Below, piece by piece: positions 1 to 64,000 of a stretch of DNA of 64,000 nt (positions are counted from its first letter, which is position 1; every line of letters begins with the position of its first letter). Origin of the DNA: Epinephelus fuscoguttatus (taxonomy: Eukaryota; Chordata; Actinopteri; Perciformes; Serranidae); assembly GCF_011397635.1 (NCBI RefSeq), contig NC_064759.1, positions 14,466,428-14,530,427 on the forward strand, given 5' to 3'. Position numbers and translations under genes: made by a program. The notes beneath the pieces were generated by a model. The model saw only the letters and a list, made by a program, of their open reading frames with translations, searched no databases and was not told the origin of the DNA.

Positions 1-137
1 ACAGAAAAACGAAAAAGTAAAACCAAAATACAGGACCAAGCACAATGTCAAGCGAATTTCAAAATATATGAACATTTAACATTGTTGAGTCCAACAGTCC
101 ATGTGCAAGATGATGGTGTGTGTTGTCTGCTGTGTGT
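1..137 (-). other. prpf31: prpf31 3' UTR (window edge)
   Basis: This follows the prpf31 stop codon on the minus strand. No AATAAA on the minus strand is visible in these 137 bases, so the polyadenylation site probably lies outside the window. Confidence 0.55.
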
Positions 138-3100
138 TTACATCTTAGCTTCCTTTTTGACTTTGAGGAACTCCGCCATGTTAGAGAAGTATTTCTGGTT
201 AGCTTCAGCCACCTTCTTCTCTGCAGCCTGTGGGTTGACAATCTCCAGCCCCTGCAGACAACAGCACAATGGTTAGTTAATTGAAATAAACCTGCACGGT
301 GTTCAGGGGATGTTCAATTAGAGAGAGTGTTGAGCTCTTTTTACCTGAAGAGGTGTAAATGCTACACTGGAGCTGGTTCCTGAGGAGCGGTCTCTGACTG
401 TAGACTTTCCTCCGTATGTCATGCTCTGCTTCTGCAACGTCCTCTGTTGTGTGCAGCAAAATAAATACAGAGACTTAAGGACTGAAAACAAAATAATAAA
501 TAGGTCATTGTTGAAGTGAGAATGAGCCACCAATAAGATTACCTGGAGGGATTTGGAGATTCTGGCTTTGGTGGCCTCGTTGACTTGAGCCTGCCTGACG
601 CGCCCACTGCCGCTCTTCCCCAGCTGACCCAGACTGAAGCCCAGATCCTCCTGATATGCATCATCTTCAATCTGCAAGTAAAGTCATGAAAAATTTGAGA
701 ACTGCTGATATAGCACATTACAATAAATGTCATACTATAGTATGTCATAAACGTGTCATAAAATTAACCCAAAAGTCATGGTATAGTATGTCAAGAAAGA
801 GTCATTATACTATGTCATAGAAAAGTCATAGTATAGTACGTCATAAAGTCATAGCATAGTATGTCATGAAGTCATAGTATGGTATGTCATAAAAAGGTCA
901 GTAAACTATGTCATAGAAAAGTCATAGTATAGTATGTCTGGAAAAAAAACTTCTAAAACTTTAATATTTTCACAGAATTAACTCTCATTAAATTGATTTA
1001 CCAACTTTTAATACTTTTTAAGACCCTGTCAAGAACACTCTGAAGAAGCTTAAAGTCTCACTGCTTATGCGTCCTTTACCAAAATCATGCTCATGTCAAA
1101 CAATAGAAATGGTGTGCCCTGACAAAACACACATATTAAATAATTTCACATTCCAGGTCTGCAGTGTTTAAAAGCTTCTCTTATAACATGGAAAGCCATA
1201 AGTCACTATTATTAATTGATACAATGTCTTTCAGGTGGCAAGTGCACGGTGATATGAAACTAGTTTACTTATTGAGAAGTGAGCAGCTCAGTCACTGGTG
1301 TGATGAAATGTGAGTACTACAGCAGCTTTGAGTCTGAGATTTCTGAAAATGAGAAAAGAATATATGTCCTTGTACTGATAGTAAATTAGACTGCATTGTC
1401 CCGTTTCCACTCTCCTGGTAAAAAAAAAAATCAGTCTGTTTATTTAGAGGTAAAACTGAAAACAAGAAATCTCATCTCGCTACATTACTACAGTGGGTTT
1501 GCTGTAAACAACAGATTTAGATTACAACTCTGCATCTTGCCTGAAACATTAGCACAAACTATGTCTCTTGGGTCTCGGTGCAGTATCAGTTTTACTTTTA
1601 TAAACTGATGAAATCAGAAACTACTGAAGCTGCTTTTGGCCGCCATCCTAGTCCAAGCGTTTCGGCCTTTGTGTTTATATTTAGATGCTCTGGCAGGGAA
1701 CAAAATCCAATGTGATCAGAGAACATTTCCGTATATTTAACGTGCACATTTTTTTCCACTATATTTGTACTTATTTTGCTTTTGTCTTTAAATATAGCAC
1801 ATTTAGAGCCAAATAAATATACGTCACAGTTAGATGATAGTATAATTACTGGACATATTACTGCCTGAAAGTGAACACCACTGGAATAAATGAAAGTTAA
1901 CCTTACAGGGAGCATAGTTATACAAGATATGTGAGATATAAGAGGCATGAGAGACGATATCTACTGACCTCTGCAAAAGTCATTCTGTTGGCATGTTTCC
2001 TGATCTCAGTCAGTCCAAGACGCTCCTTCATCTTTCGATACCTTTTGGAGAGAAGATAAGAACAGCGGAGTTGCTTATGCTATATATACACATATTCTGA
2101 GTTGATGGTGGTATTCTGAGCTCGGCTGTGCAAGTTATGTAAGATTCTCGCTGCCCTGTCTTGTGCTTTGTTTGCTTCCCTGTGTTCTGATACAGCAGAA
2201 TGTTTTACTTACAATAAAAGGCTGCATAAATCAATTCATTTGTACTTCAAGCATCTCCATATTGTACTCCGCTTTTCTCTAAATGTGTGGCCTGTTCTGC
2301 AGGGATAGAGCAGATCTGTACCTCCTTCCTCCTCTCTTCTTCCTCTGTCCATCCAGCGGGGCTGGCAGTGGTTTGACCTGCTTTACTGGCGGAGGCTCCT
2401 GCCATTTATCAAACTTCCTCTCTATTTCTTCTTTTAGATCGTAGCCAACCTACAAAAGTTACACAGAAGTTAAAACCAGAGGCGCCAGAAATGTAAAATA
2501 AACGTTAAAATGTTTGTGTCAGAGGTGTAATTTCAACTATGTAGCAGTGGTTGTGACTGTATGTTTGATGGTGTGTTGGACTACATTGTTTTGTAAGGTA
2601 TTTATAAAAATGTTGGTCCACCATATGTGTAAACAAGGTTGAGAAAATGTTAGAGAATTTAGCCTGTTTATTTTGTAGCACGTGTTAGTATCCACACAGC
2701 TATTCATAAATTCAGCATCAGTGTGTATGTGCTCCTCTTGGACAGTCACCTTGCCGTCTGAACTCTCGTGGAAACTGTCCACTCGGGCAGCCAGAGTGCA
2801 CTTTGCAGCCACCAGACGAGCTGCCTTCCTCCTGAGGTCCTGAATACACAAAATGGCAGACAGCTGTTAGCTACAACGTCCCCTGTGCTCAGTTAGAACA
2901 ACACTGCAGTATGTTTCTGTTTATTTACTGACAGGTGGTAGCGACTGCACCACATCACAGTGGTAGATGAAGCCGGTGTGGGGCAGCAGGGAGGTGCTGC
3001 TGAAGCCAGACAGCGTTCTTCTCTGAGCTCCCAGCAGCATCAGGTTACAGGCGGGCATTTTGGAGAGGTTAGTGAGGCCGCCAGCGATACCTGCGGGCAG

Positions 3101-5519
3101 AGGAGAAACCAGAGAGAGAAACAGAGAGTGATTATGAAAATTATTTTATTTGAGATAAATAGCACGGACAGCATAACAACACACACGTTGGAGCCAATCC
3201 CAGCTAACATTATGCGAGAGGTGGGCTACACCCTGGACAGGTTGCCAAACTGTTCACGCTCACATTCACACCTATGGGCCAATTTAGAGTCACCAATTAA
3301 CTTTAGACTGTGGGAGGAAGCCGGAGTACCCAGAGAAAACCCACGCTGACACGGGAAGAACATGCAAACTCCAAACAGAGGGGCTCCCCCACCCCAGGGT
3401 TTGAACCTCCCACCGCAGGTTTGCACCAGGAACTCTTTGGCTGTGAGGCGACAATGCTAATCACCACAATGCACCACCGTCTTACCGAACTGAAAAATGT
3501 GACTGACAATTTTGAATGGTTTTAATAATAAACAATATTTTTTCAGACATAATTTTACCTAATAGATAAAATTGTGCTCAATGTTGACTTTTATCTGAGT
3601 GTTTTCTTACTTTTAGATGATTCTAAGTTTAAATTTATGTTTGAACATCAGGGAAATTTGTCATAAGGAACATCCCTAATCTAAACGATTTAAATCTAAG
3701 ACGGATCTTTCTGTGTCGCTCACCCATGATCTTGGCAGCTGTTGAGGCTCCAACAATGATGGACAGATTTGGGGCAATGAATGACATCCTGGACTCCACA
3801 TATTCATATATCCTGTGTTTGGACTGGTTCAGCTCCAGAGCCATGTCACATGCCTCTTCCAGTTGCTTCAGTTCATCCTCACTTAGCTGTGACCTAAAAC
3901 CACAAAAACACACAAAGTCAACTTATTGATTGGCATTTAAACGGCGACGGCCACTCACAAACGTCCTGTGGATGGGAGCAATAACACTGACAGACCACAG
4001 ATGTCTGTTCACTCACCCCTGTGTGGTGGAAGCTGTGACACTGACGACCATAATAGTGGCGTTAGTGAGGATCTGCTGAAGAGTTTCATTGTTCTTGCAC
4101 TTGTCCAGGTTGTTTCCTAACTCCTGAGGAGGAAACACAAAATGATGCTCAAATCATATGAGAATACAGTTTATTGCCAAGTAGGTTTTCTCATTCTCAT
4201 ATAAGGACTGTATGTATTGGTGCATAACATTAACACCATATGGGAAATTGAAATTTAAAAAAAAAAAATAATAAAACAAGTATTGAAAAAATACTTGACA
4301 TAAATGTAGGACAGAATAAAATTATAATTAAAATATGAAAAAACAATCATATAAAAAATATATACAATATATTTATATGTGAGAAAATAACTTTTTATAA
4401 AATATTTTATTATATTAATTTTCCTAACGTATCAATGATCATTTGTGAGGGTGTAATAATTGTAAGCTTTCATATTTTTAAATAACTATTAAATATAGTC
4501 AATTTGTGTAATTTCTGTAACATGAATAATAATACATACTCTTTAATTTTGACAAAAAAATAAGACTACTTTCCTGTGACACAGGTGGCTATAATTTGGA
4601 GCCACATACTAATTTACTTTTTACTAAATCACATAAATTATTATTGATGAATATCCTCCTGCAGTCCAACTAAAGAAAGAAATAATGAACACCTTACTCT
4701 CATTTTGAAATGGATTTTCGGTAAAAATGCAAAATAAACATTTCAACTCGTCTCACCTTGACTGTGCGGATGTAATCTAGAGAATCTGGCACCAAAGATT
4801 CGAGCTCTGGGAACCTCTTGGAGTACTTGTCGCGAGTGAACTTGTGGATGATATCTGAAAACCAGGCAGAAAGGCATTAGAAAAGTTTTTTAATACAGAC
4901 CAGAACAACATCAAACGCTTTACATTTTGATTTCTTTAACTGGCAAGAGCAGCTAACTCACTGAGTTCATTGTCGATCTCCACTGTGAGGTTATTGGCTG
5001 CAACGATCAGTCTGTATTCTGGGTCGGCCTCGACTGGACCCGAGACTAAAAGGAAACACAACCAACTTAATTCAGATTCAACTGGAGCTACATGCTGTGA
5101 GGAACTTCTTAAACCACACTGTCACACACACAAAAGAAAAAAAGAACACGGATCACGCTCACCCTCTGAGTTCTTGCGCTGTTTTCCACTGTACACAGAA
5201 ATTTTGTCCATTATCTCTGAAAACTGCAGACAAAAAATAAGATTATGTGGCAACAACCACAACAGTTGCTTGTATAATACAACAACTGTATGATACAACT
5301 CACCTGTTTGCTGTTGCGGAGCTTGGCGATGGACGCCACACTCTCAGCTTTACTGTAGTCCACCTCCATCTCCTCTGGGATGTCTTCCAGCCCTGCCTCT
5401 GTCCTTCCCTGCGCCACCTCTCCATCGCTCTCCCCTTCCTCTCCCTCTGCATACAACCCGTCCTCACCCTCATCTCCGGCCTCCTCCAAATCTGCCAGGA
5501 GCTCATCCGCCAGAGACAT
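138..5519 (-). CDS. prpf31: prpf31, pre-mRNA processing factor 31 (U4/U6 snRNP)
   Basis: Thirteen coding exons, minus strand: 5304-5519, 5163-5223, 4962-5045, 4757-4854, 4017-4123, 3724-3893, 2933-3090, 2750-2839, 2322-2449, 1969-2041, 543-671, 345-443, 138-251. All join in phase with GT/AG ends, giving 1527 nt and 508 residues (human about 499). The N-terminus is MSLADELLADLEEA with an acidic stretch to about residue 60; then come the NOSIC/Nop core (EACDMALELNQSKHRIYEYV, then FIAPNLSIIVGAS at the end of exon 7) and a basic nuclear-localisation segment (KKRGGRRYRKMKER). The family protein binds the 15.5K/SNU13-U4 snRNA complex and bridges U4/U6 to U5 in the tri-snRNP. The start ATG is the first triplet of coding exon 1, directly after an AG acceptor (5520-5521), so the 5' UTR must come from an upstream exon. 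Intron 7 holds a SINE relic and intron 11 a minisatellite. Identification is very secure; exon edges are read by eye. Confidence 0.96.
726..945. repeat. minisatellite in prpf31 intron 11
   Basis: A degenerate tandem array whose core reads gtcatagtatagtatgtcat, with spacers such as aaaa or gaa. About seven or eight imperfect units of roughly 25-31 bp are visible. It lies between coding exons 11 and 12 and has no coding content. Confidence 0.75.
3190..3481 (-). mobile_element. tRNA-like SINE relic, copy 1 (5' side of + strand truncated)
   Basis: It shares long blocks with the copies at 15206 and 31755: cccagctaacat, then caccctggacaggttgcc, then gactgtgggaggaagccgga, then the head with the B-box-like part. 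Read on the minus strand, the family starts with a tRNA-like head (gtggtg..ttagca, and a ggttcaaa B-box-like stretch) and ends in an ATGA-rich tail. This copy lacks the tail and about 80 bp of body, and I see no clear target-site duplication. It sits in prpf31 intron 7. Confidence 0.75.
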
Positions 5520-7590
5520 CTGCAATCAGCGGCACAAAGTTTGAGGACATTAAAGGTAACTGGGTTGATAAGATGAAGCTACTCAGGTAAGTTTCAAAAA
5601 TGAGTGTTACTGATTGTACCACAGTGTTAATCTTTCTGATATAATATCTACAACAAGACTGTGTGGCATCTGAAATTTCTGAACATTGCACTGCACAGCA
5701 ATAAAACCCAAATGCTATCTTTCTGTTCTGGTTTTAAGTAATATAATTTTCTTTTCTTACTGTTACAGCTGAGTGAAATAAAATGTGATTGTCCTATCCA
5801 CATCACTGATCTGTATGATAACTTAAATACAGTAAAAGCAGCAAAGCAGATGCTTAAAAACATCTGGGAAATGATGAGATGGCTAGAGGGACAAAAATGT
5901 GATTAATGGATTATGAGAAGTTAAACAAGGACAAAATACATTTCAGTGAAACAAATATATTGTTTGTTTCTGACCTTTGCAATTTGTTCTTTTCCCTAAT
6001 AAAACTTCCCTAAAATCCCCCAAATTGATCAATGTAAGATGTGACTATTTCATTTTCTACAGCTCACTAGGGATGGGGAAAATGCTGATACAGTTACATG
6101 TTTTATTGAAACACTGATGCAAGACATCAATTTCATCAATGCATAAATTATTAATAATGCAAATACAAATTAAACTTTAGGTAGCCTGTTAGAATAATCG
6201 AACCAATTGCTTTTTCACTCCATTAGATACATTTTGCTGCAATAAAAAGGACTGAAGTGAGATGAACGGGCAGAAAACTTTATCTTATTACACAAAACAG
6301 ATGTTGACAGTGTTTTCCTTTGGGGATACAAGCTGAAGTTTAAAAAAAAGGACAATAAATGGCAACTTATCACAGCATATGTTATTACAATACCTAGCAT
6401 ATTGCAAAATGTTAAAAAAAAAAAAAAAATCACAATATTATAATATTGTGACTTAGCATATCTTAGGACTTCTGGTGATTCCCACCCCTTCTGCACAACT
6501 GTACAACTATGACCAGGAATACACAACTTGCATTGCCCGGGGGCCAATTCTGCAAAATGCCAGGAGGCCAAAGGCCAGCTTTAATAAACATTAATAAATA
6601 ATATATAAATAATTTGCCCGGACGTCTGTCTGGGGGTCCTCCTCTGGCATTTATATTTGGGGAAAAAAAAAAAAAAAAAGCTCTCATGCTTTTTAAATAG
6701 ACTCTGGCATCCTATTTACATTAAAAAAAAAAAAAAAAAAAATCCCAGTTAATTTCATATAAAGATAAAAAAAAAAACAACGACTGGCCAGCTCACTCAG
6801 TGTAAAAGTCTATGGCACTACCATGGCACTATTTGCCCCATCCTCGAAGAGCACCAGATTTTATTTGTTTATTTATTTTTTTTAAATAACTAACAACGTT
6901 GTGCCTTAACCCAGTGCAGCACTCTAGTTTCTTCCTCGTGAATTAATCTGAATTTAATTGTGAAATTAAAAATTGGTCTGAGGGCCAGATTTAGCCCACG
7001 GGCTGCAAACTGGCTGACTATAACCTCACAAGTGCACATGGTTTCATTTTAAGGGGTAACAAGCCAGCATATAGGAACTTACTGTTAAAAAGAACTGCTA
7101 GCTTTTCTCGGCATGATTTCAATATAATCTGGGACGCTTTACAAAAACAAAACAAGCAATTCAACACACCGAATACTGTTTGTCAGTTTAGCCATTTAGA
7201 TCGGTCACTAAATTAACTGGGGATTAGGATCAGTGGTGTTAAAATAGCTAGTTACATCTTAAGACAACATCTTCAAATTGAATTTCTTGGATCCAAAACA
7301 CGCTGAACACAAATGGGGGATGTTTTCAAAGTAGTTGAAGTTAACAACGATTTCAGGGTATTACGGTCCTGGTTAGACTCCCAAACAACGTTAATCAATG
7401 TAACACAGGATATATAACGGAGCAAATAAAATCTGAACGTGTAGCTATTTGAGAAAGATGTTTCTACACTGATCATAATTCAGTGGTTGTATCGTTAATG
7501 TAACGTTAGTGCTAGCTAGCTAGCGTTAGCAACGTTGACTTAGCGCTGTCAGTTTTGTTACTACACGCTTTAAAAGTAACACAAACTTAC
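5520..7590 (-). other. prpf31 intron 1
   Basis: No coding exon is seen. The intron holds A-runs (about 6414-6430, 6662-6679, 6723-6742) and degraded repeat-like stretches. One of these, near 6975-7015, reads agggccagatttagcccacg, typical of old hAT-derived relics. I see no intact element. Confidence 0.5.
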
Positions 7591-7640
7591 CTCTAACCTT
7601 CAGCCTCTGGTCGCCTACTGAAAGGAAAACAAATACGCCT
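7591..7640 (-). other. prpf31: prpf31 non-coding first exon and promoter (predicted)
   Basis: A textbook donor (GAG/gtaagt on the minus strand) ends at 7591. It is the best upstream partner for the prpf31 acceptor just before the start codon. The transcription start is not defined by sequence; I place it within about 50-150 bases upstream (7640-7740), where several CpGs occur. The intron it implies is about 2.07 kb. Confidence 0.5.
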
Positions 7641-9213
7641 TATGAAGGCTTCAAGAGTTTCTTCTGTATTCTAAGATTAGTCGTTATACGCAGTAAGCCT
7701 ACGGTGCACAGTTAACTCGTTTGACGCGGAATAAATACGTCACAACATTCGAACCGCCTTCTGGGAAATGGAGTCAATACGCCGCACAAACAAAGACGCA
7801 TTACACAGGAGATATATGGGTCTTCTCGGTTATAAATAGAGCGCTGTACGATTACAAAACAATACGATTTATTGTGATGAAACAATAAGAGGCTCACATT
7901 TTGTAGTTTTTATTTCCCCTTGTTTATACATTATCCCTTGAAAACCATTCTTTAAACAATACAGGTTTTAAACCAACATTTAAACAGACTAAACGAATGG
8001 ACTAGTTGGACCTCGACTGCAGGATGGACTGTTATTAGTAGAAAATGGGGTAAATTAACAGATACACAAACAAATGGAGTTATTTACTGATGAGAGGCTT
8101 TGATTTTTCATGCTAAGCTACATTAACGGTCATTAAACAAGGTAAAAGAATGACAAGACGGCTAAAAATTCATAGACATTGGAAAATAATGACACATTAC
8201 AGGACATAGTTCCATACAGATTGGCATATATTAACAAGTAAAATTATACAAAATACTTTTTTTTAGCAATTAAGACGTTTGGGAAAATATTTTTGATTTA
8301 TTTGTTATGAAGATCTTAGAGAAGGTATAACCTAGATGCATTCTGTCCCAAACAAATTATAGCTAAGTTCATATATATTAATTGCAGAAAAGCAAATAAA
8401 TAAAGAGATAAATAAATAATTAAATAAATAAAATATTGCATGGAAACTGGCTTTACATAAATAAATAAATAAAACAATATAATAAATATATATGATATAA
8501 ATTAATCAACATAAGACAAATCTGTTTTGAACTAAAAGTATAAAGAAGCATAGCTTGTTTCATTTTTCGTGCAGTCTAAGAATACATCTAAAAGTAAACA
8601 GCTCTAAAATGATATTGTATTCACTTGTATTATGATATTTGTACAAATGCAAATGACTATTCTCAAATACAGGAGTCAAGCGATTTCTGTTCCAAACTGC
8701 TGCCTACAAGAACAATTGACTGCAATGAAAAACTTCTTTAATAAAGAGAGGACTGGGATCCAAGCGCTTACATAGACAGATGAATGACTAAAGAAAGTGC
8801 ATTCCCCGCACATCTGGGGAATAATACAACAGAATGAATAAGAAAAAGAGAAGGTAAGCTGGTACACAGCAAGACTCCCACTGCATAGCTGTCAAATCTG
8901 TTTCAGATTTTACAAAGCTCCAGGCTCCTCTTCTCCTAGCCATATGCTGCCTTTTCCAAAGACTTTTGTAGCTGAAGGCTATGAATAAACTCTGTAAATA
9001 GTGGCAGGCAGGAGCACAACAAACCCCTGTCATACAAAATCCTGTCGCTGGTAAAACCTGGAATGTGTCCAGCTTTTAGGTCGGGAGTCTCATTCTTTCA
9101 GTTGCCTCTTCAATAAAAAAATAGCCTCTGGGTGAATGGCTGGTTGTTGGGGTTAATTCACTGGCCAGTCCAAGAGGGTTCAGCTCTAAAGGTTCCCACG
9201 ATGTCATGTGACA
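7641..9213 (-). other. lmtk3 3' UTR and the lmtk3-prpf31 intergenic gap
   Basis: This covers the stretch between the lmtk3 stop (9214-9216) and the prpf31 first exon. It is AT-rich, especially 8390-8510 where aaataaat repeats occur, and has no splice-linked coding block. Most is probably lmtk3 3' UTR, which leaves only a few hundred bases for the prpf31 promoter. Confidence 0.55.
7868..7914 (-). terminator. lmtk3: candidate lmtk3 polyadenylation signals
   Basis: Two minus-strand AATAAA hexamers (tttatt on the plus strand) lie at 7868-7873 and 7909-7914, about 1.3 kb beyond the lmtk3 stop codon and just upstream of the prpf31 promoter. Other AATAAA matches exist in the AT-rich 8250-8500 stretch, so the site actually used is uncertain. 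Confidence 0.4.
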
Positions 9214-12200
9214 TCACACCAAGTGGGGGTCGTTGGCAGGGCTGACAGTGAAGCGCGATGATGTCACTGGATTGGCCCCCACAGGCGACCTTGGTTTGAT
9301 TGATAAATCCTCTTTCCTTTTCGATTCTTTGCTCTTGATGTTTGACCCTGGTGGGAAGAAACACAACATCAAGCACTATGTGTAGGCACAGTCACCAACC
9401 ATTTCATTTTACCTTGATGTTCATAGTAGCAATTCACAAATTAACCTTCAGCATGAAACAGATTTTATGATTAATGAGCTGAGATTTCTGCCTTTTGTTA
9501 TCTGTGTCTTGATGAGAAATTCCTCCAGCAAAAGCGAGAGCCTAAAGCGCTGACCTACTTACTTCTATACGTTACATTAAGCAAAGCCTTCACATCTGAC
9601 TCAATGCGTTATATTTACACACATGCTCTAGATCATTTTCTCTGTACATTGCACATATTCTTTTTACTTCTCCACACTCTTTTGTCAAAATTTCACATTC
9701 CATCATCTGCGTTTTAAGCACTCTACATCTCATTTCATTTTAAAAACAGATATAGTTTATGTTTTTCATATTGTTTTATTGTATTTTTTTCATGTTTTAT
9801 GTTATGTTTATGGTTCTTGTCTTTTGCAGTACTTGTTTTTCTTTTTGAAATTTGTTTGTTGTTATGCAGCAAAATATCAAGGAAAATTCCTGTGTATCAA
9901 AACTTACTTGGCAAAGTGTAAACCTGATTCTGATATGCAGTAATATAGGTGTGCTGGTTGGTCTTAAAGACCTGTGGGGGAGCCCAAAACTTCAAGATAT
10001 ACTATGCACGATTTTTCTAAAAAAAAAACCAAAACAAAACACAACAACAATGTATAGACTCATACAAAAGTGAGCAATACAGGAAACAGTATGGCACCCA
10101 CTTCCTGTTCACAAATTTGTACAGCTTGTATTACTTCCAAACAGTGCACTAAAATATGTTTCTAAAAACATTTTAGACGAGAAAAGGCGATATAGTAACA
10201 GAATCTTTGTCTATATTTGATCAGCACTGCCGGTGTTAACTTTTGATCAGAGTTTGTTCTGAGTTTGAGAGAGAAAGAGAGGGGCATCTCTTCTTTTCTT
10301 GAACTACCTCCATATTCTTCGTGTCCATGGTGGCAGCAGGCATACAACAATGGGGAAGTGCAATCTGTAGTTAAGGCTAAACATATAATTGCTGATGCCT
10401 CACATCCGTTACACTCACAGTTTGAGCTGCTCCCATCTGGGCGTCGATTTCGGGTCCCTAGAGTCAGTCGGAACACATATAAGAAGTTTTTTATTCCCTA
10501 TGTCATACAGGCAATGAACACAGAGTGACTGTATCAGGGAACACTACTATTTTCATAAGATGTGCTCTTTTACTATTGGTCCTACCTGCCTATTTTCACT
10601 ATAATATGATATATATTGTTTAACTGTATGTTTTTAATGGTGTATTGCGTTGTGTGTTTGTTTGTGGCTTTGATTTTTGAGAGAAGCCAAAGACAAATTT
10701 CCACTGAGGTGGACAATAAAGTTATCCATCTATCTAGTTCAAACAACAGCCCTAGAGCAAACCAAATTCTGTGAAAAGGGCGGTGGCGTTCGCTTTTCCT
10801 CAAGAAGTAGAAAACCTACAACTACCATAATGCACTGTGCCACACCAGACGAATGAACCGAAGTTTATTACACATAATACCCATAATTTTATGATACAAA
10901 GCTGGTTGGAAATCTGCGAAATGTCCCTTTAAGTCATAGTTTCAAGTGTACTATTCAATATTAAATCTCTTTTTAAATCATACAGTGCAAAACCAAGTTG
11001 TGGATAAAACTGAAGAACTACATTTTCAGTTAATGTCAATGTTTTCTCTTTAACTTTGTTTATGTATAGTGTGTTTCCTCATCCACCCTTTTGTGTTCAT
11101 TGTCTGGCCTGACAGGTATAAATGTTCCAAACCAAACACAAGTCAGAAAATAAACTAATAATTTATATCTATTAATATAATCACACTGAAGCAATGCTGG
11201 ACAGTTTTTAGTTAAAAATAACTCAGAGCGAACGCAGCCTCTTCTTTCAACACTTTGAAGTTTCAACTCTAAAGGCGACGAAAGATCATGAAAGCATCTA
11301 ATTTTGGAGTTTCTGCATTTCTGTATATGTGCACAGCCCGAAGGAAACTCTGAGCCCAAACCTTCATTATTCTGTGAAATGAGGTAATCAGTGTACAAGA
11401 TGGAGAGAGGAAGTCAAGAGAGCAAATGAAAATGTGTTGGGAGACACAGCTTAGGCTTGCATTGTTGAGCGCAGGATTTATGTCGCCGCTCAGTTCCACA
11501 TGTCACAGTGTCGAGGGGGATAATTATAGAAGATTAATTCTGCCTGCATATTTGGAGACGAGATGGTTGAACTGAGGGTTTTCCATTTCGGTGGGTGGGG
11601 ATGAGTTAGTGGCTGTCAGATTTTATTACGTCATTCTCTGGCTCAAGGTGAGGACTGAGTGATAATACACGTGTGGAAAGAAACATATTTCAGACTTATG
11701 CGCATTATGTCTACAGTCTGATAAGAAGAGTCTGCAGCGTCCTGGCAGCTCTGTGATGCTTTGGTGTTGCAGTGCTTTGAGCTAAATGCTAATGTTGGCA
11801 TGCTAACGTGAGTCAGTCAGCACAAAACACAACGTACAGCTGAGGATGATGGGAGTGTCATTTGTTTAGCAGGTATTTGGTAAAGTTATTACAACATGTG
11901 TCTTCCACCATGGCAGAGAAGAAGAAAAATCACAAATGTGATGCTGCGTTCACACTACGAGCAACTCAGCAATAGGCTACATGTCATTTTCAATGGAAGC
12001 CAGTGACATGAAGCTACAAACTGACGCCCGACACTTGTCGCTGTGGATGGGCATGATGCGCTACAAATCGAAGTTGAGCTGGATTCAGTTTTTTTCAGCA
12101 TTTCAATAACTCAGTGAAATGTTAACCACTTATATCTTTGTTTCTTGTTGTGGTACTGTGTTATTTAGCTCAGTTAGATGATGCAGTGTTAGCTTAAATG

Positions 12201-15200
12201 TGCATTGTGGTGCACACAGGGATGAAATGAGGCAGCAAAATGTGATGTTAAAATGGGGCTCAGACATTAAATAAAAGCACACATATGTTTCTGACCAGTT
12301 AACAAACTTTTGGTGACGTTGAGTCGAGGTGCTTTGTGGCAAGTAGCACCTTTAAGGGAACCTATTACACTTCTCCTTATTTCTGTCATAATATCATAGT
12401 GTTGGATGCTCATGTTAAACGTGGCTTAAGTTTAAAGTAATGAGGTACATATGTAGACATAATTACACACACAAGCCTGTGACGACGTAACTATGTTAAT
12501 GAGCGCTTGAGCAACACTTCAATGGCGACTTGGCGATAATGTAGCTGGTCATGCTGTAGCGCTATCTCTCATAGTGTGGACACTGCATTAACCTCTTGTT
12601 GACGCTAAAGGAAATGATTTAGTATCACAAAATCAGTAGGATTCATCCTCTGGCTAGCATGAATGTCTGCAAAAAATTTAACAGCCGCCTATCCAATAGT
12701 TGTTGAGATATTTCAGTCTGGATCAAAGTGGTGGATGGTTTCACCAACAGCTCCATTCCCGCAGCCATGTTGCTAACGTGACTTAATGTGTTTCCTCCTC
12801 AATCTGCTTCTCATAATAAATGTGAGATGATTAAACATTTTAAGAAACAAATTAGGACCAATTTTACTATGATGAAAACTGATGGGAAAAAAGAAAACAT
12901 GAAGAAACATCATTTACTTAGGGTTAGGGACAATTTTGCCTAAATTTTTATTATAACATAAAACATGATTTTATTTTTTTATTTATTTTTTTGTCTCATG
13001 TTGGGTAAAACTGGTAAGGGTAAAACTGAACTGGGAAAAATGTGTCGTTTACTGGCGAGTTTTCTTTGCTATTTTGTGTTTCTCACTTTGCATGTGGGAT
13101 CCCACTGCCTTGATTCCCATCGTGCTGAGTTGGAAAACCTTTTGCATAAATTACACCAAGTCTCACATGCATTGCCTTATACTGGTTTCAGCCATGTCCC
13201 TAAATCTTGGTTAAAAAGCCAAGTTTTGTTGAACTTGCACTTCCCTATGTCTTCCAGGGTACAGTCAAAGCTAGCCAGCAGACAGTGAATCACACTCTTT
13301 GAGCATTCTGGCCTGGAAACAAAAGATGAGTGTTGTTGGTTCTGCTGTCCTGTTCTGTGTGATGTTAATGTGAGAGGCATTCAGTGCATTATTTTTTAAA
13401 AAGATGCAACCAATTTTTAATGCAAGGTAAGAAAAACATGTTCATGTATTCCGTACATTCAAGAATTTCTTTTAAAACTTTTTAAAGATCCACAAAAACC
13501 CTGTTAGATGTTTAAAATGTTTAAGATCTTACCACGTAAATCCAACTTGGTGCTTTTGACTGACACTGTGGCTGGACTTGTGGGCGCTGAACTGCTCAAC
13601 TCATTGGTTGGAGTTTCCTGTCGTAATGAAACAAAACAGTCAGGCCTCTTTTTTTTTTATATTGATGACAGTCTCTTTTAAATCAGTTATTGAAAGTACG
13701 GGAAATACCTGATCAAAAAGATAGATTGTGACATCATCAAAAAAGGACACATTCCTCCCTCTGTCCTTCTCTCTGTCCATCAGCTCCTTGGGTGATTTCA
13801 GCAGACTCCTCAGCCCAACACGTTTGTCCACGTCTGTTTCTGTGACAACGATCACCCTCCGGGAGCTTTCATCCTCCTGCTCATCGTCCTCCTCATCGTC
13901 AGGGTCGCTTCCAGAGGACAGACCTCTCCGTCTTCCGATCCGATTCCCAATCGCACCATCCCCAAATCCTCCTTTACCAGTGGCGGTGAGGGGAAGACTC
14001 AGAGCAAGAGGAGGGAGGGCGAGAGACAGACGAGCTAGTTTTGCTGTAAAAATGGGAGCAAGGAAGAGACGTTACAGACGAGAGACACCTGACGAGAGTG
14101 TCTTAAATGCCTTTAAAGATAAGGATGACGACCTTCTACAGGCAGCCCAGCTGGCTTAGGGGTGATTGACAATTGGGTATTTTATTCCCTCTCTTTATTC
14201 TTCCTCTTCTGTTTAGATTCATTTTAGTTTTTAAGTTTCCTTTGTTTAATCCTTCCTGTTTTTCTTCCTTACATCTTTAATAGACTCAAAAAAAAAAAAT
14301 AGTGTAAAAAAGGGTCCTATCTCTTTCATCACCTTACACCACTGAGCTAGCTAACGTTACATCAACGAGGAGGACACCATTAATGTTTATGTGTTGTGCT
14401 GTCAGGAGTGCAATTCTCTCATCCATAAGTAGATGCACACTTCCTTCTGCACAGTGATACAGTTGGTGGGTGTAGCAGTGTTTCCTATGTGAAACTGCAG
14501 AAATCTCTAAAGTTGGTATCTTAAACACTCGGCAGGATGGGGGAACAAACATTGACACAAAAATAAATAAATTGCTGTGGTTTGTATTTCATGGTCTCGG
14601 TCATGAATATCAGCGATATACGTGTGACATGAACGTACCTTTCATTGCCTGGTTTGCAGTAGGCTGAGGGGTGGTGACCTCAGGTTGTTCAATCACAGTG
14701 AGCGGCTCAGCTTTAGTTTCATCAGACTCTGTGTCGGGCTGAATGCTGGGGGGACTTTCCTGCTCCTCTTGGCTACAACAACAAAACACAATGAACAAAA
14801 TATAATTAAACCATGAATATTAAATGGTCTGTTCACCAAAATATAGGTTTCTCCATTTGCTCCTTGTGGTATCTACTCAGATAGTTTTGTTTTTATCTGC
14901 TCAGATTTTGTAACATTCATCTCTTTTTCATTTAATATGTTGTGCTCACAGCTTTGAAAAATTACATTTAAAATAATAGGCAGTATCCTTGTTACTCTAG
15001 ACAATTAACAAATGTTACTGTCAACAGTTTTTGTTGGAACTACTTTCCACAAAAGAAATGGTTCCTCAGAAAAGGTGTTGCAATTTGTTTAGATTTTTAA
15101 AAGTAACAGGGACACTGTTTCTGAAAAGTGATGTTGATTTTTTTTTTTAGATACACATTTTAATGGTCTCAGCACTGGAAATGAAAATCTGTTCACCCTC

Positions 15201-18200
15201 ACTATTTATTCATTCATTCATCTTCTAACCGCTTCATCCTCTTGAGGGTCGCGGGGGGGCTGGAGCCTATCCCAGCTGACATCAGGCGAGAGGCAGGGTA
15301 CACCCTGGACAAGTCGCCAGACTATCGCAGGGCTGACACATAGAGACAAACAACCATTCACACTCACATTCACACCTATGGACAATTTAGAGTTATCAAT
15401 TAACCTAGTCCCCAATCTGCATGTCTTTGGACTGTGGGAGGAAGCCGGAGTGCCCGGAGAGAACCTACGCTGACACAGGGAGAACATGCAAACTCCGCAC
15501 AGAAGGGCTCCCACGCCCGGGATCAAACCGGCAATCCTCTTGCTGTGAGGCGAGAGTGCTAACCACCACACCACCATGCCTCACCCTCACTATATTGGGG
15601 GTAAATTAAATATCTCGAAAGTTGGGCAAAGAAAACTAGAAGAATTATCTGCATGGCTGTAAATTAGAGAGCCCTCCAGGTCACTACTGATGATACTCTT
15701 TTGTAAATAAAAAGAAAAAAATTCATCTGTCAGGACTTTGGGGGTTCCATACTGAAAAAGGTCAGTTCTTAAAAAACAGTCTTATATGTATATATATTAT
15801 ATATTTGAATTTAAATTTGAATATATCAAATTTAAAGTAAAGAGCAAAATAAAATATGCAAACAATATATGAATGTAGTTAATAATAAATTATGTAGATG
15901 CAAAATAATAAACAGAGAAAAACAAGACAATCTACTTGATACGTCCTCACAAAAACAAATCTGGTTACAGAGAAAAGTTTTGAGAATTTTTTCTCAATAT
16001 GTACAAGAATGTAGCTAAATATAGCAAATGCTAGTGCCACTTTATTTATATAAGACTATAAGTTTATAAATTATATCTTGAAACCAGTACAGCTACACTA
16101 TAAACAAGTATATTTGTCATCATAAATTACAATGACCCACTGGGAACTGTGACCTGCCATCACTGGGCCTCCGCTGGCTGCCCTCTGTCGTTCTGTTTGT
16201 CTGGCTGCACTAGATTTAAGATACTTGTGGGTTCTTTGAGACTGGATATTTTACGTGTTTTAAAAAATATAAAATTGGTCCAAATGACTCACAGCCTGTT
16301 CTGTTCCCCAGATATAAAACGTGTCTTTTTTTCTGTATTATATTTTGTCTATAGGAGTACATGATTGCTGTACTGTGCTTTTGTGAATTTCATTTGGTCA
16401 TTACCTTTTCTTAATATTTGAGGAGATGGAAAGGATAAGATGCTTGAAATAACAAATGCTGACTTCAACAAAGCAGCTTTATATTTTTCAGTGTTGATAA
16501 AACTTCTTTTAAGTTCTAGTAATTCTAGTTTCAAGCGTTAAGTTATTCAGAACCAGTATTAAAATCTCAGTCACAGATTTATATATATATGCCTTTCTTT
16601 GAAAATGGATATTTGTAACCATGGCTGTTCTCTTTTTCACCCATTTTGCTCAGTTTGTCCCTTTCCCTTTCCCTTTCCCTTTACCTTTCTGATAGTGGAA
16701 AGAATATTTTAAGTTGTTAGAAATGACACTTATGGTTGTATATACAAACAACAAAAACAGCTAAAACTAAAAGTGTATAAAAAAGAAAAAGTGAAATGCT
16801 CTAACATAAAAACTTTCCCAAATCTTGTCACAAAAAACAAGCATGTATTGCCTTGATTTAAGATATTTTGTCTTACTTAGATTTAATTTTTCTTTTAGTT
16901 TTGCAGTGAGTAAGACACCACCAGAGGAAAGTATAAAATATATTTTGAGTTGGAGTTTTTTTTTTAAATTTGGGTGAATCATTCTTTCAGTATAAATCCT
17001 AAGTTCAGCCTTCGTCGTACCTTTCGTCCTCTTTTTGTTCTTCCACAGTGACCAGCTCGCTGCTGTTCTCTGTGATTTGTTCCCCCCAGGGCCGCAGCAT
17101 CACCGTGTCTTTAACAGTCGACCCCCAGAGCACATTTGTTTTCACGTTCTCACTGAGCGAGAACTGCAGCCTCTCCTCACACACCTGAAGCAACAAAACA
17201 AAACAATAAAGAGCAGGGATTAAACTCGGAGAGGTAATATAAGGAGCACTTTTACAACAAACAAAACACGAGAAAACATGCTCACCTGCATCATGAGGCC
17301 ATTCTTTGTTGTCATCTTAGAGAAAGAGCCCTGGTCTTTGACATCAGATGTTTGGCTTGGTGATTTCTGCCCGTCATTCTTCTCCTCTTGAGGATCCTTG
17401 ATCACATGTGGTGCAGACTTTGCCGGTTGATCAGAGTTCTCAGGGATCCCGTCCTCCTTCAAATCCACGCTGCTCCCCTCAGGACTAGAGGAGCCACCTA
17501 TCTCCTCACCTGTATCACTATCGCCACCACTGCTGCCTTTCTGCTCAGGTGATTTCTTCAAAGATTCCAGGAGCTCCAAGTTCCCCAGAAAAAGGTCACC
17601 CAGAGAGTCCTCCTCGTCCCCAGATATGCAACACAGTTGTTCCAGTTTTTCAAAATCCTCCAGGGGCTCCTCGTCCAGATCTTTCCACTCAGAAATCAGT
17701 AACTCTGGGAGATTGTTGAGGGGAACTTGGGGTGAAGATGGGGTGGCAGGCGGTGTTTTCTGTGACAGATTATTATGTTCATCCTGTTGTTCTGTGCTGG
17801 GTGTGAGGTTGTTCTCATCGACCAGTGTTATGTGCACAGAGGGGAGGTTCAGATTGGCTGAGATCCCTTTACTCTGAGTTGTAGCAGGTGGTGATTCTTG
17901 CAGAGGTGGCTCTGAGACATCTGCGTTGTGAGTTGGGGAAATATACGGCTCCGTCTCAGTGCTAGCAATAAAGTCGTCTAGATTAATGTGACTAATAAAC
18001 TCCTCTGCCTCTATAACAGATGGCGGTGGGCTAGGAAAAGAGTCGTCTAAACTCTCCAATTTATCATCTTGCACATCAAGGTCTATGCTTGGTGGAGGAC
18101 TAGGAAAATCTACTGAGCTGAAATTGTCCACCTGTGGATCTATCTCCTGCATATCAAGGTCACTGGGACAAGAGATGGGATTGGGTGGAAGGGGCATGTC

Positions 18201-21200
18201 TCTGAAATCCTCTTCTTCATTTATAATGCTCACTCTGTCTTCTATAAATTGCCTAGAAAGCCATGGTTTCATTTCAGCCTCTGACTCTGCGCCTGATTCA
18301 ACATTTTCCAGGTCTGAAAAGTTCTCATGAGGAGCTTCAGTGATGCAAATAGATATGTTTGAACTCTCTAAAGTGTGACTGAAACAGTTCTCTAAATTTG
18401 AGCCTTTGTCAACACGCTCGGCTGATGTCTGTCCCTCTTTTTGGATCTTGCAGAGGTGATTCTGAGGCCATCTGTTAAAGTTTTGATTTTCCTCTGTCTC
18501 TGTGGAGTCTAGCAGACCTTCCCTGTCCCTTCCTGTCTCTGTGCATGACAAAATCTGCCTCTCTGCTTCCTCCAAGGACTCCTGCTCTGGGATTTCTATA
18601 TTCTCTACTTCAATATCTGAGATTTCTCTTTTCAGGTCTTCGTTGAAACTGCCAATTTCTACTAGGTTCTCAATGTTTTCCTCCTGTTGTACGTCTACTA
18701 CTTGGGGAGCTTGTTGGTCATTAGAAACTGCAGAGTCCCACTTTTCCTTCATGGCAAGATTACCGGCGAGTCCTTGTGTTTCATCATTCCAGGTTTCTTC
18801 GCAGCCCTCCAAGACCGCAGGGTGTGGTTCACTTCCTGCAAGTTCATCATTTTCTTCAGTCTCCCAAAACTCCTGACCTACAACAAGCCTTTCCCCCACC
18901 TCCCAGGCCTTATTACTGAACCCAGAGAAAAATTCAGATTTCAGTTCGTCTTGGCACCTCCTCTCTGGAGAGGCCCACTGATCATTTTCATCAGGCCACA
19001 AACGTAAGTCTCTAGACTGTGAAAAACGGTGGCAGTCAAACTCTCCCCTAATGACTCCAGATCCTGCACGTTCCTCATCCTCATCCATAGCGCTCCATAA
19101 CTCTTTAGTCTTCACGTCCAGGCCCTCACAGGAGTCTTTATCCATGATGTCAGCAGAGTCCGTCCGACTTGCTGCTCCTCTCATGGGCGACTTTTCCTTC
19201 ATGGCATTACGCAGCTCTGCAGCAGCTAGTTGTTTCTCCGTCTCTGTCGTGACCTTCTTGTCTTCGCTGCCATCTGAGCAGCGCAGGTTTCTCAGACCCA
19301 GCTCGTTGTGGTCCAGACTGGGTCTGTCTTCATGTCTCTCAGCCTCTTCAGCCTCCTCAGCCCAAGAAGGACACGTCAGACCACTAACTTTACCATATAC
19401 AGACTTCCCATCATCACTTGGCTCAACTACTGACGGGGTTTCACCGCTGAGTGTGGCGTCACTGGTTTGGACACCGTATAGTTTAGATAATCTTGACTCT
19501 CTGTTGTCAGCTTGGGAAGGTGTCACTGATTCCACAGTGTCATTTCTACATTTGAGGGAGTTCAGTGCAGAGAGATCAATATCCCTCTCTGTACCACTTG
19601 TGTAATCTTTGTTGCCTGGCCTTAACAAACAATCCTTTGAATGGCTGCCAGACATAGACTCGATCAAAATGTTTGTCTCAGCGAGGCTCTTGGAATGTCG
19701 ATTTAAATCGTTCTCTGCAGCGCCCTGGTATTTGCAATCTGTTATCTGAGAGATGATGCCATCTGTGTAGTGGTTGTCTATCGGATACCCACCGCTGTGT
19801 GGGAGCCCTTTCAGTGGCTCATCATCTAATTTTGAGAACAACTTATCTATTAAGTCAACACAGTCCTTGGCCTGCGGGTCATCACACAGCAGCGTTGACT
19901 TTATGCTCTCGTTTTGGAAAATGCCAGAATCGTCTCTCTGTGTTGACTCCAGCCCTTTGTTTAAAATGTCTTTGTCATCACCTAAATGAGAGACGGCATT
20001 TTCTGGCGCATGCTGATGCAGAGTACTCATTTCCTCAATAGTTTTACCTTTATCCGACATCTGTAAACTATTTCTTAAGGGGCTCTTTTCTCCCATTTCT
20101 CCCTCCTCCTCAGTTTTTTCCTCTATCCCTGTCAGTGTTCCCCGATCCCCTCCTCGACCACTGCTCGGCCTGGAGGCAACCAGTCCATCACTGCTCCTTC
20201 TGTTCATCCCGTCCCCCTCCCAGTCACTGTCTGAGAAATAGGCAGAGTCTCGATGTGGTGTTTCATTTCCCAGAGCTCGCCACCCACCGCTTCCCACTCC
20301 TCCTCCTCCTCCACTGCTCGTCCATGAGTCACTAGGTGTGAGACAGTCGGCTGAGTTTGAAGTCATAGGTGACAGGACCGAGTCGGTGGGGGTGATAAGT
20401 GAGACATCAGAGGATGGGTCCCAATCTGGAGTGGTTGGAGTGGCAGCAGGAGTGGGCACCTTTTCAGCAACATGACAGTGTTTTTCTTGCCCGGTGTCAT
20501 TGTGTTGAAGTGAATTTTCTCTTTTAGTCTCATCGCTATTTTGAGAACCCACATTTTCTAAATCAGCTGTCGTGATACATTCAGAGTCCACTGAAGAAAC
20601 CTTATCAGAATGGCTCTGTTCTTTGTCAGGCTCACATGATGTGGTATCGGTCTCGCCACATGTTTGATCCCGTCTCTTGGGGCTGCTGGCCTGTAGGCCT
20701 TCTTTCATTAATTCACCATTCCCTATTACAGCAGCCTTTTGAGTATCTGCTTCATTTGTGGTTAGCGTTTTGTTCTCACGCTGTAGCACAGTGTTAGAAT
20801 CTTTAACACTTTGAGTGGACTCAGAAGGAGAGTGCTCCAAGAGATCTGTTTGCTCTCCTCTGGCAGGTAAGGCAGGTCCATCTGCGCTCTCCTCCTCTTC
20901 TTTCTCACATGCAAGTGTTTGGTTGTGCAGGAGACCATTTTTGGGCATGATTTCTGAAAACACAAACTCGCCAGATTGGCAGTGGTCAGCACTGTTTCCT
21001 TCGCTGTCCAGTTTGGGAGCTTGTTTATTTGGCCCTATATGAAGGACTGGGATCTCAGGCTTCATAGAAACCTTTACCTCACCCTTTTTAGCGCGCTTGG
21101 TCACTTGGGCGTAGATGGCCTCAGTTTGTGTTTCATGGTTGCCTTTGTTGGATGCTCGTACGGAGCTCTCTGTCTGAAATCTGATGGTCTGAGCGGAGCT

Positions 21201-24200
21201 TGGGTCAATACATATGGACTCGTATTCAGGAGACAGCGGTGTAGGGGAGTAAGATGAGTCCGCTTCTTTTCTGTTTGCCGTGGCGTTTTGTCTCGATATG
21301 ATTTCAGTCAGGAAAGTCTCTGCTGATTGGATCTCCTTCAGGAACTCCTCCCTGGTCATCTCTGTTTTCCGAGGCTCCTTCTCAGTCTGCTGCTGGTCTG
21401 ACTCCTGCTTCCCCATGGTGATCTCAGAGAGGAGAGAGCGAGATCTCCGTATACCCTTTGAATATGCTTCCTCAGCCTCAGTGTAAGAGGGAAGGCCTGG
21501 AGCACAGACATAGGGCCGCAATCTGGATCCTGCAGGATAGAGGTATTTTACTGGATCACTTTCTGATCCTCCCTCTGGATTCGTTTCCATCCTTCCTGTG
21601 TCGATCTCTGTGAGGAAAAGATCCCTCTGGAATGATTCTTTAGTTACAGTAGCGTCCTCCTGAGCTCCTGCCCGTTTCTCTGGCACCCATGACTGTCCTG
21701 CTGACCCCAGCTCTGTGATCAGCGACTGGGAACGGCGCATCCCTCTGTTGGGCAGCACAAAGTTCCCCCATCTCTCTCCGTCTCTTTTCTCCTCCTTGTC
21801 TCCCTCCCATGAAGCCTCTGACTTGGACTCACTAGACTCTGTCACACTAGATATCTCTGTCAGAAACAGATGCATGGGGGATTTCTTGGCAGCGGCCACA
21901 CGTTCTGCGTGAAGTTCAGCGTCTTCCCTCCAAATGGCAGGAAGGATGGTGTCAAGGCGTGACTGGGTCCTTTTCATTCCCCTGGAGAAGAACTCAGCGC
22001 AGGCTGGGTCTGCGTCTTCAGATAGGCTGGAGTGAGCGACAGTAGTCCCACCGCTGGTTCTCTCAGGGGACATGAAGGGAGAGTCATCCTCATCTGAGTA
22101 GGTGGGACTGGATGAAGACTGTCTGTCAAGCGAGGGGTTTGTGGGCTGAGGGCGGGGTAAATTGCGATAAATTGGGCGCAATGGGTTTTCTCGACGAACA
22201 GGAGAGTCAAAGTCTTTTGCACGAGAATGAGAGGTCTCTCTTGAGTTGTGCAATGATGCTAAATGCCTGCTACCACCCTCTCTGTCAGACAGGTCACAGG
22301 ATAGTGGGTCTCTACTGGATCTCTGCATCTGTGGCTTACTGTATCTTAAATAATTGTCTGCTGTGTTATAGCTGGGGCAGCTTCTTTGTGGTTTGGTATG
22401 AGGAGGCAGGGGTGGGGGGCACATTTGAGGAGGTTGGGGGTAAATTGGATGGCTCGATGGGGGAAGGGAGGGGGAGAGGGATGGGGATGGTGGCAGAGTC
22501 TGTCGGGACCGATGGAGCCCCAGGTGATCAAAGGTAGAAGGCGGACAGCTACTCATGTGATGTGGGTCTGTTTCGATTTTTCCACTGATGGTGTAGTGAG
22601 GCAGTCCTCTATAACCAAGTGGAGGGGCAGGGAGGGGGCGCGAGTGGAGGTGGTTGGCTGATGACATGGACATAGAGCGAGGCTTCGGAGGAAGGACCGG
22701 AGCTTGAGAACTCATCGAGGACTTTTTATCTGCCTCACTGCTCCTTTTCTTCTCCTCTTCATCATCGTCTCCCAAATCGACTACTGAGAAGTCTGTCACT
22801 CTGCACGAAGTGTCTCTGAATTCAGCCACGCCTGTGTTGGGCACCTGGAGTTGAACCTCGCTTGATCTGATGGTCTGGAGGCCCTTTCCACACTTATCAG
22901 AAGAGCAATAAGGGACTCGTTCTTTTCCCAGCATGCCACTACGAATCTCCACCAGCTCCATGTCTCCAGGGCAGATCGAGTCAGAGCGGAACGAGGACTG
23001 CATCTTCCCTTTGAGAGTTGGCGACTTGTCCTGGGGGGTGTGCTCCTCTAATCTGATGTAGTACTCGCTGGCAAGGGAGGGGCTGCGGGCGCTTATCACG
23101 GGGACCACAGTGGGAGTGTCCAAAGACTGTCTGTGGTTATTGTTCACAGTCGGGATTGGCTGAGGAGGAGGAAGAGGTTTGTAGCCTCGTCTGGCGTGAG
23201 CCTTTTCCCAGAAATACTCAAAGTTCAAGCCTTTGCTGGTTTCGGTGACCGTCAAGATGTCGTCCAGTTCAGACGAGGACGGGGTGATACAGTTCCCCAC
23301 AGGGTCCAGCAGGGGGTAGGAGTTGTCTCTGTCTTCCCTGCCGTACTCTCTCTCCCTTTGTCGCTCATTTGCTGCAGTCTGGAAGGCAGGTGGACGGAGT
23401 AAGTCCCAGCGTCTTTCAAATGACTCCTCGCTCTCCCCTCTCCTTCCTCTGCCCTCCTCATATTCCTCATCCTCTTCATCTTCTTCGCCCACACTCCCCC
23501 TCACCATTCCTCGCTCAGCAGCCAGGAGGGAGGAGAGGAGGAGGAATATCTCCGCTACAGAAGGGCGTTGAGATGGAGGTAGCCAGCAGGACTGCATGAT
23601 CTCATACCTGAGGACAGGAGAGAACAACAGAGGAATTAAGTTTAGAGAGACAGAATTAGGGCATCTTCACTTCCCATTAACATAATCATCATTTCTGCAC
23701 AACTGCACTTGGTGGATAAATACTGACCAGTAGTCTGCATGGGAGAGTTTCAGTCTGGGCTGGGCCAGGGTGATCTGTCTCTCCCTAATGACGAAGGTCA
23801 GCACCTCTTCGTCGCTCAGGTGTCTGTGGGGCTGAGAGCCAAACTCAAACAGCTCCCAAATAACCACCCCCAAGGACCTGGAGGAAAGAGGAGATGTAGA
23901 GATGGTGAGAGGCAGATCTTCACAGACCTCTAAGTTTTTTTTGTTATGTAATGCTCTTACACCAACACCTTGTTTTATACAGAGCTCTGACTTAAAAGCA
24001 TACAAGATTAAGAGGCATAATGAGAAAACACTTGAGAATATATTCTGTTGGTTATGTCATTATAGATGCCTTATTATATTATCAGAGGAAAAAACTTGTT
24101 TGGAGAAGTAATAAAAATCTTTCCTAAATCTTTTGCCATTGTGTCTTCTGTGAGAGGAAATAGTACTCCTCCTCAACTTGTGTGTTTCGTTGCCAGAATA

Positions 24201-27200
24201 TTGTCATTCAACCAAACACATTAAAGTGGACTTTGTAATATCGAGGGCAGGGGGTTCAGTCCAGCTTGTGCTTTTGTTCCTCCATCGCTCCCTCTGATGT
24301 TACCGATCCTGGCAATGGCACTACGACTGCTGACAAATTGATGGACTTCCAAATTCTGCTCCAGCAAAATTGAGGTCACACTGATCTTTAAAGATAGGCT
24401 TACGTGTAAAGGATATGTGGAATGATTTGTTTGAGAAATCAGCTCTGTCTTTCTGTCTCTACTTTCACTTCAATTCAAAAATGCAAGAGTTTGAGATTTT
24501 GGGCCAAATCAAAAATCAAATTGAGACCTACAAAGACCATCTCAGATTATTTGCACACTGTGTCAATACATCAGGTGTTCAGAACATCTCATACTCAATT
24601 TCAGTGGCATTAAGAGGTTTGAAGTTTCTTTGTTTTCCACAGAGAACAAATGGTCTGACACTGGTTCAATAGGTGAATGAGTGGAGACTAGCATAAAAAG
24701 CACATACTACTACTACTACAACTAATAATAATAATAATAACAATAATAATAATAATTCAAACTTTATATAGCAACTTCAAAGATGCAGCCCAAAGTGCTT
24801 AATAAGACAAGATCAGGTGATTATAAACAATAAAAAAGAAGAAAAAAATCACAATAATAGCTATAGAAATGACTGAGAGAAAAACAAACAAAAATAATTT
24901 GGTCACAATACAACAACACTTTAACAATGACACTAATGAGATTAATCCAAGTTTAATGCCAAAAATAAAAACATAAATCTTCAATTTCCTATTGCTGTTT
25001 GCTGTTCTAAGGTCCAAGTTCTTCAGTTTAGGCCCATAAAAAAAGGAAAGTGGTCTCACCAGATTTCTCATGGGATACTTTAGCACAGGGGTTCCCAACT
25101 GGTGGGTTGCGCTCCAAAAGTGAGGCCCATTCTGAATGAATCGCAAGTGACTCGCAAATGCGTCAAGTTTTTCTAAGGTCAGTAAATTTTCAGCACAGAG
25201 CTTTTACTATGAAGTGCTGTTTACTGCTGTAAAGTGAGTGACTAACCGACAGCTACTTGACAAAGCCAGCAACCTAGCTCAACGACATGGCCAAACACAA
25301 GTATGACTCTGAATGTGTGGACCTCGAACTAATGACTAAGGAGAAATCTGGACCCCATGGCTGGACCAGTTGGGAACCACTGCTTTAGGAACTTCTAAAA
25401 GATCGGCAGTGGAAGATCTGAGAGTTCTTGTTGACGCATAAAATGAAAGGCAGTCACTGATTTATGAAGGTGCTGGATAATACAATGCTTTGAAGATAAG
25501 TTAAGGGACTTTAAAATCAATTCTAAAAAATACAGGTAGCCAGAGCAGTGATGCGAGCAGAGGGGTAACGAGATCAGTTCTTTGGTTAAAATTCTGACTG
25601 CAGCCTTTTGAATTAACAGTAACTGTAAAATCTTTTTAGGGAGACCAGTAAAAAGAGAGTTGCAATAATCTAAGTGGCTGTAATAAAATAATATAACAGC
25701 ATTTCAGCATCGTTCTGAGTTAAAGATGGTCTGACTTTCATAATAATCCTCAAATGAAAAAATGCTGTTTTTGCAATCTTGTTAAAATCGCAGATACAAT
25801 TAAGATCAGGGTCTAAAATCACTCCCAGATCTGTATGTGTTTAAATTTGTTTAGACAGGTTAGCAAACATTGACTGTAGTCTCCACCTTTCTGCTTTTGG
25901 ACCACATACACGCAGAATTTATGTTTTCTGCACATTATTTAGAGGTAAAAAGAGCATTTAAAGAAGTCTGGCAAAACAGAGATATATATAGTTGTGTCTT
26001 ATCAGCATAATAGTGATATTTGACGTTGTTGTGACTAATTATGTTGCGAAGAGGGAGCATGTATAACAAAAAAAAGAATAGGACCTAGAATGCTTCCTTG
26101 GGGGACACCGTATTAAATGTCATTGAGACACAAAGCCACCTGAACTAACAAATAATTTTCCTTCTGACAGTATACTCTATATGGCCACTTTAACAGTTAC
26201 ACCTATACAGTCTAATACAATCCAGTAAAACAGGCCTACGACATATTCTATCTTTATCGACCTTAAATTGGCAAGTTTATGTTAAAACTCTCTAAAAGGT
26301 GTTAATTCTATGCAATATGTTGTATGTATTACTGTGCTTATTGTTGCTGGTGTTTTTGCATTATATCAAAATCTGTTTCCAATACTCTCTACCCTCATGT
26401 TTGTAAATGGGCTGAGCAAAACAATAGAAACACCTCTTGATATAATGCAGCACCACTGCAAACTACAACCCCAATAATATTAACACTGTCAATCAAAACT
26501 GAGCCGCATTATTTTTATAAAGGTAGAATTTACAGCTGAGCTGTTGCATCAGATTGTATTAGATTTTACACATATACTGAATACAATAGCTACTGAGTGT
26601 TTACTACCAGAAACCAGACAGACAGGCATTATCAGAGCACTACCCACATGAACTGGCTGTTAGCAGCCTGGCTTGCACTGTATATAAACAGCTGTGACAG
26701 CTGTAAAACGTACCACACATTGCTGGTCTTGGTTTGGTCAGTGACAATAAGAGATCCTCTGTACTCCTCCAGCAGCTCAGGAGCTATCCAGCGTAGTGGG
26801 ATCCACAGCTTGTCTGGAGTTAGGTAATAGTCCTCCTTCACAAAGACATAGAATAACTATTTTTATACTGAAGAAAAGATTGAATTATGTCATTATTTAC
26901 ATGACAAAATAAAGGTGCTACAATTTCTAAGATTTAAAACATAAGATTAAACAGGAGTTTATTTTTAAGAGAAATACAAGCACAGACTGATGTACCTTGT
27001 AATGGTTATGTGAAAGGCCGTAGTCACCTATCCTAACAGTGAGGTCTGAGGTCAGCAGGCAGTTTCTTAAAGCCAGATCACTGCACCAAAGAGCAGAACA
27101 CAAACTCTGACAATCAGCCACATTGAACAGAAATACAATCATGTTTAAAGAGTCGGGTGACATCATGACAGACCTGTGGATGTAGTTGTTTTCATGAAGA

Positions 27201-29603
27201 TGCAGCAGACCAGAGGTGATCTCAAAAGCCATTCTCTGAAGAGTCAAGAGGTCCCTGGTCGGCAGGTCGGGGGTCATCCCGTCTGACTTGCGCTGGGCTC
27301 TCAGATACCTCTTCAGGTCACCCTAGTTTTACACCACAACAATAATACAAGCAGTGAATTGGATGCAGTCTTAAGTAGAGGATGAGCTAATACCATTTCA
27401 GCCACAAGTGTGTGTGCCAAGTACTTGTGCCCTCCTCCTAAAACAGATATAAAACTTTCAGGCAACACCGTTAGGGCAAAGAGAATATTTGTGCCTTCTG
27501 CAGTAAATACGTCCCTTTTTAGGTGTTTTCCATCACAGGGCCTCAGAAGCAGCAGGGGAATTGGTAATGAGCTGCCAGCCTTTGTATTAGTCATTTGTGC
27601 TTCAGGAAGGGCAAGGAAATAAAATGAGGACTATATAAAAAGGATAGAAAACATCCGCGAGGAAAGGACAATGGGAGACTTTATCAAGCAGGATAATAGC
27701 GCTCTACGAGGCCCCCAGTGTTGTTTGGTTTCTCTCGCTGCGTTGCTGTAATTGATCTGCCTGTGCCTCTGTTTGGCCTCAGAGTCCACTCATATGGTTT
27801 TCTTAATCAGTCAGTGATTAAGCCGGCTAAGGGAAGGAAAACAAACCGATTGTACCGATGCAAAGCAGGTTTCAGTGACACGGGAACATCTATAATTCCA
27901 ATAATTTATCACTCCTGCAGCAAATATTATGCAGAGCCACTCACATAAAATGAAATTAGAACAAGGAGTAACTCAAGTAAAGACCACATGAAAGTAAATT
28001 AAAAGTTCAGTGTTTAGGATTTAAGGGGATATATCGGCAGAAATGGAATGTTATGGTTTTCTTTAGTGTATAATCACCTGAAAATAAGAATCGTTGTGTT
28101 TTCGTTACCTCAGAATGAGCTATTTATATCTACATAGGGAGCGGGTCCTCGACTACAGAGATCACCATGTTGCACAGCCATGTTTCTACAGTAGCCCAGA
28201 ACAGACAAACCCAACACTGGCTCTAGATAGGGACATTCCTGTTTTTGCATTCTTACAACAGCCACTGTAGCTAGCAGCCACTCTGCAAGGAGACCATCAG
28301 AAAAGCACTGAATCTTTTACCGTGACACTGCTCTATGCAGTGTTTTTACCAATTTAAATGATCAGGTCTGGTTGTTCTGGAGAGGAAGAGACCTCTGCGG
28401 ATGATTCAGCTCATGGTAAAAACCTCCTGAACGTCTGGATCTTAAGCTATCAACGCAAAAAGGTGAACACACATTAGCAGGTGCTGGGCTAGCGGCCTGT
28501 CTGTGACATGCCAAACAATGTCAGAGAAACACTGTAGCATTAAACTGCTTTATTCTGTGTTTTAATTGGTTTTAATCACCTTGTCTGTTTGTTTTTGAGA
28601 GGAAGAGACCTCTGCAGATAATTCTTCTCCCAAAAAAAACATCCTTGACAGTGAACACTGAAAGAATTCTAACCAGAAGTTTCAGCTGCCTGCAATCTGC
28701 AATTCTCACCACTAGATGCCACTAAATCCCCCAAAATCGTACACACTGCTTCTTTAAACCAGGGGTGTCAATCTTACGGCCCAGGGGCCATTATAGGGCA
28801 GGAGATGACTGAACCTGCTTCTCACTAGCTTCAACTTTAGTGGAAAATTATTTTTTTAAAAAAATGCACATGTAATGAAAGTAAGTAATGGAATGACTGA
28901 ATGTGGAAAAAACTGAGACATGCTGGTGAATTTGAACATAAATAAATGTTTTGTAAATGGATGAACATTTTCAGAAAGTACTTCTTTACACCTCTTTACA
29001 CCCCTGCTTTAAATATTTGATGCAACTATAACACAACTGAAAAATAAAGGTGGAACATAATAGCCTTTACGGTGATTAACAGCATTGTCAGTAATAAAAG
29101 CTGTATGGCAATTAGAGTTTTTCGGAGCACTGTGAAACAACCGCCCGTCCCCGTATGCTTAATTTCACTTTTGTCCCACATTTAAACAGCATATTTATAC
29201 TCACCAGCTGACAGAACTCCATAACCAGAAGGAAGGGGATGCTCTCACTGCACTGCCCCAAACACTGAAGGATGTTGGGATGCTTAAGGCTCCTGAGGGG
29301 ACAAAGAGAGATAGACAATTTACTGTCTGTCTATTTGTCTGTCTGTCAGTCTGTGTGGGTGGGTGGGCTGGTGGGTAGGAAGGTAGGTAGGTATAATGAG
29401 CTGGCAGCCTTTGTATCACACAGATGAGAGTGGAGAGAGGGAAAGAGAAAGGAGAGGAGAGGCACTTGTGTGAGGCACTGCAGCAAAGCCAAATTAAGTG
29501 CAAGTGAAAGTTGGGAAATGGAAATAAAGCATATTGGTGTTTTGCTTGTTACTGGGTAGGTGTGTGTTTATATCAAACGCACAAAAGATAACAGGACAAG
29601 GGG

Positions 29604-29643
<40 letters not shown>

Positions 29644-29810
29644 AGCAAGAGCAGAGGAAATGGGAGATGTAAACACCAAATGAATGTGTGTGAAAATGAC
29701 TCGTTGTGGGTGTGTGTGTGAAGGGATGTGGTAGCTGGTGTGGGGTTTGCCCAGAGATAGGAATAGAGAAGAAGACGAAGGCAGCCCTGTCCTTGGATGC
29801 TTCCTCTGTA

Positions 29811-29867
<57 letters not shown>

Positions 29868-32800
29868 AAAAGAGAGGACAGCCAAAAAGCTACTCAGATT
29901 CTGAGTCAAACACTAAATAGGTCGGTTCAGTGCTCATCCTCGAGAGCAATTTTTCTTACCATCTACCTGCAGAAACATTACCATCTTGGTGCACAACAAA
30001 ACATTAATACACACATTTTATAGTGCAAACAGGCACAATTAAAACTAGACATACTATTACTCCTTTTATCAATGATTAAAGTGAATTAATAGGCAATAAA
30101 ATGCATCCTGTCATCTACTAAATACACTCCGGTAATGCTGACACAGCCTGCTATAACCAGTAGTACATAGTGGCTAATGTTAGCTAACATTAGATAGATT
30201 ATTACCTGTAGAATTATCTTCATATAGTCATCTCAGTGACTTGACTACTTTCCTCTACCTGTCCTGCTAAACTTACAATTGCAAACTGTGGCCACAGTGA
30301 CTATCGTTAAGCAAAGGTTACATCGTCCTGCCCCCAAAATGGCTACCCAAGTTTTTGCGGTTTCTCCCACCTGTACGGCTCAGACTCGGCCAAGAACTTC
30401 CTCTGCTCCAGAGGGCTGGCACTGACACGCAGCTCCTTCACCACAGCCTGAGAGGAGCTGCAGTCACACAGCACTTCAGCCAGGATCACCTAGGAGAGAT
30501 CGATGGGCAATAACATGGGAGAGTGCCCAGGAGAAGCAGAGCGGCGGTATAAGAACTATTTTGAGTTAAGACTCCTGATCTGGTCGGTGGCTGGTATTAA
30601 ATATAACAGAGCAGAAGCTGATGTGAGAAAGAAAATCTGTGGTGTGGGTCATATTTTACACGAGAACACAATGATATCTGAATGTGAGAGGCAATCGCCT
30701 TACCTTTCCGAACCAGCCATTTCCTATCTCCTGAAGATAGTTTAAAGTGTGTCTTTTAAAGCACTGAGACTTTGAGTCTGTGGGGAAAAAAGGCAAATAA
30801 AAAAAGATCAGGGTCACGCACATCAACATCTGATGTTGTGTTATGATGGTAAATTGCTAAAAACAGGAACAAAAATGAGCTTTATAAACAGATACACTCA
30901 GGAAAATACATTATTTACTTTACTGTTCTCAACTACCATGGACATAAACAAAACATTAAATTCAACCTTAAATTCAACCTAGCATTAAATATCTCTCCAG
31001 ACATGTTTTAAAGGGGCTCTATGTGTAATTGAGAGTGCATGAGCTGTTTGGACACGCATCTCAGCATGGAGGTGGCTGAGCTGGAGGTGCTTAAACAACG
31101 GCAACAGCACTGACAGAGCTAACAGTGTTAACCAGGGGGCAACCAGAGGATGGGCGCTGCGCTTCCACAACAACACTGCCCCAATATTAGCAGTGTCTGC
31201 CTTATGAGCACGGTGCAAAGGGGCAGTAAGCAGGAGAGATACACACATGCACTGACATACACACACTGACGGACTGGCTTACCACAACAAACCACAGAGA
31301 AGCTCAGATTACAACACACACAGAGCATGACTTCATTCTCTGCTTTTACTTTATCTTCTCATAGCAAATGGTGGTTTGCTGCTGTATTAATGTTCTGAAT
31401 GTCACCTACAGCCCCTCCAGACACGTTTTTAGACATAAATTAATACTGTCTTTGAATATTAATTTGTGTCTGATATTGTTTTCCCACACAAAAAGTTCAA
31501 TTACCTTCTTAAACATTGTTAGAAAAGATAACTACTCCTTATTCTTCACTTAAAAATCCAAAATCTAGGAATCTGCAAAGTTCAAAAGTTTAACCACTGG
31601 ATATAAGAGGTCTCCCACTTCACTGACAAGTCTCAGTTTCAGTAAAAATGCCCTTGGGGTTTCATAATTCCATATCACTTTTATGTAAGAAGTATATTGA
31701 AAGACGATTTGCTTCCAATCTAGTCCAGTGTAAAAAAAAAAAAATGCTGGTATGCTCATTCATTTCCATAACGTCTTATCCTGTTAAGGGTCGCGGGGGG
31801 GCTGAAGCCTATCCCAGCTGACATAGGGTGAGAGGCAGGGTACACCCTGGACAGGTCACCAGACTATCACAGAGCTGACACATAGAGACAGACAACCATT
31901 CACACTCACATTCACACCTACGGACAATTTAGAGTCACCAATTAACCTGTATGTCTTTGGACTGTGGGAGGAAGCCGGAGTACGTGGAGAATACCCACGC
32001 TGACACAAGGAGAACATGCAAACTCCACACAGAAGGGCTCCCCCACCCTAGAGTTCGAACCAGGAACCCTCTTGCTGTGAGGACACAATGCTAACCACAC
32101 CGCTGCACCATGCCATGCTGGTATGTAAACATCTTAAACTCAGATTTAAGTGCTAACAGACTTCTCATGGACATTCTCTATTCTGCACAGTGAAGTAGCA
32201 ATAAGCTAAAACGCATTTCTGAGTGAGAGTGGGACTCTCATGTACGACACAATACCCTTCCTGATGCCATCCCTGTCTGTGGCCAAACTTGGCGTGCCCA
32301 TACGAGGCACTGATGCAGAATTTCCTCAGATCACAGTTTCCACTCCATTGAACATCAGTGGGGAGTCAAATACTACTGGTTTTACACCCGGTTTGAGACC
32401 TTTAATGGATCCACATCAGTGACTCAGCCAACAGACCATGAGGGAGTTCAGCACAGGACAGTACTTCAGTTTCATTTTGAAGGGTTTGTGCTAAAACGAG
32501 AGTCAGAGAACAGCACAGTTGTTCCAGCTTGTTACCTGCTCCATCCTGCAGGGCGGGGCAGTTGGGCCTGTCTCTGACTGGCAAGGTGTAGACCTCAGGG
32601 AGGGAGGGACATGACGACAGGCTGTCCTCCTGGATGGGACTGGAGCCTCCAGAGCATTCCTCCCCGTCTGCATTGTCAAACTCCTGGTTGAGCCACAACA
32701 GCAGAGACAAATCAAAGCACTGGTGTGATTAAAAAATAAGAATTAAGCTGTAGTCTGTCATCTAATAATAATAATACAGTTGGCTTTAGCTTAACTGTGA

Positions 32801-35800
32801 AGGGCAGACAATGAGAAAGCATCCACTCTGAACTAATGACACCCTGTCTGCTGGCTCAACAACACTGTCAGGTCAAAGGATGGAGGCTTAGGCAAGATTA
32901 GACTGAGAGATGGTTATTGACCATTTCTACTTCATTAAGTTGGAATTATCGACTCCTGTTTGCATATCCATACCAAACCCTCCTGCAGCTGATCAAGTCA
33001 AGCTTAAATAAAAACTATACCGTCATGCAAAAAAGGTGTGGCAAAACAAAGAAAGCAGAGAGGTGAATAGATCTCTTACATGTTTAAGACTTACATTGAA
33101 CCCCACTCCTCCTCTCTTGCAGCACAGGCAGGTCAGGAGCAGCAGGACAAAGGAGACGAGCCCCGAGCAAGAGATGAGGATGACGACGTAGGGTGGAGGA
33201 GAGAGGGATGCAGCCCTGGTTTGAGAAACTGAGAGGAAGACAGGAAGAAAATACAACAGAGGAATGATTTAATACAGAAATGCAGGGTATTTGTGCTTCT
33301 ATAAGGGGGGCACACTTGTTAGGTTTGAGTCAGTGACAAGGAAAAGAGAGACTTCACTGAATCAGAAAACTGGAAGATCTTGTTACACAGGTGTTTTGTT
33401 TAGAGGGAAACCATTGGAGCGTTTTCTTAGCGGCAGGTTTGGGGACACAGTGGAGAACCCCAATGGACAGCTTGCATCAGGGATTTGGGGGGGTAAAAAG
33501 CAGGAAAAGAAGTTGAAGATAAAAAACGATTGTCTGAATCAGTAAATGAAAATAGAGACTGGAATTAAAGTTTGAAAGTGGGACAATATACCATTCCAGT
33601 AAGGACAATAAGCACGGGGGGAAAGGGGGAAATATCAGAAATGGCATTCCACTCAGGAAACACAGTTAAAAAGCAGGGGAGGGGTGGCTGGAGTTGTCAT
33701 TTAGGTAAAAAGGAGCGCTAATCGGGAAGGGTTGGAAACTGGAAAAGAATTACTCAAATCAGGAAGGTTTACTACTCAGGTGAGAGAGGGAGGGATCGGG
33801 ACATTTTGATATTTGTACCTCAACGTGGTCGATTGTGGGAAGTGAACCATCTGTAGAAAAGAAAAGGGGCAGGGCAGGGTGGTTAAATACCCTTCAGGTG
33901 TTATCTATAGGTTTCATTTAAATGCTGAAGCCAAAACATACGTCAAACACGGCATCACTTTTGACAGATGACAAAGAGAGAGGAACAATGACACCTTGAA
34001 ACAGCTAGAAGGTACCCAACTCACACTTCACACAGTGAAGGACACATATCCTAAATATGAACATTTACAGTTCAGTGTGTAGGATTTAGGGGGATATACC
34101 GACAGAAATGGAATATAATATAATAAAGTGTGTTTTAGTTAGTGTATAATCCCCTGAAAATAAGAACCGGTGTGTTTTCGTTACCTTAGAATGAGCTGTA
34201 TATATCTACGTAAGGAGCAGGTCATGATGCACCACCATGTTTCTATAGTAGCCCAAAATGGACAAACCAAACACTGGCTCTAGACATGGCTATTCATGTT
34301 TTCATGTTGGCCACAGTAGTTCACAGCCTCTCCACGACAAGAGCATCAAAAAAACACTGCTTTTTTCAGCATGAAAATGCTTTGTTTTGGAGAGGAAGAG
34401 ACCTCTGTGGATAATTCGGCTCCCAGTAAAACCCTCCTGACTGTCTGGATCAGAAGTAAGGTGAGCACACATAAGCAGGTGCTAGGCTAGCGGCTGTCTC
34501 TGCCATGCCAAACAGCAAAGGAGAAGCACTGATTTATGACATGAAACTGCTTTATTCAGGGTTTTTATCATATTTAATAAGCTCATGCATTTGTTTTGGA
34601 GAGGAAGAGTCCTCTGCGGATAATTCGGCTCCCTGTTTAAACCTCCTGAACGTCTGGATCAGAAGTAAGGTGAACGCACGTTAAATAACAAGAGAAAAAA
34701 AGGTGAGCACACAATAGCAGGTGCTACGCTAGTGGCTGTCTCTGCCATGCCAAACAGCAAAGGAGAAACATTGATTTGTAACATGAAACTGCTTTATTCA
34801 GTGTTTTTACCGTATTTATTCACCTGGTGCGTTTGTTTTGGAGAGGAGGAGACCTCTGCTGATAATTCGGCTGGTTGCAATCTACAGTCCTAACAGCTAG
34901 ATGCCACTAAATCCCCCTAAATCTTACACATTGCTCTTTTAACACCGTGAAGGACTAATACATTGGATATACAGTAAAGGTCCAGTGTGTAGGACTTAAT
35001 GGCATCTGAACTGAAACTTCTCTCGTGTGCTAAGCGTGCAGGAGAACTATGATGGCTGACAGGAAACACCAATGGCCCTATATAGAGCCAGTGTTTGGTT
35101 TGTCCATTCTGGGCTACTGTAGAAACAACATGGTGGACGCCGTGGAATAGGACCCACTCCCTATGTAGATATAAACAACTCATTCTAAAGCCTGATTTAC
35201 GGTAAGTCGCTCAACACTTCTGATGAGTGCTACAATGAAAAGGTTTCAGTTGTCTCTATGGTAACCAGATGCTATCCTCCAGCCGGCTTGTTTAGTTATA
35301 TTATGATGTTGATGGGTATGTATATCCTTCTGAAATATGTCTGTTCTATACCTATATTTGTGCTACGTTGTATCCATTGCATTCTGATAACAGAGGGATT
35401 TGATCAGATCACTGACTTAATTGAAGAGAAAGAGATTTTAAACTCAGGCTACATCTACTGAGAATACAATGGGAGCCAGGAAAAGGAGGTGGTCAGTGTA
35501 TCGCTTGAAGTAAACAAGGTAGATTAAGGATAAACATGGGGGTTTTTTTTGTCCATTTTGGTAGTTTCGGATGACTACCAACTGTTCTGATGATCTCATC
35601 AACAAGATCCAGCTCTATGTTGCTCACAAAATTCCAGTAGATGTGTCACAGGGGATAGCCATGGCTACCCAATCACGTTACATGACAAAATATGATGGTT
35701 TCTGTGACATACTGTTGAAAATACATCATGTGTCTTGAGCGAAACTCATAAAAAGTGTCGAGAGCCCTACCATAAATCAAGTAACGAAAAAACTATTCTT

Positions 35801-37524
35801 GTTTTCAGGTGATTATAAACTGATGAAAACACAGTTATGAATATTATTTCTGCCAATAGCTGCCCATAAATTCTACACACTGGACCTTTAATATTGAAAC
35901 CATACCTATCTTTTCTGAATCTGTGTGAACAAAGCAGCATTTTAGGTATCATATAACATAACATTAGCAAGGTACTACTCTCTAAACAAACCTTTAAAGC
36001 TGTATTTACTGATATTATAACACGTTACACACATTAAAAATACTATATGACAATTTGAAATAACTATAGGCATGTGAAATAGTGAAAATGCATCAAGAAA
36101 AAAAATAATAATAACCCAGGGGGGTACATAAAAACTGATACTGAAACCATACTTTGAAATGTAAGACTTAGCTTAGCTTTATAAGCCTGTGCTGTCTTAA
36201 AATATCTATATCATTCTCTGCGTCCCTCACACAAATCCAAAAAATACATTCATTCACAAGGTCATGATATTGTAAACACTGCATACATAAATTTCAAAGT
36301 ATATTCAATAATTTACCAGCTCGATATTGTAAAAAGAGGATCAGCATCCCGCTAAAAAATCATCAAAGACGTGAAGTGATGTTTGTTTTATTTGCCAGAT
36401 AAATATGTAGGCCTCAGTTCAATGAGCACTTTTAACACTTCTTGTTTTGTTGTTTACAAAAAGTTGCAGTACAGACAGAAGCAGGATCACTTGTTTCACA
36501 CATCCTGCGCAAAGGTAGCCCGAGTAAAGATGTGTTCAGCATGTAAAACCAGCTTTGTGGGCTGGTGAATGGGCCTATCTGTTGCTAATTGATAGAAATA
36601 AATTGTAGATAATCAGTTTCAGGGTTTTAGCTCATGGAGCACAAAGAAATGCAGCTAATTGTTGATCACCTGCAAAACAGGGTCTGATATGACAAGTAAA
36701 TAACCACCTTGGCAGTGGGGTCCCCTTTACATGACACCACAAACATATAAGTGGTGGCTCCAGCCATGATGCACAATTCCTGTGCAGTGCTATTCTTTCA
36801 TCTTTCCCTAGACAGATGTCCAGACAGACACTGCATATAAATAGGAACCTAACACAGGGCCTTTTCCACCAGCCCCGGTGCCAGCAGCTCTTATCAAAAC
36901 AATACACCACAATACAATGACTGCACACATTACACAAACACAACACTCTGCCAGATCTTGGGGGAAGAAGGCATATTCAGATTGGGAAAAATAAAGATGC
37001 CAGCACTGGTTAATAGGCTAAATAATCTCCAGTGCCAAGCGGAGGCTATTTATAGACTAAATATCTCGCACTGACCGACGGTTTTAGGCTGCTATTCATA
37101 CAGTATATGTGCTGTTTTTTTAAATGCCATCGATGTGAGGCCCGAGATCGAAGCACCCCCCTTAATATTTTCATCACTGCATGCAAATATGGTACCCTAC
37201 CCATCACCAAATCAGCCCCGCTCCTGTTTTCATTAAGCCAGCCACGTACTGCAATAATAATTCGCATTATGTCTCAGTCATACAGGCTGATAACACATTA
37301 AAGAGGCCTTTTCATAACTGACTACATCCCCCTCTCTGCTCCTTTTCTCCAGCATCACTGACAGGTTTTCAAACCCCCCCTCTTCCTCCCCATCCTCCTC
37401 CTCCTCCTCCTCCTCTCCTCCGACTCCGCTCACCTTCCCTCTGCGGGGCTCCGAGCGCTCTCTCCGGGCTGAAGTACGACATGATCCCCGCCAGCGCTAC
37501 CATCACCCAGCAGTGTGGCCGCAT
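9214..37524 (-). CDS. lmtk3: lmtk3, lemur tail tyrosine kinase 3
   Basis: Sixteen coding exons, minus strand: 37434-37524, 33095-33228, 32536-32683, 30704-30777, 30371-30489, 29205-29292, 27174-27322, 26996-27080, 26714-26835, 23728-23877, 17286-23607, 17021-17184, 14639-14772, 13709-14043, 13533-13617, 9214-9347. Phases agree throughout: 8334 nt, 2777 residues. Order: signal peptide, one membrane segment (about residues 45-67), kinase domain (about 138-417), a huge disordered tail, then a conserved C-terminal block. LMTK3 rather than AATK or LMTK2 is supported by the membrane segment ([20 protein letters not shown]), the [13 protein letters not shown] glycine loop, and [20 protein letters not shown] after the kinase. 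LMTK family kinases are neuron-enriched and membrane-anchored, with trafficking and phosphatase partners. The protein is close to twice the roughly 1460 residues of human LMTK3, because of the exon at 17286-23607. The C-terminus ends [14 protein letters not shown], like the RFSVSPA motif of mammalian LMTKs. Confidence 0.93.
10265..10735 (+). mobile_element. LINE 3' fragment, end of ORF2
   Basis: The plus strand encodes [18 protein letters not shown], matching the C-terminal end of CR1/L2/Rex-type LINE polyproteins (consensus LLPSGRRYRVPR). It is followed by a short 3' UTR (aaagacaaatttccactgag, then ggacaataaagtt) and a tail of atct units near 10723. The fragment is strongly 5' truncated. Confidence 0.7.
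11940..12590. mobile_element. non-autonomous DNA element with about 21-bp inverted ends
   Basis: The left end, atgctgcgttcacactacga, and the reverse complement of the right end, atgcagtgtccacactatga, agree at about 16 of 20 positions. Nearby internal copies of gacatgaagctac and of the gtcgc/gcgcta type suggest a palindromic body. No clear target-site duplication was found, so edges are approximate. Confidence 0.5.
14330..14560. mobile_element. relic related to the repeat at 55009-55620
   Basis: Its cacagtgatacagttggtgg and ccactgagctagctaacgtt resemble parts of the 55380-55530 stretch (gcagtgatacagttggcggg; gttagctagctcagtgg), the latter inverted. It is a rearranged fragment of a dispersed family in lmtk3 intron 13. 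Confidence 0.45.
14773..17020 (-). other. lmtk3 intron 12
   Basis: No exon is seen. The intron contains the SINE at 15206-15580, a long AT-rich stretch (15770-16110) and a short (ccctttcc)-type array at about 16659-16685. Nothing else is recognised. Confidence 0.5.
15206..15580 (-). mobile_element. tRNA-like SINE, copy 2, with 13-bp target-site duplication
   Basis: The element is bracketed by identical tcaccctcactat at 15193-15205 and 15581-15593. It has a tRNA-like head on the minus strand (near 15500-15580), a body shared with the copies at 3190 and 31755, and an (ATGA)n tail, seen on the plus strand as cattcattcat at 15211. It lies in lmtk3 intron 12, on the same strand as the gene. Confidence 0.85.
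17286..23607 (-). other. lmtk3: lmtk3 giant exon (6322 bp), disordered tail
   Basis: A single open frame of 2107 codons, entered through an acceptor at 23608-23609 and left by a donor at 17284-17285, both in phase. From its start it carries: the end of the kinase lobe; an acidic stretch ([11 protein letters not shown]); the family block [37 protein letters not shown]; proline-rich segments ([12 protein letters not shown] and [18 protein letters not shown], possible SH3 ligands); the alternating RRSxSL/FLTEI repeats (about 21285-21995); the family motif [15 protein letters not shown] (about 20215-20265); acidic serine-rich regions; two FPSPPPS repeats (about 18015-18125); and a leucine-rich acidic block ([19 protein letters not shown]). 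Composition is rich in Ser, Glu and Asp, which predicts disorder. A 6.4-kb frame with no stop cannot be chance. Confidence 0.93.
24712..26160 (-). mobile_element. LINE fragment with reverse-transcriptase remnants, minus strand
   Basis: Read on the minus strand from 26120: [13 protein letters not shown] (RT block), then [14 protein letters not shown], then [11 protein letters not shown] (the YADD active-site motif, degraded to YADK), then [20 protein letters not shown], then [14 protein letters not shown], and, beyond an inserted hAT element, [17 protein letters not shown]. This is the canonical order of an L2/CR1/Rex-type RT C-terminus. The 3' end reads ctatataaagtttgaatt followed by (att)n at about 24724-24757. 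Frameshifts are present and the 5' part is missing. It lies in lmtk3 intron 10. Confidence 0.85.
25086..25382. mobile_element. hAT-like non-autonomous element inserted in the LINE
   Basis: Ends are caggggttcccaactggt and, inverted, cagtggttcccaactggt. They are flanked by 8-bp sites ctttagca (25078-25085) and ctttagga (25383-25390), 7 of 8 identical. The length of 297 bp, the CAG...CTG ends and the 8-bp duplication fit the hAT superfamily. It interrupts the LINE relic at 24712-26160. Confidence 0.85.
27999..28757. mobile_element. TTAA-flanked element, copy A
   Basis: The left end is TTAA-aagttcagtgtttaggattt and the right end runs cgtacacactgcttct-TTAA. Two internal units (near 28377 and 28594) share gaggaagagacctctgc. 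It belongs to the family described at 34065, 34974, 46498, 53103 and 61270, and lies in lmtk3 intron 6. Confidence 0.8.
28760..29006. mobile_element. hAT-like element abutting TTAA copy A
   Basis: Ends are caggggtgt and acacccctg. Flanking 8-bp sites are ctttaaac (28752-28759) and ctttaaat (29007-29014), 7 of 8 identical. The body contains cttacggcccaggggcc, common in small hAT relics. Its target site includes the right TTAA of copy A, so it landed exactly at that edge. Confidence 0.8.
29607..29642. repeat. (GT)18 microsatellite
   Basis: A perfect GT run in lmtk3 intron 5. Confidence 0.98.
29814..29865. repeat. (GT)26 microsatellite
   Basis: A perfect GT run about 170 bp downstream of the first, in the same intron. 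The stretch between them is also GT-rich. Confidence 0.98.
30778..32535 (-). other. lmtk3 intron 3
   Basis: No exon is seen. It holds the SINE at 31755-32114 and, from about 31010, a repeat-like start (ttaaaggggctctatgtgta) that resembles another dispersed fish family, but I could not find its right end. Confidence 0.45.
31755..32114 (-). mobile_element. tRNA-like SINE, copy 3, with 11-bp target-site duplication
   Basis: It is bracketed by atgctggtatg at 31744-31754 and 32115-32125. It is collinear with copies 1 and 2 over its whole length, with the same orientation and a short degraded tail (cattcatt). It lies in lmtk3 intron 3. Confidence 0.85.
34065..34942. mobile_element. TTAA-flanked element, copy B, with internal tandem repeats
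   Basis: The left end is cagttcagtgtgtaggattt with a decayed TTAA (ttac) and the right end is cttacacattgctct-TTAA. Three internal units carry gaggaagagacctctg or close variants (near 34394, 34602, 34845), each followed by the aataattcggct, cctcctga, ggtgctagg and ccatgccaaacagc blocks, with a period of roughly 200-245 bp. No coding capacity was seen. Confidence 0.8.
34974..35891. mobile_element. TTAA-flanked element, copy C (opposite orientation)
   Basis: The left end is taaaggtccagtgtgtagg and the right end is ttctacacactggacct-TTAA. The body is inverted relative to copy B (catggtgg, then gggctactgtagaaac). It lacks the tandem units and is split by the element at 35189-35781. Confidence 0.8.
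35189..35781. mobile_element. TAA-flanked (Harbinger-like) element nested in copy C
   Basis: TAA occurs on both sides (35186-35188 and 35782-35784). Ends are gcctgatttacggta and, inverted, cttgatttatggtag. Removing it rejoins the copy C sequence cattctaa..gtaacg, as seen in related copies. The 3-bp TAA site and the inverted ends suggest the PIF/Harbinger superfamily; no transposase is present. Confidence 0.7.
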
Positions 37525-37660
37525 CGTCGCCGCGTCCGGAGCAACAACAACACCATCCGAGCGACGCCGCCGACTGTCGGTATCGGTGTCCTCCTCTCTC
37601 CCGTCACCCCCGCCACGGTCTGTGCCGTCTCCGGGCTCACGCTGTCTGTGTCTCCCCCCT
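37430..37660 (-). promoter_or_regulatory. lmtk3: CpG-rich lmtk3 first exon and promoter
   Basis: CpG dinucleotides are dense here compared with neighbouring sequence (ccgagcgacgccgccgac and similar) and surround the first coding exon. The transcription start is probably between 37525 and about 37800. No TATA box is obvious. CTC-rich tracts flank both sides (37390-37420, 37720-37765). Confidence 0.55.
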
Positions 37661-37699
37661 CCGCTTTTCTCCTAATAATAAAGAGCGTCTCCTTGCCTT

Positions 37700-37945
37700 C
37701 CTTGTTGTGCTCTCCCCCCCTCACCTCCTCCTCCTCCTCCTCCTCTCTCCTCCTCCTCCCCCTGCTCTAATCCGCAATTAAACACGGTGTGTGCGATGCT
37801 CTATTGTGCATCAGTCCGCCGCTCGGTGCACATACATTACCGCTGTCTGTTTTCAACAGCCACCCCTATTTCTCCCCCCCTCTCTCGCTCTCTCTCTCTC
37901 TCTCACACACACACACAGACACACACAGACACACACATATAAATA
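37700..37945. repeat. low-complexity CTC, TC and CA tracts
   Basis: (CTC)n at about 37723-37760, TCTC at about 37878-37903, and ACAC with AGAC interruptions at 37904-37937. They lie just upstream of the lmtk3 CpG-rich segment. Confidence 0.85.
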
Positions 37946-38443
37946 TATATATAATTATTTCTTTCTCCCCCTCTATCTCACAGTGTTGGAGGGGTGTCTG
38001 TGTTTTTCTCCTCCGCCAGCCTACGTCAGACACACACGGCGCGCATTGTCATGGTCCAGCTTGATCATCATAACGCTACCCAGAGCAGGAAAAAAAAAAA
38101 ATCCGTGATAATATTCCCACAGGGATGTAATGATGTGTATGTGGAGCTCAGCAGCGGGGTTATATTGATCTCATATTGAATTTTTAATCTTTTAAATATC
38201 ACTTGAGTATTCATATGGGGGTTTGGGGTTTGATGTGATTTGCTTATTAATATTGAATAATAAATATTAAAACAATAAAGTGCTAACTGACCCGTCTACA
38301 AAGAGTGCAAGCCTTCTTCACCTTATAAATAAAAAATGAACACTTTCTTTTGGTGTATTATTTAAATATATGTCATGTGAAAGGGTCATGACTGCAATAG
38401 GGGAGACCGGGGGCAACTGTAACAATTTTTGGTTTTGATGTCT

Positions 38444-38905
38444 ATAGCTATGTTTCCATCCAAAAGTGATTCGAATCATTGGGAAATGCGTTAAAAGAAA
38501 TACAAATCCTGTGTGTTTCCATTAAATGTACGGACTTTGGTGAAAACTACGAACTTGCGTGAGTTTTCCGCAGAACCGGAAACGAAACAAGTCTCGCATT
38601 CTTCTTCTACGTTTTCTGGCGGTTGGCAACCACCTTGTAAATGCATTACTGCCTTCCTGACCTGGAGTGTGGATATCACCATGGAGAGAGGTGCGCTACG
38701 TCGGACTTAATTTAAACATAACTGTTTCCATCCCTCGTTTTGCGAATCAGCATATTTTCAAATCAACCAAAACCCAGCTAAAGTGAGCGTATTTTAGTTT
38801 GTGCGAATCAGGGGATTTTAATTCAAATTTTGGCGTTTCCATCATAATTTTGCGATGCGATACTTCTAGATGCGCATCTAAACAGGCTGATGGAAACATG
38901 GCTAT
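38444..38905. mobile_element. short inverted-repeat element (MITE)
   Basis: The left end, atagctatgtttccatc, and the reverse complement of the right end, atagccatgtttccatc, agree at 16 of 17 bases. The motif gtttccat recurs inside (near 38515, 38724, 38834), suggesting palindromic or compound structure. No coding content. Confidence 0.65.
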
Positions 38906-40179
38906 TGGCTATTTTTTTTTCTATTGGTAACTTGTATCTGTGTTCTACTTTTTTACAGTGATCAATTGACCCTTGGCTAAGCCCCACCCCTTTTTGATGG
39001 TTCGTCAAGTTATCTGAGTTATCATAGAGCATATTTAGAACTTCATTAAAAGCCCGGGCTATTATTTGCTTGAATCACTGAAATCAACAGGCCTATATTT
39101 GGGACAGACCTTTAATTCCTTCAACACAAAACTGTTGCTCAGCAAATATGGGAAATATGTTCATATCGTTTCAGAGAGAAGTAGACAAAAGGGTCTAAAA
39201 TATGTGTTTGAAGGATATATTTAGTAGGGTTGTAAGAATCCGTCCATCTGGATCAATATATCGATTCACTCACCAACAAAAACATCTTTCTATATCGTCA
39301 CCATTAGGATACACATTTATTTTGAAAATCAGGCAGATGACAAGCAGTTGAGAGACAGACAATGAGGATAACGCCATTAGATTGGGGATTAATCAGCAGT
39401 GTGGGTATATTTTTGATTTTGGAGGCAAAAAGGGCCATAGACAGAGCACACACCATACGTACTCACTCACTCAGTAGTAAAAACAGGTTAAAAAGATATA
39501 ATTAGAGGATGACTGTATGGATCACAGTGTAAAAGTGAACCACCACATCACTGGTGATCAACACTGAAGACAATGAGTGTAAAGGGAAACTTTGTTGATA
39601 TTCAACCAGCTGTGTGTCATCACATTGTGTGCAGATGAACGCTGATGAATCACACTGCGATGACACATCAGCAAAGATTCCCTGCTTCCCTTCACTGGTT
39701 CCTGTACAGCAGGGTCGGTCTTTATTCACTGTTATAATCATTAAAAAGCAAAAGCAGCATGTGTATACATTCAGTAGGCTACATCTTCAGTAGCTAGCTA
39801 GCTAACCCTACACTTTTCAGGGTTTGATTTTGGTTTTGGAACAGGGAAGAAACATGACAACTATGTCATCTGACCTGGTTGTAACCTTTCCTATTATATA
39901 CAAAAGACAGATTTTATTGGTTGTTCGTGGGTTTTTTTGTCCAGTGGAAAGGGGCATAAGAGACACAATATTGACTCAAACACTAGAAGTCAAATGTTAT
40001 ATCTGTCCCAGCCTGCAGAGGAGAATGTAACTGCATATGTAATACGTTCATATAAATACCAAGGGCCACAATTAACTCCCAAGAATGAGGGAGGGCTCAT
40101 CACGGACCATGTGCTTAATGAGCTTCATGGTTCTGTCTCGTTTCTGGTTGGTGCAGTTCGAGACGTTATAATCACCCGT

Positions 40180-40385
40180 TTGTTATATTGAGAATCATTC
40201 ATCTTAACTCAAACGTGCAATAATGGGTCAACTTGTGCAATACTGCCTTTAATGTTTTGTTTTTATATCTGTAATAATCTCTAATATCTTGTGTATTTAT
40301 TACTATTTTTTATACTCAGGCATGGCAGAGCAAATTTTGTTGTACTTCTTGTGCAATGACAATAAAGTCTATTCTATTCTATTTT
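40180..40385 (+). mobile_element. LINE-like 3' tail
   Basis: The stretch ends in gcaatgacaataaagtctat followed by attct/attcta units, the usual 3' end of fish non-LTR retrotransposons. The upstream extent is not clear and no ORF2 motif was recognised. Confidence 0.5.
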
Positions 40386-41044
40386 TACAGTGCCACCTGC
40401 ATGGAGGTTATTATTGATTATTAAGTTGATTCAATTTTTCGGCCATTTTGCAGGACAAAATACAAGACATTAGTTAAACCCAATACAAGTAATTACCACC
40501 TCAAACTAAAGTTAACCAAAGGACTAACCCTTTTATCACTAAACAATGACTAACTATTTCAGGCTGAGTATTTTCACATGTATTTGTTAAATCATTTATA
40601 GTGATATAAAAGAACATGTCATTTTCTGTTGCTTTTTGTGATGTTGGTATACGATGGAGTGTGCCTGTTTAACAGCAGACATTTTGACTTGTCATAGTAG
40701 AAAAACTGCACAGGTGTTACTAATAGCATTCATAATGGCTTCTGTTCAAGTGTCCCAGTAAGTCATGACAATGTGACAGTGAGCCAGCATGCTTAACACC
40801 ACGCCCCCGAAACTGAAGCAGCAAAATGAAATTCAGCCATCATCAATTTAATTATTTACACCTGCGCTTTTCCTGCTGCGACGTTCAAATGTCTCCTGTT
40901 AAAAGGGTTTCATTTACAGAGATCAGACAGCAGTGTTATGACGAATGAATGTAGGGACCTTTTTTACTTTTACACAAATTAAAATGAACTTTAAACAGTC
41001 TTACTATCCTTACCATTAACTTTTACAGCAGGCATGTACTGTAT

Positions 41045-41345
41045 GATCTCATGTAGAGCTGCAAATAGGTATTTCTGTTATTGATTAATCTGCGGAATAC
41101 TTTTACTCAAGCAGTAGATATATTTTGTCCAAACAAAGTAGGAAAAAGGCATAATGTGACATCTTCACACTGTTTATTTTATCCAGCAAACAGTCCAAAA
41201 CCCAAAGAAATTCAGCTTTGACTAATATATGACAAAGAAAAGCTGGAAACAGAGAGTGGTTGGCAATTTAGCTTTCCAAAATATGTGAAATTCACAATTT
41301 TCTGTCAAACTAAGTGATTAACTGACTTATTGTTTCAGCTCGACT
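41045..41345. mobile_element. dispersed fish repeat (gattaatc family)
   Basis: Its blocks gagctgcaaataggtatttc, ttgattaatctgcgg, cagtccaaaacccaaagaaa and tgtttcagct occur in the same order in a very common teleost repeat. Related pieces flank TTAA copy D (46280-46495 and 47437-47485) and occur near 63780. Confidence 0.6.
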
Positions 41346-41630
41346 CTCCACAGTATCATTTCTTTACTCAGACTATTGTTCATTCAGTGTGCGGATTTTC
41401 TATCATTTTACAATCTGTTTGATTTTTAGAAATAATATAAACGATACCAACAGTTGTTCACTGCATGTTTTCTGTGCCGAGAGCTTGACCTTCAAGCCCC
41501 CTGTGATGACGACCATCTGCCCTGCTGACGTGCTCATGAGCGAAACACCGCAGGAGATAACGGTAAATGAACCTGACCTCTGACTTTCTGGGTGAACAAA
41601 TTAAATAAAAAGTGGCCTACAAGCTGCCCC

Positions 41631-41636
41631 TTTATT
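41631..41636 (-). terminator. leng1: candidate leng1 polyadenylation signal
   Basis: A minus-strand AATAAA lies 163 bp past the leng1 stop codon. Confidence 0.5.
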
Positions 41637-41798
41637 AACTTAGTGACAACAACAGGACCAGGTTACACTTCTGTTCTTTGTGTGGCTCTAAACCTACTGT
41701 GACACACTTCCCATGTTCTTAATTCCATTTGCTTCATCTGGAAACACACTGGTCACAATATTCGTCCACCAACTTGTCGAACAACCAATAAAGATGGT

Positions 41799-44700
41799 TC
41801 ATGATTTTAATATTTCCTCTCTCCAGCTCTCTCGATCCCGTCTTTGGCGCTTTCGAGCAAGTTCAGGAAAGTATGCGCTGTTGTACGGCCTCTCCCTCTC
41901 GTTCACCTCCTTCCCTGTCTCCTTCCCTTTTCCATTCCTCTGGTCGAGCAGGGCCTGGGCTCTCCTCCTTTCTTCAGCCTCCCTCTGTAAGCGCTCGGCA
42001 CGTAACTTCTCTATGGAGCTGGAAAAGAAAGGAAAGACAGATTTATTTTTATGTCTCTCCATAAAAATATTTACATCTTTATCACATTTTATTTATATCA
42101 CGACATTCACACCCCCAATATCTTAATTATCAGGAAACTGATGTGACCGCAAGAACGGTCTCCCTGGACAGAGCCAGGCTAGTTGTTTCCCCTTGTTTCC
42201 AGTCTTTATGCTAAGCTAAACTAACTGTCTGCTAACTTCAGCTATACATTGAGCATACGGACGTGAGTGTTACCAATCTTATCATCTAAAACAGCTTTCA
42301 AACTGAGGGTTCAACCAGGGTTGAGACAGCACTGATTTTATGTTGGAGAGGGTTAACCCGCTAGACCGGCTCAGTTTTGTGACACAGGTTGAGAAGTGTG
42401 TCAGGCAAGGTTCGGACCAGGGTTGATTTCAATGTGAATGGCACACCATCAGTGTCGCTAACAACCGAGAGAGGACAAATTATGTCACTGGTTGCAAATG
42501 GGGATGTACAGTCACAGGCTGCTGCGGTTCATAAAAAGTGTGATGGCAGCAGGAATGTTTTCAGCTACAGCTATGACTTAACAACATAAAGATGTGGCAA
42601 GACTTGGTGCAGGAGCTCCTGAACGTCCATGGTGAGGATAAAATTAGGCGGCAGATGACCGGGACGGTGAGGGACAATGTTGAGTGTGCCAACATAACGA
42701 GGCTGATGAATGAGAGAGGCATCCACCGTACACAGAAACAGGTCACACAAATAACTCTGAGCAAGACAGAGAATAAGTCTGTTTCCCAAAATGTTGAACT
42801 AACCCTTTAAAACTTGGGTTACCGGGCTGAAATCAATCTACCAAATTAAATGATCATATCTGATGCTTTAAAACATAATATTAGTTTGTTATTATAAGAT
42901 TATATGTAACAAGATAAACTGTTGTTACCTCTCTCCGCTGCTCCTCTTCTCTCCTCTGTCTCTTTTTTCCGTTTTCTTGCTGCTGTGGTATTTCCTCTCC
43001 TTTACAGCCAGTGCTTTCCTCATATCTTTCAGTGGGTCTAAACTATCCTTCAATCTGCGATCCTTCTTCTCTCTCTCTTCTTCACTTAATCCCTTCCTCT
43101 TGTCTTTTTCTTTCCTCTCTTCTTTTTCTCTTCTCTCTTCTTTCTCTTTGCTGGTCTTCATGTACCACGGAGTGACTTCAGACCCTGGCTGGGGTCCGAG
43201 AGACACCAGCAAGCCAATGGCTCGTTCCTGTTTCTCCTGTTTAAAAAGAACAAGGAAAACTAACAGTAATTAAAATGTGCCGTGCAGTGACAGCAGTGCC
43301 AAAAGATGCCAAATGTAGAAAAGGGCAAACTAGTAAAATGATTCACTTTTCCGTTGGCTAAACTAATGTCTGAGATTTGATTATAAAGCTGGATCACATC
43401 CGTATATTTTAACACTTTGCCCTGAAATAGCAGCTCAGTGTCTCCCATGGTTTTATTTATCTGACTCTCTGTCTGCATTAGTATTTCCCCACTCTCACGC
43501 TCCATCTGTTTACACTGCTTGTATGCATAATGTGGCTGGGCTGCGTCCAGGATATTTCTTGCTTTGTGACCACAACAAGAGACTGACTGCCTCCGCTGAT
43601 TTTAAATATCAGACTCAGTGTACCAGCATCTAGATATGACTGATTGATTAAAGATGTACAGACACAAGTTTAACTGTTGCTCAAACATCTCCATGGATAA
43701 ATGAGCCACAACAGGAACACTGTGTTTTTAAAATGTCCAAATCACATCCTCACTCCCTGTGGTACAATAATATCTATTTCAGCAACAAACCCTGACACAG
43801 GGTGTGTTTGACCAGACGGTTACCTGCTCATGTTAGTTCATAAAAGATCTTTGTGTGAAATAGTAAATATACACTAAACCAGGCCAGGCGCCAGGATGAA
43901 GTGACTGACGGGACTGTTAAAAATTGCACAGTTTTTCGTTAAATGAAATTCATTGATTTAATACTGAGATAGAGTCGTCTTACTATTATTTGTGTGAACA
44001 GATTGACAACCCATGTGTTAATGTGTGTTCTATAAATTAAAAAAAAAAAAAAACTCAAAAAACTATTCAGCAAATATAAAACAGATCTGTAAATACACAA
44101 ATATGAAGATCCATTTGTCACAAAAAAACAATTCGTGTGTAAATGTGTAATCTGTTATTATAAATAACCCTCCACAAATACAAAAGAGATTTGTAAACTC
44201 ATAAACTATTCTGCAAATATAAAACAGATCTGCAAATACAAAACAGATTCCAGAAATAAAACAAAAGACTCAGTGTGCATAAAATGCAGATTCACAAATA
44301 AAAACTGGATTTACAAATATTTGACAGTTGCAAATGTTAAGAATTTACAAATGCTTTTCATTTATTTGTAAATTAATTGGATGTATTCACAGATATTTTT
44401 CATTTGTGGAATTTGTATGTGTATTTGCAGATCTTTTTTATAACACATGGATTGTCGATCTGTTAACACAAATACTGAGACAAATCTATCTCCATAATTT
44501 AACCATGCAACAGCCTCAGAAACACTACTATAAATGACGCCATTTTTCCAAAATCAAAATCAAAGAAAACACTTATTAATCAGACTCACTGAAGAACGTA
44601 GCACTAGCAGAGCGCTACACATATATATATTTTTAATTTAGGAATGATTCGGTCAAAATCAACAGGGGGAAGGTATGAATAAACAACTGTTGTGGCTGGC

Positions 44701-47700
44701 AGCTGTCTTGCACGCTTTCTCTGCTCTATTTCAGCACTATGGACAGCGCCCTTACAGCCGTCACATTTATCTCTATCAATAATTTCATTTTTTTGGCTAT
44801 TTTTCTATAGTTACATAAAACTTAAATAGAGAGGAAAAAACATACAACTGAGGGGCTAAGCCCTTTCAAGACCCTTGTGAAACAGGGCCCACACCACACA
44901 GGCTTTTTCATGTACAATACTTATGACGTAAAAGAAAAAAACAGCAGCTTGGCAAATACTGCTATCACAAGGTCCACTGACTTATTTTTTTCTCGAGCAT
45001 TCAGTCACATCTCATATAGTTGATCAGTCAGATCAGTGGTTAAATGACACTTACATCAAGAAAATAACAACTAAACCATCTCCATGACAAGTGAGCAAAC
45101 TGTCTGTTAATGAAGGAGACAAGATGTGGCTGAAAGCTCTGGAAATCCCATGTGGATCTTGTGAGAGAATAAGGTCAAAACTGAAAATAATGTTTCAGGC
45201 TTTATTTATTTACACGTTATTAAAGCATAAATGACTACTTTTTAAGCATCTTTATGATTTAGACGTGTGAGAGTGACAAAGGAAGCAGCAGCGTCACCTT
45301 TTCATCTTTCTTTTCTTTGAGATACTCCTCGTTCCCCTTCTTCTCCGAGGAGTCCTCCAGGGGGAAAAGATTAAGATGCTCCAGAGCTCCACTTCCTTCA
45401 CCGACATCGTCATCATGCCTCCCTTCTCCTACTGAAGTGAGAGCAGCTCGAGCTTTCCTTCTCAGATATTCTGTACGAGCCTGTGGAGAGGAAGAGTTGT
45501 TATTCCAAACTAAACATAAAGGCATCTTTATCATGCATCATATCATACTTACTCCACATAAATCTCCTTCTGCTTCAGTCTCGTTATTTATTTACTATGA
45601 CTAAAGCTTCAACCATGAAGCCTTTCATCCTTGTTTGTGGTATTTTACAAAGATACTTCACAATACAGCAGCAACAGAGTAAATCTTTAAAGTAATATTA
45701 GTTAGCTCTGATTTCCTAAGGGAACACTTTATGGTCCTTTAAGGATTATTTTGTAAGTCCAGTGGTCGTCTAGTGGTCACATCCAAAATAGTAATAATAA
45801 TGCTCTAACTTTATTCAGTTGAACTGTTTATGCTGTGTGCTTCTTAAAACTCACACAGATTATCATCTTTAGAAATATAAATAAGAAACACATGGGTAAC
45901 AAATTAAAGAAAAAAATAAATATATTAAACTAAACTGTGGTGTGTTTGTGTCTTCATGTGTTTTTCTGTTCTGGTGATGGCTGTGTGGAGTACCAGCTAA
46001 CACACTGGTCCAAAATCTCCCACAGGTGTTCAACTGGATTCAGATAAAACACAATCATCTGCATTTGTTGTTTTGCCACTTGAATTTGTGGACCATCTGT
46101 GTATCTGGATGTCTTAATTTGGTAATCTTCTGTGAGGCTGTCTAATGTTGCTGTCAGGGATTTCACCTCGATGAAGGCAGAGAGGAAGAAAAAATGTAAC
46201 TTTCTGTGTGTGAGTTGTCACAGTTAAAAATACCAATCATTCAATCCACATATTAGCACGACTGCTAATCCTGAGTGTGAATTAAGAGCTGAAATAATTA
46301 GTCAAGATGCAAAACATCTGCTGTTTTCAGCTTCTTAAAGTGAGGATTTACTGCTTTTATTTGCTGTATTGAATATCTTTGTGTTTCTGACTGCAGGTCA
46401 GACAAAACAAGCAATTTGAAGATGTCACTTTGGGCTCTGAAAAATTGTTGTTAATATCTTTTAACATTTCATAGATCAAATGATGGTTTAAAGGTCCAGT
46501 GTATAGGATTTCGGGGGATATATTGGCAGATATGAAATAAATAATTGGGTTTTCTTTAGTGTATAATCACCTGAAAATAACTGTTTTTGTATTTTTGTTT
46601 CCCTAGAATTATCTACATAGGGTGCGGATCCTCCTCTATGGAGATCCCAATGTTGCACCATCATGTTTTAACAGAAGCCCAGAACAGAAACCAAACACTG
46701 GCTCTGGATATAGGGCCACTCACATTTTCCCATCGGCCACTGTAGTAAGCTGTCCCTCTCCGACGAGAGCTTCAGAAAAACACTGATTTGTAACATGCAA
46801 CTGCTTTGTTCTGTGTTTTTGCCGGTTTTAATCACTGGAGCTGTTTGTTTTGGAGAGGAAGAGACCTCTGTAAGTAATTCTGCTCATGGTAAGAACCTCC
46901 TGAACATCTGGATCTCAAATTATCAGAGAAAAAAGTTGGGTACACATTAGTAGGTGCTGGGCTAGCAGTCGGTCTCAGACACGCCAAACAGCATCTGAGA
47001 AGCACTGATTTATAACATGAAACTGCTTTATTAAGTGTTTATACTGGTTTACATCACCTGCTCTGTTTGTTCTTGAGAGGAGGCCACCGCTGTGGACAAT
47101 TTGGCTCTCAGTAAAAACCTCCTGAACATCTGGATCAGAAATGAGGTGGGCACACGTTATCAGGTGCTGGGCTAGTGGCCTGTCTAATAGTGTCCGAGAA
47201 ATATTGTTTGTAACGTGGACCTGCTTTATTCAGTGTTTGTACCGGTTTCAATTGCCTGTTCCATTTCTTTTGCTCAGGAAGAGCCCTCTGCAGATAATTC
47301 AGTTCCCAATTAAAACCTCCTGAACAATGAACAATGAAGGAATTCTAACCAGGAGAAGTTTCAGCTGGTTGCAATCCATTATCCCCACCACTAGATGCCA
47401 CTAAATCGCCCTAAATCTTACACACTGTTCCTTTAATTGATCAAGAAAATGATCTGAAATCTAGCAATAATTACAGCCCTGGTGTGAACTGCTTTGATGC
47501 TTTATCCTTAATACTTAAAGCTTATATGAAGTGATATTCTGGAACTACAAGAACCAGAAAACTTTTTTCATTTACAGGACTGATTAGGAAACTTAATTTG
47601 ACTTATCTTGTGTGCTGTGTGTGTGGTTTGTGTAGTTGGAGGTGGACTCAGACAGCCTCACAGCTCAGTGTGACACTCTGCAGGTCAGCACAATAAGAAC

Positions 47701-47903
47701 CACTCATCACTCTCAGCATCACTGCAGCATCAGCATCATGCCGGGAAACAACGTGACAACACCGGGCTCACCTCCTGCTCTGCACGCTCCACGCGACGCT
47801 TGGCCTCGCGCTCCTCCTCTGCCGCCTGGGCCTCGTCCCTCCGCACGCGAGCAACGTTGTCCTTGTTGCGCACGTGCCAGCTCTTCTTCGGAAGGATGTT
47901 CAT
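41799..47903 (-). CDS. leng1: leng1, leukocyte receptor cluster member 1 homologue
   Basis: Four coding exons, minus strand: 47772-47903, 45298-45480, 42929-43236, 41799-42018. They give 843 nt and 280 residues (human about 264). The N-terminus [20 protein letters not shown] is nearly invariant in the family and corresponds to a Cir_N domain. It is followed by [20 protein letters not shown] and [12 protein letters not shown], a charged centre rich in Lys and Glu (residues about 105-200, KEEKERR-type runs predicting a long charged helix), and a conserved end block ([20 protein letters not shown], then [14 protein letters not shown]). LENG1 is a small, highly charged nuclear protein associated with splicing complexes in human data; its exact role is not settled. 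Neighbours: tmc4 upstream, lmtk3 downstream, both on the same strand. Confidence 0.95.
42592..42810 (+). mobile_element. Myb/SANT-like fragment, probable Harbinger relic
   Basis: A 72-codon plus-strand frame in leng1 intron 3 begins [14 protein letters not shown] and contains [20 protein letters not shown]. The tryptophan spacing and the I-x3-L-x3-G-x2-RT-x2-Q pattern resemble trihelix/Myb-like DNA-binding domains carried by PIF/Harbinger transposons. Upstream (42340-42590) another short frame exists without recognisable motifs. It could be a chance frame. Confidence 0.35.
43237..45297 (-). other. leng1 intron 2
   Basis: No exon is seen. The one structured item is the inverted-repeat element at about 43964-44496. 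The rest is AT-rich. Confidence 0.5.
43964..44496. mobile_element. fold-back element with about 65-70 bp inverted ends
   Basis: The left arm (about 43966-44035) contains ttgtgtgaacagattgacaa and cccatgtgtta. The right arm, reversed (44495-44428), contains ttgtgttaacagatcgacaa and tccatgtgtta. The interior is a degenerate array of acagatctgcaaata-type units that itself inverts around 44300. It is non-coding, in leng1 intron 2. Confidence 0.7.
45954..46166 (-). mobile_element. Tc1-like transposase fragment
   Basis: A minus-strand frame contains [15 protein letters not shown], matching the Tc1 catalytic-end motif (LNPIEHLWxxLxxxV, which includes the third acidic residue). It is very short, with no inverted ends seen. 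It lies in leng1 intron 1. Confidence 0.6.
46498..47436. mobile_element. TTAA-flanked element, copy D
   Basis: The left end is TTAA-aggtccagtgtataggattt and the right end is cttacacactgttcct-TTAA. Three internal units are marked by gaggaagagacctctgt and variants (near 46855, 47077, 47275). It splits an older repeat: gcaatttgaagatgtcac lies just to the left and aatgatctgaaatc to the right. Confidence 0.85.
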
Positions 47904-48350
47904 TGTTGTTGCCTTGACGACTGTTGATACTGTAGGTTAGCAGTTAGCTAGCTTGGCGGGCTAGCTTCGAGTGAAGTGGGAAAGAGCACGGGCAAAACAC
48001 CCAATTTGTTCATAAAACCAAAACGGTTGTAGCAAGAGGAATCTGGAGAATGAGTTGAATTGAAAGCTGTCCAAATATGAAGAATTTAAAAAGAGAAATA
48101 TCACCGTTTTGGTGTTTCTGTTACAGTCAGCTTGCTTCCCCTTTAGCAGTTAAGCTAACGTTAGCCAAAGTCTGCTACTGTCCAAGTTAACGCTACACTT
48201 CAGTGACACCGCAGCGAGCAGACACATTTAACTTGCTCCTCCACAGCAAACTTATCATTTCAGCGATTTAATGTAAAAAATAAAAATAAAAGCAAATACT
48301 GTCACCGACTTGTAATAAGAGCTGCTCCTGCTTGAGGCTGCAGCAGCCCC
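47750..48350 (-). promoter_or_regulatory. leng1: leng1 first exon and upstream region
   Basis: The first coding exon is CpG-rich (gccgcctgggcctcgtcc, gcacgcgagcaacg), and CpGs thin out by about 48350. The start of transcription is probably between 47910 and 48200. No canonical core element stands out. Confidence 0.5.
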
Positions 48351-49549
48351 ACAGGAACCAGTTGACACAAACAGGAAGTAAACATTGGCCACACGTATTT
48401 GAAGTACCACACTGTGGACACTGGAGGGTGCTATAACACCTCACATTTTATTATGTAAAAGGACAAAGGACATACTGTAGCTGTCTATATTAGCAGGGAC
48501 AGACAAAAATGAGGCATGCATGGCATTTATACACAGCTTTATGTAATTTAACCACATGTTACACAAACAAAATATCTACATCTGTCTTAATGTACATCTC
48601 TTATAAATCTGTTGGATTGTTATCATCTATGTACACTGCACATGTTCTCTATACTTGTGCATCTTCCTTGGACATTATTTTGGACATTCCTGCACAAAAC
48701 TTTACAGTGCTTTCGTTTTAAAACAGATATATTGTGCTTAGTATGTTTACATATTTTTATTTCATTGTTTAAATTCTGTAATGCTTTATTGGCATGACAT
48801 TTCTTGTGTTGCCAAAGCACAATTACAATTAAAGACAGTGGAAATTCAAAAACAGGTAACAACAATATATTATTATAAATGTAAAGACATACATTTTAAG
48901 TGAGAAAAAAACATATTAAGTGAAGGAGTAAATAAAAAGGCAGAGTGTGATCTGTGATGAGATGAACTACATGTTGTTGTGCTGGCTGTCTCCTAGGCTG
49001 TGACATGCACTGACATATGTTGCTGCATCTATGGCACTGACACGGTTTTCTCCAAGCAGGTGTTGCATTTTAGTCCTGATGTCTTCATATGTGCTTCATT
49101 GTAGCCCTGTCTCCACCTGTCTCTGAGGACAGAGCTGACACAGTCTGTCTTCTCTAGGCAGCCAGGTCTGCCTGTGTCTGTCAGTCTCTGCGGCCAGGCT
49201 GTGATCACTGAGTCTCTACATAGTCAGTATCTTTCTCAGTTTCTGATCTGTCACACAGATAGTTTGCCATAGTGTACTGTATTCATGTGTCTTCACTTTG
49301 GTATTACTTTTATTTTCTCTTACAGTGTTTACTGTATATGCACCAAAAAAGTCAAATTCCTTGCACAGGAAATCCTACTTGGCAATAAACCTGATTCTGA
49401 TATACTGCTAGCTTAGTTTGGTGAATAATGAACAGGTTTTAATTTACTTTTTTCAGCTCTTCCTAACAAAAATTATCTCTCTCTACTAAACTAAACCCGA
49501 GCCAGCCTTATGTATCTAACTACCTCTTAACATGGTCCCTCCGGTATCT
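48351..49549. other. tmc4 3' UTR and tmc4-leng1 intergenic gap
   Basis: Two retrotransposon-like 3' ends are visible: 48500-48850 (tttattggcatgacatttct, then ttgccaaagcac) and 49085-49400 (cttgcacaggaaatcctact, then acctgattctgatata). No gene was found. The tmc4 polyadenylation site is uncertain. Confidence 0.5.
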
Positions 49550-52500
49550 TCAGTACTGTGCTCCTGCAGTATGTTCTAGTATCTGATGTCGACTCAGCTC
49601 CGTAATCTGCTTCACCAAGAACTGCTTGTCACGGCCCTCCTGTAAGCCAGAGACCCCCCACTGCATTAGTAAAACTGAATGAGAGTATCAGGAGGCTAAC
49701 CCACATAATACCAAATACAACACCATGTAAGTCTTTGCTTTACAAGTCACTGTACATATAAATGCCAATAACTTACCAGTTTGAGTTGAGCTCTTAGCAG
49801 GGCAACACTTTTCCCATAAACAGAAGCTAAGGCTATGAAATAACACATCACCACACTGCCGGGGAGAAAGGAGACATTATTATAAAATAGTAAAATCGTA
49901 AAATGGGCAGTAAAGGGTTGTGTAATGTGCAGATAAAATACAGGCTGCATTTTCTATTAACTTTTAGGTACATTACAGCAGAATAATGATAGAAAGTCCA
50001 CTCACCAGGATAACACAAACAGGGGGATGGAGAATGCCTGGGAGCCAATGAAGAAGAGAAACTCCTTTGTGACTTTAGAGAGGCTGTAGAAAGATGTTGG
50101 AACAATCGACCACATGTTGGGGAAGAAACGGAAAGGACCGCAGCCCATAGAAGGATGGATCCTGGGTGGAGGGAGGGAAACACTGGTCTTCAACAATGTG
50201 ATATAACATGGAGAACATTTGTATATCCAGTGTTTCTGACAGTGATGCAACTTATTCGAGTCAAAGGCTTTTACAGAGGTGATTTGGGATATCTCTTTTT
50301 ATCACTCCATAAATCAGAAAATACTGTCAACAGCCATAAGAAATCCATTTTTGCCATGCTGTATAAATCAGGCTATTAGTAATATATGAGTGACCTCCTC
50401 TGTAAAAACCTTCAGAATATAGATAGCAATAAAAACTAGTAAGTTTGTTGTATGTAAGTGTTACTGAGGTGGAGATTTCTGGCTCAGAGTATGAGAAAAA
50501 ACTCTCAGGGACATCCTTGCTTGTTCCAGCGAGACAATGCCAAGCCACATTCTGCATGTGCTACGACAATGTGGCTTCGTAGTAAAAGAGTGCGGGTACT
50601 AGACTGGCCTGTCTGCAGTCCAGACCTGTCTCCCATTGAAAATGTATGGCGAAGTCATATATCAAGCAAGAACTGGAAAGAATTTTACTTTTTAAATTTC
50701 AACAATCACTTTCCTCAGTTCTCAAACACTTTCTAAGTGTTGTTAAAAGAAAAAGTGATGTAACACAGAGGTAAACATGCCCTGGTCCAAACTCTTTTGG
50801 AACGTGTTGCAGGGATCAGAAGGAGTGTATATTTACGAAAAACAATCACTTTTATCTGTTTGAACATTAAACATCTTGTCTTTGTACTGTATTCAATTAA
50901 TAATATAGGTCAAAAAGGATTTCCAAATCATTGCATTCTGTTTTTATTTAAGTTTTCCTCAGCGTCCCAACTTTTTGGGGTTGTATTTTGTATCTAATTG
51001 TTCTTAACCTGTCTTCATCATTCTGTAACTAAAACACAACAAATATTAGATGACTAATTTTCACTCTTGCTGCCTAAAAAGAAGCAATGAAAACGCAATT
51101 ACAGTTTTAGACTAAAAATAAGACACTACAGGTGAATGGGTTAAAACTTCTCACATAGATTCAACCATAAAATTACAAGTTTTCTGACTTTTTATATTGA
51201 AATATATTTATATATAATATATATAATATTTATTTTGGACATTTTCTTTCCTATAGTCTAAAAAAAGACATAAATCAAAAAATGCAAAATGTCAAAATTT
51301 GAGAAGCTATGTTTCCACCTGGGGTGTCTCGCCACAAATCAAACCTAATCCTGCCAAACTTCTTTAAATGTTTTACATGCAGATATGCAGAGCCAGCTTT
51401 AAAATAAAAAACACTCACTCAGCAAGACTGTAGACCATGACCACTGCGGCCAGGCCAAAGCCGAACAGGAGCACCACCAGGAAGAAGAAGGTGGAGGTGG
51501 TGGAGCGAAACGTCTTCAGTGCTGGACGACAGTTATTGAAGAGTGTGATCTGAGGAGGAAAGTGGCAAAGCAGAGTGTTGGTGACCAACAAACTTACATC
51601 GTGTGAAATGTTGGCTGAGTTAAATCTTCACCTTCTTAAAGTAGAAGAGGAGGATAAACTTGATGGTGTTGATGAGCGGCAGCAGAGGGCAAAACAGAGC
51701 TCCTGTCCAAACCACAGTCTGACCATAAACCAGCCCAAGCACATTGGCAGGAACTACGAACTCCTGCCGACCCACCCACTGGGTCAGTTTATTGGACCAG
51801 TGGTCCACCACGATCCTGACACACACACAAAAACACAGTGCAGTCACACAGCTGCATATGTCACTCTCAACGTGATCTACACACCAGAGGTCATTGACAA
51901 TGAAGTCATCGTTTTGCAAGTCACAAGTAAAGTTTAGGTAAGACGCTCCAGAGCATCAATTAATAGTCAAGTGAGTCTCAAGTCTGCACACAAGTTCCAA
52001 GTCAAGTCCCAGGTCCTAAACTTTGAGTTTTGAGTCCAAAGCAAGTCTTAATGTGCTCCTCTTCAAATGTAATGCCATTTTAACAGCAGAGTAATAACGT
52101 TAGCTAAGCATTAGCTTGCTATACTAATGGTCATGAGCTCTGGGTAGTGACTGAAAGAATGAGATCGCGGATACAAGTGGCCGAAATTAGTTTCCTCCGT
52201 GTCGTGGCTGGGTCCAGCCTTAATGATAGGGTAAGGAGCTCGGAATAGAGCTGCTGCTCCTTCGTTGAAAGGCGTCACTCGAGGTGGTTCGGGCATCTGA
52301 TCAGGATGCCTCCTGGGTGCCTCCCGTTAAAAGTGTTCCTGGCATGTCCCACTGGTAGGAGGCCCCAGGGCAGACCCAGAACATGCTGGAGGGATTACAT
52401 CTCTTCAGGCCTGGGAAAACCTTGGGGTCCCCCAGGAGGAGCTGGAAAGCATTGCTGGAGAGAGGGACGTCTGGGGTGCTTTGCTTGGCCTGCTGCCCCC

Positions 52501-55500
52501 GAGACCCGACCTCAGATAAGCGGATGAAAATGGATGGATATGCAACTTAAAATGTCAAATGAATTTGAGAGTTGTTGCATCTCTGTCTGTAATTTTTTAC
52601 CTGCATGTTATTCACACTACAATTTGTTGTTTGTTGACCACTGCATAATTTTTGTACGCAAACAAAATTAGCTTGGGTAGTCACTGGTGTTAACGTCCAA
52701 GTTGAGTTGCAAGTCTTATTTCTGTGAGGTCGAGTCTAAAGTCATCAGACTCATGACTAGAGTCTGCACATTCTCCATCGTGTTTAACAGACACATTGTT
52801 CACACAGCGATGTGTACCTGCGTGGAATCTCCACCAGGACGAGCACAGCCAAGTTGATGAGGAGGTCAAACAGTGTCAGCTTGTACATCTCCTGTCCTAT
52901 ACGAGTTTCCCAGCACTACATGATGAGACAGAGACAAAAAGATGAACCTGTATTACAGCATTTAAATGTTGAAAAGATTAAAAATTGACCTTGTTTACCC
53001 CAAATTCATAATCTAGGGCATTATTTCCTAATCATAGCATTGTACACATAAACTGTAATTATACTCCATGTCATAAATTTTACACATATACGTACATTTT
53101 ACTTAAAGGTCCAGTGGGAAGGTTTTAGTGACATGCAGTGGTGATTTTGCAGAACTGAAACTTCTCCCATGTGCCAAGAGGTTGCAGGACTACAGAAGCC
53201 AGTGTAAAAACACAAACAGCCAATGTCCCTGTCTAGAGCAACTGTTTGGTTTGTCCATTCTGGGCTACTATAGAACAACATGGTGGACTCCATGGATGAG
53301 GGCCCGAACTGTATGTGGATATAAACAGTTCATTCTAAGGTAGCAAAAACCGACTATTCTTATTTTCAGGTGATCATAAACTAATAGTTGTGAATGTTTT
53401 GCTGCCCATTGTATACAAGGGCAACTGTGGCTCAGAGGTACAGCGGGTCATCCATTAATTGAAAGATCGTCGGTTTAATCCCCGGCTCCTTCCCAGTGAA
53501 TGGTTACTGAGTAGCAGGTAGCTTCAGCCATCAGTGTGGGACTGTGTATGTGAATTGGTGAATGTGACATGCCCCCAAATCATTCAACTGGACCTTTAAG
53601 AGTATCAGCAAAAGAGACGTCATTGCCACCATCATGGTTTAGTGAAAAACTGTCAAACTGAGGATGCTTTATTGTGTCAGTTATGACTTTGTTAGATAGC
53701 AACAGATTGGAAACATATGTCAGGCAGCATCATTTCCTATTCTCTCAGTACTCTGGTGACTCACAGGTGTCACTCTGTTTGTTTCTGTTTCCCAGTTCTC
53801 ATTGTTCCGGCTAACTCAGAGCTTACTGTGTCTCTGCAATGATGCAAATGCAAACTCTGCTCATGTAAACACAGCCGTAACAGCAAAGTTAGATTAGAAA
53901 AACAAATCCTCTCCTAACTGTGGTGTGTTTGTTATCTCAATCCCTCTCTATCCCTGTCCTGAGCAGTTCTGCTCACAGCTTGGAGACTCCTTCGATCCTG
54001 TCTGTGAAAGAGAAGCATCTTTTAAAGTAAGTCTCATGCACTCATAATTACCGGGTAGACTTTATTGTTGTACTGGCACTTGTAACAGTCTGCACTACTT
54101 GTGTCCCCCTCGCAGGTGATCTGACCCCACAGGGTGAAGAGGAGGACACCCAGACTCACCAGACGAAGGAACACTGCCCTGTATGTGGAGGAGAAATGAT
54201 TAATCATTATCAAAACAACTGCAATACTGATACTTATATCTTTTTAGATTTATCAGAATCAGAAATACTTTATTTAGAGATTAACCCCAAATGAGGAACC
54301 CTTATTTTTACCATCGTAGACTTTGGTAGACTTTGATTTTCTTATTTTCTTTTTAATTTTTTATGTTTGGGACATCTATGGGCGTGTTCCTCCACAGCGC
54401 TCAGGTGAGGTCTGTGCTTTATAAAAAGGTAGCGACCAGGTGCCAGACTGTAAACAGCAGGCATTACGGAGACACAGCACCCGAAAAAATAAATGAAAAA
54501 TGCAAATATAGAGAGGCAAAATGCAAAACGAGAGTGAATGTGCGGTTGGCTCTTACCTTTTACCCTCACCTTTACAGGCAAACATGTTTATGAACAGTAA
54601 CTGACAGTCCTGCAAAGTATTTCCCCAGCATGCAACTGGGGAAACATATGTGTACATGAAAATTTGTGTACATATGAAGAGAAAGAATTTGTAATAGACC
54701 TACTGAACTAAACCCATCCTGCAAAACTGCCTGAAATTTAATCAATCCCAAACAGACCATGTCCCACAATTACCTAACCCTCCCCTTCTATTTCGCTCTT
54801 CTTGTTAGTATGTCCATACTGTCAACATGTGTATCCACTAATTGGTGAGGTCTAAAGAAAATTTCCTAAAAAGGAATATGCACTTTAATAGCAGAGCTTT
54901 GTTTATTATGCGTTCCTCTCCCAAGAACTTTTGCTGATAGTGCTCCTTTAAATGCAGGCGTTTTACCTGCATTAGAGCACCTTTTTGTTGTTGTATTGGT
55001 GCTTTTACTTAAAGGGACAGTTCACCCCAAAATCAAACATACTTATTTTTCCTCTTACCTGTGGTGCTGTTTATCAGTCTAGACTGTGTTGGTGTGAGTT
55101 GCTGAGTGTTGAAGATATCCGCCGTAGAGATGTCTGCCTTCTCTCCAATATAATGGAGCTAGATGGCACTCAGTTTTTAGTGCTCAAAGTGCCAAAAAAA
55201 TACATTTGAAAAACTCGACAGCAATGTCTCTTTACAGAAATCATGACCCGTTTACTCAAGATAATCCACAGACCTTGTTGTGAGCAGTTTCATGTCGGAA
55301 CTATTTTCTTTCTCCTAAATTCCACCCACCAACTGTATCATTGCACAAAAGGAAGCGTCAATCTACTCATGGATGAGAGGCTCGTGACAGCATGAAATTT
55401 AAACATTAATGGCCAGCTGAGTTGTAATGTTAGCTAGCTCAGTGGTGCTTGCTGAGTTAGTAGTAGATGCATGCTTCCTTTTGCGCAGTGATACAGTTGG

Positions 55501-58500
55501 CGGGTGTAGTTCAGCAGAAAGAAAATACTTTCTACATGAAACTGCTCACAACAAGGTCTGTGATTTATCTTGAATAACTGGGTCATGATTTCTGCAGAGA
55601 GACACTGCTGTTGAATTCATTTGGGGATAAACCCAGGTTCAAACCAGGAACCCTCTTGATGTGAGGCCATAATACTAATCACTGCACTGCACTGCCAAAT
55701 TTCTTGTGGTATTTTATAATTTACAAACCCAAATGAACTAAAACACCTGTGCTAACCTTAATAGTGCCACTATGACAGTGGTGCTGGGGGCGTATCGCTC
55801 TATCAGCGCGATCTGGTCACACAGCAGTGGCACCAGGAAGTTTCCAGTGGTGATGACGATGGAGGGTAGATACTCAAAGATCAAACCCAGGATCCCATCC
55901 TCCCCGCTTTTTTCCTGTTTATCAGAGATGGGAACCAAAAGGTCACCAAAGACTTTCAGACTCAAGGCATTACCATCATCACTTTCCTTTTCCATCATTT
56001 ACCTGGCTGAAGACGGTGGCCGTGAAGATGCCGTAGAACGCTGCGATAATGAGCCCGAATGACACAAAACACATGAAGACACGTAGAGAGTATAAAACTA
56101 CTTTTTGACACAAAGTCAGGGCGGCTGCCCTTTTCTTTATTCTCTCCTCCTCCAGATCCACCTGACAGACAGAGAAAACAGGCAGACAGGGTTCATCCTA
56201 AAGCATGCAGGGAACGATTATGTAAAACTGTGCTGTGCTGCAGAGAGAAAAGACTGTCCTCCATCCCGCTAAGTGGGACAGATCCCCTCTGACCTGTAGC
56301 CGGTAGTGGATGTTCTTCTGCTTCAGCTTGGTAGCTCGATCACCCAGGCAACCGTAGTCCCAGCTGGTGAACACTATCATGCTGTAGTTGCCTAAAGCGC
56401 TGCCTCCCGTTGCCACAGCAACTCGAGCTGCAGTCCCCAAGCTGTTCGGGGAGCAGCCAGCAAGTCAGGGAAGAGGAAACAGATGCAGGTCAAGGTGACT
56501 GAACTATCCACTCTGGCTTTTAAATGTCACTCAGTGTACTGAGACAGCTGAGTACACACATAGACACAAACACACACTCACACACACAGGCTGCATCTGG
56601 ATTATGAACACTGAACATGTTTGACTGACCGTGCAATGATACAAATGAGACAGAAGATGAAGTAGAAGACGGCAGTGAAGAGGTAGGCCAGGGGGATGTT
56701 GTAGGAGAAGTTACTGTCCTCCACCAATGTGTTGTTGTAGTAGCCGTAAAACAGATATGAATACTCCATGAAGCCCTGAACAAAGAGAAGAAGATGTCAA
56801 ATGCACCAAATGTTTATGGCATGTGTTTAAATTTACCTTCAACAGCAGAGACTACAGGAGCAGAGTGCTGAAGCAGAGCTGTAGCTACTATTGAGGACAC
56901 TGAGGTCACATCTACTGTGGGGAATATGGAGGGTTGTTTGCATCCAGTTTTGTTCACGGCATGCACGGTGAGATACTCATTAGCAGAAGTGTTTTATATT
57001 GTAAAGTTTAAGCAAAAATATTTTTTGAGGACCTAAAGGTTCTCGAAAAGTCATGAAACTTTGCACACATGTCACAACTGATGAAAAATGTGGTATTTTA
57101 GGGGTCTCACACTCGGAAAAAAAAAAATGGCTCAGTAGCGCCTCTCACAAATCTTGTATAAAAGAGCCCCAAAAGCTGGTTTCACCTACATGTATGAAAA
57201 TTGGAAGGCACACAGGGTTTAAAATTGGCACCCGCCACTCGCCAAATGCGGGTAAAAATATGTTTTGGCGGGTAAAATAAATAGGTCACACACCATTGGC
57301 AGGCTGCTGAAATATGCCGACTTTGCTATATAACTTTCAATATAAATGCCAAACAGTAAGACAGACACAATTTACAGCTACAGCAGATCTACTGATTGCG
57401 TTTCGAATTTCAAATTTGTCCCTCGCAGTCCACCGTCATTCAACATTTAAAAATGTATCATGTTGTCTTGGATACCTACGCTCAGTCAAGGGAAGAAGAA
57501 AAAAGGAGACAAAGAAGAAGACGACGACGAAGAAGAAGTAGTTAAAAAAACAGAAGAAATTAAAGATGTGGTGACACATTGCAGGTGTGAAACCACAAAA
57601 ACAGGGACAATTAACAATTAACAATTATCTTCATGCTTTATTCTGTTCGGTGGAAATCTGTTGTAGTTAAGGTCGTGATTGGGAACAGCTCAGTGGCCGG
57701 TAAAAACACATTCTGGCTGGTAAAATTTCAAACCAGGTAGGTCAAAAATCTAATTTTATACCCTCAAGGCACATGTAACGTCCCAAGACATACAAAAAAG
57801 TCTCTTGGAGTGATAGCCTAAACCCAACAGGAAGTCAGCTATTTTGAATTTACTCTGCCACTACTGTGCATGTTTTGGCCATTTCCAGGGGTCGTACTTT
57901 AACGAACTCCACCTACAAATTTAATCCAATTGACATCCAGTTTTGTTTGTACCATCTAAAGACCTTAGACACCAAAAGTTGCTTAAAGCTTGAATTTCCA
58001 TTGAACCGTGTCACTTTGACGAGGTGTCAAATTTCAGTGTTTCACCACTAAACAGGAAGTCGTTTGCAACTCCAGCATACTCGGTCCAATCTGAACCAAA
58101 CTTCACATCGACACATCGACTTTGTTTTAAAGCAGGTGTTTTACATTGTTGGATTATATGTTCCTTCACTTTCTTGCCAAGAGTTGGATGAGAAAACTGA
58201 TAGTCCTCTAATGTTTGAGAACAGTATCAGTCTTCTCATCTAACTGTTGGAGAGAAATGAGACGCTAAGACGCTGTGTAAGCATCTAGAAAGGATCAAAC
58301 AGTATTATCCAAATATGCCACGTGTAGAACTCATGACCTCAGTGTTTGTAACGTCCTGGCTACAGCTTTGTGTTGGAGACTTTTAACATTTATAAAATGC
58401 CAAAGATGTAAAGAATCATAATGTTGAGTCGTTAAAAACACTATTATCTGTTTTGCTACATGTTCTGCATGTCTCGTATGTCACTGCGAAGCTGCAGTTT

Positions 58501-61500
58501 CTCACCGTTCCTGAGAGCAAGTCAAGGAAGTAATTATAGAAAACCACCAAGCCTTGAGGATTAGGGTCATAATCCATGCACTCCTCTGGACCTGGAAAAC
58601 ACAGCAAGGGGAAAGCTTTATGATCTCTGCATGCATTCTCAGAGATTACAGTATTGTCCCTCTCTGAACGTAAAGGTCACGTAGTTGTCCTAACGTTTTA
58701 AGAGTAACATAAAGAGAAGAAGCGAGGGAAAGTGAAAGCTGCAGCGGTGATTAAATGCAGGCCTGTGACTCACTTGATAGCAGAGGCAGAGGTTCTTAAT
58801 CCCTGCACTGTCATCTCGATAAAGCTTGTTTCCTCACATAATGGCTTTCATTATAAATAATGAAATGAGACGTTGTGACATGTTCTCTTGTGAAAATGAC
58901 AGAGGGTAAAAATGATGAAACTATTTTAAGTTCTTGGTCAAGCATGACAAAATGATTCCTTATATCTCCACTCACACAAACTTACAGATGAATCAGGTCA
59001 TTACATTTTTATTTAGATATCATTTGGGGAATAAATTCTCCACTCATGCACCAACGACCATTTTATTTTATATCTGAGGGGAATATCACAGCTGGTACTG
59101 CTGTCTCTGTCTACATTTCCTCCAAGAGGCCGGGCTGTTGCCTAGAAACTGTTGCATCAAGCTGTGAGGTGGCTTCCTGTTTATATTAGAGAAAAAGCTG
59201 TCCTAAAATTTCAGAATGAAGAAATACTGGGAAACAAAGAACCATGAAAACACAGTGTACCACTGCCATGTGTTATCCTCAGGCTAAAGCAAAATGAAAT
59301 GTAGTGAGCTGACAAACTGCAGCCTGAACACATCATTACCAGTGCTGTTAACGAGGCTCGTCCCAACAGATCTGAAGACAATGCTGGGGATGATGACAAA
59401 CCCAGCAATCAATAAAAAGGAAACAAAATTGAGCACCACCAAGAATCGCAGGAACAGGAAGTAAGACTGGACGCCACCTCCAAAGTTCCCTGTGGGGGCA
59501 GAGGGTCATGATTTCAATTAAAATTTGATTTTAAACACACTTTTCTTTGACCTTTTTATACATGGAGTACTCAATATGAGTTATCTGTGGTAATGAATTT
59601 ACCTCCAATCTTTTGCAAAGTCTTGCTCCATGGCGTGACGAAGTTGAGGAATCCTCTGGCGTTGTCTTTGAATTTACGCAGAGATTTGGCCTTTTTCAGT
59701 TTCCAGGACTCTCTGCTGGAAACTACAGGTACCCGCATTTGCTGCACCTGCCTGTATTGGACAAAGTACACTTGAATGACTCAGAAGTAATTATTGTGAT
59801 ATAATTATTGGTAACACTTCCTTTTATGGGTCTGTAGTTTCATAATCATTTTCAAAACACTCCCTCAAAAGAAATACGCGATTTGGTCCTAATTCTAAGG
59901 AAACTAAAGACAGTCATCAGTCGGTACAGTTCACATTAATCTATTCAGTCAGTTGGGATGCATAACATTTCTGTCGCACCCTAATGAGTGTAAGGGCTCA
60001 TTTATACTTCTTTTACTCACAAAAATAGATTTGTGTGTTTTAAACATTGTAAACGTTGCTGCCCTCATACTTATGGACATACTCATGTTAGCATAAATAT
60101 AGCCAAAAGATGGAACTAGAGGGCGGAGTCAAAAGTTTCACACAACAAAGGAGGCAACAGTGGAGGAGGTCGTAATATTGTAAATGGAGGCACCGTTGTA
60201 GACGAGAGTGGTCTGTGAGGCCATTAATTCATCGTGACGTGCGGACAGAGAATTCTTTTCACTTAACAATTCATTCCATTACACCATTTTTTTAAATGTC
60301 TTTGTTGTCGCCTACAGGCATGTCTCACTTTAACTACTCCCTCTACAATCTCCTGTAGTACTGCTCCATATCCATAAGCTTTCACAAAATGTGCACAAAT
60401 ACAGATGAAATGAATGTAGAGTACAGACAGAAGGTTCCACCTGTGTCCGTGTACTTATAAAACACTGAGCATAATTGAGCCTCAAGCCCAATATTCACTC
60501 TGTTTTAGCTCTGCTTTTGGTCTCTACCAACTTCTGGGGTAAACATCTGACTCTGCAGCTGTTATATTCCCCACTCACTGTCTGTCTACTGTTTTTTTAG
60601 AGTGATTTTAGAGCTTTTTTTGCTGAAAACATTGGATGGTTGCATCTGAAACGTTTTGAGAGCACTGAGAATGAACAAAAACAGTAAAGGTGCAAGCTGT
60701 AAAACCAAAACAATGAGCTGATACCTATTATAAAACTCCAAAAAATAAAATATATTGATATGATATAAAAATGTCAATTTCAGAATGTCTATAAAGATGG
60801 ACAATTTATCTCCACTCCCTCCCTCTGTACAAAAAAGAAGCCAAAATATCCAGGACAAGAGTGCTGCCATCATGCATTGGTGACGTCATTTGGAGCCAGA
60901 GCCTGCGCAGTAGGAATCAAAAAGTGGAGCCGCAGGATTGAGTTCCCTCCCAAGGCATGGATGTATTAAGAGACCTGGGTACAGCATTGGCGGTGGGGCC
61001 GTTCTTTCCAAGAAGAGCTGCTCAGTGGCGCATGAAGCCAAACAAGGTCTCTTTCCACAGCATGAAATTACCTGGATGATCAGCTCTATGTCCGCATCAC
61101 TGGGCCCATAGAACAGGCGCATTATCTTGCAGCTCTTTTAGACTTTAGACAAGATTAATCTTGATGGTGGACAGAATCATTTCATGGGGGTTGTGAATCT
61201 CAAAAAAATGTATCCACTGATTTATTGACATCTCTTTCCCAGTGTAGGTCTATGGAATAAAGTCTTTTTGGGCCCAATGACACTACGTGATGTGGTTGCA
61301 ATCTCCAACCTCACCACTAGATGTCACCAAATCCGACACACTGCTCCTTTAATTAAGACACTTTAAAAAATACACCACCAAACATCCAGCAGCAGGTGTC
61401 ATACCTCACAGCTCTCTTCAGCGCCATGGGCAGAGGAATGCCTCTGAGGTCCCGGGGTGCTCCACTGTTGCCCTCTCCATCCTCTGCAGCTGGGGTCGAG

Positions 61501-61833
61501 CTCCAGTCGAACTGAGGGTAATTCTGATTGGACACTCGAGATGAAGCCCGTCGTAGCCTTAGCGACTGCCGGTCACTGGGGTAATCACTTCGTGTGACTG
61601 TTTGAGTGAAGAACAGAAAACCAGCAAAGAAAATGAGCAACTATAATTCAGTCAGATTAAAATATGAATCCATATCAGCAGTGACATCATTCAGATATTC
61701 GATTTGATTCAGATACAGAGTTTAAAATAAACAGATATGTTCAAGTAAACACAATCAAAGGTAAGAAAAAAGACACACCTTCAGCATAGTCATACGTCTC
61801 TATGGAGCTCTGTCTCTGTGGTCCACTGGCCAT
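49550..61833 (-). CDS. tmc4: tmc4, transmembrane channel-like 4
   Basis: Sixteen coding exons, minus strand: 61779-61833, 61405-61597, 59603-59751, 59340-59489, 58506-58591, 56630-56775, 56294-56441, 56003-56161, 55757-55914, 54052-54178, 52818-52915, 51632-51815, 51419-51549, 50006-50161, 49777-49855, 49550-49639. They total 2109 nt and 702 residues, in phase throughout (human TMC4 about 712). The TMC signature [17 protein letters not shown] starts at residue 458. Hydrophobic segments fit the usual ten-helix topology; for example [20 protein letters not shown] (first helix) and ATVFSQ preceded by [23 protein letters not shown]4 rather than TMC7 or TMC8 is supported by [32 protein letters not shown] and linkage to leng1. 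TMC proteins are related to OSCA/TMEM16 channels; TMC4 has been reported as an anion channel in mammalian epithelia. Start: [19 protein letters not shown]. Confidence 0.93.
50458..50997 (+). mobile_element. Tc1-like transposon 3' half, decayed
   Basis: The plus strand encodes [20 protein letters not shown], then [18 protein letters not shown]: the second Asp (in QxDNAxxH) and the Glu of the DDE motif. The 3' non-coding end, gattccaaatcattgcattctg-like followed by cccaactttttggggttgta, matches the usual terminus of a Tc1 subfamily. The 5' half is absent. It lies in tmc4 intron 13. Confidence 0.8.
52125..52542 (+). mobile_element. non-LTR retrotransposon 3' end
   Basis: It contains agatcgcggatacaagtggc, ggttcgggcatctgatcagg and acccagaacatgctgg, ending in aaaatggatggata. 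The frame near 52306 reads [20 protein letters not shown], the GRPRxRW-type C-terminus of a widespread fish LINE. It lies in tmc4 intron 11. Confidence 0.75.
53103..53599. mobile_element. TTAA-flanked element, copy E, carrying a SINE-like insert
   Basis: TTAA-aggtccagtgggaaggtttt starts it and caactggacct-TTAA ends it. The orientation is the same as copy C (gtccattctgggctactata). Inside, from about 53419, a different sequence begins that is tRNA-like. Confidence 0.75.
53419..53580 (+). mobile_element. second tRNA-like SINE type nested in copy E
   Basis: It starts gggcaactgtggctcagagg (A-box-like tggctcagagg) and has tcggtttaatccccggctcc (B-box-like ggtttaatccc) about 45 bp on, so its head resembles a tRNA gene. 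The anticodon stem is not convincing for a functional tRNA, and the body continues past the tRNA length. Confidence 0.6.
55009..55620. mobile_element. dispersed repeat beginning agggacagttcacccc
   Basis: The start aaagggacagttcaccccaa after TTA is the common end of a teleost non-autonomous DNA repeat. The body includes gacagcaatgtctctttaca and aaactgctcacaacaaggtc, the latter also present inverted (gaccttgttgtgagcagttt) near 55272-55291, so the body folds back. The right end is not clear. It lies in tmc4 intron 9. Confidence 0.6.
55622..55696 (-). mobile_element. SINE head fragment (same family as copies 1-3)
   Basis: It shares gttcaaaccaggaaccctct, tgatgtgaggccataatact and actgcactgc with the head region of the SINE at 15206-15580. 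It is about 75 bp and directly follows the previous repeat. Confidence 0.6.
57040..58140. mobile_element. older dispersed repeat split by a hAT insertion
   Basis: Its two halves, 57040-57212 (tcatgaaactttgcacacat, gaaaattggaaggcaca) and 57774-58140 (acgtcccaagacatacaaaa, tgccactactgtgcatgttt, ccaatctgaaccaaacttca), join seamlessly when the element at 57213-57765 is removed. It is non-coding, in tmc4 intron 5. Confidence 0.6.
57213..57765. mobile_element. hAT-like element with perfect 8-bp duplication
   Basis: aaggcaca occurs at 57205-57212 and again at 57766-57773. Ends cagggtttaaaatt and, inverted, gagggtataaaatt match at 12 of 14 bases. The interior shows ggcgggtaaaat and ctggctggtaaaat. 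It has no transposase and is 553 bp long. Confidence 0.85.
61270..61352. mobile_element. TTAA-flanked element, copy F (right-end fragment)
   Basis: It contains ggttgcaatctccaacctca, ccactagatgtcaccaaatc and cacactgctcct-TTAA, the right end of the family. No left end was found nearby. It lies in tmc4 intron 2. Confidence 0.65.
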
Positions 61834-62968
61834 TTCTCTGATGCAGTTTAACACAACCAGCTCTAAAGTCTTGTCTCTGTAACCACATCTACAACAAATC
61901 CAGAATAAAACAAACGCCGATCCAGCTCGTCATGAGGAAATGCTGCCTGTCCAGGAACACCTTCCCTGTTGTCTTCTCTCACGGACTTTACTCCCTCTGT
62001 AAATGACCACACAGGTACTTCCTTGTGCAATTTAACCCATTATTCCCAAGGAGGTAATTACCATTCATTTGCAATTTGCACGGTCTAATAATCTGCCAGA
62101 ACAAAGAAGCAAGAAAACAGGTTACCCTGAAGTATTTTGTGATATAAGGGAGTTAAAAGAAGTGTCTTTGACTGTGTTTCAGTAATTATTTTGGTGAATC
62201 TTTATTGTGGGCGGTGATGGCAACAAATTAAATACATCTTATAGCTGTGTACAAGTTAATAATATGAATCTACTGGTGACAAAATGTTTAATCAAAGGAC
62301 TGCAGCTACTCTTAGCTCACAGAAAGCACTGAAACACTGTTGTGAGGTAACTAGGCAGACGTGTTTGCGGTCACTAATGCCCGAGAGTTAATGATTCCTC
62401 AGTCTGACAGCTGAAAAAATGTCATGTATAAAAGCCTTTTCACAAGCTTCATGTAACTGACTTACTCAAGGTAGTTATGAACAAATAATGAACAAAAAAT
62501 ACTACAAATAATCACATAAAGTGGACTTGAAGAAAGAAAAAGGCAGGTGGGAACAGTGATGAGGAAATGCTGATATGTATTCCACAGTCACAGAGTAGGG
62601 AGTGTTACAGCTGGTGCAGTGAAGCTGAAGAACACAACCACACAAAATGCGGTCGGGAGATAAGCAGTCAAAAGAGGAACTAAAAGTCACAACATCACAG
62701 TAATAAAAACAAAGGGAACCATTTTTACAAGGCTTGGCTCTTGGCACACAGAGGGTAAAGGCATGACACAAAATTAATTTATAAGTCAAATGATCTCAGT
62801 TCCAGGTAACGTGGAGAACCAAACAAACACGGAGGTAAGACCTTTCAGTTCTGTTGTCAGACATGCTCATAGAAAACAGAGACACAGTGGAGTTTATACA
62901 CAGTTTGAGACAGGTGTGAGTGAAACAGCTCTCAACATGTTTTCCAACTGTTCACAGTTTATCGGGGT
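61834..62968 (-). other. tmc4 5' flank
   Basis: Upstream of the tmc4 start codon there is no convincing further coding exon. A non-coding first exon or the promoter must lie here or further right. Nothing else is recognised. Confidence 0.45.
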
Positions 62969-63991
62969 TAGGGCCGAGCGATTATTCAATATCACCATTT
63001 AGCAACTTTGAATATGAACATATGTTATCACTCTAGCTCTAATTAAAACCCACAAAACTGAGGTTTTTGTTTTACACATTTGGGCTTGTTCACATGTAAT
63101 CAGGGCTGAATCTAACAAATATTGACAGCATCAAATAATCTGCCCATTATTTTTTCAATTAACCAGTGGTTTTGTTAAGAAAATATCAGAAAACAGTGAA
63201 ATGGTGGTGACGTCTTCAAATGGTGCAGCACATTTTCATGGACAACATTTCAAACTTTTCCATGACTTTTTAAGTACCAATAATAAAAAAAAAAAGTTGC
63301 CCAACTTGCTCTGCATTTTTCAAACATATTAGATTCAAACTCTGTTCGAACATAATTTCAGCTAGCTGGCAAACATGAAGGGAGAGACAGAAAATGAGGA
63401 GAAACTTGTGGGATGGTCAACAAAACACTGTCAAACATTATCACGTTAGAGCTATGTTACATCGGCAGTTACAGAAAATAAATTTTCCCTTATGTTACAT
63501 CGTGTGAAAGGTTATCCACCGCAGATTACAGTAACAGTTTCATCACACACAACCTAATTCCATGACATGAAATGAAATGAAATTGAGAAATGCAATTCTA
63601 GGTTTCTCCAGACAGTGAGAACCCTGTGGTGTTTTATCTGACCAGTGGTTTGCCAATCCGAAGTTAAGCAGTTTATCAACATGTGTGACAAAGAAAAGCA
63701 TCAAACTCTTACATTTAGTGAGTACAAAACCAGCACGTTTGCTTATAAAATTATTAAAACGATTATTCACTTATCAAAATAGTTGCCAATCAATTTTCTG
63801 TCAATCAAACAATTGATTAATTGCCTAAAAGTGATCTCTAATTTAAAATGACTACAGTGTTTTACACATTTGATAATTCTGGTCATATGTGATACAAACA
63901 CATCAGTTTGAATATTTTCATGTTGCAGTTTTTAAAAACACTGTGTTAAATAACATTACAATAATGATTTTGAACACATCGCCCGGCCCTA
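62969..63991. mobile_element. composite non-autonomous element with tagggccg ends
   Basis: The left end tagggccgagcgat and the reversed right end tagggccgggcgat agree at 13 of 14 bases and match the common teleost start tagggctgggcgat. The interior holds fragments of other families (caaataatctgcccattatt; aaaatagttgccaatcaatt), so it is probably compound. No target-site duplication was seen. Confidence 0.55.
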
Positions 63992-64000
63992 GCTGTGCTG

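Follow-up and report, generated by a model that had tools for sequence, protein, structure and literature searches.

An array of short repeated motifs has been found in the long tail of the lemur tail kinase LMTK3 of Epinephelus fuscoguttatus, encoded on the minus strand of a 64,000-nucleotide stretch of genomic DNA (the window). The array is made of three basic units and seven copies of a small core, in which two large hydrophobic residues are followed by T, S or K, then E, then I or L (ΦΦ[STK]E[IL]). Both motif families are confirmed as real and non-random. A tentative reading, to which we give somewhat less than an even chance, is that the tail is disordered and carries them as an array of phospho-regulated short linear docking sites, kept by selection at the protein level. 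Linear motifs repeated within disordered sequence are already familiar as a general kind. Lemur tail kinases have long, disordered tails of which only part has been mapped, and a defined array supplies peptides with which recruitment can be tested.

The LMTK3 gene and its motif array

Judged by its sequence matches the gene is LMTK3, because its large exon matches 6seq_A (human LMTK3) alone and the human chain recovers ordered exons; this bears out the identification made in a first-pass annotation of the same DNA. The exon was compared with the PDB by phmmer (E up to 1) and gave 6seq_A as its sole match (E 1.8e-17). The human chain (6SEQ, 1460 aa), used as query, recovered exons in order from 33196 to 13567, plus weak noise matches. 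No LMTK1 or LMTK2 tail was among the PDB matches of the exon, hence the contrast between LMTK3 and LMTK1/2 rests on distinct sister exons of the fish. The exon is enclosed in a minus-strand frame of 2148 codons (17223-23666). Its borders are an acceptor, AG/GTATGAG, at 23608/23607 and a donor, CAG/GTGAGC, at 17286/17285, and its reading frame is continuous with those of the upstream kinase exon (...HADYW/YEIMQ) and the next exon downstream. The net charge of the exon proper is -167. Tail residues are numbered here from 23666; the numbers of the first-pass annotation are about 367 higher.

Two further features of LMTK tails lie outside the array. A VSF-type PP1 docking motif, named for LMTK3 in PMC11550312 in the part seen, is present near the C-terminus (13709-13753, minus). 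A tryptophan-acidic stretch at 17652-17702 (minus) is a candidate for the kinesin light chain motif (WE/WD) that PMC11550312 reports for LMTK tails. The one Pfam match of the exon, to HD-CE, scored below threshold (E 0.095; 12.8 bits, with the cut-off at 27); it lies at residues 36-111, outside the array, and was taken as chance.

All motifs lie in a single open frame within the exon (Table 1). Three pairs, each a basic motif followed by FLTEI at a distance of 38-47 residues, had been annotated; all six motifs were found where they had been placed, at distances of 38, 42 and 47 residues, and a later degenerate copy, annotated as EFVFSEI, was found as well. The basic motif proved longer than the 10 residues originally described (21954-21983, 21717-21746 and 21429-21458, all minus): it is a 13-residue unit, [RK]G[MI][RK]R[ST][QR]S[LR][LI]x[TE][IL], and successive units are separated by 79 and 96 residues. 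Units b and c run straight into the same core as the FLTEI motif. LITEL, LLSEI and FLKEI are thus copies of the core beyond those first listed. The picture of two separate, regularly alternating motifs therefore does not hold: strict alternation fails because units b and c end in LITEL and LLSEI, and because FLKEI precedes TFLTEI. All seven copies of ΦΦ[STK]E[IL] fall in tail residues 540-920, where they span about 300 residues, and there is none elsewhere in the frame.

Table 1. Positions of the array motifs and of the exon that encodes them
Feature	Position	Strand	Basis
Large LMTK3 exon: last part of the kinase domain, bulk of the tail	17286-23607	minus	frame, splice borders, 6seq_A match
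Basic unit a, 13 residues, FLTEI-like end degenerate	21945-21983	minus	best triplet; moment 99.4th percentile
LFLTEI copy A	21852-21869	minus	best width-6 triplet in region and exon
Basic unit b, 13 residues, end = core LITEL	21708-21746	minus	best triplet; moment 99.9th percentile
LITEL	21708-21722	minus	tail end of basic unit b
LFLTEI copy B	21603-21620	minus	best width-6 triplet in region and exon
Basic unit c, 13 residues, end = core LLSEI	21420-21458	minus	best triplet; moment 99.8th percentile
LLSEI	21420-21434	minus	tail end of basic unit c
FLKEI, additional copy	21330-21344	minus	frame translation; modelled helix
TFLTEI copy C	21300-21317	minus	best triplet; modelled helix
FVFSEI, degenerate outlying copy d	20949-20966	minus	frame translation

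Departure from chance and origin of the copies

The exon was searched without bias for the top-scoring triplet of segments that share one set width and do not overlap. Scores were composition-adjusted, with rare residues weighted up, and shuffles were made within 30-residue blocks. At width 6 the best triplet of the exon is the three FLTEI segments (19.3 against 15.6 +/- 1.0 in shuffles, maximum 18.1, 0/60); at width 13 it is the three basic units (27.7 against 15.1 +/- 1.3, maximum 18.6, 0/60), about 9 standard deviations above the composition-adjusted shuffles. The shuffled-sequence check proposed in the first-pass annotation has therefore been passed by both families. The same search turned up nothing to compare with this in the three sister exons, whose best triplets were reached by 13 and 5, 4 and 3, and 32 and 40 of 40 shuffles at widths 6 and 13, respectively.

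With plain BLOSUM62 scores on the 380-residue region, no shuffle was as good at widths 6, 10 and 13 (0/200 local, 0/200 global), and at width 8 the figures were 0/200 local and 1/200 global. On the whole tail plain BLOSUM62 is weak because Pro/Glu-rich stretches dominate: the top triplet at width 6 is a proline triplet, width 8 was matched by 21/25 shuffles and width 13 by 2/25. The composition-adjusted scores were applied after plain BLOSUM62 had lacked significance at width 8 over the entire tail. The core pattern, drawn up post hoc after the sequence had been viewed, occurs seven times in the tail against 0.24 expected, a number reached in 0/1000 and 0/500 shuffles.

It could be argued that repeats are to be expected in a long low-complexity tail, and that these were picked out by the reader. 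Out of 3000 controls of each type, some 5-mer occurred three times in 27 (global), 122 (local) and 83 (Markov), so that FLTEI x3 by itself reaches only p ~0.01-0.04; this and the whole-tail BLOSUM62 result at width 8 speak for such an explanation. It is nevertheless very improbable, given that no composition-adjusted shuffle equalled either family, that the basic unit stands so far out, and that both families fall within the same 250 residues.

Between pairs of the three FLTEI copies the synonymous codon differences number 3, 4 and 3 and the non-synonymous ones 0, and identical motif residues are mostly encoded by different codons. The DNA of the array has no direct repeats of at least 15 bases. 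When the motifs were cut out, pairwise similarity fell to the level of shuffles (fractions 0.18-0.89). The copies are thus either old or of separate origin, because their codons differ, DNA repeats are lacking and the intervening sequence is dissimilar. Read from the sequence, the codon differences exclude recent copying, and together with the motif-free similarity and the DNA repeat search they led us to rule out any recent or clear segment duplication; the duplicated two-part module once suggested for this tail finds no trace beyond the motifs. The codon pattern alone is no proof of selection, since chance identity gives the same look; the argument rests on the triplet test. The motifs look like old, selected binding sites.

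An ancient tandem duplication of one segment of 80-100 residues, since decayed, with the motifs kept by chance or weak constraint, would account for the similar spacings and for the succession a-A, b-B, c-C. Units 2 and 3 also align without gaps over 44 residues, and the score of 54 points that way, being above all 300 global shuffles (maximum 51); however, at least one of 300 local shuffles exceeded it (maximum 63). The motif-free similarity at shuffle level and the absence of DNA repeats argue against such an origin, as does the register, which is broken by the extra core copies. We regard it as unlikely, but as the most credible of the alternatives considered here.

Human LMTK3 and the sister kinases

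Human LMTK3 and the fish protein have in common, in the same order, a transmembrane segment, pieces of the kinase domain, the LTVTE...GLN block, one further block and the last blocks, VSFxxDVTx among them. They differ in the motifs: [RK]R[ST]xS and FLTEI are missing from the human protein, which has a single ΦΦ[STK]E[IL] (VVKEL at 162, ahead of the tail). Conservation in mammals had been put forward as a check on the motifs, and in human LMTK3 (6SEQ chain) they are absent. The two proteins also differ in length between the YYIRLEEH and RLSLALPP blocks, with 680 residues in human LMTK3 and about 2000 in the fish (~3x), the latter comprising 1918 residues in the large exon plus two small exons. 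The array falls inside this lengthened stretch. The LMTK3 tail is thus very unlike between this fish and human, which is relevant to fish models of LMTK3.

A single LMTK3 was found in this genome. Three sister tail exons, named by resemblance as two LMTK1-like and one LMTK2-like, were found at C20:36.67 Mb, C19:18.89 Mb and C19:26.31 Mb. They share with LMTK3 a single large tail exon and the LTVTE, YYI and DSAYFSD blocks, but their frames are shorter (1193, 1146 and 1091 aa, against 2148 aa for the LMTK3 tail frame, ~2x) and they contain no [RK]G[MILV][RK]R[ST]xS, no FLTEI, and 0, 1 and 1 copies of ΦΦ[STK]E[IL]. The sole [RK]R[ST]xS of the sisters is RRSVS of the LMTK2-like frame, at the PP1 site. 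Of the LMTK tail exons that this genome yielded, that of LMTK3 alone carries the array. A search of the fish's own genome with the array region (E up to 10) scored 5 candidates and returned itself alone, and in scans of viral and prokaryote contigs for relatives, 4 and 70 stretches with the pattern were seen, respectively, and 0 were confirmed. A PDB sequence search (E up to 10) pointed to no partner, as it gave no match for the region, the basic units or the FLKEI/TFLTEI stretch.

The array had been called unfamiliar from descriptions of LMTKs, and the open-licence literature on LMTKs agrees as far as its accessible text goes: the portions seen of PMC11550312, PMC10774328, PMC8478525, PMC8662651, PMC6690932, PMC5358335 and PMC5589800 do not describe it. 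In a full-text search of the open-licence literature for FLTEI, no title retrieved concerns a protein motif.

Helicity, phosphorylation and candidate partners

The basic units have the two marks of a basic amphipathic helix: computed helical moments from the 99.4th to the 99.9th percentile (Table 1) and a net positive charge (+2 to +4). In the 2148-residue frame, units a, b and c are the only proline-free 13-mers with a moment of at least 0.55 and a charge of at least +2; at these values the three sister frames contain none, and neither does the human stretch of residues 538-1097. At a threshold of 0.6, three separate amphipathic sites were seen in 0/300 shuffled regions. Shuffles of the whole tail gave a mean of 1.3 sites and, as the best of 60, 3 sites, equal to the number observed; what stands out is their clustering together. 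The FLTEI segments, formerly taken as the helical part, rank with the most hydrophobic hexamers in the exon, yet their moments are unremarkable (25th-79th percentile); the extreme moments belong to the basic motif.

AlphaFold2 was run without an alignment, a mode in which it tends toward helices, on the region and on the third unit alone. The 381-residue region gave a mean pLDDT of 39.9, with copy B non-helical. The third unit alone gave a mean pLDDT of 76.7 and two long helices, one spanning tail residues 728-759 and the other 772-803. Unit c lies in a modelled helix (mean pLDDT 93 and 79 in 10-residue blocks), and FLKEI and TFLTEI are in a modelled helix at pLDDT ~95. The pTM of this model is 0.30, so a fixed packing of the two helices is unsupported.

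The serines of all three units have a hydrophobic residue at -5, a basic residue at -4 and Arg at -3. Four such sites occur in the tail against 0.41 expected, the fourth being LKREIS at residue 1678. The pattern of Φ at -5 and Arg at -3, which we take to be CaMK-group-like, agrees with the annotation of the basic motif as suited to a basophilic kinase. LMTK3 itself is also a candidate. As given in the parts seen of PMC11550312, the LMTK family is reported to autophosphorylate, the in-vitro consensus of LMTK3 is (from -4) L/K-R-R/X-X-S/T, in agreement with the accessible part of PMC8478525, and hydrophobic residues from -3 to +1 lower phosphorylation. All three units show the mark of an LMTK3 substrate site, a Ser/Thr preceded by Arg at -3, at -2 or at both. 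Unit a fits the consensus fully; units b and c depart from it, with Arg as their -4 residue and Leu as their +1 residue. Over the tail the strict consensus shows no enrichment (3 against 2.65 expected). Relaxed to allow Arg at -4, it has 3 sites in the region against 0.80 expected, a modest excess (24/500 shuffles as high), and no clear enrichment in the whole tail, with 7 against 3.95 (56/500); human LMTK3 has 0 sites.

From these features a mechanism may be proposed. i) The seven copies of the core would be docking sites, and the FLTEI copies would bind a partner with avidity. ii) In two units the core is fused behind the basic stretch [RK]G[MI][RK]R[ST][QR]S, and in the third it is degenerate; the fusion would yield a basic amphipathic helix with a phosphorylatable Ser/Thr in its middle. 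iii) The basic helices, if formed in the cell, would when unphosphorylated bind an acidic or hydrophobic surface, be it a membrane, a partner or the acidic tail itself. iv) A basophilic kinase, of the CaMK group by the -5/-3 pattern or LMTK3 itself, would phosphorylate the unit serines, which would free the helices and create phospho-sites. A bolder extension is a multivalent phospho-switch in the tail, which the fish lineage would have gained or mammals would have lost: three helices interleaved with seven cores would serve one partner, and LMTK3 or a calcium-regulated kinase would thereby set the endosomal position of the enzyme. We consider this extended form doubtful; if true, the switch would be a regulatory layer missing from the human enzyme.

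Two narrower schemes compete with an array of phospho-regulated docking sites. One would make the basic units a tandem 14-3-3 site, in which a dimer bridges two of the three phosphoserines and FLTEI is a separate docking motif. The mode-I site is RSxpSxP. Units b and c read R-S-x-S-L, sharing the R-S-x-S core, and they match the ELM CanoR pattern; the gaps between units would presumably leave room for a dimer. Binding of the units to 14-3-3 is thus possible by sequence. But no unit has Pro at +2, and unit a, with Thr and with Arg at +1, is unmatched. The 14-3-3 consensus ascribed to the basic motif is at background in this tail: the ELM pattern has 20 matches against a mean of 16.4 in shuffles, 208/1000 of which reached 20, and the sister frames have 14, 12 and 11. 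The term 14-3-3 is absent from the accessible text of the LMTK reviews PMC11550312, PMC10774328 and PMC8478525; in what was seen of PMC6690932, PMC5358335 and PMC5589800 the 14-3-3 and LMTK terms are unrelated, and no report pairing 14-3-3 with LMTK3, LMTK2 or AATYK was found in the open-licence literature so far as accessible. With the pattern at background, 14-3-3 was dropped as the leading reading, and the tandem site is thought improbable.

The other scheme is an analogy: the units might insert in acidic endosomal membrane and be released by phosphorylation or by Ca/calmodulin, a switch for which MARCKS is the model. The extreme moments and positive charge of the units, set in a tail of -167, would suit it, and LMTKs are membrane-anchored endosomal kinases (PMC11550312, part seen). 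On the other side, the units are short, their charge is small, and their hydrophobic spacing fits none of the calmodulin patterns compared by eye exactly; we rate this switch slightly below the tandem 14-3-3 site.

Other known motifs were compared with the core. The B56-PP2A motif is LxxIxE, and the core resembles it in an L-x-E-I start; the acidic sixth residue is missing in 7/7 copies (S, S, T, M, S, S, P), and this motif was ruled out. The LC3, NES, dileucine, AKAP-type and calmodulin patterns, compared by eye, gave no clean fit.

The window holds several features besides the array. PRPF31 lies at 321-5525 (minus), with Prp31_C and Nop domains recognized in two pieces by Pfam; the start MSLADELLADLEEAGDEGEDG, near 5214-5525, is presumably that of PRPF31. 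Frames at 41802-45537 (minus) resemble LENG1, and Pfam found no family in three pieces of them. An LMTK3 intron contains a stretch (15221-15580) that resembles a fish short interspersed element, and a remnant at 50458-50733 (plus) matches the DDE_3 endonuclease (E 5e-07) and looks like a Tc1/mariner-like transposase.
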